From: Numidum massiliense
GTDB taxonomy: Bacteria; Bacillota; Bacilli; Thermoactinomycetales; Novibacillaceae
Length of the DNA stretch: 64,000 nucleotides
Direction of reading: 5' to 3'
NCBI RefSeq assembly: GCF_001375555.1
Contig: NZ_CTDZ01000009.1
Location: 1,295,758 to 1,359,757 of the forward strand
Each line of letters begins with the position of its first letter. Position 1 is the stretch's first letter. The position numbers and the translations under genes were made by a program. This document shows, one piece after another, positions 1 to 64,000 of this stretch. The notes beneath the pieces are model-generated. The model was not told the origin of the DNA, ran no database searches, and saw only the letters and a list, made by a program, of their open reading frames with translations.

Positions 1-2
1 TA

Positions 3-644
3 GCGAACGAAGCGGCGATCTACGCCTTGCGCGAACAATCGGAAGCCATTCGCCCCACCCATCTCGCCAGTGCGATCGATAAAGTGATGATGGGGGAGAA
101 AACGGATCGCGAAGCGACGAAGCAAGAACGCGAACGCGTCGCTGTCCACGAATTGGGGCATGCGCTCGTTTCTGAGTTAGTGCGCCCGCAGTCTGTTTCC
201 CAAGTCGCCCTCAGCCCGCGTGGCAAAGCGCTCGGCTATGTGCGGCAAAACCCGGCAGGGGACAAATATTTGTATACAAAAAAAGATATCGAAAACGAGA
301 TTAAGGTCACTTTGGCCGGAGCTGTCGCCGAAGAAATGATTTACGGTAATCGTAGTACTGGGTCGCGCAACGACTTTGAACAGGCAAACGAGCGGACAGT
401 TTTGTTGATCGAGACAGGATTGTCGAATTTGGGTATAATTAATAAGGAGCTCGCCAACAAAGATGCTATGCAGGAAGAATCGTCACGCATTTTGGAGCGC
501 TTGTTACGAGAGACGCGCACCCTATTGGAACAGCATCGCGAGTTGTTTTCTTCCGCGCTCGCCATTTTGTTACGGGAAGAAGTGTTGTCCGGCGACTATT
601 TCCGGCAGAAGGTTTCCCCAGAGCGGGATTGTCATTGCGGTTAA
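3..644 (+). CDS. FtsH-type AAA+/M41 zinc protease, C-terminal part (5' end outside window)
   Basis: This is the C-terminal part of a membrane-associated ATP-dependent protease; the reading frame is open to the left edge, so the AAA+ core is outside the window. The first codons encode a NEAA..ALRE segment typical of the AAA lid helices. The M41 zinc site follows: HELGH (two His ligands and the catalytic Glu), and about 70 residues later NDFEQA, whose Asp is the usual third ligand. FtsH normally has HEAGH, so Leu at the third position is a mild deviation, and the tail ends in an unusual CHCG. It could be FtsH itself or a divergent FtsH-like paralogue. A terminator follows, so it is not in an operon with the next gene. 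Confidence 0.85.
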   Translation, partial: ANEAAIYALREQSEAIRPTHLASAIDKVMMGEKTDREATKQERERVAVHELGHALVSELVRPQSVSQVALSPRGKALGYVRQNPAGDKYLYTKKDIENEIKVTLAGAVAEEMIYGNRSTGSRNDFEQANERTVLLIETGLSNLGIINKELANKDAMQEESSRILERLLRETRTLLEQHRELFSSALAILLREEVLSGDYFRQKVSPERDCHCG

Positions 645-707
645 GTTCGGGCTAGGGCTGATGGCAACAGGTAATCGGTCGGAAGGTCAGCACAATGAAT
701 GAATCGT

Positions 708-736
708 AGCAAGCTCTGCCGTGGGCTTGCTTTTTT
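708..736 (+). terminator. Rho-independent terminator after the FtsH-like gene
   Basis: A perfect 7-bp stem, AGCAAGC with GCTTGCT, has a 10-base loop and runs into six T residues. It lies about 65 bases after the stop codon. Confidence 0.85.
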
Positions 737-782
737 ATTGACCTCCTGTTGCTCATAACGAGTGGAGAAAGGAAGAAGCATC

Positions 783-1676
783 ATGACTAACATTCACGAC
801 GTGGCGGTGATCGGCGGAGGCACGATGGGCTGTGGGATTGCCGAAACGTTTGCTAAAAACGGTTTTAACGTCGCTGTTATCGAAAAGTCGCAGGCAGACG
901 TCGCGCGCGTGGAGCTCGCGATCGATTTATCTCTCAAAAAACAGTTGGAAAAGTGGCGCATTACCGAAGCGGAGAAAAAGATTACGTTATCCCATCTCGA
1001 GGTAACGACCGATTTTGAGCGTGTAAAAAATGTCGACCTCGTCATTGAAAGTGTTTATGAAGATTTCGTGACAAAAAAAGAGGTGCTGCAACGATGCGAC
1101 CGTCTCGCCCGGCCAGGCGTCATCTTTGCGAGTAACACGTCGGCACTCAGTTTGACGGAACTAGCAGCTGCAACTGAGCGACCGGACAAAGTGATCGGGC
1201 TTCACTTTCTGTACCCGGTCGGCACGCGTAACCTCGTCGAAATCGTGCGCGCGTTAAAAACGTCCGACGAAACGGTAGCTGCCGCGAAGGAGATTGTGGA
1301 CCAGTTAGCAAAGGTGAGCGTCGAAGTGTACGAATCGCCCGGCTTTGTTACGACGCGACTGATGATGACAGTTATTAACGAAGCGTTACGCGTGTTGATG
1401 GAAGGGGTCGCGACGGCGCGGGAAATCGACATCGCGATGAAACTCGGGTACGACTTCCAGTACGGCCCGTTAGAGGCAGCGGACCGCTTTGGTCTGGATG
1501 CCGTGCTGGCGGCGATGGAGCATTTATACCGCGAATTCGGTGAACCGAAATACCGTCCCGCGCCACTTTTGAAAAAAATGGTGCGTGCCAACCAACTCGG
1601 GGTGAAAACAGGAGAAGGTTTTTTCCGCTACAACGAAGATGGTGAACGCATCTTAGAGGAGGAAACTGGACAATGA
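783..1676 (+). CDS. 3-hydroxyacyl-CoA (3-hydroxybutyryl-CoA) dehydrogenase
   Basis: This 297-residue protein should oxidise or reduce 3-hydroxyacyl-CoA with NAD in the cytoplasm. The N-terminal Rossmann motif GGGTMG is at residues 11-16. SNTSALS and the catalytic-His segment GLHFLYPV follow, then the helical C-terminal domain with KLGYDFQYGPLE and GVKTGEGFF. The family normally has HFFNPV, so Tyr-Pro after the catalytic loop is a small variation. ATG 783 is chosen because GGAGAAAGGAAG lies just upstream; an earlier in-frame GTG at 762 has no ribosome binding site. The stop overlaps the acetate kinase start (ATGA), so the two are translationally coupled, consistent with acyl-CoA to acetate catabolism. 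It resembles Hbd/MmgB, but the exact substrate is uncertain. Confidence 0.9.
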   Translation: MTNIHDVAVIGGGTMGCGIAETFAKNGFNVAVIEKSQADVARVELAIDLSLKKQLEKWRITEAEKKITLSHLEVTTDFERVKNVDLVIESVYEDFVTKKEVLQRCDRLARPGVIFASNTSALSLTELAAATERPDKVIGLHFLYPVGTRNLVEIVRALKTSDETVAAAKEIVDQLAKVSVEVYESPGFVTTRLMMTVINEALRVLMEGVATAREIDIAMKLGYDFQYGPLEAADRFGLDAVLAAMEHLYREFGEPKYRPAPLLKKMVRANQLGVKTGEGFFRYNEDGERILEEETGQ

Positions 1677-2881
1677 TTATTCTCGTGTTAAATTCAGGCA
1701 GCTCTTCGGTAAAGTATCAGTTATTCGACATGAACGGTGAGCGCGTCCTCGCTTCTGGCAATGTGGAACGCATCGGGATGGAAGATGCCATCGTCACCTA
1801 CCGACCGGAGGGGAAAGATAAAATTGTCGAAGTGATGGAAATACTGGAACACTACTCTGCGGTTGAGATCATCTTGGAAAAACTCGTCGACAAGGCACAC
1901 GGCGTATTGTCCGATATTCGCGATGTGCAAGCGGTCGGCCACCGCATCGTCCACGGCGGCGAGTTTTTTTCACAGTCCGTCATCGTGACCGAAGACGTGA
2001 AGCAGAAACTGCGCGATCTCATCTCGCTGGCACCGTTACACAGTGTACCGAACGTGAAAGGGATCGAGGCGGCAGAGCACGCACTCCCTGAGGTGCCGCA
2101 CGTCGTCGTCTTCGATACCGCGTTCCACCAAACGATGCCGCCACATGCCTACATGTACCCAGTGCCGCGCATTTTGTACAAAAAACATAAAGTACGCCGC
2201 TACGGGTTCCACGGGACATCGCACCATTACGTATCAAACCTAGCAGCGCAAACGCTCGGACAACCATATGAGCAGTTAAAAATTATTACGTGTCACATTG
2301 GCAACGGGGCGAGTGTGACTGCGGTCGAAAACGGCAAATCGGTTGATACGAGTATGGGCTTGACGCCGCTCGAAGGTTTAATGATGGGGACGCGCTGTGG
2401 GGATATTGATCCTGCTGCGGTCACATTCATTATGGCCCAGGAAGATTTGACGCTCGGCGATGTCAATTCGATGATGAACAAACATAGTGGGCTACTCGGT
2501 ATTTCCGGCGTGAGCAGCGATATGCGCGACATTGAAAAAGCGATGTCCGAAGGCGATGCAAACGCAAAACTCGCCCACGACATGTACGTGTATCGCGTAC
2601 AAAAATATATCGGAGCCTTTACGGCGGCGATGAACGGGGTTGACGCGATCGTCTTTACCGCAGGGGTCGGGGAAAATTCGTCCCTGCTCCGCCAGCGCGT
2701 GTGTGAGAAACTCACCTATCTCGGCTTGTCGTTAGACGAAGCGAAAAACGAGGTGCGCTCCGACGAACCGCGTACAATTAGTTCGGACGACTCGCGCGTC
2801 CAAGTGCTCGTCGTGCCGACGAACGAGGAATTAATGATCGCCCGCGAAACGAAAACGACTGTTGCAACGACAAACGCGTAG
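1673..2881 (+). CDS. ackA: Acetate kinase
   Basis: The 402-residue enzyme interconverts acetyl phosphate plus ADP with acetate plus ATP, giving substrate-level phosphorylation in the cytoplasm. All family signatures are present: LVLNSGSSSVKYQLF at the N-terminus, VFDTAFHQTMP, RRYGFHGTSHHYV, the long GNGASV..G.S.DTSMG..PLEG..MGTRCGDIDP block, and FTAGVGENS near the C-terminus. Length is normal for the family (about 400). The ATG sits inside the last codons of the dehydrogenase gene (ATGA overlap). No phosphotransacetylase gene lies nearby. Confidence 0.97.
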   Translation: MIILVLNSGSSSVKYQLFDMNGERVLASGNVERIGMEDAIVTYRPEGKDKIVEVMEILEHYSAVEIILEKLVDKAHGVLSDIRDVQAVGHRIVHGGEFFSQSVIVTEDVKQKLRDLISLAPLHSVPNVKGIEAAEHALPEVPHVVVFDTAFHQTMPPHAYMYPVPRILYKKHKVRRYGFHGTSHHYVSNLAAQTLGQPYEQLKIITCHIGNGASVTAVENGKSVDTSMGLTPLEGLMMGTRCGDIDPAAVTFIMAQEDLTLGDVNSMMNKHSGLLGISGVSSDMRDIEKAMSEGDANAKLAHDMYVYRVQKYIGAFTAAMNGVDAIVFTAGVGENSSLLRQRVCEKLTYLGLSLDEAKNEVRSDEPRTISSDDSRVQVLVVPTNEELMIARETKTTVATTNA

Positions 2882-2986
2882 CGTTTGTGTTAATATATTT
2901 CCTATACGCTTAACGTTGCATCCCATCTACGTGTCGGATGAGGATTGAAACAAACGCGCGGAGCGTGCGAGGAGGAGGAACGGAAG

Positions 2987-4174
2987 TTGAAGTTGCAACT
3001 GTCGGAACGCGCCCAGCAGCTGACCCCTTCGGCGACACTCGCCATAACGGCGGCAGCGAAAGCGATGAAAACACGCGGTTTAGATGTGATTGGTCTAGGT
3101 GCGGGGGAACCCGATTTTAACACGCCACAGCCGATAATTGATGCGGCTGTGCGCGCGGCACAAGCAGGTTTTACGAAGTATACGCCGTCGGGAGGTACCG
3201 CGGAGCTGAAAGAAGCGATCGCCGCGAAGTTTCAGCGAGAAAACGGCCTTTCGTATACACCGGAACAAATCGTCGTCACGACCGGGGCTAAGCATGCCTT
3301 GTACAATTTGTTTCAAGTACTGATCGATCCGGGCGACGAGGTCGTGATCCCGGCTCCGTATTGGGTCAGCTACGTCGAACAGGTGAAGTTGGCTGGCGGA
3401 CAGCCCGTCATCATCGATACGACCGAAGCGGACGGCTTTAAAGTTCAGCCGGAACAGTTAGAGAAGGCGATCACAGACCGGACGAAACTATTTTTGCTCA
3501 ACAGCCCGTCCAATCCGACAGGCGCCGTTTACAGCCGAGACGAATTGGCTGCTGTCGGCGACGTCTGTTTGCGCCATGGCATCGGGATCGTTTCAGATGA
3601 AATATATGAGAGACTCATATACGACGGGGTCGAACATACGAGTATCGCTGCGATAAGCGACGACCTGTACGCGAATACGTTCGTCGTTAACGGCGTGTCC
3701 AAAACGTATAGCATGACCGGTTGGCGCATTGGCTATGCAGCAGGCGACGCGAAGGTCATGAAAGCAATGACCAGCATTTCCAGCCACAGCACGTCCAATC
3801 CGACCTCAATTGCGCAGTATGCGGCACTGGCTGCTCTCAGTGGCTCACAAGACGCCGTCGCGCAAATGAAGCGCGCCTTTGTCGCGCGGCGCGACTACGT
3901 CGTCGAGCGGATTAATGAGCTTCCAGGGATGCGTGCCGCGACGCCGCAAGGCGCATTTTACGTGTTCGCCAATGTCGCCGAAGCGATCGGAGCCTCGAAC
4001 GGGCGTTACCGCGATGCGGGCGAGTGGAGTCAGGCACTGTTAGAGGAAGCACACGTCGCCGTCGTCCCCGGCGCTGCGTTCGGGGCGGAGAACTACGTGC
4101 GCCTGTCGTACGCGACATCGCTGGAACAGTTGCAAGAAGCGATGGTGCGTATCAAGCGCTTTTTGCGCAAGTAA
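2987..4174 (+). CDS. Class I aspartate aminotransferase (AspB/AspC type)
   Basis: This PLP-dependent aminotransferase probably exchanges the amino group between aspartate and 2-oxoglutarate. From the TTG start it is 395 residues, matching Bacillus AspB. Visible landmarks are the N-terminal GEPDFNTP, KYTPSGG, the PLP-contacting NSPSNPTG and SDEIYE, and the Schiff-base lysine in VNGVSKTYSMTGWRIGY (Lys239). TTG 2987 is preferred because GGAGGAGG lies eight bases upstream; an earlier ATG at 2945 has no ribosome binding site and would add 14 atypical residues. It lies 105 bases after ackA. The family also contains enzymes acting on prephenate or other amino acids, so substrate is not certain. Confidence 0.93.
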   Translation: MKLQLSERAQQLTPSATLAITAAAKAMKTRGLDVIGLGAGEPDFNTPQPIIDAAVRAAQAGFTKYTPSGGTAELKEAIAAKFQRENGLSYTPEQIVVTTGAKHALYNLFQVLIDPGDEVVIPAPYWVSYVEQVKLAGGQPVIIDTTEADGFKVQPEQLEKAITDRTKLFLLNSPSNPTGAVYSRDELAAVGDVCLRHGIGIVSDEIYERLIYDGVEHTSIAAISDDLYANTFVVNGVSKTYSMTGWRIGYAAGDAKVMKAMTSISSHSTSNPTSIAQYAALAALSGSQDAVAQMKRAFVARRDYVVERINELPGMRAATPQGAFYVFANVAEAIGASNGRYRDAGEWSQALLEEAHVAVVPGAAFGAENYVRLSYATSLEQLQEAMVRIKRFLRK

Positions 4175-4520
4175 AGCTGTCTAACTACCCTGTCACGTGT
4201 CTTCTTAATTTATGTAACTTTATGACGTGTAACATGATGAGTGGAAAAACGTAAAATCGTTCCTCTTAAATCGGTCGCCAGTTTGTGACGGGGATGGGGG
4301 GGTATCCCCCACCCTCTAGCGATCCATTCCCGTCACTACATATTTTCCTATCCTTACGCGGTGGATACTTATACCCCTAATCCATATTCTATACGTGGTC
4401 ACCTATTTCCCCGTATCCTTACGTCGGCACTTATTTACTCTATCTCGACGTCGTTACATATTCCGTGTGCGGACGATGTCGTAGTTTTACTTATATGTCA
4501 CGTGATACGTTGCTAGCGTC
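4175..4520. other. Intergenic region with a nested G/C-rich hairpin
   Basis: No gene is visible here. Two arms, 4285-4297 (GTGACGGGGATGG) and 4324-4336 (CCATTCCCGTCAC), pair with one wobble. They enclose a second hairpin of a G run facing a C run around 4296-4310. A short direct repeat, TATCCTTACG, occurs twice downstream. The hairpin may end aspartate aminotransferase transcription, but it lacks a clear T-run. Confidence 0.45.
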
Positions 4521-4919
4521 TTATTCTCCAAGTACTTTTAACGCCTCATCGACTTTGCGCGCGAAGACGATCGGGTTTTCTACCGACTCGAAGTGGATGT
4601 AGAACAGCCGCGGTTCATCGAATAGCCAGTGGTTGTGTAAGGCGGTGACGAGGATTCCCCGCTTGCGCAAGGCGGAAATGAACGGGTTGATCTCTCGCTG
4701 TAAAATAACAGTCTCACCTAAGTTAAGTGCCCGGCCGCGTCGGTCGATTGATTCGAAAGAGAAGAACGTCGGTAATACAAGTGGCGAACGCGCCCGCCGC
4801 CCTAAAATAGTCACGTCGATGTTGCGGAACTTTTGAATGAGGCACGTGCCGTTGACGACACTCGGCATCCCTCCTACGATCCGTGCAAATTGTTGACACA
4901 GTTGTTCTAATGTACTCAT
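4521..4919 (-). CDS. DUF1259 (LppY/LpqO-like) family protein
   Basis: This 132-residue cytoplasmic protein has no signal peptide or membrane segment. It resembles DUF1259 proteins, whose signature is a conserved core ending in INPFISALRKRGILVTALHNH followed by LFYIHFE; both are seen near residues 77-112 (shown here in parts). The biochemical function of the family is not established to my knowledge. ATG 4919 is chosen because AGGAGGA lies eight bases upstream; eleven more codons could be read upstream but lack a ribosome binding site. The gene stands alone with its own sigma-A-like promoter and an adjacent palindrome, so it may be regulated separately from its neighbours. Confidence 0.75.
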   Translation of the reverse strand: MSTLEQLCQQFARIVGGMPSVVNGTCLIQKFRNIDVTILGRRARSPLVLPTFFSFESIDRRGRALNLGETVILQREINPFISALRKRGILVTALHNHWLFDEPRLFYIHFESVENPIVFARKVDEALKVLGE

Positions 4920-4944
4920 TAACCGTATCCTCCTTATTTTTGTC

Positions 4945-4977
4945 GTGTTCAAAAATGACAGGGATTATTTTGAACAC
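4945..4977 (-). promoter_or_regulatory. Perfect 10-bp inverted repeat, candidate operator of the DUF1259 gene
   Basis: The arms GTGTTCAAAA (4945-4954) and TTTTGAACAC (4968-4977) are exact reverse complements with a 13-base spacer. They lie between the predicted promoter and the ribosome binding site, a typical repressor position. An RNA hairpin in the leader is the alternative. Confidence 0.5.
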
Positions 4978-4981
4978 TTTT

Positions 4982-5010
4982 ATAACAAGTAATGGTATAT
5001 TGTATGGCAA
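4982..5010 (-). promoter_or_regulatory. Sigma-A-like promoter of the DUF1259 gene
   Basis: Read on the minus strand, a -35 TTGCCA (5010-5005) and a -10 TGTTAT (4987-4982) are separated by 17 bases. The 10-bp inverted repeat starts just downstream. Confidence 0.5.
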
Positions 5011-5242
5011 TACATAAGATTGGAAACGGCAGCTATAACAGAATAATAGATTGTGTGTACAAACTAGGAAAATAGCGGCTATACTCGTCGAGTGGCAGTT
5101 AACCTCCGCCGTTAACGAGTTACGAGTGTCGTTGTTATGCTTGACCCGTCGAGCAGCAATTGGGCCGTTTTTTTGGCTAAGCGATCCGCTTGTACAAAAA
5201 CGTCGGGTTTGTATTGGAAGCGGAATTGTGCTTTTATAGTCG

Positions 5243-5594
5243 GAGGTTACTTATTATCACCACATTGTCGTCGGTAACGAGCCACAAGCGGCTGATTTGA
5301 AGATCGTCAACATATTGGAACGGGATGATGTATGTGTGACGCAAGACTGGGGCTTAGCCGCAGTTGCCCTCGGTAAACACGCGGACGTGTTGCATCCGGA
5401 CGGGTGGCAATTTCGCCCCAAGACAATTGATTTCAAACTGGAGGAGCGGGACGCCAAAGCGAAGTTGCGCCGCAGCGGCGGTCGTACGAAAGGCCCGAAA
5501 AAAAAGAGGCAGTAAGGACGATCGCCGCTTTGCTGAACGTTTGGAAAATGTACTTGTGCATAACATAAAAAGAGCCGACGAGGCGAGTGAATAG
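5243..5594 (+). pseudogene. Decayed YqxD/YaiI (DUF188) family gene
   Basis: The frame from about 5243 encodes [20 protein letters not shown], then [21 protein letters not shown] and finally [15 protein letters not shown]. This is the C-terminal two thirds of the YqxD/YaiI family, a PIN-like fold of about 150 residues. Just after the GRTKGPKK signature the frame ends in a stop, and the expected continuation DDRRFAERLENVL is found in another forward frame, so there is a frameshift at the A-rich run near 5500. The N-terminal metal-binding segment (normally VDADACP) is not intact. Bases 5128-5170 hold only a weak trace (VVVMLD..PVEQQ) interrupted by stops. I read this as a degraded gene, not an active one. 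Confidence 0.75.
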
Positions 5595-5678
5595 CCATTT
5601 AAGGTTACATCAAAGGGAATCCCCTAACGCGAGCCCGATACGCGCGTTAGGGAAATAGTTTTGATAGGCAGTCGGTCG

Positions 5679-6026
5679 TCATGTTGGGTAGAGACGCGAT
5701 TCAATAACGGCAGCGGCGCCAGCTACAGCGAGGACGACGAGTAGTGGAAAGGAAGCCGGGAGGAGGGCGTATAAGGCCACGGTGAAAAGAGAGGACCAAA
5801 CGCCGACACACCAGTGACAGCTTAGTATAAGCCCGACTTTGTAACGCCAACCGCGCCCTTTTATATCGATTTTGCGCACGATCTGGCCTGTGTCGTCAGG
5901 CTCATATGTGACGGATAAAAACGGGGCTCGCAAAAAAGACGTAATTTCGTCAAACACAATTAAGTGTGTGAGACGAAAAGAAGCGAGTACGAGTACCGTT
6001 AAGTGTAACCACGATATGTCTAACAT
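5679..6026 (-). CDS. DUF1360-like membrane protein
   Basis: This 115-residue protein has an N-terminal hydrophobic helix (about residues 5-24), a polar middle with VRKIDIKGRG, and a second hydrophobic region from the conserved LSCHWCVGVW motif to the C-terminus (about 68-110). The start LASFRLTHLIVFDEITSFLR and the CxWCxGVW motif match DUF1360, a family I associate with sporulating Bacillales; its function is unknown. ATG 6026 has TTGGAGG upstream. The gene begins only 15 bases after the stop of the 419-residue gene, so the two are probably one transcript under the sigma-K-like promoter at 7332-7360. Confidence 0.75.
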   Translation of the reverse strand: MLDISWLHLTVLVLASFRLTHLIVFDEITSFLRAPFLSVTYEPDDTGQIVRKIDIKGRGWRYKVGLILSCHWCVGVWSSLFTVALYALLPASFPLLVVLAVAGAAAVIESRLYPT

Positions 6027-6041
6027 GGTACGCCTCCAATA

Positions 6042-7301
6042 CTAAAAAGTAATCGCTACCGCGTTATGAGCCGGAAACTTTAGCTGTTGCTCGCGAAAGT
6101 AGACCATTCCGCGAATCGTGACCGCCCCTCCTTCTGCCGGCTTACTAATGGCGAACTGAAAATTGCGGACTGCTTCCGACTGCTGCGGAGGGATCTGCGT
6201 GGCGCGGGTAGGCTTTAGCCAGTACTCTCCGCGCGTTTTTGCTTGTTTGAACCAATCTTCATCAAGGAATTGCCAACCAGTCACGCCATCGCCGTCGTGA
6301 ACGCCGGTTGTCGCAACTATGTTTGGGGGGAGTATTTGCCCACCGAGCTGTGCGTTATCTGGTGGCGAGACGAGGAGACAGATGACAGGATCGTGCAAGT
6401 CGATCGTTCCGCTGTTTTTAATGTAGAGATTGCCGAGGATCAGGTACTCATTTTCAGACGCATCGGTCACGAAGACGTTGTAGTCGAAAAAAACTTCTGT
6501 TTGTGCCGTCGGTGCCGGCGTCGGGTCTCCCATTGCAGATATTGGATTGGTAGTTGCGGGTATGTGGTCAGTTGCTGTGGAAAGACGATCCACAGTGTCA
6601 CTAACGGTTTCGGAAGCCTCGGGAATAGGGTCAGTAGTCGTAGCAGTGCGTGACATGTAATGTGGTACGAGAAGAAAAAGTGCAGACAACGGGTTACCTC
6701 CGTGAAAGTAGCGTAAAATAGCTGTCGTCGTTGCAACTGCTATTTTTTGTTGGAGAACGTCTATCATACGGTCGGTTTCGTTAATTGGAAGCATGCATTG
6801 GACGTGTAGAACAGGGACTTGACTCTGTGCCTGTGTAGGTTCACCTTCCATTTTTTTTAATTGTACACGCCATCCCGATTCTGTTAACTCCTGTAGAAAC
6901 GCATGAGCCAGTCGTTTATGGTGAACAGCGGAATCGTGGAAAATCGTCACTTGCGGAGAATGACTCCCATCGTCAAGATTTAGCTCATAACGCACGTAGA
7001 GATCGCAATCGGGGGGAAGGTCGTCATCTTCCTTTAGAACGGCGGCCTTTGCTCCTAAATGAGCGAGATGTTTGGCGACTTCATGCCCATACAACCTGTT
7101 TGTCGGTGTGGATCTATCGGCAGTGGAAGCTTGTAGAACAATCTTTTTCCCGAACAAGCCTGTCGTTATGTACAGGTTACGATTTTCCGCCTCCCAGTGC
7201 ATGCCGACACCCCCTTGTTTACATAGTTGACGAAGGAGGGGGAGGTGGGCGTCTGGTACCGTCCCACTTGCTTTGTCATTGACGTATACGCGTGTATTCA
7301 T
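6042..7301 (-). CDS. Uncharacterised 419-residue protein, possible remnant amidase fold plus beta domain
   Basis: I do not recognise a named family. The N-terminus (about residues 1-55) has the pattern of a copper-amine-oxidase-like stalk domain: VYVND, then LLRQLCKQGGVGMHW, then NLYIT. The middle (about 70-210) has the spacing of an Amidase_3 fold (KHLAHLGAKAAVLKEDDD, LAHAFLQELTESGW, VPVLHVQC), but I cannot identify the zinc ligands. A Thr/Pro/Ser-rich linker (about 225-285) leads to a C-terminal beta-rich domain with FFDYNVFVTDASENEYLILG. ATG 7301 is preferred over upstream starts because GGGAGGT precedes it. No signal peptide is seen. A good sigma-K-like promoter lies upstream, suggesting a spore-coat role. 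Confidence 0.6.
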   Translation of the reverse strand: MNTRVYVNDKASGTVPDAHLPLLRQLCKQGGVGMHWEAENRNLYITTGLFGKKIVLQASTADRSTPTNRLYGHEVAKHLAHLGAKAAVLKEDDDLPPDCDLYVRYELNLDDGSHSPQVTIFHDSAVHHKRLAHAFLQELTESGWRVQLKKMEGEPTQAQSQVPVLHVQCMLPINETDRMIDVLQQKIAVATTTAILRYFHGGNPLSALFLLVPHYMSRTATTTDPIPEASETVSDTVDRLSTATDHIPATTNPISAMGDPTPAPTAQTEVFFDYNVFVTDASENEYLILGNLYIKNSGTIDLHDPVICLLVSPPDNAQLGGQILPPNIVATTGVHDGDGVTGWQFLDEDWFKQAKTRGEYWLKPTRATQIPPQQSEAVRNFQFAISKPAEGGAVTIRGMVYFREQQLKFPAHNAVAITF

Positions 7302-7331
7302 ATCATGAATGACCTCCCAGGCAATTTCGAG

Positions 7332-7360
7332 TATTGTATGACTGGCTAGAAAAAATGGTG
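7332..7360 (-). promoter_or_regulatory. Sigma-K-like promoter for the 419-residue protein and DUF1360 genes
   Basis: On the minus strand, CACC (7360-7357) is followed by 16 bases and CATACAATA (7340-7332). This matches the late mother-cell sigma-K pattern mACm-N15/16-CATAnnnTA. The start codon is about 31 bases downstream. Confidence 0.55.
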
Positions 7361-7823
7361 ACATTGTTCGCGGCGCATGTCGCGATCGAGCACTGAAAGA
7401 GGATATCGGCAGAATTATATAATAGATACAACGTGTTGTGGTCAACCTATCGCGCGTACTGATACCGCAACAATTATCGCGGTTCGCCTATTGGGAAAAG
7501 AGATTGTTTTATCAATCGAAGGGCTCTTTCCCAGGCAAACCTCTGCTTTCTACCATAGAGTATAAGTAGAAGTTCAAACAAAGAGGTATGATAGTGGAAA
7601 AAATCGTTAAAACACGGCGGTCATTCAGACGTCATTCGACTCTAACAATGCGCACATTGAGGTCGCCAATTTAGATGTTTTTTTGGTTCTAACGGCACGA
7701 CGTGCGTTCGGCTCTTCTAGTTACTCACACAATTCCTTCCGAATAAGCTATTCGACTAAGACAAATCCACTTTTCCCTTCGTAATATATTTTGCGGTGAA
7801 ATATAAGATCAGGAGGTTTACAG
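7361..7823. other. Intergenic region upstream of the Cys-rich protein gene
   Basis: No gene is recognised. A hairpin with arms TGGGAAAAGAG (7492-7502) and CTCTTTCCCA (7524-7533), with one bulged base, lies in the middle. I found no convincing promoter for the gene at 7824, although AT-rich sequence (7780-7812) precedes its AGGAGG ribosome binding site. Confidence 0.4.
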
Positions 7824-9032
7824 ATGAGTAAAGTTAAACCTATAAGCGGTGCTCAACAACCATTACCGCCGTTGCCGCCTAACGACGTGCAAGAGGAATG
7901 TATTTGCGTTCCAAAGGTATACGATTGGGTGCTCGACGTCAGCCAAGCCACAAATAAATTCCCAGTTCCCGATGATTGTCTGGCTGCGGTAGAAGAAGCG
8001 ATTGCAAACGGGCAAGCGATTGATGTAACGTGTACATCGCCGGCTGTCCCACCAGTATTTCCGATTAGCTGCGCATCGACCCCGCCGACGCCGGGCCAAC
8101 CGAACTGTCGCGTTATTCGCATTACCCGTACGACTATTACGGTCAATGGCACCCAGGTGCCAGTGGCGGTTGTTCGCTTAAGCTTCACCTTTACGGTCAC
8201 AGTGGAGATTTTTGCCGACGGCGTGTCTATTTGCGCACCGTTCCCGGTAAATATTAGCGTCCCAACCCAAGTCGTTCTCTGCCTGCCCGAACCGTTAGAC
8301 GAGAACAACATCATTTGCCGCATCACCCAAATAACGTGTGATTCGACAGGGGAAATTTTCGACGGACTAGTAGAACTAGAAGTGACGGTCTGTGCGGAGA
8401 TTCAAGTTGAAGCAGAAGTGAAGTTGGCCGTACTCGCGAAGTTTTGCCAGCCGCGTCCGCCGATTCCCGTGCCGACACCAGCCGTTCCTTGTCCGACGAT
8501 CGACTTCCCGCCACAGTGCCCAGAGCTTTTCCCCCGTCCAAACTGCGAATGTCAAGGGGAAGTTGTCGCTACGTCGGTCGGTGTAGGGGTCACGTTGAAC
8601 CTTGGAGCAGGCGCAGTGACGGAATTTGGCGACCTCATTATTAACGCCAACATTTGTCCTGCTTGTACGCTTTCCCGCAGTGCGCTCACGTTGCAGTTTA
8701 ACCAAATTACGACTCCGCCCTACACACCGCCACCGACAGAGAATAACAGTTTCACCTTTACTGCGACGTCCTTTAACGAACCAGCCCCTTGTGTCGACAA
8801 TTTAGAACTAACAGTGACCGGTATGGGGTTAGTCAGCTTTTCGAACGGTACGCAGCAACAAGTTGCGTTTACACTTGTCCTCGTTCAGACGCCCTTAGGT
8901 TTGCCTGACACGTACGCGATCACGCTCGTAAACACGATCACTGGCGTGACGCTCTTCGCTAGCGGTTCCGTTACCGTTCCCGCTGGGCAATTAGTTGTTC
9001 GCCACTGTGCACAGTTTCCGCCGACCACCTAA
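7824..9032 (+). CDS. Cys-rich beta-strand protein, probable spore-surface structural protein
   Basis: This 402-residue protein has no signal peptide or membrane helix. It starts with a Pro-rich segment (PLPPLPPNDVQ) and the motif ECICVPKVYDWVLDV, which I associate with exosporium and coat-type proteins of Bacillales. The rest alternates Thr/Val-rich beta strands with about twenty-two cysteines, many in spaced clusters such as CPTIDFPPQCPELF and NCECQG, suggesting disulfide cross-linking. The C-terminal third (about residues 265-402) reads like one beta-sandwich domain. ATG 7824 follows AGGAGG at a good distance. Its position before a glycosyltransferase array suggests it could be a substrate carried on the spore surface. 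That is inference, and I cannot name a precise family. Confidence 0.6.
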   Translation: MSKVKPISGAQQPLPPLPPNDVQEECICVPKVYDWVLDVSQATNKFPVPDDCLAAVEEAIANGQAIDVTCTSPAVPPVFPISCASTPPTPGQPNCRVIRITRTTITVNGTQVPVAVVRLSFTFTVTVEIFADGVSICAPFPVNISVPTQVVLCLPEPLDENNIICRITQITCDSTGEIFDGLVELEVTVCAEIQVEAEVKLAVLAKFCQPRPPIPVPTPAVPCPTIDFPPQCPELFPRPNCECQGEVVATSVGVGVTLNLGAGAVTEFGDLIINANICPACTLSRSALTLQFNQITTPPYTPPPTENNSFTFTATSFNEPAPCVDNLELTVTGMGLVSFSNGTQQQVAFTLVLVQTPLGLPDTYAITLVNTITGVTLFASGSVTVPAGQLVVRHCAQFPPTT

Positions 9033-9067
9033 TAAGATTGAAGCGAGGGACGTAAATGTTTTTGAAA

Positions 9068-9106
9068 AAGCTGTTGACTGTTCATTTAAGTTGACAGCTT
9101 ATTTTG
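9068..9106 (+). terminator. Probable terminator after the Cys-rich protein gene
   Basis: AAGCTGT (9068-9074) pairs with ACAGCTT (9094-9100) across a 19-base loop, followed by ATTTTG. The stem is short, so some readthrough into the glycosyltransferase genes is likely. Confidence 0.5.
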
Positions 9107-9152
9107 TGTACCTACTGAGCGGTGACTTAAGTGGCCAAAGGAGGGAGAGGGC

Positions 9153-9809
9153 GTGAACGAACGGAAATTTTTGTTCGTCACTTGTGTCAACGATGAAGCG
9201 ATGTATGCACGGTGCTTAAAGCATTTGGATCAGTTGACCGTTCCGGACGGGTACGCACTCGAACGACTGCCGATTCGCAGGGCAGCGAGTATGGCCGCGG
9301 GGTACAACGCGGCGCTCGCCAACGACGCCAAGTACAAAATTTATTTGCATCAAGATGTGTTTGTGTTGCGGCCATCTTTTTTACACGATCTGTTAACGTT
9401 GTTTCAAGGGAATGAGGCGCTCGGGTTATTGGGAATGGTCGGCTGTAAACAGCTCCCTCCGAACGGTATGTGGTGGGCAGGCAACGATCTGTTCGGTAAA
9501 GTGATTGGTTATCAGCGCGACACGTACTATCATCATAAGTTTCGCGAGGTTCGGGGCAGTTGGGAGTCCGTAGCGGCGGTCGACGGGTTACTCATGGCTA
9601 CGCAGTACGATGTGCCATGGCGTGACGACATCTTTACCGGGTTTCACTTTTACGACGTGTCGCAAGCACAGGAGTTTATAAACCGCGGCTTTGCGGTAGG
9701 CGTGCCGCAGCAACGCGATCCGTGGTGCTTGCATTACCATAAAAACCACCAGCTCGACCACGTGTACCACCAATACCGACAGCTATTTATTGAACACTAC
9801 CGATCGTAA
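9153..9809 (+). CDS. StrF-like glycosyltransferase (Glyco_tranf_2_5 family), paralogue 1 of 5
   Basis: This 218-residue protein is predicted to move a sugar from a nucleotide-sugar donor. It begins with KFLFVTCVNDEAMY, and has SMAAGYNAAL, the DxD-like acceptor/metal segment KYKIYLHQD, LGLLGMVGC, and the C-terminal block VDGLLMATQYDVPWRDD, FTGFHFYDVSQ and PWCLH. These fit the GT2-like family that includes the N-terminal domain of StrF. GTG 9153 is chosen because AAAGGAGG is eight bases upstream and the protein then aligns with its four paralogues. There is no membrane segment. The acceptor is unknown; the neighbouring Cys-rich protein or a coat glycan are candidates. Confidence 0.85.
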   Translation: MNERKFLFVTCVNDEAMYARCLKHLDQLTVPDGYALERLPIRRAASMAAGYNAALANDAKYKIYLHQDVFVLRPSFLHDLLTLFQGNEALGLLGMVGCKQLPPNGMWWAGNDLFGKVIGYQRDTYYHHKFREVRGSWESVAAVDGLLMATQYDVPWRDDIFTGFHFYDVSQAQEFINRGFAVGVPQQRDPWCLHYHKNHQLDHVYHQYRQLFIEHYRS

Positions 9810-9889
9810 GAAAAATAGGCGATGTAACTTTAAGGACGTAAAATCTCTAACGAAGAGCGCAAGCATAACGTTTATAGGAGGCGAACACC

Positions 9890-10594
9890 ATGTCGAAACA
9901 GAGCGATATAGGACTGAATTTATATGAACAAAAGAATAAATACTATTATTCGGGGAGTAACCCGCTCATTTTAAAAAGAATCAAGCCCGGGGCGACGACA
10001 GTCCTCGACGTCGGATGCGCCGAAGGCAATTTAGGCGCGGCTATTCGGAAACAGGGCGTTCGCGTCTACGGCCTCGAGCTGTTTCCGGCAGCAGCCGAAG
10101 AAGCGGCCAAAAAACTAGACCACGTGTTGTGCGGCGACATTGAGACGATCGACTTACCGTACAAAGAACAGCAGTTTGACCACATTACGTTTGGGGACGT
10201 CCTTGAACATTTGAAAGATCCTTGGGCTGTGTTGCGTAAAGTCAAACCCTTTCTAAAACCATCCGGTTCGATTGTCGCCTGTATTCCGAATGTCGGGCAC
10301 GTATCGATTATTGCCGAGCTATTGGCTGGGAATTGGACGTATGTCGAGGCGGGGTTGCTCGACCAAACGCATTACCGTTTTTTCACATTAAACGGAGTCA
10401 AGGAACTATTTCGTGCCGCTGGGTACCAACTGACCGACATTGAGCGCATTCCACAGTCGACCCCGGTTTACGATCACTTGCTCCACTATTTAGAAGCTGT
10501 ACGTCAAACGTTTCATTTAGGATCTGCTCAATTCCCTGTTGAAGCAAAGACGTTTCAATACGTCGTCGAGGCGATTAAAGGGGCGGACGGGTAG
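9890..10594 (+). CDS. Class I SAM-dependent methyltransferase (Methyltransf_23 type)
   Basis: This 234-residue enzyme should transfer a methyl group from S-adenosylmethionine. It shows motif I VLDVGCAEGNLG (about residues 39-50), the acidic motif II YGLEL, GDIETIDLPY, and the post-motifs FDHITFGDVLEHLKDPW and GSIVACIPNVGH. Its C-terminal part (GLLDQTHYRFFT) is typical of methyltransferases linked to glycan synthesis. ATG 9890 follows TAGGAGGCG. The stop TAG is immediately followed by the next glycosyltransferase ATG with no spacer, so the pair is coupled. Methylation of a sugar added by the neighbouring enzymes is the likeliest role. Confidence 0.88.
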   Translation: MSKQSDIGLNLYEQKNKYYYSGSNPLILKRIKPGATTVLDVGCAEGNLGAAIRKQGVRVYGLELFPAAAEEAAKKLDHVLCGDIETIDLPYKEQQFDHITFGDVLEHLKDPWAVLRKVKPFLKPSGSIVACIPNVGHVSIIAELLAGNWTYVEAGLLDQTHYRFFTLNGVKELFRAAGYQLTDIERIPQSTPVYDHLLHYLEAVRQTFHLGSAQFPVEAKTFQYVVEAIKGADG

Positions 10595-11263
10595 ATGAAC
10601 GACCGTAAGTTTTTGTTTGTCACGTGTGTGAACGATGAACAACTGTATGCTAGGTGTGTCAAGCACATTCAGCAGCTAGACGTTCCATCCGGCTACGCCG
10701 TGGAACTACTTCCGGTACGCGGGGCGGTGAGCATGTGCCAAGGATACAATCACGCCTTGTGGAAAGATGCCAAATACAAAATTTTCCTACACCAAGATAC
10801 GTTCATTTTACACAAACAATTTTTGCACGATATTTTGCAACTGTTTATAGCAAATCCGCTGTTAGGCATGCTCGGAATGGTCGGTTGTAAAGTGCTCCCC
10901 TCACACGGAAGTTGGTTCGGTGGATCGGATTTGGTTGGCAAATTTATTTCTTGTGAGAACGGGGTACATTCGTTGGAACTGTGGCGAGAACCGGATGGCC
11001 CCTTTGAAGCAGTAGAAGGGGTTGACGGTTTTATGATTGTGACGCAGTACGATGTGACGTGGCGCGCCGATTTATTTCGCAGGTTCCATTTTTACGATGC
11101 GTCGCAAGCAGCCGAGTTTTTGCGCCGTGGCCTCATTGTCGGTATTCCGAGGCAAGCGGAGCCGTGGTGCCTCCATTTTTACGAAAACCACAATATTAAC
11201 TGGCACGACTATACGAAGGAACAGAAAGTATTTCTAACGCATTACAAGGGGAGAGATGAGTGA
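10595..11263 (+). CDS. StrF-like glycosyltransferase, paralogue 2 of 5
   Basis: The 222-residue protein carries the full family pattern: KFLFVTCVNDEQLY, KYKIFLHQD, LLGMLGMVGC, VEGVDGFMIVTQYDVTWRAD, RFHFYDASQ and PWCLHF. It differs from its paralogues in SMCQGYNHAL (others SMAAGYN) and in WFGGSDLVG (others TWW), so acceptor or donor choice may differ. Its ATG touches the methyltransferase stop, and its own stop overlaps the next start (GTGA), giving a tightly coupled three-gene unit. Confidence 0.85.
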   Translation: MNDRKFLFVTCVNDEQLYARCVKHIQQLDVPSGYAVELLPVRGAVSMCQGYNHALWKDAKYKIFLHQDTFILHKQFLHDILQLFIANPLLGMLGMVGCKVLPSHGSWFGGSDLVGKFISCENGVHSLELWREPDGPFEAVEGVDGFMIVTQYDVTWRADLFRRFHFYDASQAAEFLRRGLIVGIPRQAEPWCLHFYENHNINWHDYTKEQKVFLTHYKGRDE

Positions 11264-11928
11264 ACGAGCGGAAAGTTTTGTTCGTCACGTGTGTGAACGA
11301 TGAGGCGATGTATGCCGCGTGTGTGAGCCACATTTCGCGGTTAGTCGTTCCGGATCAGTATATAGTTGACTTGTTACCGATTCGCGGCGCAAGTAGTATG
11401 GCTGCTGGGTATAATCTCGCCTTACGTCACGAGGCGAAATACAAAATATATCTTCACCAAGATACGTTTATCGTTCATCCGAACTTTTTAGAAGATGTAC
11501 TCTCTCTCTTTCAGGCACATCCATCCCTCGGCATGCTTGGGATGATCGGTTGTCAAGTCGCTCCTCCCCACGGGACGTGGTGGAATGGGACGGATTTAGT
11601 TGGTAAAGTGATTTGGTACGTTAACCAAACATATTTGTTGTTAACACACGGTGTTATTAGTGAACCGTTCGCTGCGGTACAGTCGGTAGACGGGCTATTA
11701 CTAGCGACGCAGTACGATATCCCGTGGCGGGAGGATTTGTTTAAGGGGTTCCACTTTTACGATGCCTCCCAGTGCCGTGAATTTTTGAGACATGGTTTTG
11801 TTGTCGGAGTCCCCCGGCAAAATGAACCTTGGTGTCTGCACGTTAGTAAGGACGGTTATTCCCTTGATACACAAGCGTATGACGCGTACCGGCAGGTGTA
11901 CATCGCCCACTATGGCGGGGGAAGTTAA
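11260..11928 (+). CDS. StrF-like glycosyltransferase, paralogue 3 of 5
   Basis: This 222-residue protein has KVLFVTCVNDEAMY, SMAAGYNLAL, KYKIYLHQD, LGMLGMIGC, VQSVDGLLLATQYDIPWRED, GFHFYDASQ and PWCLHV. The GTG start overlaps the previous stop by four bases, so translation is probably coupled. The protein is soluble with no extra domain. It is more like paralogues 4 and 5 (TWW and QTYLL segments) than paralogue 2. Confidence 0.85.
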   Translation: MNERKVLFVTCVNDEAMYAACVSHISRLVVPDQYIVDLLPIRGASSMAAGYNLALRHEAKYKIYLHQDTFIVHPNFLEDVLSLFQAHPSLGMLGMIGCQVAPPHGTWWNGTDLVGKVIWYVNQTYLLLTHGVISEPFAAVQSVDGLLLATQYDIPWREDLFKGFHFYDASQCREFLRHGFVVGVPRQNEPWCLHVSKDGYSLDTQAYDAYRQVYIAHYGGGS

Positions 11929-12032
11929 ATGTTTCGCTGAATAGCAATAGATTGTTTAAATGTTAAAAGAGCCAAGGGCGCCATAGCCCAAAGAAACTAG
12001 CCCAAGGAACAGGCTTGTCGAAGGAGGGAACG

Positions 12033-12701
12033 ATGGTGGATGCGAGAAAGATTTTGTTTGTGACGTGCGTGAACGACGATGAGCTGTATACAATGTGTGT
12101 CCAACACATTCGCCGGTTGCGCGTGCCGGAAGGATATACCTTAGAAACGTTGCCGATTCGCGGCGCGAAAAGTATGGCCGCCGCTTACAATATGGCGCTC
12201 CAACACAATGCCAAGTACAAAATATATTTGCATCAAGACACATTTATTGTTAATCCCGACTTTTTACAAGACACATTAGCGGTGTTTCAAGAAGATGACT
12301 CCCTCGGGCTGCTCGGAATGATCGGGTGCAAGGTGGCGCCGCCGAGCGGGACGTGGTGGGAGGGGGAGAAGTTAATCGGGAAGATGATCGGCTACCACAA
12401 CAAAACATACTTGCTGTTCAAATTCGGGCAAATAAGGGCACCCATTGAAGCGGTACAGTCGGTCGATGGGTTTATGATGGCGACGCAGTACGACTTGCCG
12501 TGGCGCGACGATTTATTTACCGGTTTTCACTTTTACGACGCCTCCCAGTGTGCCGAGTTCATAAAAAAAGGTTACACGATTGGTATCCCTAAGCAATGTG
12601 AGCCGTGGTGCCTTCACGTAAATCGGGATGGTCACACCATCGACGAGACGGCGTACAATTATTATCGGCACGTATACATGCAGCACTATACGCAAAAGTA
12701 A
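12033..12701 (+). CDS. StrF-like glycosyltransferase, paralogue 4 of 5
   Basis: The 222-residue protein shows KILFVTCVNDDELY, SMAAAYNMAL, KYKIYLHQD, LGLLGMIGC, GTWWEGEKLIGKMIGYHNKTYLL, here given in pieces, then VDGFMMATQYDLPWRDD, GFHFYDASQ and PWCLHV. AAGGAGG is at 12021-12027; ATG 12033 or GTG 12036 could be the start, and GTG 12036 has the better spacing and matches the paralogues' N-termini. A 100-base gap separates it from paralogue 3, with no clear terminator. Confidence 0.84.
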   Translation: MVDARKILFVTCVNDDELYTMCVQHIRRLRVPEGYTLETLPIRGAKSMAAAYNMALQHNAKYKIYLHQDTFIVNPDFLQDTLAVFQEDDSLGLLGMIGCKVAPPSGTWWEGEKLIGKMIGYHNKTYLLFKFGQIRAPIEAVQSVDGFMMATQYDLPWRDDLFTGFHFYDASQCAEFIKKGYTIGIPKQCEPWCLHVNRDGHTIDETAYNYYRHVYMQHYTQK

Positions 12702-12837
12702 GCGTGTCGTGTAGCAGATTCTACTGGTACTTATAACTTAATGTGTAACAGTTTCTCCGATTACTTATGTGGATCAAGTTACCGATGTAGCCGTTCACCT
12801 GCCTTCGAGCATAGCAATTACTGACGAGGTGAGAAAG

Positions 12838-13503
12838 TTGGACGACCACAAGTTCTTGTTCGTTACTTGCGTTAATGACGACGAGTTGTACGATCGTTGT
12901 GGGCGGCACCTACGGAAACTCATTGTTCCCCAGGGCTACAAAGTGGAAATGTTACCAGTTTACGGTGCCAAAAGTATGGTAGCGGGGTACAATACCGCTT
13001 TGCGGCATGAGGCGAAGTACAAAATATACTTACACCAAGACACGTTTATCGTGCATAAAACATTTTTACAGGAACTGTTAACGTTATTTCAAAGTCACAA
13101 CTCGCTAGGATTATTAGGAATGATCGGTTGTAAAAAATTCCCACGAGGCGGCACGTGGTGGGATGGGGAGGAGCGCATCGGCAAGGTGATCGGCTACCAC
13201 GATAAAACGTATCTGCTCATCAAATATAAAGAAGCGACAGCGCCCTTTGAATCCGTTGTTTCGTTAGATGGCCTACTCATGGCGACGCAATACGATTTAC
13301 CGTGGCGCGATGACCTGTTTACTGGTTTTCATTTTTACGACGCCTCCCAATGCGCGGAATTTATTAAGCGCGGTTATCTTGTCGGCGTCCCGCATCAACG
13401 GGAACCGTGGTGCCTGCACGTCAACCGTGAGGACCATACGTTTGATAAAGCTGCCTATGCTGAACAGAGACGCATTTTTTGCGAACACTATGCGTATGAG
13501 TGA
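12838..13503 (+). CDS. StrF-like glycosyltransferase, paralogue 5 of 5
   Basis: With the TTG start at 12838 the protein has 221 residues and its N-terminus (KFLFVTCVNDDELY) lines up with the other four; GAGGTGAG lies just upstream. A longer reading from 12769 would add 23 residues absent from the paralogues. Conserved parts are SMVAGYNTAL, KYKIYLHQD, LGLLGMIGC, VVSLDGLLMATQYDLPWRDD, GFHFYDASQ and PWCLHV. It is closest to paralogue 4, suggesting a recent duplication. A strong terminator ends the array. Confidence 0.84.
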   Translation: MDDHKFLFVTCVNDDELYDRCGRHLRKLIVPQGYKVEMLPVYGAKSMVAGYNTALRHEAKYKIYLHQDTFIVHKTFLQELLTLFQSHNSLGLLGMIGCKKFPRGGTWWDGEERIGKVIGYHDKTYLLIKYKEATAPFESVVSLDGLLMATQYDLPWRDDLFTGFHFYDASQCAEFIKRGYLVGVPHQREPWCLHVNREDHTFDKAAYAEQRRIFCEHYAYE

Positions 13504-13573
13504 ACACTAATTCTCTTCGCTACGCCATTTCGTGCGACATAGCGGTTCACCTGAAGGAGGCATAAGCTCATTT

Positions 13574-13599
13574 TCCTCCCGTCGAGGGAGGATTTTTTT
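13574..13599 (+). terminator. Rho-independent terminator of the StrF-like glycosyltransferase array
   Basis: TCCTCCC (13574-13580) and GGGAGGA (13586-13592) form a perfect stem around a 5-base loop, followed by seven T residues. Confidence 0.9.
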
Positions 13600-13635
13600 G
13601 TGTAACTATTTGCGTAACTATTTGTGTAACTAAAT
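13600..13635. repeat. Three tandem 12-bp repeats
   Basis: GTGTAACTATTT, GCGTAACTATTT and GTGTAACTAAAT follow each other directly after the terminator. They may be slippage-derived or bind a regulator of the next gene. Confidence 0.6.
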
Positions 13636-13667
13636 GTGTACGCTTAAAGCGGACGATGAGCTCGTTA

Positions 13668-13694
13668 ACGTTCGTATACGTTTTGCATAAACTA
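13668..13694 (+). promoter_or_regulatory. Sigma-K-like promoter of the 656-residue coiled-coil gene
   Basis: AACG at 13667-13670 (core AC 13668-13669) is followed, 16 bases after the C, by CATAAACTA (13686-13694), a full match to the sigma-K -10 pattern. The GTG start lies 44 bases further on. Confidence 0.5.
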
Positions 13695-13737
13695 CTTTGG
13701 AGATAAACGTTAACACATTAGAGGAGGCTTAGGTGCG

Positions 13738-15708
13738 GTGAAAAAAAAAGCGATGCGCCAAAAGGGGCGTCAACGCACGATACTCTCAAAACCCGAGCAA
13801 TTGTCCAAACCGTATATACAACCGAGCCCACAGGGCATAAAGCTTAAACAGCTCCTTGCGGAACAAGAACGCAACCTACGGCTAATGCGGGAGAGGGAGC
13901 AGAAATACCGTCAAGAATTAAAGGAAAAAGATGCGCTATGCCACCAATTGCGTCAAAGCGAAAGTAAATCCCGCGAAAAACTGAAACAACAAGACCAGAT
14001 GATCGGGCAGTTGCGACTTCAAGCGAATACAAGTGGGCAGGCGCTTGCGCAGTTAGAATTGGACGTAGCTACGTACGAGAAGGAACTAACGGGGAAGGCG
14101 CGCGATCTAGAGCGTCTCGCACAACAACTCGAACAACATGGCAAGGAATCAAAGCACCGTAATGCAGAACTTGCCAAAGTGACGCGTGAACAAGAGGGCC
14201 TTACAAAGCAACTTAAAGAACACGAACAGGAAGCACGGCGCCGTAAAGCAGAGCTTGCCCGTACGATAGAGGAAAAGGAACGCCTCGTGAAACAACTGGA
14301 ACAACGCGAGCAGCAAACAGCGGCGAAGGAAGAGGAACTTCGCCAGATCGTTGCGGAAAATGAACGAATAGGGGGTATGCTTCATCAACTCGAGCAGCGC
14401 TACGAAACGTCGGAAAAAGAGAAAGAGCGAACGCAAAAGCAATTACAGGCGCAACAAGAAGCAGCTGCAAAAACGAAAGCGGAAATGAGTGGCGTTCTGC
14501 AACGATTGAAGCAGCTGGAACGGGAAAAGGCAACATTACAAGAAACAGTGCAAACAAAGGACGAAACACTCACACAGTTGAAGGGAAAAATAGCTACGCA
14601 CGAACATACGTTAGCGGAGAAGAAGGGTGATATACGGCGTCTGCAACGTAACGAAGAGCAACTCGAGCAGGCAGTAGGTCGCCTAAGGAAAGAACTCGCT
14701 AGAAAGACAGAGAAACAAGACGGTCTCGCAGAGCAACAAGAGGATCTTACCAAACGACTCGAACAACAAGAGCGAGAATCTCTGCGCCGTAAAGCAGAAC
14801 TTGCGCGTACGATAGAGGAAAAGGAACGCCTCGTGAAACAACTGGAACAACGCGAGCAGCAAGCAGCGGCGAGGAAAGAGGAACATCGGCAGATCGTTGC
14901 AGAAAATGAAAGCATGAAGCGCCAATTGCAACAACTCCAGCAGCGCTACGAAGAGTCGGAAAGAGAGAGGGAGGGAATACAAGAGCAATTACAGGTGCAA
15001 CAAGAAGCAGCAGAAAGAATCGAGGCAGAAAAACATGACTTACAGCAACAGTTGGAGATACAAAAAAGAACGTTAAGAGAAACAAAACAAGCTAAAAATA
15101 AAATGACCGCACGGTTGAAAGAACAGCATGAGCAGGAGGTACAGCGCCTCACCCAACAACTGCACGGCATGGAACAACAAAATCGACTCTTGTCCGTCGA
15201 GCGGGATAAGGTCAGACGTCAAACAAATGATCTAGAGCAAATACGCAATCAACTCCAGCACGAAAAAACAACTTTATCGCAGCGGCTAAAGGATGCGGAG
15301 CAAAAATATGCGCGGCAGTTAGATGAACTAAACAACACACTTTCAGCAAATGCAGGCGATCATGACGACAATGACACTGCAGTGCTTTTCGAACAGAAGG
15401 AAAAAATGATCGCGTTGTACAAACAATTAGCCGAAGAACACATTGCAGGCGGGGAACAACAAGAAATGACAATCAAGCACTTGCAGCAACAGGTGGAACA
15501 CTATCGTAGCGCGCTAGCGGAAAAAGAAAAAACAACGCCGCAGTTCGGCGAAAACATTAGGGGTAAATCGGAGCAACTCTTTTTACGAGCCCACGAGGTG
15601 ACGTCGCAGGTTGCCGTGGATCCACTTAACAAGTTGCATTCGCCTACACCGCATAACAAACAAGGGACAACTATTAACCCCTTTAAAAATAATTCTTTTA
15701 AAAAGTGA
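13738..15708 (+). CDS. Long Glu/Gln/Lys-rich coiled-coil protein with internal duplication
   Basis: This 656-residue protein has a basic N-terminal tail (about 1-40), a nearly unbroken alpha-helical coiled coil (about 40-600) rich in Leu, Glu, Gln, Lys and Arg, and a short C-terminal tail ending in NPFKNNSFKK. A block of about 77 residues beginning RRKAELARTIEEKERLVKQL is present twice, 182 residues apart (DNA from 14239 and from 14785), so part of the gene was duplicated. No signal peptide or membrane helix is seen. GTG 13738 follows AGAGGAGG. It resembles the broken coiled-coil gene at 43666. A structural spore-coat or filament role is inferred from its sigma-K-like promoter and neighbours. 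Confidence 0.75.
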   Translation: MKKKAMRQKGRQRTILSKPEQLSKPYIQPSPQGIKLKQLLAEQERNLRLMREREQKYRQELKEKDALCHQLRQSESKSREKLKQQDQMIGQLRLQANTSGQALAQLELDVATYEKELTGKARDLERLAQQLEQHGKESKHRNAELAKVTREQEGLTKQLKEHEQEARRRKAELARTIEEKERLVKQLEQREQQTAAKEEELRQIVAENERIGGMLHQLEQRYETSEKEKERTQKQLQAQQEAAAKTKAEMSGVLQRLKQLEREKATLQETVQTKDETLTQLKGKIATHEHTLAEKKGDIRRLQRNEEQLEQAVGRLRKELARKTEKQDGLAEQQEDLTKRLEQQERESLRRKAELARTIEEKERLVKQLEQREQQAAARKEEHRQIVAENESMKRQLQQLQQRYEESEREREGIQEQLQVQQEAAERIEAEKHDLQQQLEIQKRTLRETKQAKNKMTARLKEQHEQEVQRLTQQLHGMEQQNRLLSVERDKVRRQTNDLEQIRNQLQHEKTTLSQRLKDAEQKYARQLDELNNTLSANAGDHDDNDTAVLFEQKEKMIALYKQLAEEHIAGGEQQEMTIKHLQQQVEHYRSALAEKEKTTPQFGENIRGKSEQLFLRAHEVTSQVAVDPLNKLHSPTPHNKQGTTINPFKNNSFKK

Positions 15709-15716
15709 CTGTTACG

Positions 15717-15755
15717 GGGTTTCCTAGTAAAAATAAGAAACCCTATTTATTTGTG
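15717..15755 (+). terminator. Terminator after the coiled-coil gene
   Basis: GGGTTTC (15717-15723) pairs with GAAACCC (15737-15743), followed by TATTTATTTG. Confidence 0.65.
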
Positions 15756-15783
15756 TTAGAACCCTTTTTTTACATCAATCCAG

Positions 15784-15810
15784 ACATTATAGCATAAAAT
15801 GCATATATTT
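15784..15810 (+). promoter_or_regulatory. Weak sigma-K-like promoter for the 66-residue protein and JAMM genes
   Basis: AC (15784-15785) is followed after 16 bases by CATATATTT (15802-15810), one base short of the full CATAnnnTA pattern. Confidence 0.3.
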
Positions 15811-15852
15811 ATATATTATACACTTACTTTATTTAACAAGGAAGGGATCGCA

Positions 15853-16053
15853 ATGAATGTTGACCCGCGTTGGCAGCAGTACCACCTCTATCGCATGCGA
15901 CCGATTCATACTCAACCGACCGTAGCACCACACAGTGACAAAGCTTATGAACAACCTGCCCATGCACACGGTGAAAAGCTTGTGCGTCCGGTAGCTCCTT
16001 CAAAGTTGAAGTACCAAAGGCCACTCCCTAGAAGAAGGTGTTGCGGGAGATAA
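15853..16053 (+). CDS. Small basic His/Pro/Arg-rich protein, unrecognised
   Basis: This 66-residue protein is hydrophilic, with several Arg, His and Pro residues and a C-terminal RRRCCGR. ATG 15853 follows AAGGAAGGGA; a longer in-frame reading from 15799 has no ribosome binding site. I know no family. Its size and charge resemble small coat proteins of spore formers, and it sits between the coiled-coil gene and the JAMM peptidase gene, with which it is probably co-transcribed. Confidence 0.55.
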   Translation: MNVDPRWQQYHLYRMRPIHTQPTVAPHSDKAYEQPAHAHGEKLVRPVAPSKLKYQRPLPRRRCCGR

Positions 16054-16096
16054 AGACCTTCTGCCGCTAATCATTAGCGGGCTCGTTTGGCGCGAG

Positions 16097-16465
16097 ATGA
16101 CTCACCATTGTCAGCAAATGTTACCTTGTGAAGCGTGCGGTCTACTGTCGGGCTCCGATGGTCAGGCGACGACAGTTTGGCCAATGGTCAATATTATGCA
16201 GAGCGCTCATCAGTTCGCGATGGATCTAGCACAGATCAACCAAACGTTTACCGCGATCGCACAACGAAACGAGAAACTCGTGGCAATTTACCATTCACAT
16301 CCTACGGCGACGGCATACCCCTCCGAAAGAGACATTTTACATGCGAACTACCCGGAGGTGGTTTACGTCATTGTATCGCTGACTAAACAGCAACCGGTAC
16401 TCGGTTGTTTTCGCATTGCCCACGGACGTGTCCATCCGCAGCCCTTTCACATCACAGCCGAGTAG
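16097..16465 (+). CDS. JAMM/MPN+ metalloprotease (Mov34/PAD1 family, M67)
   Basis: The 122-residue protein has the complete JAMM zinc-protease signature. Glu12 lies in CEACGLLSG, and HSHP (66-69) is followed by SERD with Ser76 and Asp79. Such enzymes cleave isopeptide or ubiquitin-like C-terminal bonds; no ubiquitin-like or ThiS/MoaD gene is nearby, so the target is unknown. Homology seems to start before ATG 16097: the in-frame upstream codons read LPLIISGLVWRE, as expected for the family's first strand. A CTG at 16061, nine bases after GCGGGAGAT, could therefore be the true start. The gene follows the 66-residue gene and ends at a hairpin. Confidence 0.85.
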   Translation: MTHHCQQMLPCEACGLLSGSDGQATTVWPMVNIMQSAHQFAMDLAQINQTFTAIAQRNEKLVAIYHSHPTATAYPSERDILHANYPEVVYVIVSLTKQQPVLGCFRIAHGRVHPQPFHITAE

Positions 16466-16490
16466 GAAGGTACTACTCGGCTTCACGTTG
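16456..16490 (+). terminator. Hairpin at the end of the JAMM gene
   Basis: A perfect 10-bp stem AGCCGAGTAG/CTACTCGGCT with a 7-base loop overlaps the stop codon. The T-run is poor, so efficiency is uncertain. Confidence 0.55.
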
Positions 16491-16734
16491 TCCAACCTGA
16501 TGCCCGCATCAGAGTGTTACCCTAGATGCCATCATATCTCGTCGATTGATTGATGTCCGTCGCTCTGACAGGAGGATGGCGAGACTAATATATTGCACAA
16601 AGTGGTTTTTAGAGGCATTCGTGTGAAACGGCACCTTTTTCCCGAAATCTTCCGGGACCTAACGGCAAAGGATAGCATTGTACCGGATTACGACCTCAAT
16701 GTCATGAAGGTATTTTTTTGCTGTTTTTTGCATA
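16490..16734. other. Intergenic region with a possible short degraded frame
   Basis: No gene is established. From TTG 16593 a frame of about 50 codons (starting LHKVVFRGIRVKRHLFPEIF) runs after a GGAGG at 16571. It may be a gene remnant, but I recognise no family. Confidence 0.3.
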
Positions 16735-16759
16735 CATTATGTACAAAATGATCATAATG
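16735..16759. promoter_or_regulatory. Inverted repeat upstream of the toxin-antitoxin genes, candidate autoregulatory operator
   Basis: CATTATG (16735-16741) and CATAATG (16753-16759) are exact inverted copies 11 bases apart in an AT-rich promoter-like stretch. They end about 30 bases before the antitoxin start. Antitoxins of this kind usually repress their own promoter. Confidence 0.45.
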
Positions 16760-16790
16760 TGTTAAAGTGGAGGTGAAGGAGGGGTTGTTG

Positions 16791-17210
16791 ATGCAATCTG
16801 TGATCAGTGTTTCCGACGCACGTCGGGAATTCAGTAAGTTTCTAAACGGGGTCATTTATGAGCGGCCTCGTGCCATTCAACGGCATAACCGTGACACTGT
16901 TTTAGCGTTGTCTCACGCCCAAGCTTTAGCGTTGCTTTCCGGCTACCGCTTTAGCGTGGAGTATGAACAAGAAGACGACGGTACTTTCTCTGGCTCGTTA
17001 CGAGAGATCAGTGATATTGTGGCGAATGCAGCTTCTGTTGACGAGCTGAAGCTAGCTTTAGCTGAAGAGTTAGTTGAATACGCACAGGAGTACGAAAAAG
17101 ATTTCCTTCTGTACTTTAACTCCCCGAACCGGAAAGATCATTTTCCGTATGTGTACCATGTGTTGATGCATGAGGATGTTCAGGAAGTGGCGGGGTTGAT
17201 TGATGCCTAG
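16791..17210 (+). CDS. Antitoxin with Phd/YefM-like N-terminus and HicB-like region
   Basis: The 139-residue protein starts with VSDARREFSKFLNGV, like the DNA-binding Phd/YefM antitoxin domain. The middle, YRFSVEYEQEDDGTFSGSLR followed by NAASVDELKLALAEELVEYA, resembles the HicB-type RNase-H-like fold (degraded). It should bind and neutralise the small protein encoded just downstream and repress the operon. ATG 16791 follows AAGGAGGGG by the right distance. Its last codons overlap the start of the partner gene. The mixed Phd/HicB appearance is inferred from pattern only. Confidence 0.7.
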   Translation: MQSVISVSDARREFSKFLNGVIYERPRAIQRHNRDTVLALSHAQALALLSGYRFSVEYEQEDDGTFSGSLREISDIVANAASVDELKLALAEELVEYAQEYEKDFLLYFNSPNRKDHFPYVYHVLMHEDVQEVAGLIDA

Positions 17211-17418
17211 CTGGAAAGATTTGAAGCGTTTCTGTGATCGGGATGGCTGGGAATTATACAGGGATACCGATCACTATTTTTACCGCAAAATTACGGATGG
17301 ACACATCCGCCGGACGAAGGTTTCAAAAGGCACTGGAGAGATTCCACGGGGCTTGTGGAAACGAATCCTGAAGCAGCAATTACAAGTCACTGAAAACTAC
17401 TTCAACAAGAAAAAATAG
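17203..17418 (+). CDS. HicA-like mRNA interferase toxin
   Basis: This 71-residue basic protein resembles HicA toxins, dsRBD-fold RNases that cleave mRNA. It shows the family pattern WKDLKRFCDRDGWELYRDTD, then YRKI, then RRTKVSKGTGEIPRGLWKRI. The catalytic His of HicA (usually in GSHH) would correspond to His22-like DTDHYFY. ATG 17203 overlaps the antitoxin stop by eight bases, typical of a coupled module, though with antitoxin first; classical hicAB has the toxin first. Confidence 0.72.
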   Translation: MPSWKDLKRFCDRDGWELYRDTDHYFYRKITDGHIRRTKVSKGTGEIPRGLWKRILKQQLQVTENYFNKKK

Positions 17419-17720
17419 GTTCTTCGCTACTACGCATAAGACAACCCCCTACTATTACATCAATGATGGAAAAACAACGTTTGTTAGATCCTTGTGCCCC
17501 CTTACATAACCTTTCGTCTAATAGAATCGTTTAACGCGAGGTCATTGTTTAACTCCAATTAAAGAACGTGCGTTGCGTTTTTAGAAAGTCGCGAACAGGA
17601 TTGGCCGAGGAATAAAAGAGAAGGCATATATAACGAGGTATCGGAAAGAAATAAAAGTGGAAGTAGAGATAAGACAATTGCCACAAATAAACGTGTGCGA
17701 GCAAGACAGGGGGAGAAACT
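17419..17720. other. Intergenic, nothing recognised
   Basis: I see no gene, terminator or clear promoter in this roughly 300-base stretch. A GGGGGAG ribosome binding site for the next gene lies at its end. Confidence 0.5.
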
Positions 17721-18686
17721 GTGCTTGTCGATGTCGACGTGTCGCTTAGCGACATCCGTGCAGCGCACGAGCGCCTACAAGGTGTCGTGCATCAAACGCC
17801 GGTGATGACGTCTCGTACGTTAAATGAAATCGTCGGTTGTGACGTCTATTTGAAGTGTGAAAGTTTACAGCGAGCGGGTGCGTTTAAACTGCGGGGCGCA
17901 TATAATCTCATCTCGCAACTACCGCTAGATGTGCGCCGACGCGGTGTGGTCGCCTATTCGTCGGGCAATCATGCACAAGGGGTGGCACTCGCAGCGAAGT
18001 TACTTCACGTCCCCGCGGTGATTTTCATGCCGCAAGACGCACCCAAAGTAAAAGTCGCCGCGACAGAGGGGTACGGTGCTGAAGTCGTTTTTTACGATCG
18101 GCAACGCGAGGATCGGGAAGCGCTGGCCGCCGCCTTGGCTGAACGACGGGATATGACTCTCGTCCCGCCTTACGACCACCCGCACATTATTGCCGGGGCT
18201 GGGACGGCGGCACTTGAGCTGTGGGAGGAAGTTCCGCAGCTCGACGCGGTCATCGCGCCGATTGGCGGTGGCGGGCTCATCTCGGGGACAGCGATTGCAA
18301 CGCACGGTGTAAGCAAAGAGGCAACTGTTTTTGGTGCGGAGCCAGCTATGGCCGACGATACGGTGCAGTCGCTCGCTGCTGGGGAGCGGGTCAGCATTGC
18401 CCCGCCAAATACCGTTGCCGACGGCCTTCGCTCGCCGACGCCCGGCGCCATAACTTTTCCCTTCGTTCAGCGGTACGTGGCGCGCGTGTTTACGGTGACG
18501 GAGGAACAAATTTTAGATGCGTTGCGCTTCGCCTTGTTGCGGCTAAAGCTCGTTATCGAACCGTCGGCTGCCGTACCGCTGGCGGCGCTACTCGCCGGCT
18601 ACGTGCCGTCGTCACTAGAACGCGTCGGCGTCATCGTTAGCGGGGGAAATGTCGAACCAGAATTGCTCAAGCGGTTGTGGGACTAA
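17721..18686 (+). CDS. Threonine/serine dehydratase family (PLP fold-type II)
   Basis: This 321-residue enzyme should deaminate threonine or serine (or a hydroxyaspartate), or racemise serine. The PLP lysine is Lys56 in GAFKLRGA; the family usually has SFK, so Ala replaces the Ser before Phe. SSGNHAQGVAL (80-90) and the phosphate-binding loop GGGGLISG (182-189) are intact, and the C-terminus has VSGGNVE. It lacks the ACT regulatory domain of biosynthetic IlvA, so it is a short catabolic-type enzyme. GTG 17721 has GGGGGAG five bases upstream. It stands alone and ends at a strong terminator. Confidence 0.88.
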   Translation: MLVDVDVSLSDIRAAHERLQGVVHQTPVMTSRTLNEIVGCDVYLKCESLQRAGAFKLRGAYNLISQLPLDVRRRGVVAYSSGNHAQGVALAAKLLHVPAVIFMPQDAPKVKVAATEGYGAEVVFYDRQREDREALAAALAERRDMTLVPPYDHPHIIAGAGTAALELWEEVPQLDAVIAPIGGGGLISGTAIATHGVSKEATVFGAEPAMADDTVQSLAAGERVSIAPPNTVADGLRSPTPGAITFPFVQRYVARVFTVTEEQILDALRFALLRLKLVIEPSAAVPLAALLAGYVPSSLERVGVIVSGGNVEPELLKRLWD

Positions 18687-18822
18687 ATGTGTCGGTGCCG
18701 AACGTCGAAACGTTGAAAACACCGAGCGAGAAGACGCTACCGACTCTTACTACCGCAACGGTCTTCGTACGGAGCTGTGTGGCCGCATCGCGATGTTCGA
18801 CGTTCACTATATTGCCACTTAT

Positions 18823-18848
18823 GCTGTGACTTATGTCACAGCTTTTTT
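18823..18848 (+). terminator. Rho-independent terminator after the dehydratase gene
   Basis: GCTGTGAC and GTCACAGC form a perfect 8-bp stem with a TTAT loop and six T residues. Confidence 0.85.
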
Positions 18849-18851
18849 CAT

Positions 18852-18890
18852 TAGAACATCCTAGATTTATATATATAGTAACTTGTTCTA
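18852..18890. promoter_or_regulatory. Promoter region of the flavohaemoprotein gene with a spaced inverted repeat
   Basis: TAGAACA (18852-18858) and TGTTCTA (18884-18890) flank an AT-rich core. This could be a binding site for a nitric-oxide or redox regulator, but I cannot assign one. Confidence 0.3.
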
Positions 18891-18915
18891 CCATAAGAAA
18901 AAGGTGGTCTTAGTT

Positions 18916-20148
18916 ATGTTAAGTGCACGTACGATTGAGATCGTGAAAGCGACAGCACCAGTTTTAGAAGAACGCGGTAAGGAGATTACGACCTGCTTTT
19001 ACAAGTTAATGTTCGCGAATCATCCGGAATTGCTAAATATTTTTAACCATACAAACCAAAAACTTGGTCGACAACAGACAGCACTTGCTAACGCTGTGTT
19101 TGCAGCGGCGGCCAACATCGACCAGCTAGAAGCGATCCTGCCGGTAGTTAAACAAGTCGGACATAAGCACCGCAGCCTTGGCGTGCTTCCAGAGCATTAC
19201 CCGATAGTTGGAAAACATTTACTGTTGGCGATGGAAGAAGTATTAGGCGGGGCGGCGTCAGACGAAGTGATCGCCGCGTGGACGGAGGCGTACGACGTCA
19301 TTGCGGGGGCGTTTATCGAGGTGGAGCGCGACATGTACCGTCAAGCAGCTGAGCAAAGTGGCGGTTGGGCCGACTTCAGACTGTTTGTCGTCGAGAAAAA
19401 GGTTCCAGAAAGCGACGTCATTACCTCCTTCTATTTAAAACCGAAAGATGGCAAAGCGATCGCACACTACGAGCCAGGCCAATACATTAGCGTAAAGTTA
19501 AACATCGAAGGCGAGAAGTATACGCACATTCGTCAATACAGCCTCTCCGCCGCACCGGGACACGACTATTACCGTATAAGCGTCAAACGGGAAGACGGGG
19601 GCGATGTCGCCGACGGGGTTGTCTCTAACTATTTACACGAACAGGTGCAAGAAGGTGACGAACTACTTCTCAGTGCACCTGCAGGCGACTTTGTCCTCGA
19701 CCTCGAAAGTGAACGTCCACTTGTCCTCTTAAGCGGTGGGGTGGGATTGACGCCGCTCGTCAGTATGTTGCATACAGTCGTGGCACGACAACCTGAGCGT
19801 CCGGTCACATTCGTCCATGCCGCGTTAAACGGAGACGTGCACGCCTTGCACGAGGAAGTATCCCAGCTTGCAGCAGCGCACGACAACGTCAGCTACTACG
19901 TCTGTTACGAAAAGCCGACGGCATCTGACCGGGAAGCACAAAATTACGACAAAGAAGGGTTCGTCGATCTCCCGTGGCTACAGTCGATTATACGTGATAA
20001 CGAAGCAGACTTTTACTTTTGTGGACCGGTGCCGTTTATGCAGGCGATGAACAGTGCGCTCAAAGCGTGGGGTGTGCCCGAAGAACGCCGCCGCTTTGAA
20101 TTTTTCGGCCCAGCGGACGACTTGGAAAAAGAACGTGTAACGGCTTAA
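18916..20148 (+). CDS. hmp: Flavohaemoprotein, nitric oxide dioxygenase
   Basis: The 410-residue protein converts nitric oxide to nitrate with O2 and NAD(P)H, protecting against nitrosative stress. The globin domain (1-140) has the distal Tyr29 (TCFYKLMF) and proximal His85 in GHKHRS. The FAD domain carries RQYSLS, and the NAD domain has LLSGGVGLTPLVSML and FYFCGPVPFM. Length matches Bacillus Hmp (about 400). ATG 18916 is preferred because AAAAGGTGG precedes it; an ATG at 18883 has no ribosome binding site. The gene is monocistronic between two terminators. Confidence 0.96.
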   Translation: MLSARTIEIVKATAPVLEERGKEITTCFYKLMFANHPELLNIFNHTNQKLGRQQTALANAVFAAAANIDQLEAILPVVKQVGHKHRSLGVLPEHYPIVGKHLLLAMEEVLGGAASDEVIAAWTEAYDVIAGAFIEVERDMYRQAAEQSGGWADFRLFVVEKKVPESDVITSFYLKPKDGKAIAHYEPGQYISVKLNIEGEKYTHIRQYSLSAAPGHDYYRISVKREDGGDVADGVVSNYLHEQVQEGDELLLSAPAGDFVLDLESERPLVLLSGGVGLTPLVSMLHTVVARQPERPVTFVHAALNGDVHALHEEVSQLAAAHDNVSYYVCYEKPTASDREAQNYDKEGFVDLPWLQSIIRDNEADFYFCGPVPFMQAMNSALKAWGVPEERRRFEFFGPADDLEKERVTA

Positions 20149-20189
20149 AAGTTTGAAAAAGTATAACTTATGGCGTAAAAAAAGCACAG

Positions 20190-20226
20190 GCTGTCGCACT
20201 ATTTAGCGGCAGCTTGTTATTATTTT
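20190..20226 (+). terminator. Probable terminator after hmp
   Basis: GCTGTCGC (20190-20197) pairs with GCGGCAGC (20206-20213) with one wobble, followed by a T-rich tail. Confidence 0.65.
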
Positions 20227-20411
20227 CTGGCTCAGATATTTTCCACGGGTACATCACGGGAACATATCGGGGGAAGCGACGTATACGTTTGTCGTCAAGG
20301 TGAAGTGAATAGGGTCTTGTACTTAAAAGAGGTAAAGGTAAGACGATCCGATTTGTCAAGTCTGTTAAAGTCGCCGATCAGTTGATATGATGAAGGTGAG
20401 GTGGATGCAAC

Positions 20412-21128
20412 ATGAACCGTGATCACTTTCGCGAACTGACGATAACGACCCTACAGTCCGGCACTGTGAATATCCCGCATGGCTTGTTAAAGTTTTATAA
20501 AAAACTGCAGTTGTCCGACGTAGAAGCAATGCTACTCATTCACATCTTTTCTTTTCAAGCGAACGAAGGAAAAAGCTTTCCTACTATACACGAGTTACAA
20601 GAGCGTATGACTGTTCCCGAACACGAGTTAGTCCAGTCTTTGCAACAACTCGTTAGCAAACGTTACATAGGGATCGTCAATGACACCGACGCACAAGGGC
20701 TGCGCACAGAGCGGTACGACTTACAACCGCTGTATGAAAAATTAGCGGATTGTTATACCGCAGAAGGGAGTAAACAGCTCGCAGAGGCGCAAGAAGCGCG
20801 CGAAACGGGAATATTGACGACATTCGAGGCGGAGTTTGGCCGCCCCTTATCCCCAATGGAATGTGAGACGTTAGTTAAATGGTTAGACGAAGACGGGCTG
20901 CCCGACGAGTTGATTTTGGCTGCTTTAAAAGAAGCGGTCTTTGCTGGAAAATTAAACTTTCGTTACATTGACCGCATTTTGCTAGAGTGGAAGCGGAACC
21001 GCGTGCACACCGTCGAACAGGCGCAACAGTACGCCCGCAATTTCCGCAAAAAAGGGGCGATCTACCAAGGCGTTACGCCGCGGCGAGAAACGGACGATTT
21101 TCCGTTTTACAATTGGGTGAAATCATAA
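20412..21128 (+). CDS. dnaD: DnaD replication-initiation protein
   Basis: The 238-residue protein is a primosome component that helps load the replicative helicase in Firmicutes. It has an N-terminal winged-helix domain (about 1-100, with LSDVEAMLLIHIFSF and FPTIHELQERM) and a C-terminal DDBH2 domain containing FRYIDRILLEWKRN, the conserved DNA-binding signature. ATG 20412 follows GGTGAGGTGG. In Bacillus dnaD is usually followed by nth; here it is followed by a spore-glycan gene, so synteny is broken. Confidence 0.92.
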   Translation: MNRDHFRELTITTLQSGTVNIPHGLLKFYKKLQLSDVEAMLLIHIFSFQANEGKSFPTIHELQERMTVPEHELVQSLQQLVSKRYIGIVNDTDAQGLRTERYDLQPLYEKLADCYTAEGSKQLAEAQEARETGILTTFEAEFGRPLSPMECETLVKWLDEDGLPDELILAALKEAVFAGKLNFRYIDRILLEWKRNRVHTVEQAQQYARNFRKKGAIYQGVTPRRETDDFPFYNWVKS

Positions 21129-21188
21129 AAACTACCTCTCCTGAGGCGATAATAGCCAGCTGTACCCGTGACCAAACTTAAATCAGGC

Positions 21189-21196
21189 CATACAAT
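21189..21196 (+). promoter_or_regulatory. Sigma-E-like -10 element for the YheC/D-GT4 fusion gene
   Basis: CATACAAT matches the sigma-E -10 consensus exactly and lies 73 bases before the start; no good -35 is seen. Early mother-cell expression is a weak inference. Confidence 0.3.
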
Positions 21197-21268
21197 TATA
21201 TGAGAGTACCTAGCGTAGTAACCTCTCTGGTCTAGTATCTAACTCACGGGTCATTCAGGAGTGGTTCT

Positions 21269-23875
21269 ATGAAGCAAAATGTCGGCATTTTACTTAGTGC
21301 AACGAACTTAAAGGCGTGTTTAGCGGGCAAAAAAACGTACGAAGTTCTCGCACTGTATGAAAAATACGCACAGGAACACGCGATGCACCCCGTCTTTTTC
21401 TCCTTGTACGATATAGATTTTGATCGTTTGCTCGTGAACGTCGCCTCGCGCCGCGGCTACCATTACGTCCGCCACACCGTGCCGCTCCCGTCAGTCATAC
21501 ACAACCGCACCCGTTTAAGCCCGCGGTATGACGGGCTACTCAAGCGGCTGCTCGCCGTCCCACAAACCGACGTATTTAACGGTAGCAATTACTTTAACAA
21601 GTGGCACGTCTATCGCACGCTATGCACCAGTCGGGAATTGTGTCCGCACCTGCCGCAAACGTCTCGTCTGACTCCCGAAAACGTCGAACGGATGCTGAAG
21701 GAATATGCGGCAGTTTATGTGAAGCCGTTCGCCAAAAGTTTAGGGCAAGGGATCGTTAAATGTATGCTGCTTAACGATGAGAACGTGCAACTCAGTTGGC
21801 AAAAAAGCGGTGCCATTCACGAGCGAGTCCTCCCGCAAGAAGACGTCCTCGCGCTTTTACAAAAAAAGTGTGGCAGCCGCTACGTCATACAACGCGCAGT
21901 CCCGCTCATTCAGCTTGCGGAGCGGCCGGTCGATTTTCGCGTGTCCGTACAAAAAGGGGTTGACGGCAAATGGGGCTTATCAGGTATAGTCGCCCGGCGC
22001 GGCATCGCGCAAGCGATCGTGACGAATGTCGCCGCCGGCGGCACGTGTTGTCGTGCACTTCCGGTACTCGAACAGCTTTTCCCGAAGCGGGCGGTGGGAA
22101 TTTATGAACAAATGGGGCAGCTCGGCATCCGCATCGCGACCCACTTAGCGCAAGGTGATCGGCGCTGTGCCGATCTCGGGTTGGATCTCGCTGTCGACGA
22201 GAAAGGACACATTTGGTTTCTCGAAGTGAACGGGCGCGATTTGCGCATTACGTTCCGGCACGCCGCGGAGTGGGAGATGTGGCATAACACGTTTCGCCGT
22301 CCACTGGCGTACGCGTCGTTTTTATTGCAGCAGCAGCTGCAAACCCGGGCAGGCGCCGCGCGGGCAGCGAGCAGCAAATCCACGGTTATAGGCGAGTTGA
22401 GCGGCGGTGATGGGCCATGCACGAGTGGCCAGGCCGCAGCGGCAAGCGACGAGCAACGCATGAGCGACGAGTGGCAGACGAGTAAAGAGCAACGTAACGG
22501 TGACGAAAAGCGCATCAGTGTAGAGCGACGTACGAGTGACGAAAAGCACACCGACGAAGAGCGATGTACAGGTGATAAGAGGCGCTCCAATGTAGAGCGA
22601 CGTATCGGGGGCGAACGACGTGCCCGTGATGTCGGTGAGGAGATGGCGGTCACTATTTTAACTCCCGGTGCCTTTCCTGTCCCTGCGGGCCGCGGGGGAT
22701 CGGTGGAGACTGTCGCCACCCGGCTAGCCGAACAACTATTTGCGCGCGGCATCCATGTACAAACGGTTGGAACGTCCGATGTTCCTGGGCACGAAGGCGG
22801 TGCCGCACACGAGGACGACTCTGCGCACGAGGACGGTACCGCGAACGGGTCTCCGATCGGCTTAATCCGTGTGCCCCGGAAAGCGAACTATTTGCTGCAC
22901 GCCATTGGCCAAATGCGCCGTTTTCCGACATCGATTGTGCAAGTGGAAAATAGGCCGAAATACGTTCCCGCGTTACGGCGAGCGTTTCCTCACGCCCGCA
23001 TCATTCTTTCGCTGCACTCACTGACGTATTGCCGTCCGGCGGTGCTTTCGCCACGCCAGCTACAGCGCATTTTTGCCGCCTGTGATCGCGTCGTTGCTAA
23101 CAGCCGCTTTTTACAACGAGAACTGCAAAAATTAGCACCCCGCTACGAACGAATCGTCACCCACATCCATTTGGGGGTCGCGCAGGACACGTTCAGACCC
23201 ATCGACGAGACGCAGACCGAGCGGCAAGCCGAACGGCGACGTTTGCGGAAGACGCTTTCGCTCGCGAACGAACCGACAGTCCTGTTCGTCGGGCGCCTCA
23301 TCCCGCAAAAAGGTGTCCACCGTCTCATCGCCGCCATGGAACGCGTTCTTGTGCAAGTGCCCAACGTCATGTTAGTCGTCGTCGGCGGGAGCTTTTACGG
23401 TAGAAATACAGTAACGCCTTACGTGCACAAGCTAAAGCAGATGGCCGAGAAGCTAAACGGACGCATTCGCTGGGTGCCGTTCGTCTCCGCAGAGGACATT
23501 CATCACTATTATACGGTCGCCGACGTCGTCGTGACACCGTCGCTCGGCAGTGAAGCGTTCGGCCTTGTGAACGTCGAAGCGATGGCCAGCGGTTTACCGG
23601 TCATCACTTACGACCGCGGGGGCATTAGCGAAGTCGTCGTACACGGAGAGTCTGGTTATGTACTCCCCGCCAGGTCGTCGGTCGGCCAGTTGGCGGAGCG
23701 GATCGCGGCACTGCTAACCGATGGCACGTTGCGGAAACGGCTCGGGATGGCAGGGCGTCAGCGCACCCTAGACATGTTTACTTGGGAACGTGTCGCTGCC
23801 GATTACGAACAATTGTACCGAGATGTCCTCCAGCACGCGGCCGATCGGAAGTGTGCCTCCGCTAGTATTAGTTAA
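21269..23875 (+). CDS. Fusion protein: YheC/YheD ATP-grasp domain plus GT4 glycosyltransferase
   Basis: At 868 residues this is about the sum of two families. Residues 1-360 look like YheC/YheD spore-coat-associated ATP-grasp proteins (GSNYFNKWHVY, VYVKPFAKSLGQGI, VDFRVSVQK, DLGLDLAVDEKGHIWFLEVN). A low-complexity linker (about 375-455) of degenerate Ser-Asp-Glu-Arg units follows. The C-terminus (about 456-868) is a CotSA-like GT4 glycosyltransferase with PAGRGGSVE, VLFVGRLIPQKGVHRLI and the donor-binding SLGSEAFGLVNVEAMASGLP. ATG 21269 follows AGGAGTGG. It could ligate an amino acid or peptide and add a sugar to the same coat polymer. The frame is intact throughout, so fusion rather than a missed stop is likely. 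Confidence 0.85.
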   Translation: MKQNVGILLSATNLKACLAGKKTYEVLALYEKYAQEHAMHPVFFSLYDIDFDRLLVNVASRRGYHYVRHTVPLPSVIHNRTRLSPRYDGLLKRLLAVPQTDVFNGSNYFNKWHVYRTLCTSRELCPHLPQTSRLTPENVERMLKEYAAVYVKPFAKSLGQGIVKCMLLNDENVQLSWQKSGAIHERVLPQEDVLALLQKKCGSRYVIQRAVPLIQLAERPVDFRVSVQKGVDGKWGLSGIVARRGIAQAIVTNVAAGGTCCRALPVLEQLFPKRAVGIYEQMGQLGIRIATHLAQGDRRCADLGLDLAVDEKGHIWFLEVNGRDLRITFRHAAEWEMWHNTFRRPLAYASFLLQQQLQTRAGAARAASSKSTVIGELSGGDGPCTSGQAAAASDEQRMSDEWQTSKEQRNGDEKRISVERRTSDEKHTDEERCTGDKRRSNVERRIGGERRARDVGEEMAVTILTPGAFPVPAGRGGSVETVATRLAEQLFARGIHVQTVGTSDVPGHEGGAAHEDDSAHEDGTANGSPIGLIRVPRKANYLLHAIGQMRRFPTSIVQVENRPKYVPALRRAFPHARIILSLHSLTYCRPAVLSPRQLQRIFAACDRVVANSRFLQRELQKLAPRYERIVTHIHLGVAQDTFRPIDETQTERQAERRRLRKTLSLANEPTVLFVGRLIPQKGVHRLIAAMERVLVQVPNVMLVVVGGSFYGRNTVTPYVHKLKQMAEKLNGRIRWVPFVSAEDIHHYYTVADVVVTPSLGSEAFGLVNVEAMASGLPVITYDRGGISEVVVHGESGYVLPARSSVGQLAERIAALLTDGTLRKRLGMAGRQRTLDMFTWERVAADYEQLYRDVLQHAADRKCASASIS

Positions 23876-23887
23876 AAAAATGAGATA

Positions 23888-23987
23888 ACTGCCTACAGGT
23901 AACTGGTGTTCACACACAATCTTTAAACGACACGTCTAAACGACACGTCGTCACGTTGTGAACACTTACCGGTAGGCAGTTTTTTTG
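23888..23987 (+). terminator. Long hairpin terminator with internal direct repeats
   Basis: ACTGCCTAC (23888-23896) pairs with GTAGGCAGT (23972-23980), and inner arms GTGTTCAC/GTGAACAC extend the stem. Eight T residues follow. The apical part contains AAACGACACGTC twice in tandem. Confidence 0.85.
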
Positions 23988-24001
23988 TGTGCAAAAAAGG
24001 C

Positions 24002-24033
24002 AAAAAAATAAAAGCTGTTAGCGGTCAACAGCT
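24002..24033 (-). terminator. Rho-independent terminator of the first MurF-like gene
   Basis: On the minus strand AGCTGTT and AACAGCT (24033-24027 and 24019-24013) form a stem followed by TTTTATTTTTTT. It lies 10 bases after the stop. Confidence 0.8.
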
Positions 24034-24042
24034 CATTTGTAT

Positions 24043-25446
24043 TCATTCGTTACTTTTTAATGCTTTCACCAATTTTTCGAAGTGCCATTTTCGCGATGCT
24101 TTAAAATAAATGATACTGTTAGGCGGTGCGTTTTTTAAATAGTGGAGAGCACTGTCCCGCGTGGAAAAGTTGGCTACCTTCTGCTTGCTATAACCTTTAG
24201 CGATCGCGGTGCCAGCAATCTCCTTCGCTTTCGATCCGACGGTGACTAATTGGTCGACGGGATGGTTGGCGATGTATTCCCCGACGCGCTCGTGGGCGCG
24301 GTGGGAATAACTGCCGAGCTCCAACATATCGCCGAGGACGGCAATCGAGTAGCGCTTTTTCGCGACGGCGGTTAGCACTTGCAGACCGGCAATCATCGCT
24401 GTCGGATTAGCGTTCCACGCGTCATTAATGAGCAGAGTACCCTTTTTCCCTCGCACGAATTGTAGCCGCATGCTCGGCTGCTTATATTCGGCTAAACCGC
24501 GTTGAATAAGAGCCGGATCAATGCCCATCGTGTAACACATTCCGATGGCAGCAAGCGCATTGTACACGTTGTGCACGCCAAAGACCGGAATGCTGAAGGC
24601 GTACGGTTTGTTATTAAAACTGACTTGAAAGGTCATGCCGTTAGACGCGTAGCGCACATTCGATGCCACAATGTGCGCGGAACGGTGCATCCCAAAGCGG
24701 AAAACTCTTGCCTCGGTGCGTTCAATGCGTAATTGCCTAGAGCGCGCGTCGTCCGCGTTTAGGAACAGTACACCGCCGGCACGCATCCCGTCGACGAGTT
24801 CTTGTTTTGCGCGCAAAATGTTTTGTGATCCGCCGAGACTGCCGAAGTGGGCCTCGCCGACATTCGTCACCGCACCGAACTGGGGACGGACGACGCGGCA
24901 CTGGCGGGCAATGTTGTTCAACGATTTCATGCCCATTTCTAATAACAAGACGTTGTGACCCGGAGAAAGTCGGCACAAATATGTCGGTAAAAAACTAACT
25001 GTATTCAAGTTGTTCGTCGTCGCTACAATCCGGTATTTCTTTTTTAAAACCGAAGCGATCATCGCGATCGTCGTCGATTTTCCCGCACTGCCGGTAACGG
25101 CAGCGACCTTAACTGGGATCTGCCGAAAATTCCACAGTCCTAACCGCCAAAAAGCGAGATAGGGATCTTTCGTTTCTATAACCGCACACTCTTTCGGAAA
25201 GGCAAGGCGGCTATAATGACTCGGAACGACGACAGCGACGGGAACAGCCTGTCTTACAGCAGCCAGTTGTTGGTCGACTGCCGTTTTTTTACCGAAGAAA
25301 TACACTTGCCGCCGGCTAATGTACTTCGGTTTGCCGTAATTGACGACAGATACGGTGCGATTTTCGTCACCGCGAATCATCTTGCCGCTTATGACGCGAC
25401 ACAGATGGCGGAGTGATATCGATTTCAGGAGAAACGCCCCCCTCAC
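24043..25446 (-). CDS. MurF-like Mur ligase family protein, copy 1
   Basis: The 467-residue protein belongs to the ATP-dependent Mur ligases, which join an amino acid or dipeptide to a UDP-linked or similar acid. The P-loop reads VTGSAGKSTTIAMI (normally GSxGKTTT). Other family motifs are NNLNT, LEMGM, TNVGEAH, LNADD, VHNVYNALAAI, LINDAWNANPTAM and AVLGDMLELG, all closest to MurF. It lies outside any cell-wall cluster, in a spore-glycan region, and a second copy lies 4 kb away. A spore-specific substrate is therefore more likely than peptidoglycan precursor synthesis. GTG 25446 is the assigned start; a CTG at 25428 behind GAGGGGGG is an alternative. Confidence 0.82.
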   Translation of the reverse strand: MRGAFLLKSISLRHLCRVISGKMIRGDENRTVSVVNYGKPKYISRRQVYFFGKKTAVDQQLAAVRQAVPVAVVVPSHYSRLAFPKECAVIETKDPYLAFWRLGLWNFRQIPVKVAAVTGSAGKSTTIAMIASVLKKKYRIVATTNNLNTVSFLPTYLCRLSPGHNVLLLEMGMKSLNNIARQCRVVRPQFGAVTNVGEAHFGSLGGSQNILRAKQELVDGMRAGGVLFLNADDARSRQLRIERTEARVFRFGMHRSAHIVASNVRYASNGMTFQVSFNNKPYAFSIPVFGVHNVYNALAAIGMCYTMGIDPALIQRGLAEYKQPSMRLQFVRGKKGTLLINDAWNANPTAMIAGLQVLTAVAKKRYSIAVLGDMLELGSYSHRAHERVGEYIANHPVDQLVTVGSKAKEIAGTAIAKGYSKQKVANFSTRDSALHYLKNAPPNSIIYFKASRKWHFEKLVKALKSNE

Positions 25447-25479
25447 ACGCTTTGTGGCGTGAACGTTTACTACTCAACT

Positions 25480-25507
25480 TATAATATGGTTTTTTTGGAA
25501 AGGCAGT
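25480..25507 (-). promoter_or_regulatory. Sigma-K-like promoter of the first MurF-like gene
   Basis: On the minus strand AC (25507-25506) is followed by 17 bases and CATATTATA (25488-25480), a full -10 match. Confidence 0.45.
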
Positions 25508-25592
25508 GTTAGGTCCTACGCCCATCTTCGCGCAGCGCATGGGGTCACGTGCGGAAATTAAGCCGTACAAAACGCGCGCAGCCATCCACCCG

Positions 25593-25601
25593 CATACGAT
25601 A
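25593..25601 (+). promoter_or_regulatory. Sigma-K-like -10 element for the spsI-like gene
   Basis: CATACGATA is a full -10 match 30 bases before the start. The nearest AC upstream is 19 bases away, slightly too far. Confidence 0.3.
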
Positions 25602-25630
25602 ATAGCGATCTTGACGAGGGGGATACAGTG

Positions 25631-26365
25631 ATGAAAGGGGTCATTTTGGCGGGTGGGACCGGTTCGCGGCTTTACCCGCTGACAAAAGTAACGAATAAGC
25701 ACTTGCTCCCGGTAGGTAAGTACCCGATGATTTATCACCCGATTGCAAAGCTCGTCGCCGCGGACATTCGCGACATTATGATTATTACGGGCACCCGGCA
25801 CATCGGTGACGTCGTCCGCTTACTCGGCAGTGGGCAGGCGTTTTCGGCTCAGTTTACGTATCGCGTTCAGGACAAGCCGCAAGGCATTGCTCAAGCGCTG
25901 AGTATGGCCCGGACGTTTGTCGGTGGAGAGCGGTCGGTCGTGTTGTTGGGGGACAACGTGTTTGCAGACGATTTGCGACCTTACGTCGACAAGTTTCGCA
26001 CCCAAGCGCGCGGCGCGAAGTTGTTGCTTAAAAAAGTGGATCACCCCGAGCGGTTCGGAGTGGCAGAGCTCGCACAAGGGCGGGTCGTTTCGATTGAGGA
26101 AAAACCGTCCCAACCGAAAAGTTCTTACTGTGTGACTGGTATTTACATGTTCGATGCGCAAGTGTTCGAGATGTTCGACACACTCGAGCCTTCAGCGCGC
26201 GGAGAATACGAAGTGACAGACATCAATAATTTATACATTAAGCAAAACGCGTTAACGTACGATATTTTGTCTGGCTGGTGGTCGGATGCTGGGACCCACG
26301 AGTCGCTCTTGGCTGCGAATGCATACGCGGCAAAGACGGAATTACCGTTTCCTGCTGCCGAGTGA
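25631..26365 (+). CDS. spsI: Glucose-1-phosphate thymidylyltransferase, SpsI-like
   Basis: This 244-residue enzyme should make dTDP-glucose from glucose 1-phosphate and dTTP, the first step to dTDP-rhamnose. The nucleotidyltransferase signature GGTGSRLYPLT, the metal site GDNVF and the sugar-binding EEKPSQPKSSYCVTGIYMFD are intact. Its length matches Bacillus SpsI (about 246) rather than the 290-residue RmlA. ATG 25631 lies eight bases after GAGGGGG; a GTG at 25628 is possible. The RmlD/SpsK gene follows, as in the Bacillus sps cluster, but RmlB and RmlC (SpsJ, SpsL) genes are not here. Confidence 0.9.
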   Translation: MKGVILAGGTGSRLYPLTKVTNKHLLPVGKYPMIYHPIAKLVAADIRDIMIITGTRHIGDVVRLLGSGQAFSAQFTYRVQDKPQGIAQALSMARTFVGGERSVVLLGDNVFADDLRPYVDKFRTQARGAKLLLKKVDHPERFGVAELAQGRVVSIEEKPSQPKSSYCVTGIYMFDAQVFEMFDTLEPSARGEYEVTDINNLYIKQNALTYDILSGWWSDAGTHESLLAANAYAAKTELPFPAAE

Positions 26366-26402
26366 CTAGCGTTATCTATAAATTAACAGTGGGAGGGTGA
26401 CC

Positions 26403-27269
26403 GTGAAAATATTAGTAAACGGCGCCGGTGGGCAGCTCGGACGGGAAATCGCTAAGAGGCTAAGTTCGGTGCATTGTGTGCGCCCTTTTACGCGAGCAAT
26501 GTGGGATGTAACCGACGAGGCGGCGACACGGCAGATTGTCGAACGGGAAGCGCCGGACGTCGTCGTGCACTGCGCCGCCTATACGGCAGTCGATCAGTGT
26601 GAGAAAGATGCGGCGACGGCGTTTGCCGTCAACGCATACGGCACGCGCAACGTTGCGGCAGTGTGTGGCGAATGCGGCATTGCACTCGCCTACATTAGTA
26701 CCGACTACGTCTTCGACGGAGAAAAAGAGGCGGGTTATGACGAGTGGGACACGACGAGGCCGCTTAACGTCTACGGACGCTCAAAAGAAGCGGGGGAGCA
26801 GTTCGTGCGCCAGTTATGTCGCTCGCATTTTATTTTGCGCACCGCCTGGCTGTACGGCGTTCACGGTAACAACTTCGTAAAAACGATTGTCGCCAAGGCG
26901 CGGAAAGGCGGGGATATCGCCGTCGTCAATGACCAGACCGGTTCCCCGACATATGCCGGACACCTTGCGGCCAAAATCGGTGAGCTCGTAGCTACACGCT
27001 ATTACGGTACGTACCATCTCGCGAATCGTGGCTCGTGTACGTGGTATGAGTTCGCACAAAGTATCGTCGAGCGGTTACGACTGAAGGCTCGCATCTTACC
27101 AATTTCGTCACAGGAACTGGGGCGCAGCGCACGCCGTCCGCGTTTTTCTACGCTGCAGTCGCTAAGTCTAGCAGCGCAATGCATCGCTTCGTTGCCGCAC
27201 TGGCGGGAAGGGATGAGCGCCTTTTTGCAAGAATGGGAAGGAAAAAGCGGGGAGTGTCATATAAAATAA
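26403..27269 (+). CDS. spsK: dTDP-4-dehydrorhamnose reductase, RmlD/SpsK-like
   Basis: This 288-residue short-chain dehydrogenase should catalyse the last step of dTDP-L-rhamnose synthesis. It shows the NAD(P)-binding NGAGGQLGREI, DVTDE, HCAAYTAVDQCE, ISTDYVFDG, and the YGRSKEAGE active site with Tyr and Lys. GTG 26403 is chosen because GGGAGG is six bases upstream; the in-frame GTG at 26397 would touch it. It is close behind the spsI-like gene (37 bases) and probably in the same transcript. Confidence 0.92.
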   Translation: MKILVNGAGGQLGREIAKRLSSVHCVRPFTRAMWDVTDEAATRQIVEREAPDVVVHCAAYTAVDQCEKDAATAFAVNAYGTRNVAAVCGECGIALAYISTDYVFDGEKEAGYDEWDTTRPLNVYGRSKEAGEQFVRQLCRSHFILRTAWLYGVHGNNFVKTIVAKARKGGDIAVVNDQTGSPTYAGHLAAKIGELVATRYYGTYHLANRGSCTWYEFAQSIVERLRLKARILPISSQELGRSARRPRFSTLQSLSLAAQCIASLPHWREGMSAFLQEWEGKSGECHIK

Positions 27270-27300
27270 CATAAACTTCTTTGGATTTAGGTGAAAAGCC

Positions 27301-28491
27301 GTGCACATTATTCGCGTTGTCTCTTCTAGGGACAAACAAAACTCATCGGTTCTTACACCGAAGGAAATACAACGAATACAAGCGGTTACTCGAACGAGAC
27401 AATCGCCGAAAACGCACCTTTCTGGGGAAACCGTCGTTGCAGATGAACAAACGGCAACTACTGGCACTGCACGCGTATGGGAGAACTTGCGTACAGCATT
27501 GCAGAAAAAAGTAGCTACGCGGGCTTGCGACGGGCCTGTCGTCCTGCAGTGGGAACGTATGTTGCCACAGACATGTTACAGCGAAAAAAATGTCGTAGCC
27601 TGCGCTCACAACGTGTACCACGTGTACGTCATGTGCCACTTGCGCGACTTACCGCGCGATTTTCCGCAGCGAACGCCTGCTTCACACGTCGTCGTCCCGA
27701 ATTATTTTTCACGCGAAACGTTACGTCGACGCGGTTTACGACGGGTAACGACCATTTTTCCGACCGTTAGCCGCCAGGTGGCACGGGTAAATCGTAGCGA
27801 GGTGCTGTCCGAGTCGCGAGAGACTACCCGGGAGACAGGCGAACAGGGAGGGAAGGGACTCTGCGGCTCGCTCACGATCTTGTTGCCCTTAGTCGCGACG
27901 ACGAACCGCTTGTGGAACGGTGTAGGCGAGCTGTCCCGTTACCGTCATAAATTTCATTGGTTACTCGCCACTGGCGCGCATGGGTCGACTTGGCACGATT
28001 CGTCTCCAGTAGCGGGCGCTTCGCATCTGTTCGCAGCAAAGGCACAAATACGTTCCGAGGCTAGTCGCGTGCCAGCTGCACTGCGCAAAAACGTGCGACG
28101 GACGGTGTGGCGGCTGCGGCAAGCGGGGCATACGGTTACATACGTTGCGGCGTCTGACGTCGCGGCTTGGAATCGTGCGGACGTCGTCATAACCGACCAA
28201 GTGCCCGACGTTTCGCTCAACCGGTTACACCTCCATGCGATGGCGTTACGCATACCGATCGTAACGACCATGTGTGGCGATCACCCGGAATTGGTCAAAC
28301 ATATGCATTCGGGCTGCTTGCTATCTTGCGAACGTTTACAATCGGACTTAAGTGCCTATTTACGTCTGCTGGCCAAAGAGCGGCAGATGTTGCATCAGTT
28401 CGGGTGCAACGCCTTTGCCTTATACGATACGTATTACCGTGACACGCATATTGCGGCACAGTGGCTCGCCTTGTACGAATCACTCACATAA
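27301..28491 (+). CDS. Divergent GT4-like glycosyltransferase
   Basis: The 396-residue protein is weakly recognisable. Its C-terminal third has the GT4 donor-site pattern: LHAMALRIPIVTTMCGDHPELV, given here as LHAMALRIP and GDHPELV, then a tail of helices ending LALYESLT. The usual Glu-x7-Glu site is altered, so activity is uncertain. The N-terminal half is Arg- and Thr-rich and has no clear acceptor-domain motif. GTG 27301 follows AGGTGAAAA. It sits 31 bases after spsK and before a GT2 gene, so a role in the same rhamnose-containing polymer is plausible. Confidence 0.6.
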   Translation: MHIIRVVSSRDKQNSSVLTPKEIQRIQAVTRTRQSPKTHLSGETVVADEQTATTGTARVWENLRTALQKKVATRACDGPVVLQWERMLPQTCYSEKNVVACAHNVYHVYVMCHLRDLPRDFPQRTPASHVVVPNYFSRETLRRRGLRRVTTIFPTVSRQVARVNRSEVLSESRETTRETGEQGGKGLCGSLTILLPLVATTNRLWNGVGELSRYRHKFHWLLATGAHGSTWHDSSPVAGASHLFAAKAQIRSEASRVPAALRKNVRRTVWRLRQAGHTVTYVAASDVAAWNRADVVITDQVPDVSLNRLHLHAMALRIPIVTTMCGDHPELVKHMHSGCLLSCERLQSDLSAYLRLLAKERQMLHQFGCNAFALYDTYYRDTHIAAQWLALYESLT

Positions 28492-28612
28492 AATCCCGAG
28501 TTACTCATTGCCAAGTTTTTCGGCATAAATTTCTATTACTTAGTTTGGCATAATGTTTTATGTCATTTAGTAGTGGGAGTGTAGAAATAAATGAGGCGAA
28601 GGAGGGCGCACC

Positions 28613-29353
28613 ATGGTCAGAACGCTCGTCAGTATCGTTATTTTGACACACAATGAATGGAAATACACGAGCTTGTGCTTGCGCAGCTTGCAGCAACACA
28701 CCGATGCCGCACACGAAGTGATCGTCGTAGACAACGGCTCCACCGATGAGTCGCTTGCCCATTTACGGCAGTTACGAGATCGCGGGCGGATTCGCCTACT
28801 AGAAAACGACGTTAACCGGGGATTTGCCGCAGGGGTAAACTGCGGCATGGACGCAGCTAAAGGGACCTACATCGCGCTGTTAAATAACGATACCGTTCCT
28901 TCGCACCGATGGCTGGACAATCAGTTGCAACTGTTGCAGCAGCGGGAAGGCGCCGGGATCGTCGGTCCGCTGTCTAACCGCGTGCTCAAACGGCAAAAGT
29001 TGCGCACAGATCTGACGTCGCTAAGTGAAATTCACCGTTTTAGTCAGCAGCACAACCGTCCCGATCCGGCCAAGTGGCGCAAAACGCCATTACTGTCCGG
29101 GTTTTGCATGGTGTTGACGCAAGAGCTCGTCCGGAGCATCGGTTTGTTCGACGAGCGTTTCGGTGCAGGGACGTATGAGGACAACGATTACTGTCGGCGT
29201 GCGCTGGGAGCGGGTTTTACATGTTGGATCGCGGGGGACACGTATGTGCACCACTTCGGCAACAAAAGTTTTAGCCGACGCGGTCGGGCCGAATTCCAAA
29301 AAATACTGCGCCAAAACCGACAGTATTATTCGTATAAGTGGAGGAGGAAGTGA
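28613..29353 (+). CDS. GT2-family glycosyltransferase (rhamnosyltransferase-like)
   Basis: The 246-residue protein is a classical GT-A enzyme: VSIVILTHNEW at the N-terminus, VVDNGSTDES, NRGFAAGVN, the metal-binding ALLNNDTVP, and FDERFGAGTYEDNDYCRRA with the catalytic-base region. This subfamily often includes rhamnosyltransferases, consistent with spsI and spsK upstream. ATG 28613 follows GAAGGAGGG. It converges with the second MurF-like gene, only 13 bases apart, with no obvious terminator between them. Confidence 0.93.
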   Translation: MVRTLVSIVILTHNEWKYTSLCLRSLQQHTDAAHEVIVVDNGSTDESLAHLRQLRDRGRIRLLENDVNRGFAAGVNCGMDAAKGTYIALLNNDTVPSHRWLDNQLQLLQQREGAGIVGPLSNRVLKRQKLRTDLTSLSEIHRFSQQHNRPDPAKWRKTPLLSGFCMVLTQELVRSIGLFDERFGAGTYEDNDYCRRALGAGFTCWIAGDTYVHHFGNKSFSRRGRAEFQKILRQNRQYYSYKWRRK

Positions 29354-29366
29354 GTCGGTTCAGGTT

Positions 29367-30737
29367 TTAAACGCGTAGCGCAGTGACGAGTTGATTTAAA
29401 CCGGTTGCGTGGGAAGCTTTGAAATAGACGACCGTCCGCTGAGGCATGTGCTGCCTAAGAAAGTTGTGTGCTTGTCTGACCGTTTCGAACGAATAAATGC
29501 GCGCAGCTGGCATGCCTTTTTTTTGTGCGCCGACGGCGACTTGGCGCGCCTGTTTGCCGATCGTGACGAGTGTGCCGATCTTTTTTTTCGCGATAAATTT
29601 GCCGACGCGACGGTGGCCTTGTTGACTGAGCTGTCCGAGCACGAGCATGTCGCCGATGACCGCCACCGTCGGTCGCCCGTTGGCCACGTGGTTTAAAACG
29701 CGCAACCCTTGAATCGCAGCCGTCGGATTCGCGTTGTACGTATCGTTAATGAGCAAAGATTGCTTAATACCGCGCATTTGTTGCAAGCGACGGTACGGTC
29801 TCTCGTAGTGGCGCAGTCCATGTTGAATCAGATTGTCGGGAACGCCGAGCTGTCTCGCCGCTGCGATGACGGCTAAGGCGTTGTACACGTTGTGCCGCCC
29901 AAAACTCGGAATGAAAAACGGTGTTCGCCCGACGGTAAACGCCATGCCACTCTGGACGTAGCGCACGTCGGTCGCGCGAACGTGTGCTGGCTTGCGGATG
30001 CCGTAGCGAATAATCGTGCCGCGAAACGACTGCGTCGACAGTTTTTGTGTGCCGCGATCGTCGGCGTTTAACAGGAGCGTTCCTCCCGCAACGACTCCGT
30101 CGACCATTTCTTGCTTCGCTTTCACTACCCCGGCGAGTGAACTGCCTAAATTGCCGGCGTGCGCTTCCCCGACATTCGTAATGATCCCCATCTGTGGGCG
30201 TACGACACGACACTGTGCGCGAATATTGCCGAAACTGCCCATTCCCATTTCCAGCACGGCCATTCGATGGCTCGGCGCGAGGCGCAGCAAGTGGTGAGGC
30301 ACATAGGCGAATACATTCATGTTACTGTACGATTTCAAGGTGCGGTATTTACGAATGAGTACGGAGGCGAGCATTTCTTTCGTCGTCGTTTTGCCTGCGC
30401 TGCCAGTAATTCCGATGAAGAAGGCGGATGACCTGGCGCGCTGCCATTTTACTAATCGCCAGAACGCCTCATACGGGTTGCCGACGGCGATGACGGCACA
30501 GCGCTGCGGCATGCGTGCCACGAACGCACGAGTGGTGACGACGACCGTACAGCGCTCGTTATGCAGTGCCGTCAGCTGCTCTTGCACGCGTCCGGACAGT
30601 TGCATGAAAAAAGCGATCCCCGGGCGCAGCTCTTTCACACGCCCGTATAGAGCGCCGTTAATCGGTGCTACAGCGTTTCCGCGCAGCAGTCTTCCTCCCA
30701 CGATGTTGGCTAACGAATGCACGTTTAACGGAAACAT
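29367..30737 (-). CDS. MurF-like Mur ligase family protein, copy 2
   Basis: The 456-residue protein has the Mur ligase motifs ITGSAGKTTTKEML (P-loop), YSNMNVFAY, LEMGMGSFGNIRAQC, TNVGEAHAGNLG, LNADD, GRHNVYNALAVI, LINDTYNANPTAAI and VIGDMLVLG. It is clearly a paralogue of the 24043-25446 gene, though well diverged. Here the P-loop is the canonical GKTTT. ATG 30737 is preferred because GGTGGGG is eight bases upstream; the GTG at 30746 has no site. It is divergent from the CgeB-like gene at 30942. An unusual amino-acid or peptide decoration of a spore polymer is one possible role. Confidence 0.83.
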   Translation of the reverse strand: MFPLNVHSLANIVGGRLLRGNAVAPINGALYGRVKELRPGIAFFMQLSGRVQEQLTALHNERCTVVVTTRAFVARMPQRCAVIAVGNPYEAFWRLVKWQRARSSAFFIGITGSAGKTTTKEMLASVLIRKYRTLKSYSNMNVFAYVPHHLLRLAPSHRMAVLEMGMGSFGNIRAQCRVVRPQMGIITNVGEAHAGNLGSSLAGVVKAKQEMVDGVVAGGTLLLNADDRGTQKLSTQSFRGTIIRYGIRKPAHVRATDVRYVQSGMAFTVGRTPFFIPSFGRHNVYNALAVIAAARQLGVPDNLIQHGLRHYERPYRRLQQMRGIKQSLLINDTYNANPTAAIQGLRVLNHVANGRPTVAVIGDMLVLGQLSQQGHRRVGKFIAKKKIGTLVTIGKQARQVAVGAQKKGMPAARIYSFETVRQAHNFLRQHMPQRTVVYFKASHATGLNQLVTALRV

Positions 30738-30941
30738 GTGCTTCACCCCACCAAAAAATGGTCATGTATCAACATATGTCGGCCGGTTTTGGCTGGTGTT
30801 AGATGCATATCTCGATTGGAGCGAGATCCTTCTTAAAGCAAACGTATTTGGGAAGGAGCAAATAGACGGTCGTCCCGGCGCAAAAAAGAGTTCCTGCGAA
30901 TACATAGTAATAAGCCTGTAAAGGCGAGGAGGGGAGACGGT

Positions 30942-32012
30942 TTGCGAGGTATTGTCGTTCCATCGGGCATTAAACGTCCGTTTGCCCCGATCGACCGAGC
31001 AGTGTTGCGCGCGTTCCAAAAGTTACAAGTGGAAGTGACGCCACTCGCAGCGGAAGAGTCCTTTCGGGAGCGACTCCCGTCGTTAGTTGCTGACACAAAT
31101 CCGGATTTCATCCTCGTGTTAATGGGCTGGCGTCTCGGCGCGGACAATTGGCAGCAGCTTAAACGCGTGCCGCGCATTCCGAAAATCGCTTGGATGACAG
31201 ACGATCCGTATTACAGCGACTGGTCGCGCACCGTCGGGAAATACGTTGACGTCGTCTTTACGAATGAGTCGGCCGCGGTTCCCGTCTACCGTGCACACGG
31301 CTGTCAGTGCGTGCACCATCTGCCTCTCGGCGTCGATCCAACCGATTTTTTTCCTCGCCAAACCGTTCCGGCGCGGTACCACAGTGACGTTTTAGTGTTA
31401 GGGACCGCTTTTAACAACCGCCGCCGCTGGGTACGACAGTTACTGCCCTACCTGACTCGTACAAAGCTCTGCCTCGTCGGCCCGGGATGGGACCGTGCCG
31501 ACGTGTTCCTTAAGTCGCCTGCGCGGGGGTGCGTGCGAAAACGCGTCGTTGTGCGCCCGCACTGGGTGTCGGTTGCCGAAGCGAATAACTACTACAACGG
31601 CGCCAAAATCGTCCTCAACTTAAACCGCTCGCCGCGGGACGAGTATTTAAAGCTTAACCGGGCCGGGGTGGCAGCGAATACTCCGAACAACCGGACGTTC
31701 GAAGTCGCCGCTTGTGCCGCTTTCCAACTCGTGCAATACCGACCCGATTTATCTTCTCTTTATCCAGCGCAAGATCGTAGTGGAAAGTCACGTATACTTT
31801 CGTTTCGTTCGGTCGGTGACGCGATTCGCTTAATGACGTACTACTTGCCGCGAATTAAACGCCGAGTGGCAATCGCTACGGACGTTTACCGGGAAACGTT
31901 ACAGGCGCATCAGTACGTGCATCGCATCGAGAAACTTTGTGCCGTTTTAAAAAAATTTCACCGCAGCGATCAGCATGATGTAACAGTAACCGGTGAAACA
32001 ACGCCTTTATAA
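30942..32012 (+). CDS. CgeB-like glycosyltransferase, paralogue 1 of 5
   Basis: The 356-residue protein belongs to the CgeB/GT-B group (spore maturation protein CgeB, Glyco_trans_1_2). Landmarks are AWMTDDPYYSDW, FTNESAAVPVYR, HHLPLGVDP, VLVLGTAFNNRR, the donor-site ANNYYNGAKIVLNLNRSPRD and NTPNNRTFEVAACAAFQL. In Bacillus CgeB is made late in the mother cell and affects spore-surface polysaccharide. TTG 30942 follows GGAGGGGAG. It is the most divergent of the five copies and is followed by APS kinase. Confidence 0.85.
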   Translation: MRGIVVPSGIKRPFAPIDRAVLRAFQKLQVEVTPLAAEESFRERLPSLVADTNPDFILVLMGWRLGADNWQQLKRVPRIPKIAWMTDDPYYSDWSRTVGKYVDVVFTNESAAVPVYRAHGCQCVHHLPLGVDPTDFFPRQTVPARYHSDVLVLGTAFNNRRRWVRQLLPYLTRTKLCLVGPGWDRADVFLKSPARGCVRKRVVVRPHWVSVAEANNYYNGAKIVLNLNRSPRDEYLKLNRAGVAANTPNNRTFEVAACAAFQLVQYRPDLSSLYPAQDRSGKSRILSFRSVGDAIRLMTYYLPRIKRRVAIATDVYRETLQAHQYVHRIEKLCAVLKKFHRSDQHDVTVTGETTPL

Positions 32013-32155
32013 CCGACATGGGGTAACAACTATAAAAAAAACGTTTTTTTGGGTGAAAAGGTGGGCGAGGGACGTTCCTGCCGCCTCCTGTCCACCGTAA
32101 ATTGTTTCTAGATGACGTTTAAATATTTTGAACGCATATAAAGGAGACAACAGCT

Positions 32156-32698
32156 GTGAAACAATGCGGAGTTACTTTGTGGTTGACCGGTTTGTCCGGG
32201 GCAGGTAAAACGACGATCACTCAACAGGTTGAAGTCATTCTTCGAGAACGCGGCGTTGCTGTGGAACGGTTAGACGGCGATGTCGTCAGGCAGTATTTGA
32301 CGAAAGATCTCGGGTTTAGCCGCCAGGACCGTTTGACGAATGTCGAACGTTCAGCGTTTGTCGCAGATTTGCTCTGTAAACACGACATTATCGTTCTCGC
32401 CGCCTTCATTTCACCGTACCGAGAAATGCGGGACAGAGCACGGGCAATCATTCGCAGTTTTCGCGAAGTATACGTCAGTTGTCCGTTAGAGACGTGCGTC
32501 GACCGCGACGTTAAAGGACTGTACAAAAAGGCGTTAAACGGGGAAATCTCCCAGTTTACGGGGATTAGCGATCCGTATGAGCCACCGTTAAACCCCGATC
32601 TCGCGCTTCAGACCGACCGTGAGACGGCCGTGGAGAGTGCCTTAAACGTCGTGCGCTATTTGGAGGAAAACGGCTTTATTCCGAGGGAAGACGCCTAG
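32156..32698 (+). CDS. cysC: Adenylylsulfate (APS) kinase
   Basis: This 180-residue enzyme phosphorylates APS with ATP to give PAPS, the sulfate donor for sulfotransferases. All motifs are canonical: P-loop GLSGAGKTT (12-20), LDGD (39-42), DLGFSRQDR, the APS-binding FISPYREMRDRAR (84-96) and KGLYKKA (120-126). GTG 32156 follows AAAGGAGA. The gene sits between a CgeB-like glycosyltransferase and a phosphodiesterase-fold enzyme, not in a cysteine-assimilation operon. That points to PAPS supply for sulfotransfer. It complements the ATP sulfurylase gene at 58854. Confidence 0.95.
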   Translation: MKQCGVTLWLTGLSGAGKTTITQQVEVILRERGVAVERLDGDVVRQYLTKDLGFSRQDRLTNVERSAFVADLLCKHDIIVLAAFISPYREMRDRARAIIRSFREVYVSCPLETCVDRDVKGLYKKALNGEISQFTGISDPYEPPLNPDLALQTDRETAVESALNVVRYLEENGFIPREDA

Positions 32699-32762
32699 AA
32701 AAAAACATGAGGGAACGTTGTAGCTACAACTTGATCGAATGACATTGAAATAGGTGGTACGT

Positions 32763-34205
32763 ATGCGAAAAAAAGTAGTCGTTATCGGCTTAGACTGCGC
32801 CGCCCCCGACCTCGTGTTTAACGAGTGGACAAAGAACCTGCCCCATTTACGGCGCCTGATGGCGCACGGTGTTTACGGGAGGCTACGTAGTACGAATCCG
32901 CCAATAACTGTTCCGGCGTGGGCGTCGATGGTAACGAGTCAAGACCCCGGGCAACTCGGGATTTACGGCTTCCGCAACCGCGGCAGTTACGATTACGCGA
33001 ATGAGACGATCGTCGACAGTCGTTCATTGAAGGCACCGGCAATTTGGGACATCCTCGGGCGGCGTGGCTATAAGTCGATCGTCCTCGGCGTGCCACCGTC
33101 ATTTCCACCGAAATCGCTCAACGGCTGTGCGGTTTCTTGTTTTTTGACACCAGGTACGCACACGACGTACACGTATCCTAAAGAGCTTGCGGCCGAAGTC
33201 GTCCGTGTCGTCGGCGACTACGCATTCGACGTCGAAAACTTCCGTACCTCTGATACGTCCCATATACTAAAGCAAATTTACGCAATGACCGAAAAGCGCT
33301 TTCGGCTCGCGTCACATCTCGTGCGTACGAAGCCGTGGGACTTTTTTATGATGGTCGAGATGGGGACGGATCGTATTCATCATGCCTTTTGGCACTATAT
33401 GGATGAAAAACACGTCCTTCACGTCCCACACTCGTCTTACCGCCATGCGATCTACGACTACTACAAATTTGTCGACGGACAAATCGGCCAGTTGCTGTCA
33501 CACTTCCCGCCGGACACGCTCGTGCTCGTCGTTTCCGATCACGGGGCAAAGCGGATGGACGGGGGGTTCTGCTTGAATGAGTGGCTCATACGCGAACGGT
33601 TGCTCGTCTTGAAACAGCCTGTGCAAACAGTGACCCCGCTTACGGCGGACATGGTCGATTGGCGCAAGACGCGCGCCTGGGGACAAGGTGGCTATTACGG
33701 ACGCTTAAACTTGAACGTGAAAGGACGAGAACCGCACGGGATTATACCGTCAAACCGCTACGAAGTTGTACGCAACACGCTTATTGAGAAATTGCGCGGC
33801 CTAGAGACGGAAAACGGGAAACCGCTACCGACAAAAGTGTTTAAGCCGAGTAAAATATATCGGCGCACGAGAAATATTCCACCCGATTTACTCGTTTACT
33901 TCGGCGATCTGTATTGGCGCGCAATCGGCAGTGTCGGGCATAACACGTTGGACGTTTACAAAAACGACATCGGGCCAGACGGGGCTAATCACGATTATGA
34001 GGGGATCGTCATCGGTACTTATTTAAAGCGACTGCAGAGCCAGTCTCAGCAACGATCGCAGCGACCCACACGCACAAACAGGAGTAGCCTCCTGCAAAAG
34101 GCCAGCATTTACGACATCGCGCCAACTGTGTTGCGTCAGTTCGGCATCGCGGCGACGCGAGCGATGCGCGGAAAAGTGCTGCCGCTTCTCGCAAATAGTG
34201 TGTAA
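32763..34205 (+). CDS. Alkaline-phosphatase-superfamily phosphodiesterase/nucleotide pyrophosphatase
   Basis: The 480-residue protein has the metal-binding N-terminus VIGLDCAAPDLV, the nucleophile region NPPITVPAWASMVTSQDPG (Thr as nucleophile), GIYGFRNR, and the C-terminal metal site VVSDHGAKRMDGGF. These define type I phosphodiesterases and related alkaline-phosphatase-fold hydrolases. There is no signal peptide, so it acts inside the mother cell or forespore. ATG 32763 follows AGGTGG. It is 64 bases after cysC and probably co-transcribed. The substrate is unknown; a nucleotide such as pAp or APS, or a polymer linkage, is possible. Confidence 0.85.
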   Translation: MRKKVVVIGLDCAAPDLVFNEWTKNLPHLRRLMAHGVYGRLRSTNPPITVPAWASMVTSQDPGQLGIYGFRNRGSYDYANETIVDSRSLKAPAIWDILGRRGYKSIVLGVPPSFPPKSLNGCAVSCFLTPGTHTTYTYPKELAAEVVRVVGDYAFDVENFRTSDTSHILKQIYAMTEKRFRLASHLVRTKPWDFFMMVEMGTDRIHHAFWHYMDEKHVLHVPHSSYRHAIYDYYKFVDGQIGQLLSHFPPDTLVLVVSDHGAKRMDGGFCLNEWLIRERLLVLKQPVQTVTPLTADMVDWRKTRAWGQGGYYGRLNLNVKGREPHGIIPSNRYEVVRNTLIEKLRGLETENGKPLPTKVFKPSKIYRRTRNIPPDLLVYFGDLYWRAIGSVGHNTLDVYKNDIGPDGANHDYEGIVIGTYLKRLQSQSQQRSQRPTRTNRSSLLQKASIYDIAPTVLRQFGIAATRAMRGKVLPLLANSV

Positions 34206-34231
34206 TCTGTACCACATTTAGCAGCCTCTAC

Positions 34232-34272
34232 TAAAAAAACCGTCGCCTAGGGAGGGTGCCTAGGCGACGGTT
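34232..34272 (-). terminator. Strong terminator, mainly for the YisL-like gene
   Basis: AACCGTCGCCTAGG (34238-34251) and its perfect complement (34259-34272) form a 14-bp stem with a 7-base loop. On the minus strand it is followed by seven T residues; on the plus strand the tail is weak. Confidence 0.9.
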
Positions 34273-34326
34273 GCTTGCGTATGCGTCCTGTAGCATACGG
34301 GTGAGTTTAATCGAACTCCGTTGAAT

Positions 34327-34689
34327 TTAAAACTGAATCACCTTAAAGCCGATTAATACGACGAGTACTAATACGATAATAAAGAGGAGCCACGGAACAC
34401 CCATTTTTGCCCCGGGTTGTCGTTTCACGCGTCCGAGCGTCGCTTCCATGATCGCGATGAGTACAACAGCTAACAGTCCTTTAATGACAAAGACGAAGGA
34501 GAAATTGTAACGGTATAACATAACCGCACCAGAAATTAGCATCACTAAGTATAAAAGGCGCAAAATCATAGACGTTACTTTGGCACCGGACTGGCTGTCT
34601 TTTTTGATCAACGCGTAAGAAACGATGAACATGATGACCATGAGCAGCCAGCCGCTTTTATGTAGGGTTAAAAACAAATCTCCAGACAT
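34327..34689 (-). CDS. yisL: YisL family (UPF0344, DUF1516) membrane protein
   Basis: The 120-residue protein has four hydrophobic helices (about residues 9-25, 40-60, 66-82 and 96-117) and matches the YisL pattern: KSGWLLMVIMFIVSYAL, SGAKVTSMILRLLYLVM, ISGAVMLYRY and KGLLAVVLIAIMEATLGR. Bacillus YisL has about 118 residues; its function is unknown. ATG 34689 has GGAGGAAAG upstream. It is a housekeeping-type gene embedded in the glycan region, with its own terminator. Confidence 0.88.
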   Translation of the reverse strand: MSGDLFLTLHKSGWLLMVIMFIVSYALIKKDSQSGAKVTSMILRLLYLVMLISGAVMLYRYNFSFVFVIKGLLAVVLIAIMEATLGRVKRQPGAKMGVPWLLFIIVLVLVVLIGFKVIQF

Positions 34690-34881
34690 GTACTCTTTCC
34701 TCCTGTGATCGATTGTTTAAATTATTTTTCTTGCCATTGAACGTCTGATCGTCGTATAGTGGTCCTCTACATTCCGGCATGATCCACCTTCCATATCGTA
34801 ACATCATTATACATAGAAAGCTATGTCATATGAAACAATCACAACAAAAATGTTGAATAATAGTCACATAAACAGAACCGA

Positions 34882-36225
34882 TTAATACCCCATGTCACTG
34901 AGCCGCTGTTTCACTCGCTCCTCTTCAGCGACAGTTAGCGGATGCAACTGTGTTTTTTGCCCCCTGGCGAGCGGATCGCCGGTCTTATGTTTTCGCCGTA
35001 ACCGCATGACCTCCGCTTCCAGCTGCCGATTCAAGCGCTTGACGAGTTGCGGCTGTTTCCTAGCGAGATTGTGTGTTTCTCCTGGGTCGCGTGCTAAGTC
35101 GTACAGCTCGTACTTCGGATTGCCGTACACGTCTTTAGCTAGCGACTTGATTAACTTCCACTCCTGCGTACGGATCGCGCGCTTCAGCTGCCAGTTGGCT
35201 TCACACGAGAGGGTAAACGGACGCAACTCCTTGCGCTCGCCGCGGACGAGTGGCAAGAGCGATTTTCCGTCAAGGCGCAAGGCGTATTTCCCCAATTTGA
35301 TTCCAGCGATGTCTAAAATTGTGGGCAAAATGTCGGCGTGTTGTGCGAGACCTTTCACGCGTTTATTGGGCGGAAGCTTGCCCGGAAGGGCGAGAATAAA
35401 CGGGACGTGCACCGTCGCCTCGTACAACCCGTGGTGGTCAAAATAAATGTGGTGTTCCCCCAGGCTTTCGCCGTGATCGGCGACGATCGCGATCAGTGTA
35501 TTTTCAAGTAAGTGTAATTCATCCATCACGCCGAGCAACCGTCCGATGTTGTCGTCGAGGTAGTTAATTTCCGCATCGTATAAGGCGCGAATGTACTCGG
35601 GGTTGTTTGTGCTGTTCGACCATTTGTCAAACCAACTGTAGAGCGGTTCGCGCATGACTGTTTTCAGCTCCGGGCCGTCTATGCGCAGCGGCACATCTTT
35701 GGTGAACAGTTTTTGCCAAGCTTGCGGCGGGTTATACGGAAAATGAGGATCCCAATAGTGGAGGAATAAGAAAAACTTCTCGTTTTGATGCCGTTTTAAC
35801 CACGGGATTGCTAGTTTGTTCACGTCCTCGGCTGTCGCCAAAAAATGAATGTTGCGCTGTTTGCCGGGGTCGACATACGTATCGTACCCGCGGGCAAACC
35901 AACGGTTGACCTTCGTCGTTAAGCGGTGGTTGTTATCGACAGCGCCCGTCGTATAGCCGTGGCGGTTGAGAATTTGACTAAGCGCGATGAGGCGATGACT
36001 AATTTTTTGCGGCTTCATGTTGACGACACCGTGCGCAATTGGGTTTTTCCCAGTTGTCATCGTGACGAACGAGCTTTGCGTGACGTTGTTTTCCGCGATC
36101 ATATTTTCGAATAGCACACCTTTTGCCGCTAGCGCGTCGATGTGTGGTGTCGTCTGTTGACCGTAACCGTAACAGCTCATATGGTCAGCGCGCAACGTGT
36201 CTAGGGCAATCAAGACAATATTCAT
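34882..36225 (-). CDS. Sulfatase-fold hydrolase lacking the formylglycine cysteine
   Basis: The 447-residue protein has the sulfatase/alkaline-phosphatase fold: LIALDTLRADHMSCYGYG at the N-terminus, FLFLHYWDPHFPYNPP, the metal site VADHGESLGEH, and a C-terminal segment YELYDLARDPGETHNLA typical of sulfatases. At the active site, however, the region aligned with C-x-P-S-R reads TQSSF (Thr49 in place of Cys). It cannot be a formylglycine-type sulfatase. Thr is the nucleophile in phosphotransferases of this fold such as LtaS, so a phospho-hydrolase or transferase is more likely. No signal peptide is seen. ATG 36225 follows AGGTGACATGG. Confidence 0.85.
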   Translation of the reverse strand: MNIVLIALDTLRADHMSCYGYGQQTTPHIDALAAKGVLFENMIAENNVTQSSFVTMTTGKNPIAHGVVNMKPQKISHRLIALSQILNRHGYTTGAVDNNHRLTTKVNRWFARGYDTYVDPGKQRNIHFLATAEDVNKLAIPWLKRHQNEKFFLFLHYWDPHFPYNPPQAWQKLFTKDVPLRIDGPELKTVMREPLYSWFDKWSNSTNNPEYIRALYDAEINYLDDNIGRLLGVMDELHLLENTLIAIVADHGESLGEHHIYFDHHGLYEATVHVPFILALPGKLPPNKRVKGLAQHADILPTILDIAGIKLGKYALRLDGKSLLPLVRGERKELRPFTLSCEANWQLKRAIRTQEWKLIKSLAKDVYGNPKYELYDLARDPGETHNLARKQPQLVKRLNRQLEAEVMRLRRKHKTGDPLARGQKTQLHPLTVAEEERVKQRLSDMGY

Positions 36226-36286
36226 TCCATGTCACCTGCCTATTAGAGATACGACATGCCCAATTTGTTAGGCATTTCCCTCATGC

Positions 36287-36294
36287 ATTGTATG
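36287..36294 (-). promoter_or_regulatory. Sigma-E-like -10 element for the sulfatase-fold gene
   Basis: On the minus strand CATACAAT (36294-36287) is an exact sigma-E -10 match about 62 bases before the start; the -35 is weak. Confidence 0.3.
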
Positions 36295-36452
36295 CACCTA
36301 TTTTAGCTGGCGTTCAACACGTCACCACACAGCTGCGAAACGATGGCGATCGATTCCGCGTGGTCAGATGACGGTTTTTCCTCGCCGGCGAACTCCTAAA
36401 AACGACAGGGAATAGGATGAGATAGAAGACACAGAGAGACAGGAGGAGTGCC

Positions 36453-37478
36453 ATGCGCCTTTTTTATATCTCTTCTGGCTGCGGGTTTTCCTTCAGTCCG
36501 ACTTTGACAGCCGAAGACGATAGCATTATTCGCGCGTTTCGCCAATTAGAAAAGGAGCGCGCAGGGTTTAAACTACAGACGTTTTTGCTGAAACGAGAAC
36601 CTCTAAACCAATTGTTGCCACGCATTCGCGCGTTCCGCCCCGACGTCGTGCTAGTGTTAAAAGGCTTCCGCTTTTCCTACACACTCGTGCAAGCCATCCG
36701 CCAAAGCGGTTACCGGATCGGTGTTTGGTTAGTCGATGACCCGTACCGCCTACAAACGCATCAAAAAATTACTGCACCATATCATTTTGTCCTGACGCAA
36801 GAAGCGAGTTGTGTACCCGTTTACCGGCAGAGCGGAAAGGTGAGCCTACACATGCCGCTTGCCGTCGACCCGCAGAAGTACTATGCGAAAAAGATCGTAC
36901 CGAAAAAATACACGTCAGATATTTGCTTTGTCGGCAGTGGCTTCCCCGCGCGGATCGCCTTGTTCGATAAGTTAGCCCCTTTTTTGCGAGAAAAAAAGAC
37001 GATCATTATCGGGCAATGGTGGAAGAGGTTGCGGACGTACCGTGCACTTAAGCAGTGCATCCTCAATCGTCCCGTACCGCCTTCAGAAGTGACGAACTAT
37101 TACAACGGGGCGAAAATTGTGCTCAATATTCATCGGACCGCAAACGACCGGGGGGAGAACGTTCGCCACGTTCCAGCTGTGACGCCGAACCACCGCGCGT
37201 TCGAAATTGCCGCTTGCGGCGCTTTTCAACTCGCCTCGCACCGCAAAGAAACGTTTCGCTATTTTAAACGAGGGGAGCTCGTCACCTTTAACGATTGGCG
37301 CGACTTACAGCAAAAAATCGACTATTACTTGCAGCATTCCGAGAAGCGCACAGCCGTCGCCAGTCGCGGCTGGATCCGCGCGCGCACTGATCATACGTAC
37401 AAAAAGCGGCTCACCGATTTAATTGAACATCTGAACGCCTACGTACTCGCCGAAACAGGGAGAGGGGAGCGAGAGTAA
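36453..37478 (+). CDS. CgeB-like glycosyltransferase, paralogue 2 of 5
   Basis: The 341-residue protein shows the shared pattern LFYISSG, FRPDVVLVLKG, VDDPYRLQTHQKI, LTQEASCVPVYRQ, HMPLAVDPQKYY, SDICFVGSGFPARIALFDKL, then the donor-site NYYNGAKIVLNIHRTANDRG and PNHRAFEIAACGAFQL. The start ATG 36453 has AGGAGGAG upstream. Unlike paralogues 3-5 it has its own terminator just downstream. It converges with the PHP/sulfotransferase pair. Confidence 0.87.
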   Translation: MRLFYISSGCGFSFSPTLTAEDDSIIRAFRQLEKERAGFKLQTFLLKREPLNQLLPRIRAFRPDVVLVLKGFRFSYTLVQAIRQSGYRIGVWLVDDPYRLQTHQKITAPYHFVLTQEASCVPVYRQSGKVSLHMPLAVDPQKYYAKKIVPKKYTSDICFVGSGFPARIALFDKLAPFLREKKTIIIGQWWKRLRTYRALKQCILNRPVPPSEVTNYYNGAKIVLNIHRTANDRGENVRHVPAVTPNHRAFEIAACGAFQLASHRKETFRYFKRGELVTFNDWRDLQQKIDYYLQHSEKRTAVASRGWIRARTDHTYKKRLTDLIEHLNAYVLAETGRGERE

Positions 37479-37486
37479 GGCGCGAA

Positions 37487-37526
37487 AAAAGAACCCGACC
37501 TGCGTTGTGGCAGGAGGGTTCTTTTA
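37487..37526 (+). terminator. Bidirectional-type terminator between the CgeB-like and PHP genes
   Basis: GAACCC..CCTGC (37491-37503) pairs with GCAGG..GGGTTC (37510-37521), with A-run before and T-run after, so it could work on both strands. Confidence 0.8.
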
Positions 37527-37580
37527 CATGTTTGGCAATCACCTGCTCCCTTTCGTTTACAGGCGGCGTCCTTACGTGCC

Positions 37581-38366
37581 TCAATAAAGCTTGCCGATCT
37601 GGTGTTCGTCGTGGTGAAAGTCAGACCCGCCGGTGACGAAAAGCGCGTACATTTCTGCTAAACGGAGGAACGCGCGCGTATGTTGGGGGGTGTGGTTGCG
37701 GTGCCACACTTCAATGCCGTCGAAGCCGAGGCGCAGCAGGCGGTGTAACAACTGTTCATCGCCAATATAGACGGGATGGGCTAACACGGCCTGGCCGCCC
37801 GCTTCGCGAATCAGGCGAATCCCTTCCGCTGTCGTCATTTCTTTCTTAGCGACAGCCGCCGGTTTTCCATCGCCTAAATACGTATCAAACGCTTGCTGTA
37901 CACTGGTAACGTATCCTTTTTTTACGAGTGCTTGCGCAATGTGGGGGCGGGCGACGACGCCGTCCCCACTAAACGCCTTTACTTCAGACGAGGTGAGCGG
38001 CATGTTAAGAGCCGCGAGTTTTTCGATGATTTGCTGTGCGCGCGTTTCGCGAAAGCGGCGAAATTCGCCGAGCGCCTCGTGCAACTCGCGATCGCGCGTC
38101 ATGTTGTAACCTAAGATGTCGACGTTCCTCCCGTTATACGTCGTACTAATTTCTACTCCGGGGACAACGTCGACGCCGAGTGCGCGTCCGGCGCGTCGCG
38201 CTTCGTCAACGCCAGCTAACGTATCGTGGTCTGTGAGCGCGATCGTCTGTACACGCGCCTTTTTAGCTAATTGTACGACCTCTGACGGCGCGTATACGCC
38301 GTCGGAAGCCGTACTGTGCAAGTGGAGATCGAACGTGCCAAGTGTCAAACCGCCGATAATGTTCAT
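37581..38366 (-). CDS. PHP-domain phosphoesterase, candidate pAp (3',5'-nucleoside bisphosphate) phosphatase
   Basis: The 261-residue protein is a PHP-superfamily metal-dependent phosphatase. It has DLHLHSTASDG, ALTDHDTLAG, PGVEISTTYNG, RPHIAQALVKKGY, LAHPVYIG and GSDFHHDEHQIG, the full set of metal-binding His/Asp/Glu motifs of the TrpH/YciV group. Members of this group include 3',5'-nucleotide bisphosphatases that hydrolyse pAp and RNase AM. Its ATG overlaps the sulfotransferase stop (ATGA), so it is translated with that enzyme, whose reaction yields pAp. Removal of pAp is therefore the most attractive role, but this is inferred from context. Confidence 0.85.
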   Translation of the reverse strand: MNIIGGLTLGTFDLHLHSTASDGVYAPSEVVQLAKKARVQTIALTDHDTLAGVDEARRAGRALGVDVVPGVEISTTYNGRNVDILGYNMTRDRELHEALGEFRRFRETRAQQIIEKLAALNMPLTSSEVKAFSGDGVVARPHIAQALVKKGYVTSVQQAFDTYLGDGKPAAVAKKEMTTAEGIRLIREAGGQAVLAHPVYIGDEQLLHRLLRLGFDGIEVWHRNHTPQHTRAFLRLAEMYALFVTGGSDFHHDEHQIGKLY

Positions 38367-39166
38367 CTTTTATTCACCCTATCCGCGTGTTCATCGTACG
38401 AATCCCAACCGAAATCGATGCCTAGTGTTTCGTACAGTTTCTCGTTGTACGGTTTAAAATAACGCTGTAGCTGCTTTTTTATGTTCGGAGGGAGGGGCGC
38501 TTCGTAGTTTCCTTTTTGGTGCACTTTGTCCGTGCGAAAGCGGCATTTCGGCAAACCAAGAAAGGATGTCACTTTTGCTAGCGTTTCCTGCGGCCGACAA
38601 AAGAAAGTTTCACTTTTAATAAACAAAAATTGCTCGCGCGGAAACAACTCAAGCCACGGCTTTAGTAACGTGATGTATTTCCCGCGCTGCAAATAAGAGT
38701 AACGCCGGTAATTGACGCTTTGGTAGTCGTGATCGTTAACCATCCTTTTTCTTTCGCCGCGCAAGCGCTCCTTTTCACGCGTAATCGCTTCGCGAAAAGA
38801 GAGCGGCTCATGTTTTCGCTTAACTTCATGATAATAGTGGGAATACGCTCTGTCGACAGGGTTTCGTAGCAATACGATCAATTTGACGTGCGGCGCGGTT
38901 TCCTTTATTCTGGCAGCTGTATGCGGATACGCCATGTAATACGGAGTCGCTTCGCCAGCCAAGACTCGTCGCTTGTTTTTATTAGACGGCACTTTAAACT
39001 GCTTTCGATACCAATCCATCCCTTTTTTAAACTGGTAGTCAAAAAAGTGCATTTCTTTTTTGGGGGCAGGTACGATGCGCGGATGTTGCGATAAATAACG
39101 GTAAAGGGAGGTCGTTCCTCCTTTTTGTACACCGATGATGAGAAAATCGGGGATCGTCTGATTCAT
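38363..39166 (-). CDS. PAPS-dependent sulfotransferase (heparan/NDST-like)
   Basis: The 267-residue protein resembles carbohydrate sulfotransferases of the heparan-sulfate type. The 5'-phosphosulfate-binding loop is FLIIGVQKGGTTSLYRYL (8-25), the 3'-phosphate-binding element is LLRNPVDRAYSHYYHEVKR (99-117), and KEMHFFD and GKYITLLKPWLELFP are family hallmarks. It should transfer sulfate from PAPS to a sugar hydroxyl or amine, releasing pAp. No signal peptide or transmembrane anchor is seen, so the acceptor must be cytoplasmic, perhaps a nascent spore polymer in the mother cell. ATG 39166 has AAGGAG and GGAGGATG upstream. It is coupled to the PHP gene. Confidence 0.92.
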   Translation of the reverse strand: MNQTIPDFLIIGVQKGGTTSLYRYLSQHPRIVPAPKKEMHFFDYQFKKGMDWYRKQFKVPSNKNKRRVLAGEATPYYMAYPHTAARIKETAPHVKLIVLLRNPVDRAYSHYYHEVKRKHEPLSFREAITREKERLRGERKRMVNDHDYQSVNYRRYSYLQRGKYITLLKPWLELFPREQFLFIKSETFFCRPQETLAKVTSFLGLPKCRFRTDKVHQKGNYEAPLPPNIKKQLQRYFKPYNEKLYETLGIDFGWDSYDEHADRVNKR

Positions 39167-39309
39167 GCGTCATCCTCCATCTTAAGGAGACTAAAATTAC
39201 TATACTGTACGTCGGCAGTCTGTCAGGCGATTGCACGTTCAACTAGGGAAATATCCTTTTAGGCGGGGAAAATAACCGTTTTGGGTATGCCTAAATACAT
39301 TGACCTATC

Positions 39310-39337
39310 ACTAGTTTTATAGTGCGAACATAACTTA
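39310..39337 (+). promoter_or_regulatory. Sigma-K-like promoter of the second sulfotransferase gene
   Basis: CACT (core AC 39310-39311), then 17 bases after the C, CATAACTTA (39329-39337), a full -10 match. The start codon is 38 bases downstream. Confidence 0.5.
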
Positions 39338-39374
39338 AGATTAAGTAATGGGATGTCGGGAGGTCTACGCTTTA

Positions 39375-40217
39375 ATGGCACAAAAAACTAGGGCTATTTG
39401 TATATTAGGTATGCATCGCAGCGGGACATCGATGATTACTCGTGCTATCAATTTGCTCGGAGTCTATTTAGGTCAGCCTCGCGACCTTTTGTCTCCGGCC
39501 CAAAGCAATCCCGAAGGATTTTGGGAGCATAAAGGTGTTGTAGAAATAAATAAGAAAATATTAAAGAGGCTGTCGACGTCATGGGATACGACGCAACCTC
39601 TTCCGAAAAGATGGTGGGATAATCGAGACATCCGTCCACTGCGTATACAACTCGCTCACCTCGTACGGCGCAAACTTGCGATAAAACCTCTTTGGGGGTG
39701 GAAAGATCCGCGTACTTGTCTGTTGTTACCGCTGTGGAAAGCTGTCTTAGCCGATCAAAACGTCGATCTAAGTTACATCATCATTGTGCGCAATCCACTT
39801 GACGTCGCAGCATCCCTTTGGAAAAGGAATAAATTCCCTATAAAAAAGTCACTCGACATTTGGACCTTATATACGCTATCTTCGCTCGTTAGAACGGAGG
39901 GAACACCTCGCGTCGTCGTACACTACGACCGCTTCTTGGAAAATTGGGAGACGGAATTGCGCAACGTCACGGACGCCTTGCACATTCGCTGGCCACACCG
40001 AGAAGAGCACCTGCGGCGAACGATGAACAACTTTTTACAGCCGTGTTTGCGCCACAGCAAAACGTCGATCGATCGACTAGAAAAAGGTAAAAACGTACCT
40101 AATCTCGTCGTCAAGACGTATCGTCTGTGCCTGGAGGTCGAACAGTCGGCCGCTACTCTCGATTCGAAAGATTTTTCTCACGATGTCAGCAAACTGTACA
40201 GTCGCATTAAAAAATAA
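39375..40217 (+). CDS. Sulfotransferase family protein
   Basis: The 280-residue protein has the PAPS-binding loop CILGMHRSGTSMITRAI (about 9-25), NPEGFWEH, LWGWKDPRTCLLLPLW, and the second PAPS element IIIVRNPLDVAASLWKR. It should sulfate a small molecule or sugar acceptor. ATG 39375 has GGGAGGT upstream; an ATG at 39348 lacks a site. It is divergent from the first sulfotransferase gene and directly precedes three CgeB-like genes, so it probably shares their transcript. Its acceptor may be the sugar added by one of them. Confidence 0.88.
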   Translation: MAQKTRAICILGMHRSGTSMITRAINLLGVYLGQPRDLLSPAQSNPEGFWEHKGVVEINKKILKRLSTSWDTTQPLPKRWWDNRDIRPLRIQLAHLVRRKLAIKPLWGWKDPRTCLLLPLWKAVLADQNVDLSYIIIVRNPLDVAASLWKRNKFPIKKSLDIWTLYTLSSLVRTEGTPRVVVHYDRFLENWETELRNVTDALHIRWPHREEHLRRTMNNFLQPCLRHSKTSIDRLEKGKNVPNLVVKTYRLCLEVEQSAATLDSKDFSHDVSKLYSRIKK

Positions 40218-40240
40218 GCGAAGGAGGGGAGGGGTCGTCC

Positions 40241-41257
40241 GTGCGGCTGTTATTTATCACTTCCGGGAGAACGTCGCTCTCCCATCTCGATCCAAACATG
40301 ATTGACGCGTTTCGTCAACTGAGCCAAGAAATGGGTCGGTTTCAATGCGACGTCTTTCATTACAAGGCAGAGTCGCTTAAGTGGCTTACGGAAAAAGTGC
40401 GGTGCAAGCGACCAGACGTTATTCTCGTATCGCGGGGCTACTGGCTGCCGTCGTCCATCGTTTCCCACTTGCGGACGTTCGGGATTCCGCTAGGGCTGTG
40501 GGTCGTCGATGACCCGTACAACATCCGCATCCACGAACGCCTCGCTCAGCCATATCACTTCGTCGTTACCCAAGAGGCGAGTTGCCTATCGCATTACCGC
40601 CAAAAGAACAAACGCTGCTTATATCTTCCGCTAGCTGTCAACCCGAAAAAGTACGCTCCCGCGCGCGTGTCGGCAAAATATCGTTCAGACGTTTGTTTTG
40701 TCGGCAGCGGCTTGCCGGAGCGCATCCGCGTGATCGATCGCCTTGCACCGTTTTTGCTACAAAAAAAGTTCATCCTCATCGGCCGGTGGTGGGAGCGGCT
40801 CACTCGTTACGAGCAACTGAAACGACATATCGTCAACCATCCGATCGCGCCGCGAGAAGCCGCCTACTACTATAACGGGGCGAAAATTGTCCTCAACATT
40901 CACCGTACGGACAACGACGTCGGCGACAATCCGACGCGCATTCCTTCCTTTACGCCGAACAACCGTACGTTTGACATTGCCGCGTGCCAGGCGTTTCAAC
41001 TCGTTTCTCACCGCCGCCATCTCAATCGCTTTTACGAGCTAGAAAAAGAAATTGTCTCTTTTAAAAACTTGCCTGAGTTAAAGCGGAAAATCGACTATTA
41101 TTTGGCACACGACGACGCGCGCGAAACAATTGCCGCCAGAGCTTACGGGCGCACCATCGCGGAGCATACGTACGTCGAGCGGCTGCGTCCGTTCGTGCGA
41201 GCACTTGAACGCATCTTTGTAACAAACAGTAACGGCTCAACGAAAGCTGATCGGTGA
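40241..41257 (+). CDS. CgeB-like glycosyltransferase, paralogue 3 of 5
   Basis: The 338-residue protein has LLFITSGRTSLSHLDPNMI, then KRPDVILVSRG, VVDDPYNIRIHERL, VTQEASCLSHYR, YLPLAVNPKKY, SDVCFVGSGLPERIRVIDRL, AYYYNGAKIVLNIHRTDND and PNNRTFDIAACQAFQL. GTG 40241 follows GGAGGGGAGGGG. It begins 24 bases after the sulfotransferase stop. A short stem (ACGGCTCA/TGAGCCGT, 41232-41262) overlaps its end without a T-run. Confidence 0.87.
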   Translation: MRLLFITSGRTSLSHLDPNMIDAFRQLSQEMGRFQCDVFHYKAESLKWLTEKVRCKRPDVILVSRGYWLPSSIVSHLRTFGIPLGLWVVDDPYNIRIHERLAQPYHFVVTQEASCLSHYRQKNKRCLYLPLAVNPKKYAPARVSAKYRSDVCFVGSGLPERIRVIDRLAPFLLQKKFILIGRWWERLTRYEQLKRHIVNHPIAPREAAYYYNGAKIVLNIHRTDNDVGDNPTRIPSFTPNNRTFDIAACQAFQLVSHRRHLNRFYELEKEIVSFKNLPELKRKIDYYLAHDDARETIAARAYGRTIAEHTYVERLRPFVRALERIFVTNSNGSTKADR

Positions 41258-41387
41258 GCCGTCATCTGTCCTCGTTGTGGAAAATAACGCTTTCGTCTAT
41301 AGCACCTCGTGCAGTCGCACCATATGATGTGGCAAAGCATACAGGCGTTGCAGAGAGGATCGGTTTTTGACGGTACGGAGGAATGTT

Positions 41388-42398
41388 ATGCGATTACTAT
41401 ATATAGCCGCCGGATCTAAGACGCTGTCTGAAGTAGACCCGAACATGATTAGCGCGTTCCAGCAGCTCCAAAAAGAGCGCCCATCGTTTGCTTTCAAAGC
41501 TGTTTCTTCTCGCCGCGAGCCGCTGCAGCGCTTGCAGGCGACGATCGACTCTTTTCGTCCCGATGTCGTCATTGCCTTTAAAGGGGCCTCTTCTCCTGTG
41601 ATTGTCGAACGGTTGAAGTCGAAAGGAATCCCCGTCGGCCTGTTTGTCGTCGACGACCCGCACAATTTGAAAAAACACAAGCAAAAAGCGCGGTCCTTTG
41701 ACTTCGTCATGACGCAAGAAGCGAGTTGCGTCCCGTTTTATCGCCGGCACAAAAAACCGGCCCTACACTTGCCGCTCGCCGTGAACCCGGAAAAATACTA
41801 CCCGCGCGCAGTAGCGAAAAAATACGAGTCAGACATTTGCTTTGTCGGCAGCGCCCTACCCGTTAGGCTCGCGCTGTTCGACAAATTAGCACCCTTTTTG
41901 CAAAAGAAAAAGTTTGTCATCGTCGGGCGCTGGTGGGAGCAGCTAAAAAAATATGCCCAGTTGCAGCGGCACATTCGCAACGAGACGATCCCGCCAGACG
42001 AAGTTGCCAAATACTACAACGGCGCCAAAATTGTCCTCAACATACACCGCGACAACAACGACGCAGTGCCGAAGACACACCGTAACGGCAACAGCTACAA
42101 TTTACCGACGTACACGCCGAACAACCGCACGTTTGACATCGCTGCGTGCCGGGCATTTCAACTGACGAGTGCGCGTCGGGATATAAAAAACTTTTATGCA
42201 CCTAATGAGGAAATCGTCTGCTTCGATGGAATCGCCGACTTAAAGCAAAAAATAAACTATTATCTCGCCCACGAACAGGAAAGGAAGCGCGTGGCAGCCC
42301 TCGCTTACGAACGGACGATGCGCGAACACACGTATGTCAACCGACTGCGCGAGTTTGTCAAACAGTTGGAGGTGACGGTCGTTAAGAAGAGAAACTGA
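41388..42398 (+). CDS. CgeB-like glycosyltransferase, paralogue 4 of 5
   Basis: The 336-residue protein has LLYIAAGSKTLSEVDPNMI, FRPDVVIAFKG, VVDDPHNLKKHKQ, MTQEASCVPFYRRH, HLPLAVNPEKYY, SDICFVGSALPVRLALFDKL, KYYNGAKIVLNIHRDNND and PNNRTFDIAACRAFQL. ATG 41388 is preferred because GGAGGA precedes it by a normal distance and the N-terminus then matches the paralogues. The 130-base leader before it holds no clear promoter. Confidence 0.87.
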   Translation: MRLLYIAAGSKTLSEVDPNMISAFQQLQKERPSFAFKAVSSRREPLQRLQATIDSFRPDVVIAFKGASSPVIVERLKSKGIPVGLFVVDDPHNLKKHKQKARSFDFVMTQEASCVPFYRRHKKPALHLPLAVNPEKYYPRAVAKKYESDICFVGSALPVRLALFDKLAPFLQKKKFVIVGRWWEQLKKYAQLQRHIRNETIPPDEVAKYYNGAKIVLNIHRDNNDAVPKTHRNGNSYNLPTYTPNNRTFDIAACRAFQLTSARRDIKNFYAPNEEIVCFDGIADLKQKINYYLAHEQERKRVAALAYERTMREHTYVNRLREFVKQLEVTVVKKRN

Positions 42399-42519
42399 GC
42401 GCTCGATATCCCGAGGATCGTTAGAAAACGCAAAGGAGTGTCAGGAAGGGGAACTCAAGTGGTGCTATCGAGAAGGAACGCACGAATTGCCATACGCCAC
42501 GGGAAGGGGGACGGGACCT

Positions 42520-43512
42520 GTGCGCCTCTTTTACGTGTCTTCCGGCAAAACGACGTTATCTCACCTTAGTCCGAATATTATCGGCGCGTTTAAACAGCTC
42601 GCACGCAAAGAACGACAGTTTCATTTTGACAGTTTGATGCTCAAAGACGGCAAACAGTCTTTGGCGCGCAAACTCGTGCAATTTCGCCCGAACGTCATTC
42701 TCGTCTTTGGCCACGATACGCACTCGCCGCAGCTCATCCATCAATTGCGAGCCGCCAAGGTGCCGATCGGTCTATGGGTCGTAAACGACCCGTACAATTT
42801 AACGAATTACGAACAAAAAGTACGCTTTTACGATTTTGTCGTTACGCAAGAGGCGAGTTGCGTGTCGTTTTATGAGCAGCGGAACAAACCGTGTATTCAC
42901 CTCGCGTTAGCGACTAATCCAGCGAACTACTACCCAGCAGAAGTGCCGAGAAAATACGTATCCGACATTTGCTTTATCGGGAACGCTTGGCCAGGGCGCA
43001 TAAAATTTTTTAACCGGCTGGCACCTTTTCTGTTGCAGAGGCACTTTGTCATTGTCGGTAAGTGGTGGGAAGGACTCGCCCAGTTCAAAAAAATGCACGC
43101 ACACATTGTCAGTCGGACGATTCCGCCGCAAGAAGTATTAAAATATTATAACGGGGCAAAGATCGTGCTCAATATTCACCGAGACGCTAACGATATCGAT
43201 AAAAATCCGTACAATATCCCTGCACACACACCGAACAACCGCACGTTCGATATCGCCGCTTGCCGCGCCTTTCAATTGTCGACCGCGCGGGAAGATTTCG
43301 CCCAATTTTACGAAATCGGTCGAGAAATGGTCTGCTATCATCACGTCAAAGATTTACAACAGAAAATTGGTTACTATTTACAGCACGGCAACGAACGAAG
43401 GCGCATCGCACAGCGGGCGTACAGGCGAACCTTAAGTGACCACACGTATGTCGCCCGGTTACAGCAACTGTTACGATCGTTAGAAGTAAAAGTGCTGCCG
43501 CTGAGCCGATAA
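42520..43512 (+). CDS. CgeB-like glycosyltransferase, paralogue 5 of 5
   Basis: With GTG 42520 the protein has 330 residues and begins MRLFYVSSG like its paralogues; GGAAGGGGG lies upstream. An earlier TTG (42487) would add 11 atypical residues. The conserved pattern is FRPNVILVFG, VVNDPYNLTNYEQ (Asn replaces the first Asp of the usual VDDPY), VTQEASCVSFYEQ, SDICFIGNAWPGRIKFF, KYYNGAKIVLNIHRDAND and PNNRTFDIAACRAFQL. The Asp-to-Asn change may alter activity. It is the last gene before the broken coiled-coil gene. Confidence 0.86.
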   Translation: MRLFYVSSGKTTLSHLSPNIIGAFKQLARKERQFHFDSLMLKDGKQSLARKLVQFRPNVILVFGHDTHSPQLIHQLRAAKVPIGLWVVNDPYNLTNYEQKVRFYDFVVTQEASCVSFYEQRNKPCIHLALATNPANYYPAEVPRKYVSDICFIGNAWPGRIKFFNRLAPFLLQRHFVIVGKWWEGLAQFKKMHAHIVSRTIPPQEVLKYYNGAKIVLNIHRDANDIDKNPYNIPAHTPNNRTFDIAACRAFQLSTAREDFAQFYEIGREMVCYHHVKDLQQKIGYYLQHGNERRRIAQRAYRRTLSDHTYVARLQQLLRSLEVKVLPLSR

Positions 43513-43665
43513 AACGATGTCGCGCGAACAGCCCCGACTAACTGGATGGATTAACTTTAAAGGTGCTTTATGCATAACATGCACATGAGAAGGCCGATGT
43601 GGACATACTAACCTGTTTGTCTATCGTCAATATTGGATATTTTTGGGCGAAGGAGGTTCATAAGG

Positions 43666-46442
43666 GTGAGAAACAATCGCTTGACGCGAGATAAATACAA
43701 AAAGCTTCTTCAACAAAAAGACTTCCTAGACGAACAGCTATCCATATGGAAAGATAAATGCAAACAATTGACGACCGATCACAATCACGTTCAGGAGCAA
43801 TTGCGACTTTGTGAGAACAAGTACCGCGAAGACGTCGCCGCAAAAGACGAACTCATAAACAGCATGCAAGAGCAACTACAAGTAAAAGAAGCAGCGTGCG
43901 AGCAACTGGCGGAAGAGAAAGCGCACGCTCTGGAACAACTGGAAGTCGAGAGACAACAAGGCGCGACTCTTCAGCTCGAAAAAGAACGACTCGCTGAACA
44001 ACTCGCGAGTAGTGAGGCGAAGTGCACACAATTATTAGCGGAAAAGAAGGAAGCAAACGTAAAAATACGGGAATTTAAACAAGAGGTTCAGCGGACGCGT
44101 GCAGAGGAGCGGCAGGAGTACGAGCAGCAGCGACGCGACGTTGCACAACTCGCGGAAGAGAAGGCGGCACTTGAAGCAGAAATAGAACGTCACGCCGAAC
44201 AGTTACAGACCGCTGAACAGCAATACGGAGAAGCGTTAGAGCGAGCGCGAGCGGAAACGAGCGCGGTGCGCGTCCAGTTAGAAGAAGCGTTAGCGAATCT
44301 TGAACGAGTAGCGACGGAAAGAGGACAGCTAGCGGAACAAATAGAGGCGTTAAGGGCGCAATTAGATCACTTGAACGAACGACTCGCAGAGCGCGACGCG
44401 CAAAACCGCACACAGTCCGCAGCGAAAGAACAACTGGCGGAGCAACTAAAAGCTAAGGAAACAGCCTACAGGCATTTAACGGAACAACTTCGTCAACAAG
44501 AAACATTGAGCGAACAACTAAGGGCAGAGCTCCGTCAAACGCACAAGCGCGCGAACGAGCACAAGCGGAAAAAACAGCAATCGGCGATCAGTTAAAGGAG
44601 GCGCACGCTGCGTACGACCAAATCGCGCAGGAAAGAGAGCAGCAGGCAGAGCAACTTCAAGCGAAAGAAGACGCGTATGTGCAGCTGACGACCGAAAAGG
44701 AAGACATCGCCAAACAGTTGCAGCAGCAATAGCAAAAAGTGGCGACCGTCGCGCAAGAAAAAGAGCGACTCGCTTCGCTACTTGCCAGTAACGAAGCGGA
44801 GTATAGAGAGCGACTAACAGAAAAAGAGCAGACTGTCGCACAGCTACAACGCGAGAAGGAACAGATCATTGGAGAGCAGCAACGCGACCGCGAGCAGCTT
44901 ACAGAAGAAAAAGCGGCGTGGCAAGCGGAAAACGAGCGCATCGGTGAACAACTGCAAGCTGCTAAAGAGATTTACGAACGAACACTCGAGCAAGCGCAAA
45001 CGGAACTCAAAGCAGTTAGCGAGCAGATGGAGGAAGCGCGAGTTAAACATGATCAATTAGCGGTGGAAAAAGACCAGCTGATAGAACAGCTTAAACAGTT
45101 AACCGATCAGCTTACCCAGAAAGAAGAGCAGTTCCGTGCAGAGCACACAGCCAAAGAACAACTCGCCGAACAACTCGTAGAAAAAGAGACAGAATACGCG
45201 CAATTGCTCGCGGAAAAAGAGCAAGCTCTTGCACAGCGGCAACTTTACATCGAGCAACTCACAGAAGAACAGGTGGCTTGGCAAGAGGAAAAACAGCGTA
45301 TAGACGAACAGTTGCAAATTTGTGAACATAAGTTTGAATTTACGTTAGAACAGGCGCAAGCAGAGAACCAAGAGGTGTACGCTCAGCTAAAGGAAGAGCA
45401 GGGCAACTACAAGCGCCTTGCGGGAGAAAAAGAGGCGCTGACGGAAAGGATTGAACAGCTCACGGATCGCATTGAACAATTGAGCAAACGAGTAGAACAG
45501 TTGACCGATCGGCTCGCCCAGCAAGAAGAACAGTATCATACAGAAAGCACAGCCAAAGTGCAACTCGCCGAGCAACTAAAAGCTAAAGAAACAGCATATG
45601 AGCAACTGGCTGCAGAAAAGGTACGCATCGAAAAACAATTACAAGAGCAGCAGCAAAAAACGGCTGTCACCGCACAAGAAAAAGAGCAGCTCGTCGAACA
45701 ACTCGTGAGTAACGAAGCGAAGTACACACGCCTGTTAAAAGAAAAGGAGCACATGCTGCTAAACATACAAGAGCTGAACCAAGACATCCAACAGGCGTTA
45801 CAGCAACTGAAAGAGGACGTCGACGAACATCGCCGGGCGTTAGACGAGAAGGAGCAGGCCCTCAGAGAGCAGCAACGCGATATCCAGTTGCTTGAAGCAG
45901 AAAGGGAGAGACTGCTCGCTGAAAAACAGCGTGTCGCCGAACAGTTGCAAACCGCCGAACAAAAATACGAGCGCGCGCAGTCGGAAAAGGTAGAGATGCT
46001 CACCAAGTTAGAGAAAAAGGAAAAAGTTTATAGACTTTCCTTGGAAAAACAAGAGAAAAACAAACAAAACTTCGCACCAGAAAAGATGGAACCGGATGAG
46101 ATCACCGATAAACTAGAAAGATACGAACAACAGTTCCAACAAACCGTCACAGAGAATAAAAAACTCATCGAGAGAATCGAACAAATAGAACAAGCGCTGC
46201 AGCACACGCGTGACTTGGAGAACAAACTTCGGGAACAGTTGGAGAAAGAAGAACAGCAGTCGCAACAAGCTAAAGATCGCGAGCTCGACGAACTTAAACA
46301 GGAGATCGAGGGCTACCAGCAACAAATACAAGGCCTGAAACAAGAATACAGCGAATCCCTCGCGGAAAAGGAAAGGGACTATGCGGAACTACTCAAGGAG
46401 ACAGAGCGCATTCGCAAAGACTTGAAAAAGAGTAAACGCTAA
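43666..46442 (+). pseudogene. Coiled-coil protein gene broken by a frameshift and an amber codon
   Basis: A single ancestral frame of about 925 codons encodes a continuous Glu/Gln/Leu/Lys-rich coiled coil like the intact gene at 13738. It starts at GTG 43666 behind AAGGAGG. Near 44540 one base is missing: the first frame ends 55 bases later at TAA, while coiled-coil coding continues in the neighbouring frame (QARERAQAEKTAIGDQLKEA). In that second frame a TAG at 44730-44732 interrupts a Gln-rich run, after which the frame is open to 46442. Two independent lesions argue for real decay. The two halves could still be made as separate polypeptides (about 310 and 567 residues), the second from GTG 44739, which has no ribosome binding site. 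Confidence 0.8.
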
Positions 46443-46460
46443 CCCCCTTTCGATGCTATG

Positions 46461-46541
46461 AGAGCTGCCCCGAAAACATCCCGTTCTGCTTCTAATAGAC
46501 GCAGTCGATCGGGATGTTTTCCGATGTCAGGGTGCAGCTCT
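46461..46541. terminator. Long nested stem-loop between convergent genes
   Basis: AGAGCTGC (46461-46468) pairs with GCAGCTCT (46534-46541), and inside it AAAACATCCCG (46473-46483) pairs with CGGGATGTTTT (46510-46520). The position suggests a bidirectional terminator, though without a long T-run. Confidence 0.6.
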
Positions 46542-46548
46542 GTTTCCA

Positions 46549-47463
46549 CTACCCAAGCGCCGTTCGCGTTTGTCTCACCTTACCCATAATATTTGTGTCC
46601 GACATGAGTAGCCACTCATCGTTTCGTAAGCGGTAGTTAAAGCGATGGATGCGCGCTTGGACGAAGGGGCTATTCGCGACGTTGGCGATGCTACCGTCCG
46701 CGTTCACGCGGTGACGGTAATGAATAATCACCGGGTCACAGTCACAGTGTGCCTGAACGATGGGAGATTGCGGCGTGCGCAGCGTGCGCTTGCGAAGTAG
46801 GGGAAAGTTCATCGCGATCGGGAGTTCCGCAAAAGGAAGCGGCGCTTCGGCATAAGCGAGCGTAAGGGTGACCTGCTCGAGGAATTTGGCGTTGTCCATC
46901 AATAACGCTTTATGCGCGATCAAGTCTTGTGTATACTTTTTCCACCGCGGATACAAGTCGCGCAGCAGCGGAGTAGGAAAGATTAGGACACCTGTATTGC
47001 AATACCATATCGTCGGCTGACCGGAGATTGCCGTCAAATAGTCGCACGGCGGCAATGGCAGGTTGTAATAAATAAATATATCTTCAAACGTTGTCAAGGG
47101 AACCGATTGATGGTTCTCTATTTTTGCTTGGAAGTTTTCTCCGGAAATGTAAGCGGACGGGTCGCGCATGACGAGCGTGTCGCAATCTAAAAACATGACC
47201 GTGTCGTAGGCGTATATTTCCGGTAATTCGAAGAAACGCAATTTATTCGCGTATGGATATGCGCGGCTGAACCGTTTGACCGTGCGAATGGTAACTTCCC
47301 ACCGCTCGAGTGCAGCGACAAATGGGGCGTTGCTCCCCTCGACTAAGCAGACGACGATGTCTACGTTCGCGAGACTGCCAGCGAACCAGCGAATAGATTG
47401 AATTAAGCGCAAAGCTTCTTGGCGATATTTCGGTTTGTTGTCGACCACGCATCCGATGAGCAA
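46549..47463 (-). CDS. GT-A-type glycosyltransferase, paralogue of the gene at 47738
   Basis: The 304-residue protein has LLIGCVVDNKPKYRQEALRL, SIRWFAGSL, YANKLRFFELPE, the metal-binding DxD-type site MFLDCDTLV, IWYCNTGVLIFP and CDPVIIHYRHRVN. This layout suggests a GT8-like retaining glycosyltransferase, but I cannot fix the family. The assigned TTG 47463 lacks a good ribosome binding site. Coding similarity to the paralogue (GRLLIGC) continues a few codons upstream, so the true start may be a rare codon further up. It is divergent from its paralogue, sharing a 275-base promoter region. Confidence 0.75.
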   Translation of the reverse strand: MLIGCVVDNKPKYRQEALRLIQSIRWFAGSLANVDIVVCLVEGSNAPFVAALERWEVTIRTVKRFSRAYPYANKLRFFELPEIYAYDTVMFLDCDTLVMRDPSAYISGENFQAKIENHQSVPLTTFEDIFIYYNLPLPPCDYLTAISGQPTIWYCNTGVLIFPTPLLRDLYPRWKKYTQDLIAHKALLMDNAKFLEQVTLTLAYAEAPLPFAELPIAMNFPLLRKRTLRTPQSPIVQAHCDCDPVIIHYRHRVNADGSIANVANSPFVQARIHRFNYRLRNDEWLLMSDTNIMGKVRQTRTALG

Positions 47464-47531
47464 CCGCCCGAAAGCCGAAGTTGGTTGTGTTATATGACAT
47501 TCCCCTTTCTAGCACACGATTCACTTACTGT

Positions 47532-47560
47532 TATTGTATGAACGTTGTCTCGTTCCGGTA
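47532..47560 (-). promoter_or_regulatory. Sigma-K-like promoter of the minus-strand GT-A glycosyltransferase
   Basis: On the minus strand TACC (47560-47557) is followed by 16 bases and CATACAATA (47540-47532), a full -10 match. The divergent gene has only a -10 match, CATAGATTA at 47647-47655. Confidence 0.4.
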
Positions 47561-47737
47561 CATACCTTTTGGCATACGAGACTAGTACAAAACGTTGAAT
47601 TTACAAAAAAATAGTCTTTAAAACCGTGGCAAATCTAACTTCTGTACATAGATTAATAGACAAGTATAGTAAAAAAATCCTCTCACGGATCCACTCTATT
47701 TTTCGCCGGGTAACTGACGCCCGAAAGGAGGGGTATT

Positions 47738-48652
47738 GTGGGGCACATACGAGGGATTGGTCGCTTATTAATCGGTTGCGTCACGGAGAACAACACGCGT
47801 TACCGCTCGCAAGCGTTACGATTGGTACAGTCGATTCGCTGGTTCGGCGGCAGTCTCAATACAGCCGATGTGATCGTCTGTGTCGTCGAGCAAGCGGACC
47901 CGCAGTTCGTGGCCAAGGTTGAGGAATGGGGAGCAAGTGTGCGCATCGTGAAGCGCTTTAGTAAGCGCCATCCGCATTCCAACAAGTTACGTTTCTTCGA
48001 GATCCCCGAAATTGATAATTACGATGTCGTGATGTTACTGGATTGCGATACGATTATCGTGCAAGACCCGACAAAATATATTGACGGCAAACATTTACAA
48101 GCGGAGATGGCGATGGGAGAGTCGGTGCCGCATCACGTCTTTTTAAAAGTGTTTCAACATTACGACATGAAGATGCCGAATCGCATCTTCGAAACGGCCG
48201 TGAACAAACGGCCGATCATCTGGTACTGCAACGCCGGCGTATTAATCTTTCCGCGGACAATCGTGCAATCGTTCTATCCGATCTGGAAGGACTATACGGT
48301 GGACATTACGAAAAAGAAAGGTTTACTCGGTGAACACTATTTGTTTTGCGAACAAGTGTCGCTTAGTCTAGCTTATGCAAAACACCCCGTGCCATTTAAA
48401 AAACTCCCACTCAGTATGAATTTTCCGCTCACGAACAAGTCGTATAGTAACGTCGTCCAATGCGATCCGGTGATCATTCATTACCATCGGAAGGTCAACA
48501 AGTTTGGGTTCATTAAAAATATGACGAAAAGCCCCTCTGCGCAAGACAGAATTGCCGCGTTTAACAGGCAAGCGAGATTGCAGCGCAAAGAAGCGACTGC
48601 GCGTTATGGCACTGAAAAGAGCGCTGCAAAAAAAGAAAAACCATCATCATAA
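47738..48652 (+). CDS. GT-A-type glycosyltransferase, paralogue of the gene at 46549
   Basis: The 304-residue protein shares the pattern of its neighbour: LLIGCVTENNTRYRSQALRL, SIRWFGGSL, HSNKLRFFEIPE, the metal site MLLDCDTIIVQDP, IWYCNAGVLIFP and CDPVIIHYHRKVN. GTG 47738 lies seven bases after AAAGGAGG. The C-terminal tail is lysine-rich. The two copies were probably duplicated head to head and have diverged. Both likely glycosylate a spore or cell-surface acceptor. Confidence 0.78.
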   Translation: MGHIRGIGRLLIGCVTENNTRYRSQALRLVQSIRWFGGSLNTADVIVCVVEQADPQFVAKVEEWGASVRIVKRFSKRHPHSNKLRFFEIPEIDNYDVVMLLDCDTIIVQDPTKYIDGKHLQAEMAMGESVPHHVFLKVFQHYDMKMPNRIFETAVNKRPIIWYCNAGVLIFPRTIVQSFYPIWKDYTVDITKKKGLLGEHYLFCEQVSLSLAYAKHPVPFKKLPLSMNFPLTNKSYSNVVQCDPVIIHYHRKVNKFGFIKNMTKSPSAQDRIAAFNRQARLQRKEATARYGTEKSAAKKEKPSS

Positions 48653-48765
48653 GTCGGATGCCTTCCTAGCAAATGCTCATTTTTCTCTCTGGCGTGTAGC
48701 ATAACTATACCGAAGACGTCGCTACTCCATAGAATGAATTAGAAAGCGAAAGGGAGGTGAGGTGA

Positions 48766-48867
48766 ATGGGACGCTGCCGTAACAACAACCACGATCGGAA
48801 TCGCTGCCGCCGCAAAATTCGCTGCATCCGTCGCTGTCTCCGCAGATTCCGTGGTCGCTGTAACTGA
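48766..48867 (+). CDS. 33-residue Arg/Cys-rich peptide
   Basis: ATG 48766 follows GGGAGGTGAG, and the frame encodes 33 residues with about fourteen Arg, five Cys and four Asn, ending at TGA; a strong terminator follows 28 bases later. The start is MGRCRNNN and the end RGRCN. No family is recognised. A very basic, cysteine-bearing peptide of this size with its own ribosome binding site and terminator resembles small coat proteins of spore formers, or it could bind DNA or polyanions such as a sulfated glycan. Confidence 0.65.
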   Translation: MGRCRNNNHDRNRCRRKIRCIRRCLRRFRGRCN

Positions 48868-48894
48868 TGCTAACAGAGAAAATCCGCAGTAACT

Positions 48895-48920
48895 AGCACC
48901 CATTACCGGGTGCTTTTTTT
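48895..48920 (+). terminator. Rho-independent terminator after the 33-residue peptide gene
   Basis: AGCACCC and GGGTGCT form a perfect stem with an ATTACC loop and eight T residues. Confidence 0.9.
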
Positions 48921-49022
48921 AGTCTATTTCTAATTAGTCTATTTCAAAAAAGAAGCGTGCCATACGCCGTACCATTTTCATAGTTTTAATCATAAATTGA
49001 GGCAACAGGAGGGTTAAAGTGA

Positions 49023-50093
49023 ATGAAAGGATTAATCTTATGCGCAGGAAAAGGAAGAAGGCTTCAACCGTTGTCGTTTTCGCAAACGAAAGTGATGCTT
49101 CCCGTCGCCAACCGACCTGTGCTTTATAACTGCATCGATCAGTTGTTAGAACTAGGGATTCGCGAGATTGGCATTGTCGTCAACCGCGCGCACAAAAGAG
49201 AATTAGTTGAAAGATTAGATGACAGCGAGCATGTAGGAGTGACATTTACGTTTATTGAGCAAGCCGAGCCAAGGGGCATCGCCGACGCTGTCAAACAAGC
49301 GGAAGCGTTTATCGATCGAGACCCTTTTTTATTGTTGCTAGGTGATAATTTAATACAAGAATCTTTGTTAGCGTTGAAAGAGTCGCTAACCGCTACAAAA
49401 AATAACGCTGCCATTCTATTAGCAAAAATGAGATCCCCACAAGATTACGGCATCGCAGAAATTGTCGGGCAAAAAATCGTTCGCCTGGAAGAAAAACCAC
49501 GCCATCCGAAGTCAGACCTCGCAGTGATCGGCGCTTACGCTTTTGACGAAAACATTTTTCACGCCGTGCACGCGATCGCCCCTTCCAATCGCGGAGAATA
49601 CGAAATAACGGACGCTTTACAATGGTTAATCGATCGAGGACACGCCGTCACGTATTCCGTAACGAACAAAAAGTATTCCGACGTAGGAACCGTGGAACGG
49701 TGGTTGGAAGCGAACCGTTGGATGCTCGATGCGGCTGCCAGTGGCGGGCAAGCTGACCGATATGACACTTCCGAAGGTTGCACAATCATTCCGCCCATAA
49801 GTATTGGAAAAGGTTGTCAACTGAAAAATAGTGTCATCGGCCCGTACGTCTCCATAGCCGCCAACGCCAAAATTGAACAGTGCGTTATTGAAAACAGTAT
49901 CGTACTCGAAAATGTTGAGCTGCAAAATATTCCTCACCCGATCAAAAACAGCGTGTTTGGCGCCAATTCGACTTTGCGTCATCTCAACGCGGAAACGCGC
50001 ACAGCGAACGTATCCGTCAACGAATGTGTGAGTGAATACGTCTTAGGCAATAAGACGTCCATCATTACTAAAACGAAGCGTGGCGAGCAATAA
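49023..50093 (+). CDS. Glucose-1-phosphate thymidylyltransferase, long form with left-handed beta-helix
   Basis: The 356-residue protein has an N-terminal nucleotidyltransferase domain (CAGKGRRLQPLSF, KVMLPVANRPVLY, LLLGDNLIQ, GIAEIVGQKIVRLEEKP) and a C-terminal hexapeptide-repeat domain (IIPPISIGKGCQLKNSVIGP, then VSIAANAKIEQCVIENS). This fits the StrD-like long glucose-1-phosphate thymidylyltransferases that supply deoxysugar pathways. ATG 49023 follows CAGGAGGG. The next gene starts one base after its stop. Unlike the short spsI-like copy, this one is linked to a UDP-sugar dehydrogenase and an epimerase, so the exact nucleotide is uncertain. Confidence 0.85.
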   Translation: MKGLILCAGKGRRLQPLSFSQTKVMLPVANRPVLYNCIDQLLELGIREIGIVVNRAHKRELVERLDDSEHVGVTFTFIEQAEPRGIADAVKQAEAFIDRDPFLLLLGDNLIQESLLALKESLTATKNNAAILLAKMRSPQDYGIAEIVGQKIVRLEEKPRHPKSDLAVIGAYAFDENIFHAVHAIAPSNRGEYEITDALQWLIDRGHAVTYSVTNKKYSDVGTVERWLEANRWMLDAAASGGQADRYDTSEGCTIIPPISIGKGCQLKNSVIGPYVSIAANAKIEQCVIENSIVLENVELQNIPHPIKNSVFGANSTLRHLNAETRTANVSVNECVSEYVLGNKTSIITKTKRGEQ

Positions 50094-51379
50094 ATGAACA
50101 TTTTAGTCATTGGTACGGGATATGTCGGCTTAACGACGGGGGTTGTTTTTGCAGCGCAAGGGTTCCAAGTGACAGGACTAGACCTCGATACAGCGAAAAT
50201 TGCGGCACTCTCTCAAGGGAAACTCTATTTTTACGAAGAAGGGCTAGAAAAATTATTAAAGACGGCACTGCAGGCAGGTAAGATTGCGTTTACGACTGAC
50301 GCGGAACGGGCAGTGACAGAAAATGACGTCATTTTCCTTTGCGTCGGTACCCCGCAGAATCCTGACGGCAGCGCCAACTTAGATAGTGTTCAACAAGTGG
50401 CTCGCGACATTGGGCGCTATATGAACGGCGATAAAATTGTCGCGATCAAAAGCACAGTACCGGTCGGCACGCAGGAGAAAGTCGCGCAGTGGATTTCTGC
50501 TGCGCAACAGCAGAAACACACCTTCAGCGTCGCTTCTGTTCCGGAATTTTTCGCGAAGGGAGTGCGCTTCAAGATGCGCTCCATCCCGATCGCGTCGTCA
50601 TCGGGAGTGCCGATGAACGGGCAACCGTTACACTTAAAAAAATTTATCGCGGGATGAACTGTCCTGTACTCGTCACGAAACCTCGCGCCGCCGAGTTAAT
50701 CAAGTACACATCTAATGCCTTGTTAGCCACAAAAATTTCTTTTATAAACGAAATCGCGAGGTTATGTGAAAAGTTAGGCGTATCGGTTGAAGAAGTCGCG
50801 CGAGGGGTCGCACTCGATCGCCGTATTGGTCCCCACTTTTTACGGGCAGGAATCGGCTTCGGCGGCTCTTGCTTCCCTAAGGATACAGCAGCTTTATTGG
50901 ACGTCGCTAAGCAACATAACGCCACAGTGGAGATAGTAGAAAAAGCGATCCACGTCAATCAAACACAATACGTGTACTTTCTAGAGAACGCACGGAAAAT
51001 ACTAAGAACGTTTCGTCATAAAAGATTGGCTATATTCGGATTGTCTTTTAAACCGGGAACAGACGATTTGCGAGAGTCTCGCGCACTGTTGCTCATCCAA
51101 AAGTTACTCGCTGAGGGCGCTTATGTGAGCGTGCACGACCCGGTAGCTAAGCTGCCGCCAGCGTTACACTCAAGTAACATCGTACAACACGATACAGCGC
51201 AACGTACGGCAGCGCACGCGCACGCGATCATCATCTGTACGGAATGGCCCCAATATGAACAGCTAGACTGGCAAAAAATTAGGAAAACGATGGAAACAGC
51301 TTACGTATTCGACGGACGCAATATGCTCGATGGCGAAGCGATGAGAGCGATAGGGTTTTACTATCGAGGTATCGGGTGA
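50094..51379 (+). pseudogene. UDP-glucose 6-dehydrogenase (TuaD/Ugd type), single-base frameshift
   Basis: Read across one frameshift this is a normal 428-codon UDP-glucose/GDP-mannose dehydrogenase, which oxidises UDP-glucose to UDP-glucuronate. The first part has VIGTGYVGLTTGVVF, LCVGTPQNPDGSANL and KSTVPVGT; the second has REGSALQDALHPDRVVIGS, KYTSNALLATKISFINE and the catalytic Cys in GFGGSCFPKD. The break falls in a run of five T (50547-50551): PEF is followed by AKGVR in the first frame, while the expected REGSALQD continues in another, so one T has been lost from a run of six. The first frame would make a truncated, inactive 187-residue product. A recent loss or a sequencing error are both possible. 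Confidence 0.88.
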
Positions 51380-51487
51380 GAATCGTCTCGGCACGGCGGC
51401 ATGCGCACGCTGTGCCATAGGAAGTTTTTAACGGTCTGTCGTACGTAGCGTGTGAACGCAAATTTAGTGTAAGGTAAGGTGTTACGA

Positions 51488-52444
51488 GTGAAGATTATCG
51501 TTACCGGTGCGGCCGGTTTCATCGGCTCCCATCTATGTGAAAGGTTACTGGAAGAGGAAGCGAACATCGTCATAGGGATTGACGCATTTGTTAACTCGGC
51601 TGAACGATGGATGAAGGAACGGAATATAAATAGGTTAAGGAGTCACCCGCGCTTTTCTTTTTATAACCAAAACTTACTGACGATCGACTGGCAGCGCGTA
51701 CTGACCGGGGGAGAGGTCGTTTATCACTTGGCGGGCATACCGGGTGTACGCGCCAGCTGGGGACCGAATTTCCACGCGTATGTCACTAACAATATCGTTG
51801 TGACACAGAAACTATTAGAAGCTTGCCGGGACCATCCGATTCATAAGTTAATTTATGCATCGACTTCTTCCGTATACGGAGAAAAAAAAGGAATGGTTGC
51901 CGAAGACGACACAACAATTCCGCTTTCTCCTTACGGGGTCAGTAAGTTGACTGGCGAACACTTATGTCGCGTCTATAGCGAAAATGAGGGTGTTCCCACC
52001 GTGGTCCTGCGCTATTTTACCGTCTTTGGCCCGAGACAGCGCTCCGACATGGCCTTCCATCGCTTTATTATGCAAATGATGGAAAGTAAACCGATCACCG
52101 TTTTTGGCGACGGACAACAGACGCGAGACTTTACGTATATTAGTGACTGTGTGGCAGCGACCGCTGCCGTGTTACACGCCGATGACGCGGTTGGGCAAAC
52201 GATAAATGTCGGTGGAAAAGCGCGCGCTTCGGTCTTAGAGGTCATCCGGCTTATCGAACATCTGATGCAACAAAAAGCTTCTCTCGACTTTCTCGCGACT
52301 TCTCGCGGCGAGCCGAAACACACTTGGGCCAACATTGCGAAAGCCGAACGGCTGCTAAACTATGAGCCAAAAATAGACTTAAAAACCGGCTTGGAAAAAG
52401 AGATTTCTTATGTTTATCAACTATATAACGGAGGAAAACAATGA
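51488..52444 (+). CDS. NAD-dependent sugar-nucleotide epimerase/dehydratase
   Basis: This 318-residue extended SDR enzyme has the Rossmann motif VTGAAGFIGSHLCERLL (about 5-21), HLAGIPGVRASWG, the catalytic ASTSSVYG and YGVSKLTGEH (Tyr and Lys), and RYFTVFGPRQRSDMAF. The GVRASW and RQRPDM-like segments are typical of UDP-glucuronate 4-epimerases or UDP-glucose 4-epimerases, fitting the UDP-sugar dehydrogenase upstream. GTG 51488 follows AAGGTAAGGTG. Its stop overlaps the start of the CotSA-like gene (ATGA), so sugar supply and transfer are coupled. Confidence 0.9.
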   Translation: MKIIVTGAAGFIGSHLCERLLEEEANIVIGIDAFVNSAERWMKERNINRLRSHPRFSFYNQNLLTIDWQRVLTGGEVVYHLAGIPGVRASWGPNFHAYVTNNIVVTQKLLEACRDHPIHKLIYASTSSVYGEKKGMVAEDDTTIPLSPYGVSKLTGEHLCRVYSENEGVPTVVLRYFTVFGPRQRSDMAFHRFIMQMMESKPITVFGDGQQTRDFTYISDCVAATAAVLHADDAVGQTINVGGKARASVLEVIRLIEHLMQQKASLDFLATSRGEPKHTWANIAKAERLLNYEPKIDLKTGLEKEISYVYQLYNGGKQ

Positions 52445-54099
52445 AAATCGCCTTTATTTGTACGAACATGCTTCCTGTTCCGTCGATACGCGGAGGGGCG
52501 ATTCAAATATTAATCGACGGCGTAACGCCGTACATTAGCCGAAAACACGAGCTAACGATTTTTTCAGTGAGCGACCCGGATCTCCCTGAGGAAGAGATTC
52601 GGGACGGCGTTCACTATATTCGCCTCCCCCGCGAGGAGTATGTTTCCTGTGTCGCTAAAAAGTTAAGCAGGCGGTCATTCGATGTCATTCACGTCTTTAA
52701 CCGTCCTGCTGCTGTCCGCGTGTATAAAACTGTTGCGCCAAACAGTCGATTTGTCATCAGCCTGCACAACGAAATGTTCGCCGAGAAAAAAATACAGTAC
52801 GATCTAGGCCAGGCAACGATCAAAATGGTCAATCAAATCATGACTGTGAGCGATTATATTGGGGAGACGATCAACACGCGGTTTCCTTCCGCGGAAAAAA
52901 AAGTGCGAACAGTTTATTCCGGCGTCGATTTGCGCAAATACAAACCGATTTGGACTGACGAGGCGCAACGTGTACGCGAGGAGCTAAGGCGCTCGTACGG
53001 GATCGAAAATAAAAAGGTCATTTTATTTACGGGACGCCTAAGCAAAGTGAAAGGTCCAGATGTTTTAATTCAAGCAATGAAACGCGTGATCCAGACGCAC
53101 GAGGATGCAGTTCTCGTCATTATCGGTGGCAAGTGGTTTAGTGACGACAGCGTGAACGATTATGTCCGATCGCTCCACGAACTCGCGCGACCACTCGGGA
53201 ACGCGGTTAAGTTCACCAATTATGTGCCCGCTAGTCAAATTCCGTCTCATTTCCTACTCGGAGACGTTTTCGTTTGCAGTTCCCAATGGCAAGAACCGTT
53301 GGCCAGAGTGCATTATGAGGCAATGGCGGCCGGACTTCCCGTCATTACGACCAATCGCGGCGGGAACGGCGAAATCGTGAAGCACGGTGAAACAGGGTTT
53401 TTAGTGGACGATTACAGCAATCCGCGCGCGTTTGCCGCAGCGATCAACCACGTCTTCTCAAACCCGCAAACAGCGCGTCGGATCGCCGAACAAGGGAGGA
53501 GACTGATTGAAAGTAACTTTGATTTTGAGCACGTCGCTAAGCGGTTGGAAGATGTTTATGTCGATGCGATAGGAGCTCGTGTTAAAAAAACAAAGGCGGG
53601 TTCTCTGTTATCCGTGTATAAAATGTATGAGTCGATCGAAAAAGCTCCTTCTGACCAAAAATCGCATGACCGCAAAGGAAATAAACCTTCTTCGCGGAAG
53701 AATGAGTCGCGTGGAGAAATTCCCGCCGTCGAAAAAACGCATCACCATAAAAGAAATAAGCCTTCTTCGCGGAAGAATGAGTCGCGTCGAGCAACTCCCG
53801 CCGTCGAAAAACCGCATCAGCGTAAAAGAAATAAGCCTCTTTCGCGGAAGAGAGCAACTCCCGCTGTTGAAAAACTGCATCACCGTAATAGAAACAATCC
53901 TCCTTATGGAAAAAGAGGATGGGGTAAAAAAAAAGAAGGCGAAACCGCGGCCAGAGGAACAAAAGATAATCGCTATACGAACAGTGATCACCTGAAGCAG
54001 TCGAAGAGTACTTACTCGGATTCACGCGAGAGGTTGGACGCTTTACAAAAGCGTATCGAAGCGTCACTGAGAGCGATCCGCGACATGAGCAAACAGTAA
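52441..54099 (+). CDS. cotSA: CotSA-like spore-coat GT4 glycosyltransferase with a basic repeat tail
   Basis: The first 380 residues are a GT4 glycosyltransferase: IRGGAIQILIDG, FVISLHNEMF, VYSGVDLRKYKP, LFTGRLSKVKGPDVLIQAM, and the donor site SSQWQEPLARVHYEAMAAGLP. This matches CotSA of Bacillus (about 377 residues). Residues 380-552 form a lysine/arginine-rich tail with 25-residue repeats (NKPSSRKNESR..PAVEK) and a final amphipathic segment. ATG 52441 overlaps the previous stop and follows GGAGGAAAA. The tail is absent from ordinary CotSA and could bind a polyanion, for example a sulfated polymer. A CotS-like gene follows, as in the Bacillus cotSA-cotS locus. Confidence 0.88.
   Translation: MKIAFICTNMLPVPSIRGGAIQILIDGVTPYISRKHELTIFSVSDPDLPEEEIRDGVHYIRLPREEYVSCVAKKLSRRSFDVIHVFNRPAAVRVYKTVAPNSRFVISLHNEMFAEKKIQYDLGQATIKMVNQIMTVSDYIGETINTRFPSAEKKVRTVYSGVDLRKYKPIWTDEAQRVREELRRSYGIENKKVILFTGRLSKVKGPDVLIQAMKRVIQTHEDAVLVIIGGKWFSDDSVNDYVRSLHELARPLGNAVKFTNYVPASQIPSHFLLGDVFVCSSQWQEPLARVHYEAMAAGLPVITTNRGGNGEIVKHGETGFLVDDYSNPRAFAAAINHVFSNPQTARRIAEQGRRLIESNFDFEHVAKRLEDVYVDAIGARVKKTKAGSLLSVYKMYESIEKAPSDQKSHDRKGNKPSSRKNESRGEIPAVEKTHHHKRNKPSSRKNESRRATPAVEKPHQRKRNKPLSRKRATPAVEKLHHRNRNNPPYGKRGWGKKKEGETAARGTKDNRYTNSDHLKQSKSTYSDSRERLDALQKRIEASLRAIRDMSKQ
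53671..53883 (+). repeat. In-frame 75/75/63-bp tandem repeats in the CotSA-like gene
   Basis: Three units starting at 53671, 53746 and 53821 share about 90% of bases; the third lacks 12 bases. They encode the NKPSSRK..PAVEK repeats. Confidence 0.85.
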
Positions 54100-54210
54100 A
54101 CAATCGTCGGCAAACACTAGCAATGTGACACACCTCTGTCCGTTTCACCGTTTTATCTGTTTGATCTGTAGCGAAGTTTTGTAAGTGATGATAAGTGAGG
54201 GAAAAGCGAT

Positions 54211-55272
54211 ATGACTAAGCATACGAAACGACCGAAGCGCACCGACCCGATAGATGAACAGCGACACCTTGCGGAAGTCTTGCAGGCGTACCCTTTAAAA
54301 ATTAAAGCAATAAATCTCATATCGGATAAAGGGAAAAAAGCGGTTTGGGAGATTGTCACGACAAAAGGGTCGATGATCTTAAAAAAATCGCCTGCGCTCG
54401 AAAATCGATTAATTTTTATTAACGCAGCAACCCGCCATTTGCTTGCCAACAATGTCCTCGTTCCCGATGTGATCTTAACCTCTTCAGGGAGCGACTACGC
54501 GGCGGCTAACGAGAATTTGTATGTGATGACAAAATATGTGACTGGTTCGCGCCTTAATTATGAATCGCCGCACGATCTAAAGGCAATGATGCAAGGATTG
54601 GCTCTGTTTCATAAGGGATCGCGGCATTTCTCGCCGCCTCCTGAATCGCGTATACGCAGTCACCTCGGATTGTGGGAAAAGTCGTATCTAAAAAAGCTAG
54701 ATAAGTTAGAGCAGTACAAGATTTTGGCCGGCAGCGACAGCGGCTCGTTTTCAAAGAAGTTCCTTTCTGCCGTAGATCACTTCATTGAACAAGGGCGGCG
54801 CACGCTAGAAATCATCCGCAGCCCGGTTTACGAGGAATGGGTTGAGAAAGTAAAAGAGACCGGCAACCTCTGCCACCAAGATTACGCGGAAGGCAACTTG
54901 CTGCTCACAAAGAAAGGCGTCGTCGCTTTTGATATGGATAGCATTACGATCGATGTCCCCGCAAGAGATTTAAGGAAAATCCTCAATAAAGTTATGAAGA
55001 AACACGATTGGGATCTCGAGCGAACGATCCACATGTTAGCGGCTTACCAAGAGATCCACCCGTTAACTGCCGATGAATACGACGTACTGTACGCCGATGT
55101 GCTCTTTCCGAATTTATTTTACGGCATCGGGAGTAAATACTATAACCTCAGAGCGACGGATTGGGGTATGGCTAAGATCGTCGAGAAGTTAGAAATGATC
55201 GTCAAGATCGAAACACAGAAAGAGGCGGTGCTCGCAAAGTGGAAGAAAATCGTCAAAAAGGTCAGCGGATGA
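54211..55272 (+). CDS. cotS: CotS family spore-coat kinase-like protein, copy 1
   Basis: The 353-residue protein resembles CotS/CotI/YutH, coat proteins with an aminoglycoside-phosphotransferase (kinase-like) fold. Landmarks are the ATP-lysine segment SMILKKSPALENRLIF, YVMTKYVTGSRL, the catalytic-loop NLCHQDYAEGNLLL (HxD..N) and VAFDMDSITIDVPARDL. The key Asp/Asn are present, so phosphotransfer is possible. ATG 54211 has GTGAGGG upstream. It lies directly after the CotSA-like gene, reproducing the Bacillus pair in which CotS depends on CotSA for coat assembly, and ends at a terminator. Confidence 0.9.
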   Translation: MTKHTKRPKRTDPIDEQRHLAEVLQAYPLKIKAINLISDKGKKAVWEIVTTKGSMILKKSPALENRLIFINAATRHLLANNVLVPDVILTSSGSDYAAANENLYVMTKYVTGSRLNYESPHDLKAMMQGLALFHKGSRHFSPPPESRIRSHLGLWEKSYLKKLDKLEQYKILAGSDSGSFSKKFLSAVDHFIEQGRRTLEIIRSPVYEEWVEKVKETGNLCHQDYAEGNLLLTKKGVVAFDMDSITIDVPARDLRKILNKVMKKHDWDLERTIHMLAAYQEIHPLTADEYDVLYADVLFPNLFYGIGSKYYNLRATDWGMAKIVEKLEMIVKIETQKEAVLAKWKKIVKKVSG

Positions 55273-55295
55273 GTACGACAGCCGCTGACCTTTTT
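55258..55295 (+). terminator. Rho-independent terminator overlapping the end of the first CotS gene
   Basis: GGTCAGCGG (55260-55268) and CCGCTGACC (55282-55290) form a perfect stem followed by five T and further T-rich sequence. Confidence 0.9.
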
Positions 55296-55384
55296 GTTGT
55301 TTTTTTTGCGCCTCGTCGATCGTCCATACGCGTTCCAGCGGCGCTGAATACAATACGGTATATTGTGTAGGGGAGATGCTCAAG

Positions 55385-56134
55385 ATGACTCAATTGAAAG
55401 GGCCTGTCGTCGTCGGGGGGGTAGGGGGAAGCGGGACGCGAGTCGTTGCCGAAGTGTTAAAGGCACTCGGTTTTTATATGGGAAACTTAAACACCGCTAA
55501 CGACAATAAACAGTTTGCCACGCTGTTCCGCAGACCCAAATGGTTTAAGCGGCAAGCAAAGCAGAATGCTCAAGCGATCTATCAGGCGTTGCAAACGTTT
55601 GAACAGGAAATGGACATCGCCCGTTTAGATCGGTCGTCCTATGTCGGGTGGGGATGGAAAAACCCTGTCACCCATATTTATTTGCCATACTTAAACAATT
55701 ACTTCCCTGAGTTGAAGTACATTCACGTCATTAGACACGGGTTGGATATGGCGTTTAGCGGTAATAAAAAGCAACTACAACTTTGGGGTAAACTGTACAA
55801 TGTGAACGCGCCGAAGACGAAGGATGACGCGCCAGCAAGAGCTCTCGACTACTGGATCACTTCTAACAATAAAGCGATTCAGCGCGGCAACAAGCTGTTA
55901 GGTGAGCGCTTTTTGATCGTAAAATACGACGACTTGTGCCACAACCCCGAGCGCGTCATCAAGGAAATCGTCGCCTTCGTAGAAGTCGATCGTCCACGCG
56001 TCAACATCGAAAACTTATGTAAGCTAGTCAAAGCGCCGAATTCGATCGGTCGGTATAAACAGCACGACTTGCGCGTGATTGAGCAACGTCAAATTGACGC
56101 TGTACGGAAATTAGGTTTTGACGTCAAACAGTAA
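55385..56134 (+). CDS. Sulfotransferase family protein, third copy
   Basis: The 249-residue protein has a PAPS-loop-like VVVGGVGGSGTRVVAEVL (about 8-25), GWGWKNPVTHIYLPYL and the second element YIHVIRHGLDMAFSGN, where RHGLDMAFS replaces the usual RNPxDxxxS. It is clearly in the sulfotransferase superfamily though divergent. ATG 55385 is nine bases after GGGGAG; an ATG at 55376 touches that site. It has no signal peptide. It follows the CotSA/CotS pair, which suggests a coat-associated acceptor. Confidence 0.83.
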   Translation: MTQLKGPVVVGGVGGSGTRVVAEVLKALGFYMGNLNTANDNKQFATLFRRPKWFKRQAKQNAQAIYQALQTFEQEMDIARLDRSSYVGWGWKNPVTHIYLPYLNNYFPELKYIHVIRHGLDMAFSGNKKQLQLWGKLYNVNAPKTKDDAPARALDYWITSNNKAIQRGNKLLGERFLIVKYDDLCHNPERVIKEIVAFVEVDRPRVNIENLCKLVKAPNSIGRYKQHDLRVIEQRQIDAVRKLGFDVKQ

Positions 56135-56201
56135 TAGGGTGAGTGTCATCACCACTTACTGCGTGACTGACGCATTCACCCATAGGAAAGCAAGAAAGCA
56201 T

Positions 56202-57173
56202 TCAGCGCACTTGTACGAGTCCAGAACCTGTCCAGGGATCTTTGCAGCGGGGGAGCAAGTCGATTGCGCGAGCTTGTAATACTTTTTTAACGAGGGCCAC
56301 CGACGCTGTCGGGTAGGTCCGTTTTAAAATGGCGGCAGCGCCAGTGACATGAGGAGCAGCCATTGACGTCCCGCTCAATATGGCGTAGCGACTTCCAGTG
56401 TACGTACTTAAAATGTTCACTCCTGGCGCGGCAAGATCGACGGCAGGGCCGGTCGCAGAAAAAGGGGCGCGCGCATTTTTGTAATCGAGCGCTGCTACGG
56501 CAATCACTGTCGGCAGTCGGCCGGGAATGACGACGGTATCGCCTCGTCCCGACACCGTACCCGAGTTGCCCGCCGCTGCGACGACGATCATCCCACGATT
56601 CACCGCTGCCGCGATCGTTCTCGAAAGGATGGGGGGAACTACTTTGCCGCCGCTAACACTAATATTGATGATGTCCATACGGTTGCGGATGGCCCACTCA
56701 ATCCCTTTGATGAGCGTCGCTAAAGTGCCTGTACCTCTTTCGTTTAACACTTTAATTGCATAAAGGGATACAGCGGGAGCGACGCCTACCGGATGGTTGT
56801 AAGCACCGATAATGCCGGCGACGTGTGTGCCGTGTCCGTTGTCGTCTTGCGGTGGTTTGGACGGGTATAAAAGGTTGATGCCTCCCTTTATGTTGACCCG
56901 TAAATCCGGGTGATTAAGGTCAATGCCAGTATCAATCACACCGATGCGAATGCGCTCGCCTTTGTTCGGACGCATCCGCCCACCCAGGACACGGGCGATG
57001 TTCCAAGTCGTCCATTGGCCGTGGGCCTTTTTTTTTGTTTTAAGTAATCCGTAGGAGAGTACTGTTTTTATTTTCGGAGATGGAAGCGAAACTGGGCGAT
57101 CGCATTCAAACGCGGCAATGTGTGGATCGGCCACGATGTGTACCAGTTGTTTGTTAGAAAGATTGTACCTCAT
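56202..57173 (-). CDS. Subtilisin-like S8 serine protease without signal peptide
   Basis: The 323-residue protein has the full catalytic triad: Asp in GVIDTGIDLNHPDL, His in NGHGTHVAGIIG and Ser in LSGTSMAAPHVTGAAA, with the oxyanion Asn in VAAAGNSG. There is a short N-terminal extension of about 65 residues instead of a secretion signal and standard propeptide, so it acts inside the cell or spore, like ISP or coat-processing proteases. ATG 57173 follows AGAGGTGAT by six bases. It converges with the sulfotransferase gene. Processing of coat proteins is plausible. Confidence 0.92.
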   Translation of the reverse strand: MRYNLSNKQLVHIVADPHIAAFECDRPVSLPSPKIKTVLSYGLLKTKKKAHGQWTTWNIARVLGGRMRPNKGERIRIGVIDTGIDLNHPDLRVNIKGGINLLYPSKPPQDDNGHGTHVAGIIGAYNHPVGVAPAVSLYAIKVLNERGTGTLATLIKGIEWAIRNRMDIINISVSGGKVVPPILSRTIAAAVNRGMIVVAAAGNSGTVSGRGDTVVIPGRLPTVIAVAALDYKNARAPFSATGPAVDLAAPGVNILSTYTGSRYAILSGTSMAAPHVTGAAAILKRTYPTASVALVKKVLQARAIDLLPRCKDPWTGSGLVQVR

Positions 57174-57193
57174 ATGCATCACCTCTTATTGGT

Positions 57194-57201
57194 AGTGTAT
57201 G
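57194..57201 (-). promoter_or_regulatory. Sporulation-type -10 element for the subtilase gene
   Basis: On the minus strand CATACACT (57201-57194), extended to CATACACTA, fits both the sigma-E and sigma-K -10 patterns; no -35 is convincing. It is only 21 bases from the start. Confidence 0.3.
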
Positions 57202-57295
57202 AGGTAATTAATAGAAGAGATTGGACGAAGCTCGCATTGTCAACTATTTTTTTGTAAAAGGGGCGAAGAAAGGGATATAAAATTCCGGATACCTT

Positions 57296-57304
57296 CATAT
57301 AATA
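57296..57304 (+). promoter_or_regulatory. Sigma-K-like -10 element for the CwlC-like amidase gene
   Basis: CATATAATA is a full -10 match, but there is no AC at the right distance upstream. Confidence 0.3.
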
Positions 57305-57436
57305 TTAGAAAATGGAAACGACAAGAACTAGCAGTGATCAACGGATTTATCTAGTTTTAATCACGTTCAAAAAGGGTCGAACCAATTTTTGCAGAGGGTA
57401 AAGTTCTCAAAAAGAATGAAAAGGGGAGAAAAAGCA

Positions 57437-58222
57437 ATGACGAAAATCGTGATTGACCCCGGGCACGGCGGTACAGATCCGGGGGCGACAAACGGTAGTC
57501 ACCAGGAGAAAACATTCACACTGGCGATTGCACTTAAGGTGCGCGATTATTTACAGAGTCGCTACCGAGCAACGGTGCTCATGACACGGACGACCGACAA
57601 AACTGTCTCATTGCCCGAACGGAGCAACTTTGCAAACCGGGAGCGGGCGGATTACTTCTGTTCCATCCACATCAACTCGGGTCGGGGGACAGGGTGGGAA
57701 AGTTTCATTTACAATGGCACAGTTAATAACGCCACGATCCAAGCGCAACAAACGATTCACCAATACGTCATGAGCGTTCTATCTGGCAAATACGGAGTAC
57801 GCGATCGAGGCAAAAAGCGGGATAATTTTCACGTGTTGCGCGAGACGACGATGCCAGCGATCTTATTGGAAAACTTATTCATCGACACGACGGAAGACTT
57901 AAACCTGTTGAATAACCATACGTTTATCGCTGATCTGGCTAACGCGATCGGCGAAGGCCTCGCCCGTGCCCTCTCGTTAGCCCCAGCGAATCCAAAGATG
58001 TACAAAGTGATTGCCGGATCTTTTAAAAATAAACAAAACGCGCTCGACCGGGTACAACATTTGCAAAAACACGGCATTTCATCGTTCGTGGTCGAAGTGA
58101 CGATTTCCGGTGAGAAATGGTACCGCGTGCAAGCTGGTGCTTTTCGCGATCGAAGCAATGCCGAAGCACGGCTGCGGGAAGTGCAAAAAACTGGCGTCAC
58201 AGACGCTTTCATATTGGAGTAA
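57437..58222 (+). CDS. cwlC: CwlC-like N-acetylmuramoyl-L-alanine amidase with SPOR domain
   Basis: The 261-residue enzyme cleaves the MurNAc-L-Ala bond of peptidoglycan. The Amidase_3 domain (1-175) has IDPGHGGTDPGA (zinc His), EKTFTLAIAL (zinc Glu), CSIHINS (zinc His) and the catalytic Glu in AILLENLFID. A C-terminal SPOR-type domain (about 185-261) begins YKVIAGSFKNKQNALDRVQ. No signal peptide is present. Length, domain order and lack of signal match Bacillus CwlC, which lyses the mother cell at the end of sporulation under sigma-K. ATG 57437 follows AAAAGGGGA. Confidence 0.92.
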   Translation: MTKIVIDPGHGGTDPGATNGSHQEKTFTLAIALKVRDYLQSRYRATVLMTRTTDKTVSLPERSNFANRERADYFCSIHINSGRGTGWESFIYNGTVNNATIQAQQTIHQYVMSVLSGKYGVRDRGKKRDNFHVLRETTMPAILLENLFIDTTEDLNLLNNHTFIADLANAIGEGLARALSLAPANPKMYKVIAGSFKNKQNALDRVQHLQKHGISSFVVEVTISGEKWYRVQAGAFRDRSNAEARLREVQKTGVTDAFILE

Positions 58223-58321
58223 TAGAACTATTGAGTGGTACGAGTAAATGATGGGTGTCGTGCGATGTGTTATCGATTGGTGGCTAAGCCGCAGCAGTCT
58301 ATACCGCCGATGAATGGTACA

Positions 58322-58356
58322 GGTCCAATAATGTCGCGGTTAGACATTATTGGACC
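58322..58356. promoter_or_regulatory. Perfect 14-bp inverted repeat
   Basis: GGTCCAATAATGTC (58322-58335) and its exact complement (58343-58356) are separated by 7 bases. It lies between the 3' ends of two convergent genes but has no T-run on either side, so it may be a weak bidirectional terminator or a protein-binding site. Confidence 0.5.
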
Positions 58357-58444
58357 GATCGACAACATTTATAACGCTAATGTCACTTAAAAAATTGGAA
58401 GTCTTTTCCGATCTAGGTCTTTTTACATCTACTTCACCAAGTGT

Positions 58445-58618
58445 TTATACGTCCGTATCGGTTTCTTCGCTAGGTGTCATCTGCTCGGATGCCTCTAACG
58501 GCTGTTCTTGTGATTCACATCTTTGGTTCGCTTTTCCGCGTCTCGTTTTTGTTGTCGTGTGTGTCGCTTGCTTTTTCGCGGTGCGCCTTTTTTTGCGGCG
58601 CTTTTTTTTCGTATCCAT
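58445..58618 (-). CDS. Small protein with basic N-terminus and acidic C-terminus
   Basis: The 57-residue protein starts with a Lys/Arg run (MDTKKKRRKKRRTAKKQ) and ends in an acidic Ser/Thr/Glu tail. ATG 58618 has AGAGAGG eight bases upstream, which is why I treat this frame as real and the longer opposite-strand frame as a shadow. No family is recognised. It resembles small low-complexity coat proteins. Confidence 0.5.
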   Translation of the reverse strand: MDTKKKRRKKRRTAKKQATHTTTKTRRGKANQRCESQEQPLEASEQMTPSEETDTDV

Positions 58619-58784
58619 ATTTCTCACCTCTCTTACGACGTAGGTAAATTAACGGCATACTAAATCTTATGCTATCTAACATAAACGGATTGGACGTCTA
58701 CTACCGTGGCTTTCGCGGATTATATGTACAAAAATACGGTGCCCTCAAAAAAGACGATATGTGCTTATGACATACCGTTTATCA

Positions 58785-58812
58785 CACATTTGATTGCGTG
58801 TGACATACGATA
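58785..58812 (+). promoter_or_regulatory. Sigma-K-like promoter of the ATP sulfurylase gene
   Basis: CACA (58785-58788), 15 bases, then CATACGATA (58804-58812): a perfect match to mACm-N15-CATAnnnTA. The start codon is 42 bases downstream. This would place sulfate activation late in the mother cell. Confidence 0.6.
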
Positions 58813-58853
58813 TAACAGGAGTTTACCTACCTGTTTTAATGAGGAGGAAGATG

Positions 58854-60011
58854 ATGACACACATCGTCCCACACGGGGGACAATTAATCGACCGGTTAGC
58901 TTCGAAAGATATGAAACGTACGCTTTTAGGAGAAGCGAACAAGTACAAACGGCTGACGATTGACGCGTGGACGTATGCCGATTTGGAGTGTATCGGCATC
59001 GGCGCTTTTTCGCCGCTCACCGGCTTTTTACCGGAGAGAGACTATGTAAGTGTCGTTAACGACATGCGCTTAGTGAGCGGGGACGTGTGGACGATCCCGA
59101 TCACCCTTGCTGTGGCCGACGATGTAGCGTCTGGGTTGCAGTTAGGCGAGAAAGTGTGTCTCGTTTACGGAGGTGTACCCGTCGCAATTTTGCAAGTCGA
59201 CGATCGCTATCGACCGGACAAAGAACGCGAAGCAACCCGTGTTTACGGTACGAGGGACTGCAATCACCCTGGGGTGAAACGACTGCTTTCACAGCCAAAC
59301 ACATATTTAGGGGGACCTATTACGCTGTTAGAGCGGCAACCGCATCGTTTTCCGGCGTACAATTTTACCCCGCGCGAAACGCGGGCGATGTTTCAAGCGC
59401 GCGGTTGGGGACAAGTCGTCGGCTTTCAAACGAGAAATCCGATTCACCGCGCACACGAGTACATTCAAAAAACGGCTCTCGAGACGGTTGACGGGTTGTT
59501 TATTCAACCGTTAATCGGCGAGACGAAAGTGGGCGATATCCCAGCCTCCGTCAGGATGAGGAGTTATGAAGCGTTGCTCAACAATTATTATCCGGCGGAT
59601 CGAGTGATCCTCGGCGTCTATCCGGCAGCGATGCGCTACGCGGGGCCGCGGGAGGCGGTCTTTCATGCCTTAGTACGAAAAAATTACGGGTGTACGCGCT
59701 TTATCGTCGGGAGAGATCACGCCGGCGTGGGGAATTATTACGGCACATACGATTCGCAACACATTTTTCGCACGTTTCGCGCAGACGAAATCGGGATCGA
59801 ACCGATGTGTTTCGAAAACAGCTTTTACTGCCTGAAATGCGCGGGAATGGCTTCGGAAAAAACGTGCCCACACAAGGAAGAAGAGCGAGTCATCTTATCC
59901 GGGACGAAAGTGCGGCGTATGTTGCAAATGGGAAAAATGCCCCCGACCGAGTTTAGCCGCCCCGAAGTGGTAAAAATTTTAATCAAAGGGTATCGGCAGC
60001 CAGGAGAGTAA
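58854..60011 (+). CDS. sat: ATP sulfurylase (sulfate adenylyltransferase)
   Basis: The 385-residue enzyme makes APS from ATP and sulfate. It has the nucleotide-binding [14 protein letters not shown] (HxxH type), [29 protein letters not shown], the [12 protein letters not shown] loop and a C-x2-C..C-x-H zinc-type cluster ([15 protein letters not shown]). Length matches Bacillus Sat (about 382). ATG 58854 is six bases after GAGGAGG; ATG 58851 is too close. No sulfite or PAPS reductase or transporter gene is adjacent. Its only partners in the window are APS kinase and sulfotransferases, and it has a sigma-K-like promoter. Confidence 0.96.
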
Positions 60012-60036
60012 ATACATCCTGCTGCCGTATCCGCTT
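59991..60036 (+). terminator. Terminator after the ATP sulfurylase gene
   Basis: CGGCAGC..AGGA (from 59994) pairs with TCCTGCTGCCG (60017-60027) with one bulge, followed after a short gap by five T. Confidence 0.6.
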
Positions 60037-60121
60037 TTTCATTTCCAGTTCCCCCATATTACTTGTTCTACCACTCATAAAGACGAATGAAAACGTGGGA
60101 TGACTGTTAGTAGTTGTAGCA

Positions 60122-60613
60122 TCAATCCACTTCTAGCTTTTTCATACTGACATTGTCGAGATCGATATGTGCGGCATTGATGGCACTGTTATTATAAATT
60201 CCTAGGGTGAGCATACGTCTTCCCGACGCGACACTGAGTACGCGCATCGTAAACTTCGTATAAAATTTCGTAGAGATGGTCGTCCCAGTTAAGGACATAC
60301 TGCTCGGATAAAAACTAGCGACGAATACCATTTCCTTCGACGTACCGCCACGCCGCCGCAAATAGCCTTGTACTTCGTACAAACCGGCTTTAACGAGTGG
60401 GAGGGTCTGCGATAAGTACGTCACGTCTTTTGCTGGCGTCGTAAAAGCAAAACTATAGTTGCCGGACATCTGGTGGACAATCGGGCGATGTTCGACTGCG
60501 CCACTCCCTTTGAGACGCCAAGGATACAGTGCCCCTGTTTCAAAACCTCCGTTTCTCACAATGTTTTCCTCGGGGACCGATTCTATTTTTGAAACGTGCA
60601 AGACGTTTATCAT
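60122..60613 (-). CDS. Carbohydrate-binding-like beta-sandwich protein (NTTRR-F1-like)
   Basis: The 163-residue protein has VRNGGFETGALYPWRLKGSG near residue 20 and SGNYSFAFTTP, YLSQTLPLVKAGLYEVQGYL and IDLDNVSM at the end. This is the pattern of CBM4/9-like jelly-roll domains and of the NTTRR-F1 domain found at the N-terminus of spore-surface proteins in Firmicutes. Here it stands alone, without a collagen-like or repeat tail. No signal peptide is present. ATG 60613 has AAGGTGG upstream. A sigma-K-like promoter precedes it, so a glycan-binding coat role is likely. Confidence 0.7.
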   Translation of the reverse strand: MINVLHVSKIESVPEENIVRNGGFETGALYPWRLKGSGAVEHRPIVHQMSGNYSFAFTTPAKDVTYLSQTLPLVKAGLYEVQGYLRRRGGTSKEMVFVASFYPSSMSLTGTTISTKFYTKFTMRVLSVASGRRMLTLGIYNNSAINAAHIDLDNVSMKKLEVD

Positions 60614-60644
60614 TCGCTTTGCACCACCTTTTTTATTGACGCTA

Positions 60645-60672
60645 TATCGTATGCCAGGCCCGGCGTAAGGTG
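60645..60672 (-). promoter_or_regulatory. Sigma-K-like promoter of the carbohydrate-binding-like gene
   Basis: On the minus strand CACC (60672-60669), 15 bases, CATACGATA (60653-60645): a perfect pattern match 32 bases before the start. Confidence 0.6.
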
Positions 60673-60756
60673 ATAGGTTTGGGGAGTAAGAAAGGGCGTC
60701 TGCCGCAAGGGCTGTTTAGAAGGGGATTGTTCATTTGTAAGCAACAAATGTAAGCA

Positions 60757-60806
60757 ACAAAAAAAGGTGGCTCACGTCGATCAGGGCTGACAGCTGGAGC
60801 CACCTT
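60757..60806 (-). terminator. Terminator of the His-rich protein gene
   Basis: On the minus strand AAGGTGGCTC and GAGCCACCTT arms (60806-60797 and 60773-60764) form a 10-bp stem followed by a T-run. Two 13-bp direct repeats (60736-60761) lie just beyond it. Confidence 0.8.
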
Positions 60807-60847
60807 ACGTCCGCACGCTTTGCCTCTTTATTAGGGTTGCTGCTTTA

Positions 60848-61093
60848 TTAGGAGCTACTCGAAGAACTGCTAGACGAACTGCTACTACTAGATGAGCTCT
60901 CCCACCAGCCGTAGCGGTGGTGGTGACCGTGGTGATGGTGGTGGTAGTGACCTTTTAGCATATGTTTCATCATTCTTCTCTCCATTTTATGGCACATTTT
61001 CATATAATGATACATTTCGCGTAAGGTGTGCTTATCGTGCGGCATATCATACGGTGCGTAATGTTCGGGCATGTACCCATGGTAGTGTTCCAC
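60848..61093 (-). CDS. His/Met/Tyr-rich small protein with poly-serine tail
   Basis: The 81-residue protein is rich in His, Met, Tyr and Lys (MEHYHGYMPEHYAP at the start), has a HHHHHGHHH cluster near residue 57, and ends in a run of about 16 serines. GTG 61093 follows AAAGGAGG by seven bases, and it has both a sigma-K-like promoter and a strong terminator. The composition suggests metal binding and cross-linking, like His/Tyr-rich coat proteins of spore formers. No family name can be given. The serine run uses mixed codons, so it is selected rather than a simple slippage product. Confidence 0.68.
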   Translation of the reverse strand: MEHYHGYMPEHYAPYDMPHDKHTLREMYHYMKMCHKMERRMMKHMLKGHYHHHHHGHHHRYGWWESSSSSSSSSSSSSSSS

Positions 61094-61137
61094 ACAAGTT
61101 CCTCCTTTTTTGCGTAGTCCTCATGACCGTTTCACAG

Positions 61138-61166
61138 TATCGTATGAATGACTAACGGCTTTTGTC
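61138..61166 (-). promoter_or_regulatory. Sigma-K-like promoter of the His-rich protein gene
   Basis: On the minus strand GACA (61166-61163), 16 bases, CATACGATA (61146-61138), a full -10 match. Confidence 0.5.
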
Positions 61167-61187
61167 ACCGTGGGGGCAGCCTATTTG

Positions 61188-62222
61188 TCAATTGGTGGAG
61201 CACGTGCGAGACAGCTGCGCGAGAAGGTGTTCCTTGATGAGTTCTTGTTGAATTGTTTCTGTAAGTTTTGCAAACTGCGGGCCTCGGTCGCCTTTTTTGT
61301 CGAGGTAGCGCCTGGTACGGTTGTACAGACGTCGTGGAAACGCCAAGTAAGAAACGAACATTGTCCACTCTGCGTCGGTGAGTGAACGCGGTAGGCACGA
61401 GAGGTACGCTTTCAAAAATGTATAGGCGACATGCGGGTGCCATTTGTACCGAGGCGCGTGGTACTGTAGGAGCTGTGCGAGATCCATCACGCGGTCGGTG
61501 TAAACAAATGTTTCAAAATCGATCAACCAAATGCGCTTTTTTTTGTCTAACATAATATTTTTCCGGTGCAAGCCGCCGTGGCACCACGTCGCCGCATCTG
61601 GCTCCATTTGTAGTAAGCGCTGTGGGGAAAGGTGTTTGATCGTTTGATAGGCGAGAGAACAGCGGTTGAGTAAAAAGTTCACTTGCCCCGGTGCTAAAAT
61701 GTGGGGGGAGAGGGCTTGTTTACCAGCTACTTGCATCTGTTTCATTCGCAATATATTTTTGTAGATTTCCTGCAACAATGCGTGGCGCGTTCCCCAGAGG
61801 AAGCGGTCACTGTTCGCTGTAGGCGGTCCGATGTGACGCGACGCGCGGTGGAAGTCAGCTAGCGCGATGCCTATTTTTTCTAGGTAGGGAAAACTATTGC
61901 GCGGTACTTCACGTAAGTCGAGCCACTCTTCCATAAAATACGCCTCACCACCGTGGTGCATGAGTAGCTCACCAGCTTGCGTGAGGGTGAGACCGGGTAC
62001 GCGCGTGAAGCCGTTTTGTTTTATCTGTTGCAAACAGCTGGCGATGAACGGGAGATCTAACAGTTCTTCGGCATTTTTGAAGCCGTATACGCCTTGAGAC
62101 GTCGTCACTTTGTATACGGCGCGTACTTTTTCCAATGAGTAGACGTCCAGCTGGTAGTGTTTGCCGATCAGTGTGCGCACGAGGTCTGGACTGATGCGGA
62201 CGTCCGCTTTAACTTTAATCAT
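61188..62222 (-). CDS. CotS family spore-coat kinase-like protein, copy 2
   Basis: The 344-residue protein has the kinase-like pattern VYKVTTSQGVYGFK, AYFMEEWLDLREV, the catalytic loop WCHGGLHRKNIML and IWLIDFETFVYTDRVMDLAQ. In the usual HxD..N loop the Asp is replaced (HGGLHRKN), as in several CotS homologues, so catalysis is uncertain. ATG 62222 follows AAGGGTGACACAT; an upstream GTG-type reading to 62252 lacks a site. It begins five bases after the phosphatase-fold gene, as part of a four-gene minus-strand unit. Confidence 0.88.
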   Translation of the reverse strand: MIKVKADVRISPDLVRTLIGKHYQLDVYSLEKVRAVYKVTTSQGVYGFKNAEELLDLPFIASCLQQIKQNGFTRVPGLTLTQAGELLMHHGGEAYFMEEWLDLREVPRNSFPYLEKIGIALADFHRASRHIGPPTANSDRFLWGTRHALLQEIYKNILRMKQMQVAGKQALSPHILAPGQVNFLLNRCSLAYQTIKHLSPQRLLQMEPDAATWCHGGLHRKNIMLDKKKRIWLIDFETFVYTDRVMDLAQLLQYHAPRYKWHPHVAYTFLKAYLSCLPRSLTDAEWTMFVSYLAFPRRLYNRTRRYLDKKGDRGPQFAKLTETIQQELIKEHLLAQLSRTCSTN

Positions 62223-62227
62223 ATGTG

Positions 62228-62680
62228 TCACCCTTTTTGGTATGGGCCGCATAAATACGCCTTGTATTGGGACAACAGTTCCATGTACGGAGGTTTTGGC
62301 TGTAAGTCAGGTTTTTTCGCGCGGGCCACAGCTAATGCTTGCTCTCTATTCCAACCGAATCGCTGCATGTAAAAGGCCGCCAAGATAAAGCCGAGGCGGT
62401 TAATTCCTCCAGTCTCGTGTACGTGCATGACGTATCCCATGTCAAAAAACGTGTTCATCGTTTGCATGAGTGTCACGACCCACTGCACGTGTGGCGCCTG
62501 TTTATCTAAAAGAGGTGCCCAAAGAAAGAGTTTGCCGGGGATCGCTCGAGGCGGGTGGTCCTGAGCGGTACGTACGTTCAAGATGACGTCCATGTGCTCC
62601 AAGATAAAGGCCCAGCTTTTGTCGTCGTCTATTTTTCCACCCGCATAGAGGGCGTGTGGGATCATTTCGACGATACGCAT
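62228..62680 (-). CDS. Dual-specificity-phosphatase-fold protein with the catalytic Cys replaced
   Basis: The 150-residue protein has the DSP layout: LYAGGKIDDDKSWAFILEHM, DVILNVRTAQDHPP, WAPLLDKQAP with a likely general-acid Asp, and FDMGYVMHVHETGGINRLGF. The signature H-C-x2-G-x2-R reads HETGGINR (88-95): the His, Gly and Arg remain but the nucleophilic Cys is Glu89. It therefore cannot use the normal cysteine mechanism. It could be a pseudophosphatase that binds a phosphorylated or sulfated ligand. It lies between the CotS-like kinase gene and an APS-kinase-like gene, separated by only a few bases. Confidence 0.8.
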   Translation of the reverse strand: MRIVEMIPHALYAGGKIDDDKSWAFILEHMDVILNVRTAQDHPPRAIPGKLFLWAPLLDKQAPHVQWVVTLMQTMNTFFDMGYVMHVHETGGINRLGFILAAFYMQRFGWNREQALAVARAKKPDLQPKPPYMELLSQYKAYLCGPYQKG

Positions 62681-62695
62681 CGTAAGTGGTCCCCT

Positions 62696-63220
62696 CTATT
62701 TGCGGGGCGCGTACACTCCGAGATAGCCGTGGGTGATCAGGTGATCGACGACGTTGACAGCGGCTTCCTCGGAGGAACATTTATTCGTCTCGATGGTCAA
62801 TTCTGCTGCGGCCGGTTCCTCGTAATAGTGAATCGTTGCTGGGTGGCGCCGGTACTTTTCCCGCGTATCGCGGTCGAGCCGTACGTCGAGTGGACATTTT
62901 AAGTACACTTCGACAAAGTCGGCGATTTCGTTGCGAGCGACGTCCCGCATTTTTTGCAAACGCCCGACAGAAGAAATGAGGACAATGACGTCGTATTTAT
63001 ACAGTAGTTTGGCGATATAAATGAGGTTCGTACACTTTTGCACTTGTCTCGTTTCCCAGTCCGGACTTAAATCTTTCGTCAATGAACGCGGCAATTCATC
63101 GCTGTCAAGAATTTCTACGGCGTGGCCGCTTTGTTCGATGTATCGCGCAACGAGTTTGCTAATTGTCGTTTTTCCGGCGTTCGGAAAGCCGGTGAACCAG
63201 ATGACAAATCCTTTTCCCAC
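62696..63220 (-). CDS. APS-kinase-like P-loop protein, copy A
   Basis: The 174-residue protein has the P-loop GFPNAGKTT (11-19) and the overall fold of APS kinase (YKYDVIVL, VEVYLKCPLDVRLDRD). The substrate motifs differ from the canonical enzyme: LDSD replaces LDGD, SSVGRLQKMRD (83-93) replaces FISPYREMRD, and the KGLYKKA loop is replaced by REKYRRHPATIHYYEEP. ADELTIETN-type C-terminal sequence resembles that of related kinases. It may phosphorylate another small molecule. GTG 63220 is seven bases after AAGGAGG; TTG 63226 is too close. It is 100 bases after copy B. Confidence 0.8.
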   Translation of the reverse strand: MGKGFVIWFTGFPNAGKTTISKLVARYIEQSGHAVEILDSDELPRSLTKDLSPDWETRQVQKCTNLIYIAKLLYKYDVIVLISSVGRLQKMRDVARNEIADFVEVYLKCPLDVRLDRDTREKYRRHPATIHYYEEPAAAELTIETNKCSSEEAAVNVVDHLITHGYLGVYAPRK

Positions 63221-63323
63221 CGCCAATCCTCCTTCGCAAGGCTTTTATCTTAGCGTATTCAAGTGGCATTCGTCCGCTTGGACGAAAGTCATTTTTATTT
63301 TGGTTTTTGCGGGACGGATCGAG

Positions 63324-63836
63324 CTACGACGGGTTGATGTATTCCCGCGAGAGTAGTTCGCGCAAAATGTACTGCGCGCTGTCGTCTGGAGTCGTCTTAT
63401 TTGTTTCGATCGTCAAATCAGGTTGCAAGGGCTGTTCGTAATAGTGGAAGTAGTCGCCGTGACGGCTGTATTTTTTCCCGACATCACGAGCGATGCGCAC
63501 ACCTAGCGGACACTGCAAGTATATTTCTAAGTAGTTCGGAATGCGCTGGCGCATGAGGTCGCGGTATTTGCGAAAGCGTCCGACCGAGGCAATTAAGACG
63601 ACCGACTCCCGTTCGTAAAAGAGCTGTGCTAACTGGAGGAGGTGTTCGTTTTTTAAACGCTGCCTTTCGTGCCAACTGGGCGCCTGCGGTTTGATGAGGG
63701 AGAGCGGCATTGTATCGCTGTCGAGGCGAACGACGCGGCAACCCAGGTGTTGCAACTGTTGGCTTAACGTTTTCGTCAATGTCGTTTTTCCGGCATTGGA
63801 CAGGCCAGTGAACCAGAGCACGGCACGGTTTTGCAT
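63324..63836 (-). CDS. APS-kinase-like P-loop protein, copy B
   Basis: The 170-residue protein is a paralogue of copy A, with P-loop GLSNAGKTT (11-19), LDSD (38-41), ASVGRFRKYRD (83-93), YLQCPLGVRIARD and HYYEQPLQPDLTIETN. As in copy A the APS-contacting FISPxR is missing. ATG 63836 follows GAGGAGG by eight bases. It is the first gene of a minus-strand unit that continues through copy A, the phosphatase-fold gene and the CotS-like gene. Confidence 0.8.
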   Translation of the reverse strand: MQNRAVLWFTGLSNAGKTTLTKTLSQQLQHLGCRVVRLDSDTMPLSLIKPQAPSWHERQRLKNEHLLQLAQLFYERESVVLIASVGRFRKYRDLMRQRIPNYLEIYLQCPLGVRIARDVGKKYSRHGDYFHYYEQPLQPDLTIETNKTTPDDSAQYILRELLSREYINPS

Positions 63837-63884
63837 AGTTGATCCTCCTCGCTGATGCCAATCGTAACGAGATGTCGTACACTT

Positions 63885-63893
63885 TAGTTTATG
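63885..63893 (-). promoter_or_regulatory. Sigma-K-like -10 element for the last minus-strand unit
   Basis: On the minus strand CATAAACTA (63893-63885) is a full -10 match about 48 bases before the start; the nearest suitable AC is 18 bases upstream. Nothing else is recognised from here to the window end. Confidence 0.35.
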
Positions 63894-64000
63894 CGTGAGG
63901 ACGGAAGGGCTGTGTGTCGAACAACAAAAATAGGCATCGCCTCTTGAGTGGATGGCTTTACCTGTGATAAGCTAAAAGTTATCGTATTGAGGGGCACCGA

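Follow-up and report, generated by a model that had tools for sequence, protein, structure and literature searches.

The window analyzed here, a 64,000-nucleotide stretch of DNA, harbors two genes for MurF-like ligases, hereafter ligase A and ligase B, which lie on the minus strand with a group of sugar and glycosyltransferase genes between them on the plus strand. The features of this locus are as follows:

21269–23875, plus strand: YheC/D ATP-grasp protein fused to a GT4 glycosyltransferase, convergent with A
24043–25446, minus strand: MurF-like ligase A, 467 aa, GTG start, Mur_ligase_M and Mur_ligase_C domains
25000–25011, minus strand: Asn146-Leu-Asn-Thr149 codons of A, uninterrupted in the window (coordinates derived from the ORF)
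25069–25092, minus strand: P-loop GSAGKSTT of A, residues 119–126 (coordinates derived from the ORF)
25480–25510, minus strand: sigma-K-like promoter of A, AC-N17-CATATTATA
25628–26365, plus strand: sugar-nucleotidyltransferase of the RmlA/SpsI type, divergent from A
26397–27269, plus strand: dTDP-4-dehydrorhamnose reductase of the RmlD type (SpsK type)
27301–28491, plus strand: glycosyltransferase-like protein, a weak match alone
28613–29353, plus strand: GT2 glycosyltransferase, convergent with B
29367–30746, minus strand: MurF-like ligase B, 459 aa, GTG start, paralogue of A
30942–32012, plus strand: DUF3880 and Glyco_trans_1_2 protein, divergent from B

The original prediction of two minus-strand, diverged paralogues is correct as to both ORFs and their divergence (A and B are 42–43% identical), with the start of B at 30746 rather than 30737; its spsI/spsK/GT label is a fair description of the nucleotidyltransferase, RmlD-type reductase, weak glycosyltransferase and GT2 genes between A and B. 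The DUF3880 protein is presumably CgeB-like. The YheC/D–GT4 fusion is also found in loci L064, L086, and L088. In the flanks of A genes, which were fetched at unequal lengths, an sps-type sugar gene is present at just 12 of 33 loci and a dnaD or YheC/D–GT4 gene at 17 of 33. An Rfam scan of positions 18000–38000 returned no match.

Mur_ligase_M and Mur_ligase_C domains are detected in both A and B, and both sequences pass the NCBIfam murF model TIGR01143 (309.5 and 299.6 bits, respectively, with a cut-off of 288.6 bits). The predicted structure of A (pLDDT 94.1) finds as its top structural match the MurF structure 4qf5, with a Z score of 41.9 over 448 aligned residues. Both ligases have the three-domain MurF fold and its ATP/Mg/carbamate-lysine core; the catalytic residues E170, H200, K214, N296, D342, and K449 are conserved in all 28 full-length A sequences and in all 24 B sequences. 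The GKSTT variant of the P-loop, noted previously in the first copy only, proves to be a feature of the entire A clade, with Ser in this position in 27 of 28 full-length A sequences and in 2 of 24 B sequences; the same position is Thr in 24/24 canonical MurF sequences, a set that takes in L112, placed with noncanonical sequences in the tree, and L110, placed as canonical.

A separate canonical murF, the presence of which had been proposed as a check, is indeed encoded in the genome of the window, in two further canonical-type copies, one of which sits in a murE-murF-x-murD row; these copies rule out A or B as the only murF of the genome. Phylogenetic analysis places A in a clade of 33 sequences (support 100/100) and B in a clade of 24 (100/97), with a split of both from canonical MurF supported at 100/99; in a tree computed from the core only, support for the canonical side is 100/100. 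A and B are sisters in the main tree (99/94), with support for this pairing at just 57/73 in the core-only tree, in which L251 groups with A. An A gene is found in 33 of the 42 genomes of the order and is not found in the other nine. In a scan of genome contigs, Kroppenstedtia guangzhouensis (L128) is the sole close relative among the matches listed, at 51%, with the other 79 loci at 26–38%. Two motifs of the canonical N-domain, D[ST]R and [FY]xGH, which we take to be part of UDP-MurNAc recognition, are present in 22/24 and 19/24 canonical sequences, respectively, and in none of the 28 full-length A sequences; among the 24 B sequences, D[ST]R is found once and [FY]xGH never. Because these motifs are missing from A, the muramic-acid-like sugar considered originally as a substrate is now less likely. 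Relative to MurF, A and B share the fold, P-loop, catalytic residues, and a TIGR01143 score above the cut-off, but differ in their lost N-domain motifs, separate clade, spore-type promoter, and canonical copies alongside. A and B are extra, spore-type relatives of the cell-wall ligase and not the murF of the cell; annotation models nevertheless call both murF, although neither of the canonical N-domain motifs examined is present in A and the two genes lie amid spore-type genes.

The sigma-K-like promoter expected for the first copy is present as AC-N17-CATATTATA within a match of 31 bases that spans −64 to −34 relative to the GTG of A; this pattern is not found upstream of B in the window. The sigma-K link extends to both clades. 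The sigma-K pattern is found upstream of 13 of 23 B-clade genes (shuffles, mean 0.5 and maximum 3) and of 0 of 22 canonical murF genes, and a related, widened pattern, chosen after the sequences had been inspected, lies upstream of 29 of 33 A-clade genes (shuffles, 2.3), only two of which fit the unmodified pattern. These shuffle controls overstate significance because upstream regions within one clade are akin. The unmodified sigma-E −10 element is not enriched upstream of A (0/33). A box, RWWTRGGY, which we take to be a GerE-like consensus and for which the literature searched yielded no source paper, gives a weak signal, occurring upstream of 19 of the 33 A genes (8.0 on average and at most 14 in shuffles). 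Over all 42 genomes, a loosened promoter pattern is not informative (138 sites versus 65 in the reversed control), and a stricter one gives four sites, in 4 of the 42, versus none in the reversed control, too few to rely on; three lie upstream of A genes and one upstream of a YheC/D ORF.

Outside the window, the A gene of five of the 33 genomes is interrupted, always within the Asn-Leu-Asn-Thr codons, by elements of 4.3 to 45 kb, an observation that the earlier analysis, confined to the window, had missed. The five represent just four lineages, as G024 and G029 are sisters. The gene halves are in phase in all five cases, and each element encodes a large serine recombinase (Resolvase and Recombinase domains); these recombinases belong to two distant families, 34–37% identical, that share the same target codons. 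In G040, the sole element so compared, the ends carry 25-base arms that are 92% complementary, and a shared core of ≈5 to 8 bases, read by eye, is imperfect in G024 and G029. The G+C content of the four elements compared differs little from that of the flanks. Assembly error is rejected as a general cause of the split, as two of the split genes are embedded in long contigs (3.35 Mb in G025 and 2.15 Mb in G003), the site is common to all, and the inserts differ. To judge from their sequences, the elements have the anatomy of the skin- and spsM-type elements, which the mother cell removes during sporulation. The literature describes sporulation genes interrupted in this way, i.e., sigK by skin, spsM by SP-beta, spoVFB by vfbin, spoVR by vrin, gerE by gin, and yabG by yin (PMC4191935, PMC5595907, PMC6957869, PMC10747680). 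The split A genes resemble these cases in the interruption of a spore-type coding region, an internal serine recombinase, and parts that remain in phase, and differ in the MurF-like target and in the use of two distant recombinase families on the same codons; excision of the elements in A is predicted. In searches of open-licence literature, we found no report of a murF-like gene cut by such an element. Since A is cut at one exact spot like known spore genes, a role in the spore envelope is probable.

Alternatively, the split A genes might reflect commonplace insertions of prophages or islands into dispensable, decaying genes, with no programmed excision. A nonessential gene tolerates insertion, the 45 kb element contains a terminase, relatives of the element recombinases occur in phages, and no sigma-K-like site lies within 250 bases upstream of any of the five recombinase genes, one of which (G029) has a sigma-E-like −10 element. 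We consider this explanation unlikely, as the five pairs of pieces contain no stops as aligned and retain phase, the widened upstream motif persists in four of the five, and even the small elements of 4.3 to 9 kb retain a recombinase. In the G024/G029 pair, the N piece of A has a dN/dS of 0.07, and dS, although near saturation, is similar for this piece (1.28) and the recombinase (1.18), as if the insertion were old. Scans of viral contigs, using one recombinase or the alignment of A as query, gave no relatives.

YheC/D spore proteins are widespread and little understood, and a link between them and the MurF-like ligases, originally predicted as gene proximity in other genomes, emerges in two forms. 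All six fusions examined join a MurF-like relative to a YheC/D ATP-grasp domain, in both domain orders, and YheC/D genes, which may form arrays, are neighbors at eight of nine loci from outside the class; in the two such loci scanned for it, a COOH-NH2 ligase is confirmed by Pfam. Some relatives are without the N-domain entirely, and others are fused to ATP-grasp domains. No A or B gene within the order is fused to YheC/D; as Mur ligases, A and B differ from the ATP-grasp proteins that partner their relatives in fusions and arrays. It is doubtful that A and B instead attach an amino acid, by amidation, to a carboxyl group of an spsI/spsK-type glycan, e.g., of a uronic acid, with no involvement of YheC/D. 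Sugar-nucleotide and glycosyltransferase genes adjoin both ligases in the window, recurring near 12 of 33 A loci, and the window contains putative UDP-glucose dehydrogenase-like ORFs; against this, the fusions and neighborhoods indicate YheC/D, and the nine outside-class loci, eight with YheC/D, show no match to the sps-type genes of the window at the BLAST limit used.

We hold, with restrained confidence, that A and B are ATP-dependent amide ligases that serve the spore envelope late in the mother cell, in concert with YheC/D, and that split A is restored by excision; they probably serve spore-envelope building and not the growing cell wall, and we infer the mother-cell timing, the excision of the elements, and the cooperation with YheC/D. 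In this mechanism, A and B would be MurF-fold carboxylate-amine ligases that have departed from peptidoglycan synthesis and that would form amide or peptide bonds of a spore-envelope polymer in the mother cell, at a late stage of sporulation. Their partners would be YheC/D ATP-grasp ligases, joined in other lineages by the COOH-NH2 ligase. Their chemistry may be that of MurF or of the Mur domain of cyanophycin synthetase, in which ATP yields an acyl phosphate that is attacked by an amine. In five relatives, the large serine recombinase would excise the element and rejoin A during spore formation only.

It is quite improbable that A and B serve as MurF isozymes for sporulation, making UDP-MurNAc-pentapeptide for additional cortex supply: they pass the murF model and retain the core and fold of MurF, and one source lists murF among cortex genes under sigma-K control and cites a late rise of Mur proteins in B. 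subtilis sporulation (PMC10745906), but they have lost the canonical N-domain motifs, the NNHxG stretch following the P-loop is altered, their genes sit among glycan and not cortex genes, and their relatives dispense with the N-domain or are fused to ATP-grasp domains.

If A and B are indeed envelope ligases, the YheC/D spore proteins gain a chemistry and a partner, and one more spore gene joins the few reconstituted by programmed DNA excision; the strains with split A become a natural test, as rejoining of the halves would reveal when the gene is needed, and two distant recombinase families converging on the same codons are offered for study. A broader possibility, put forward tentatively, is that spore-formers possess a hitherto unnoticed ribosome- and NRPS-free pathway of envelope peptide ligases (MurF-like, YheC/D, and COOH-NH2) that together might build oligo- or poly-amino-acid material much as cyanophycin synthetase does, and that several thermoactinomycetes might activate this pathway when the mother cell excises DNA and so makes the MurF-like gene whole again. 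Cyanophycin synthetase CphA1 pairs an ATP-grasp and a Mur ligase in one chain, as do the YheC/D–MurF fusions, which differ in that their ATP-grasp domain is of the YheC/D family. A and B score well below the cut-off of the CphA model TIGR02068 (55.5 and 36.9 bits, respectively, versus 850), and against the predicted structure of A, CphA1 chains reach a Z score of ≈28. Separately, five of the eight neighbors of short ligases that were tested are PGA_cap.

Two minus-strand MurF-like copies enclosing plus-strand glycan genes had been claimed for this region, and both open reading frames, here termed A and B, are present in that arrangement; each passes the NCBIfam murF model. The genes between them encode sugar-nucleotide and glycosyltransferase functions, all on the plus strand.

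MurF-like ligase genes of the window and the adjoining YheC/D gene
21269-23875, convergent towards A: YheC/D ATP-grasp fused to GT4
24043-25446, minus strand: MurF-like ORF A, NCBIfam murF model passed
29367-30746, minus strand: MurF-like ORF B, NCBIfam murF model passed

The 3.76 Mb genome that contains the window yields eleven Mur_ligase_M matches. The separate canonical murF that the original prediction asked for is found twice, so A and B are extra copies. One canonical-type gene lies within a Mur ligase row, murE-murF-x-murD (names assigned by gene order, with x outside the domain scan), and the other is found on contig C9 at about 930.6 kb (L104:6215-7858); both harbor DTR as well as F[DN]GH. 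The C9 copy clusters with a copy in genomes G036 and G039. In a maximum-likelihood tree of 86 aligned sequences, the A clade (33 sequences, 100/100) and the B clade (24 sequences, 100/97) are sisters (99/94), and canonical MurF stands apart from both (100/99). A tree restricted to the catalytic core, with more distant relatives added, keeps canonical MurF apart (100/100) and supports the A-B sisterhood weakly. Within the order Thermoactinomycetales, A is found in 33 of 42 genomes, that of the window included; B, which can number as many as three copies per genome, is found in 17 of 42.

The catalytic core is retained: the P-loop G-K, E170, H200, K214, N296, D342, and K449 are conserved in 28/28 full-length A sequences and 24/24 B sequences. 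An AlphaFold model of A (alignment of 27 sequences, mean pLDDT 94.1) finds its best structural match in MurF 4qf5 (Z 41.9 over 448 residues, N-domain included), with cyanophycin synthetase chains ranking next at Z of about 28. A and B therefore adopt the MurF fold, and we infer that they share its acyl-phosphate chemistry. The D[ST]R motif is present in 22/24 canonical sequences, 0/28 A and 1/24 B sequences, the [FY]xGH motif in 19/24, 0/28, and 0/24, respectively, and the canonical NNHxG stretch following the P-loop is altered in both clades. Given the residue roles that we take to underlie UDP-MurNAc docking in canonical MurF, the docking site does not look conserved in A and B, and the suggested muramic-acid-like substrate becomes less likely.

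The predicted association with YheC/D genes recurs in other genomes. All six longer relatives inspected combine YheC/D ATP-grasp and Mur ligase domains, three in one domain order and three in the opposite one. Beyond the class, 11 of 398 genomes matched at E 1e-120 (own included), and nine of the ten non-own loci were compared. In eight of these the MurF-like gene has YheC/D-like neighbors, in runs of as many as about four (five of these ORFs confirmed by Pfam), together with a 495-537 aa ORF of a single cluster, two members of which were scanned and are both COOH-NH2 ligases; the ninth, L292, has neither type of ORF nearby. Within the order, YheC/D is found in 42/42 genomes and a COOH-NH2 ligase in 13 of 14 tested, the exception being G302. 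MurF-like, YheC/D ATP-grasp, and COOH-NH2 ligases each join a carboxylate to an amine using ATP. A functional link between the MurF-like and YheC/D ligases is likely, given that the two are fused in either order and also occur in arrays. The most plausible reading is that A and B are amide ligases acting in late spore-envelope assembly that would share a substrate or product with the YheC/D ligases. Cyanophycin synthetase is the nearest solved analogue of an ATP-grasp and Mur ligase pairing, but A and B fall outside that family by model score. Shorter relatives of about 370-430 aa that lack the N-domain are found, among the matches listed, in many Bacilli outside the order; a PGA_cap gene (poly-gamma-glutamate capsule type) lies beside these in five of eight loci tested (L241, L244, L247, L253, and L098).

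The sigma-K-like promoter proposed for the first copy is present as AC-N17-CATATTATA ahead of A, and no such site was found upstream of B in the window. In its unmodified form, the sigma-K pattern is found upstream of 13 of 23 genes in the B clade, against a mean of 0.5 and a maximum of 3 in shuffled sequences; it lies ahead of 2 of 33 genes in the A clade and of none of the 22 canonical genes. Open enumeration returned an GAATANNATA-like motif ahead of 25/33 A-clade genes, often with TGGGC upstream of it. A pattern widened to cover both captures 29/33 A, 17/23 B, and 0/22 canonical genes; since the widening was post hoc, the upstream sequences are kin, and canonical murF is mostly operon-internal, these patterns provide support, not proof, for sigma-K-type control. 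One study counts canonical murF among the cortex genes under sigma-K control, but reports no clear regulation in the strains it used (PMC10745906).

In 5 of the 33 genomes, A is divided into two in-phase parts on one strand, cut at Asn-Leu-Asn-Thr codons, by inserts of 45.3 (G003), 4.3 (G024), 16.5 (G025), 8.4 (G029), and 9.0 kb (G040). Every insert harbors a same-strand serine recombinase (Resolvase and Recombinase domains) at the end adjoining the 3' part of A. The recombinases fall into two families that share 34-37% identity: those of G024 and G029 match each other at 79%, and the other three at 53-60%; the G040 insert ends in 25-base inverted arms that are 92% complementary. Under uniform insertion along the gene, the chance that the other four cuts would all land no more than six codons from the first is 2.7e-8, or 2.1e-6 with G024 and G029 counted as one event. 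This clustering shows site choice, not function. Between G024 and G029, the N-terminal pieces of A (dS 1.28, dN/dS 0.07, no stops; dS of the C piece is saturated) and the recombinases (dS 1.18) have diverged to an extent that fits an insertion dating from around the lineage split, with selection acting on the ligase ever since. On this reading, the intact sister G028 must either descend from an earlier branch or have since shed the element. Programmed excision is predicted, with the upstream motif retained ahead of four of the five split genes; against it, a sigma-K-like site precedes none of the five recombinase genes. Insert cargo is very diverse (L048:5863-7218, L053:2586-6886, L052:4313-5536, and L102:7993-9699) and includes a terpene synthase and a glutathionylspermidine-synthase-like protein accompanied by DinB and cupin proteins; the 45 kb insert encodes a terminase as well as a colicin-like nuclease domain.

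No split of this kind was seen among the 24 B sequences, with L059 ending at a contig end and fragment L074 set apart. The latter (L074:5018-5689, G008) encodes 224 residues, 51% identical to B, flanked by YheC/D-GT4-like ORFs, and may be a truncated B or another split. In genome G002, a stretch of 1022 bases covering the A promoter and 5' part is exactly repeated in tandem (L054:2569-4612); the breakpoint of this duplication lies within or just past the Asn-Leu-Asn-Thr codons, the element site of other genomes; it could be a recombinase product, chance, or an assembly effect.

Spore genes named with intervening elements in excerpts of earlier work are sigK, spsM, spoVFB, spoVR, gerE, and yabG (PMC4191935, PMC5595907, PMC6957869, and PMC10747680), and excerpts of the open-licence literature searched name no MurF-like target. 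What is new here is the proposed role of an otherwise familiar ligase fold, and the MurF-like gene as an additional target for elements of an established kind.

The wider window has further spore-coat glycan traits, with several DUF3880/Glyco_trans_1_2, APS kinase, sulfotransferase-like, and sulfatase-like ORFs (some by domain scan), possibly pointing to a sulfated spore glycan. Five similar DUF3880/Glyco_trans_1_2-type ORFs lie at 30942-32012, 36453-37478, and 40241-43512 (the first by domain scan, the others by eye). The stretch 9153-13503 holds five glycosyltransferase-like ORFs that resemble one another (218-244 aa), interspersed with one methyltransferase-like ORF (named by eye). Finally, a UDP-glucose dehydrogenase-like gene (by eye, 50094-51379) appears as two overlapping ORFs in different frames, through either a frameshift or a sequence error.
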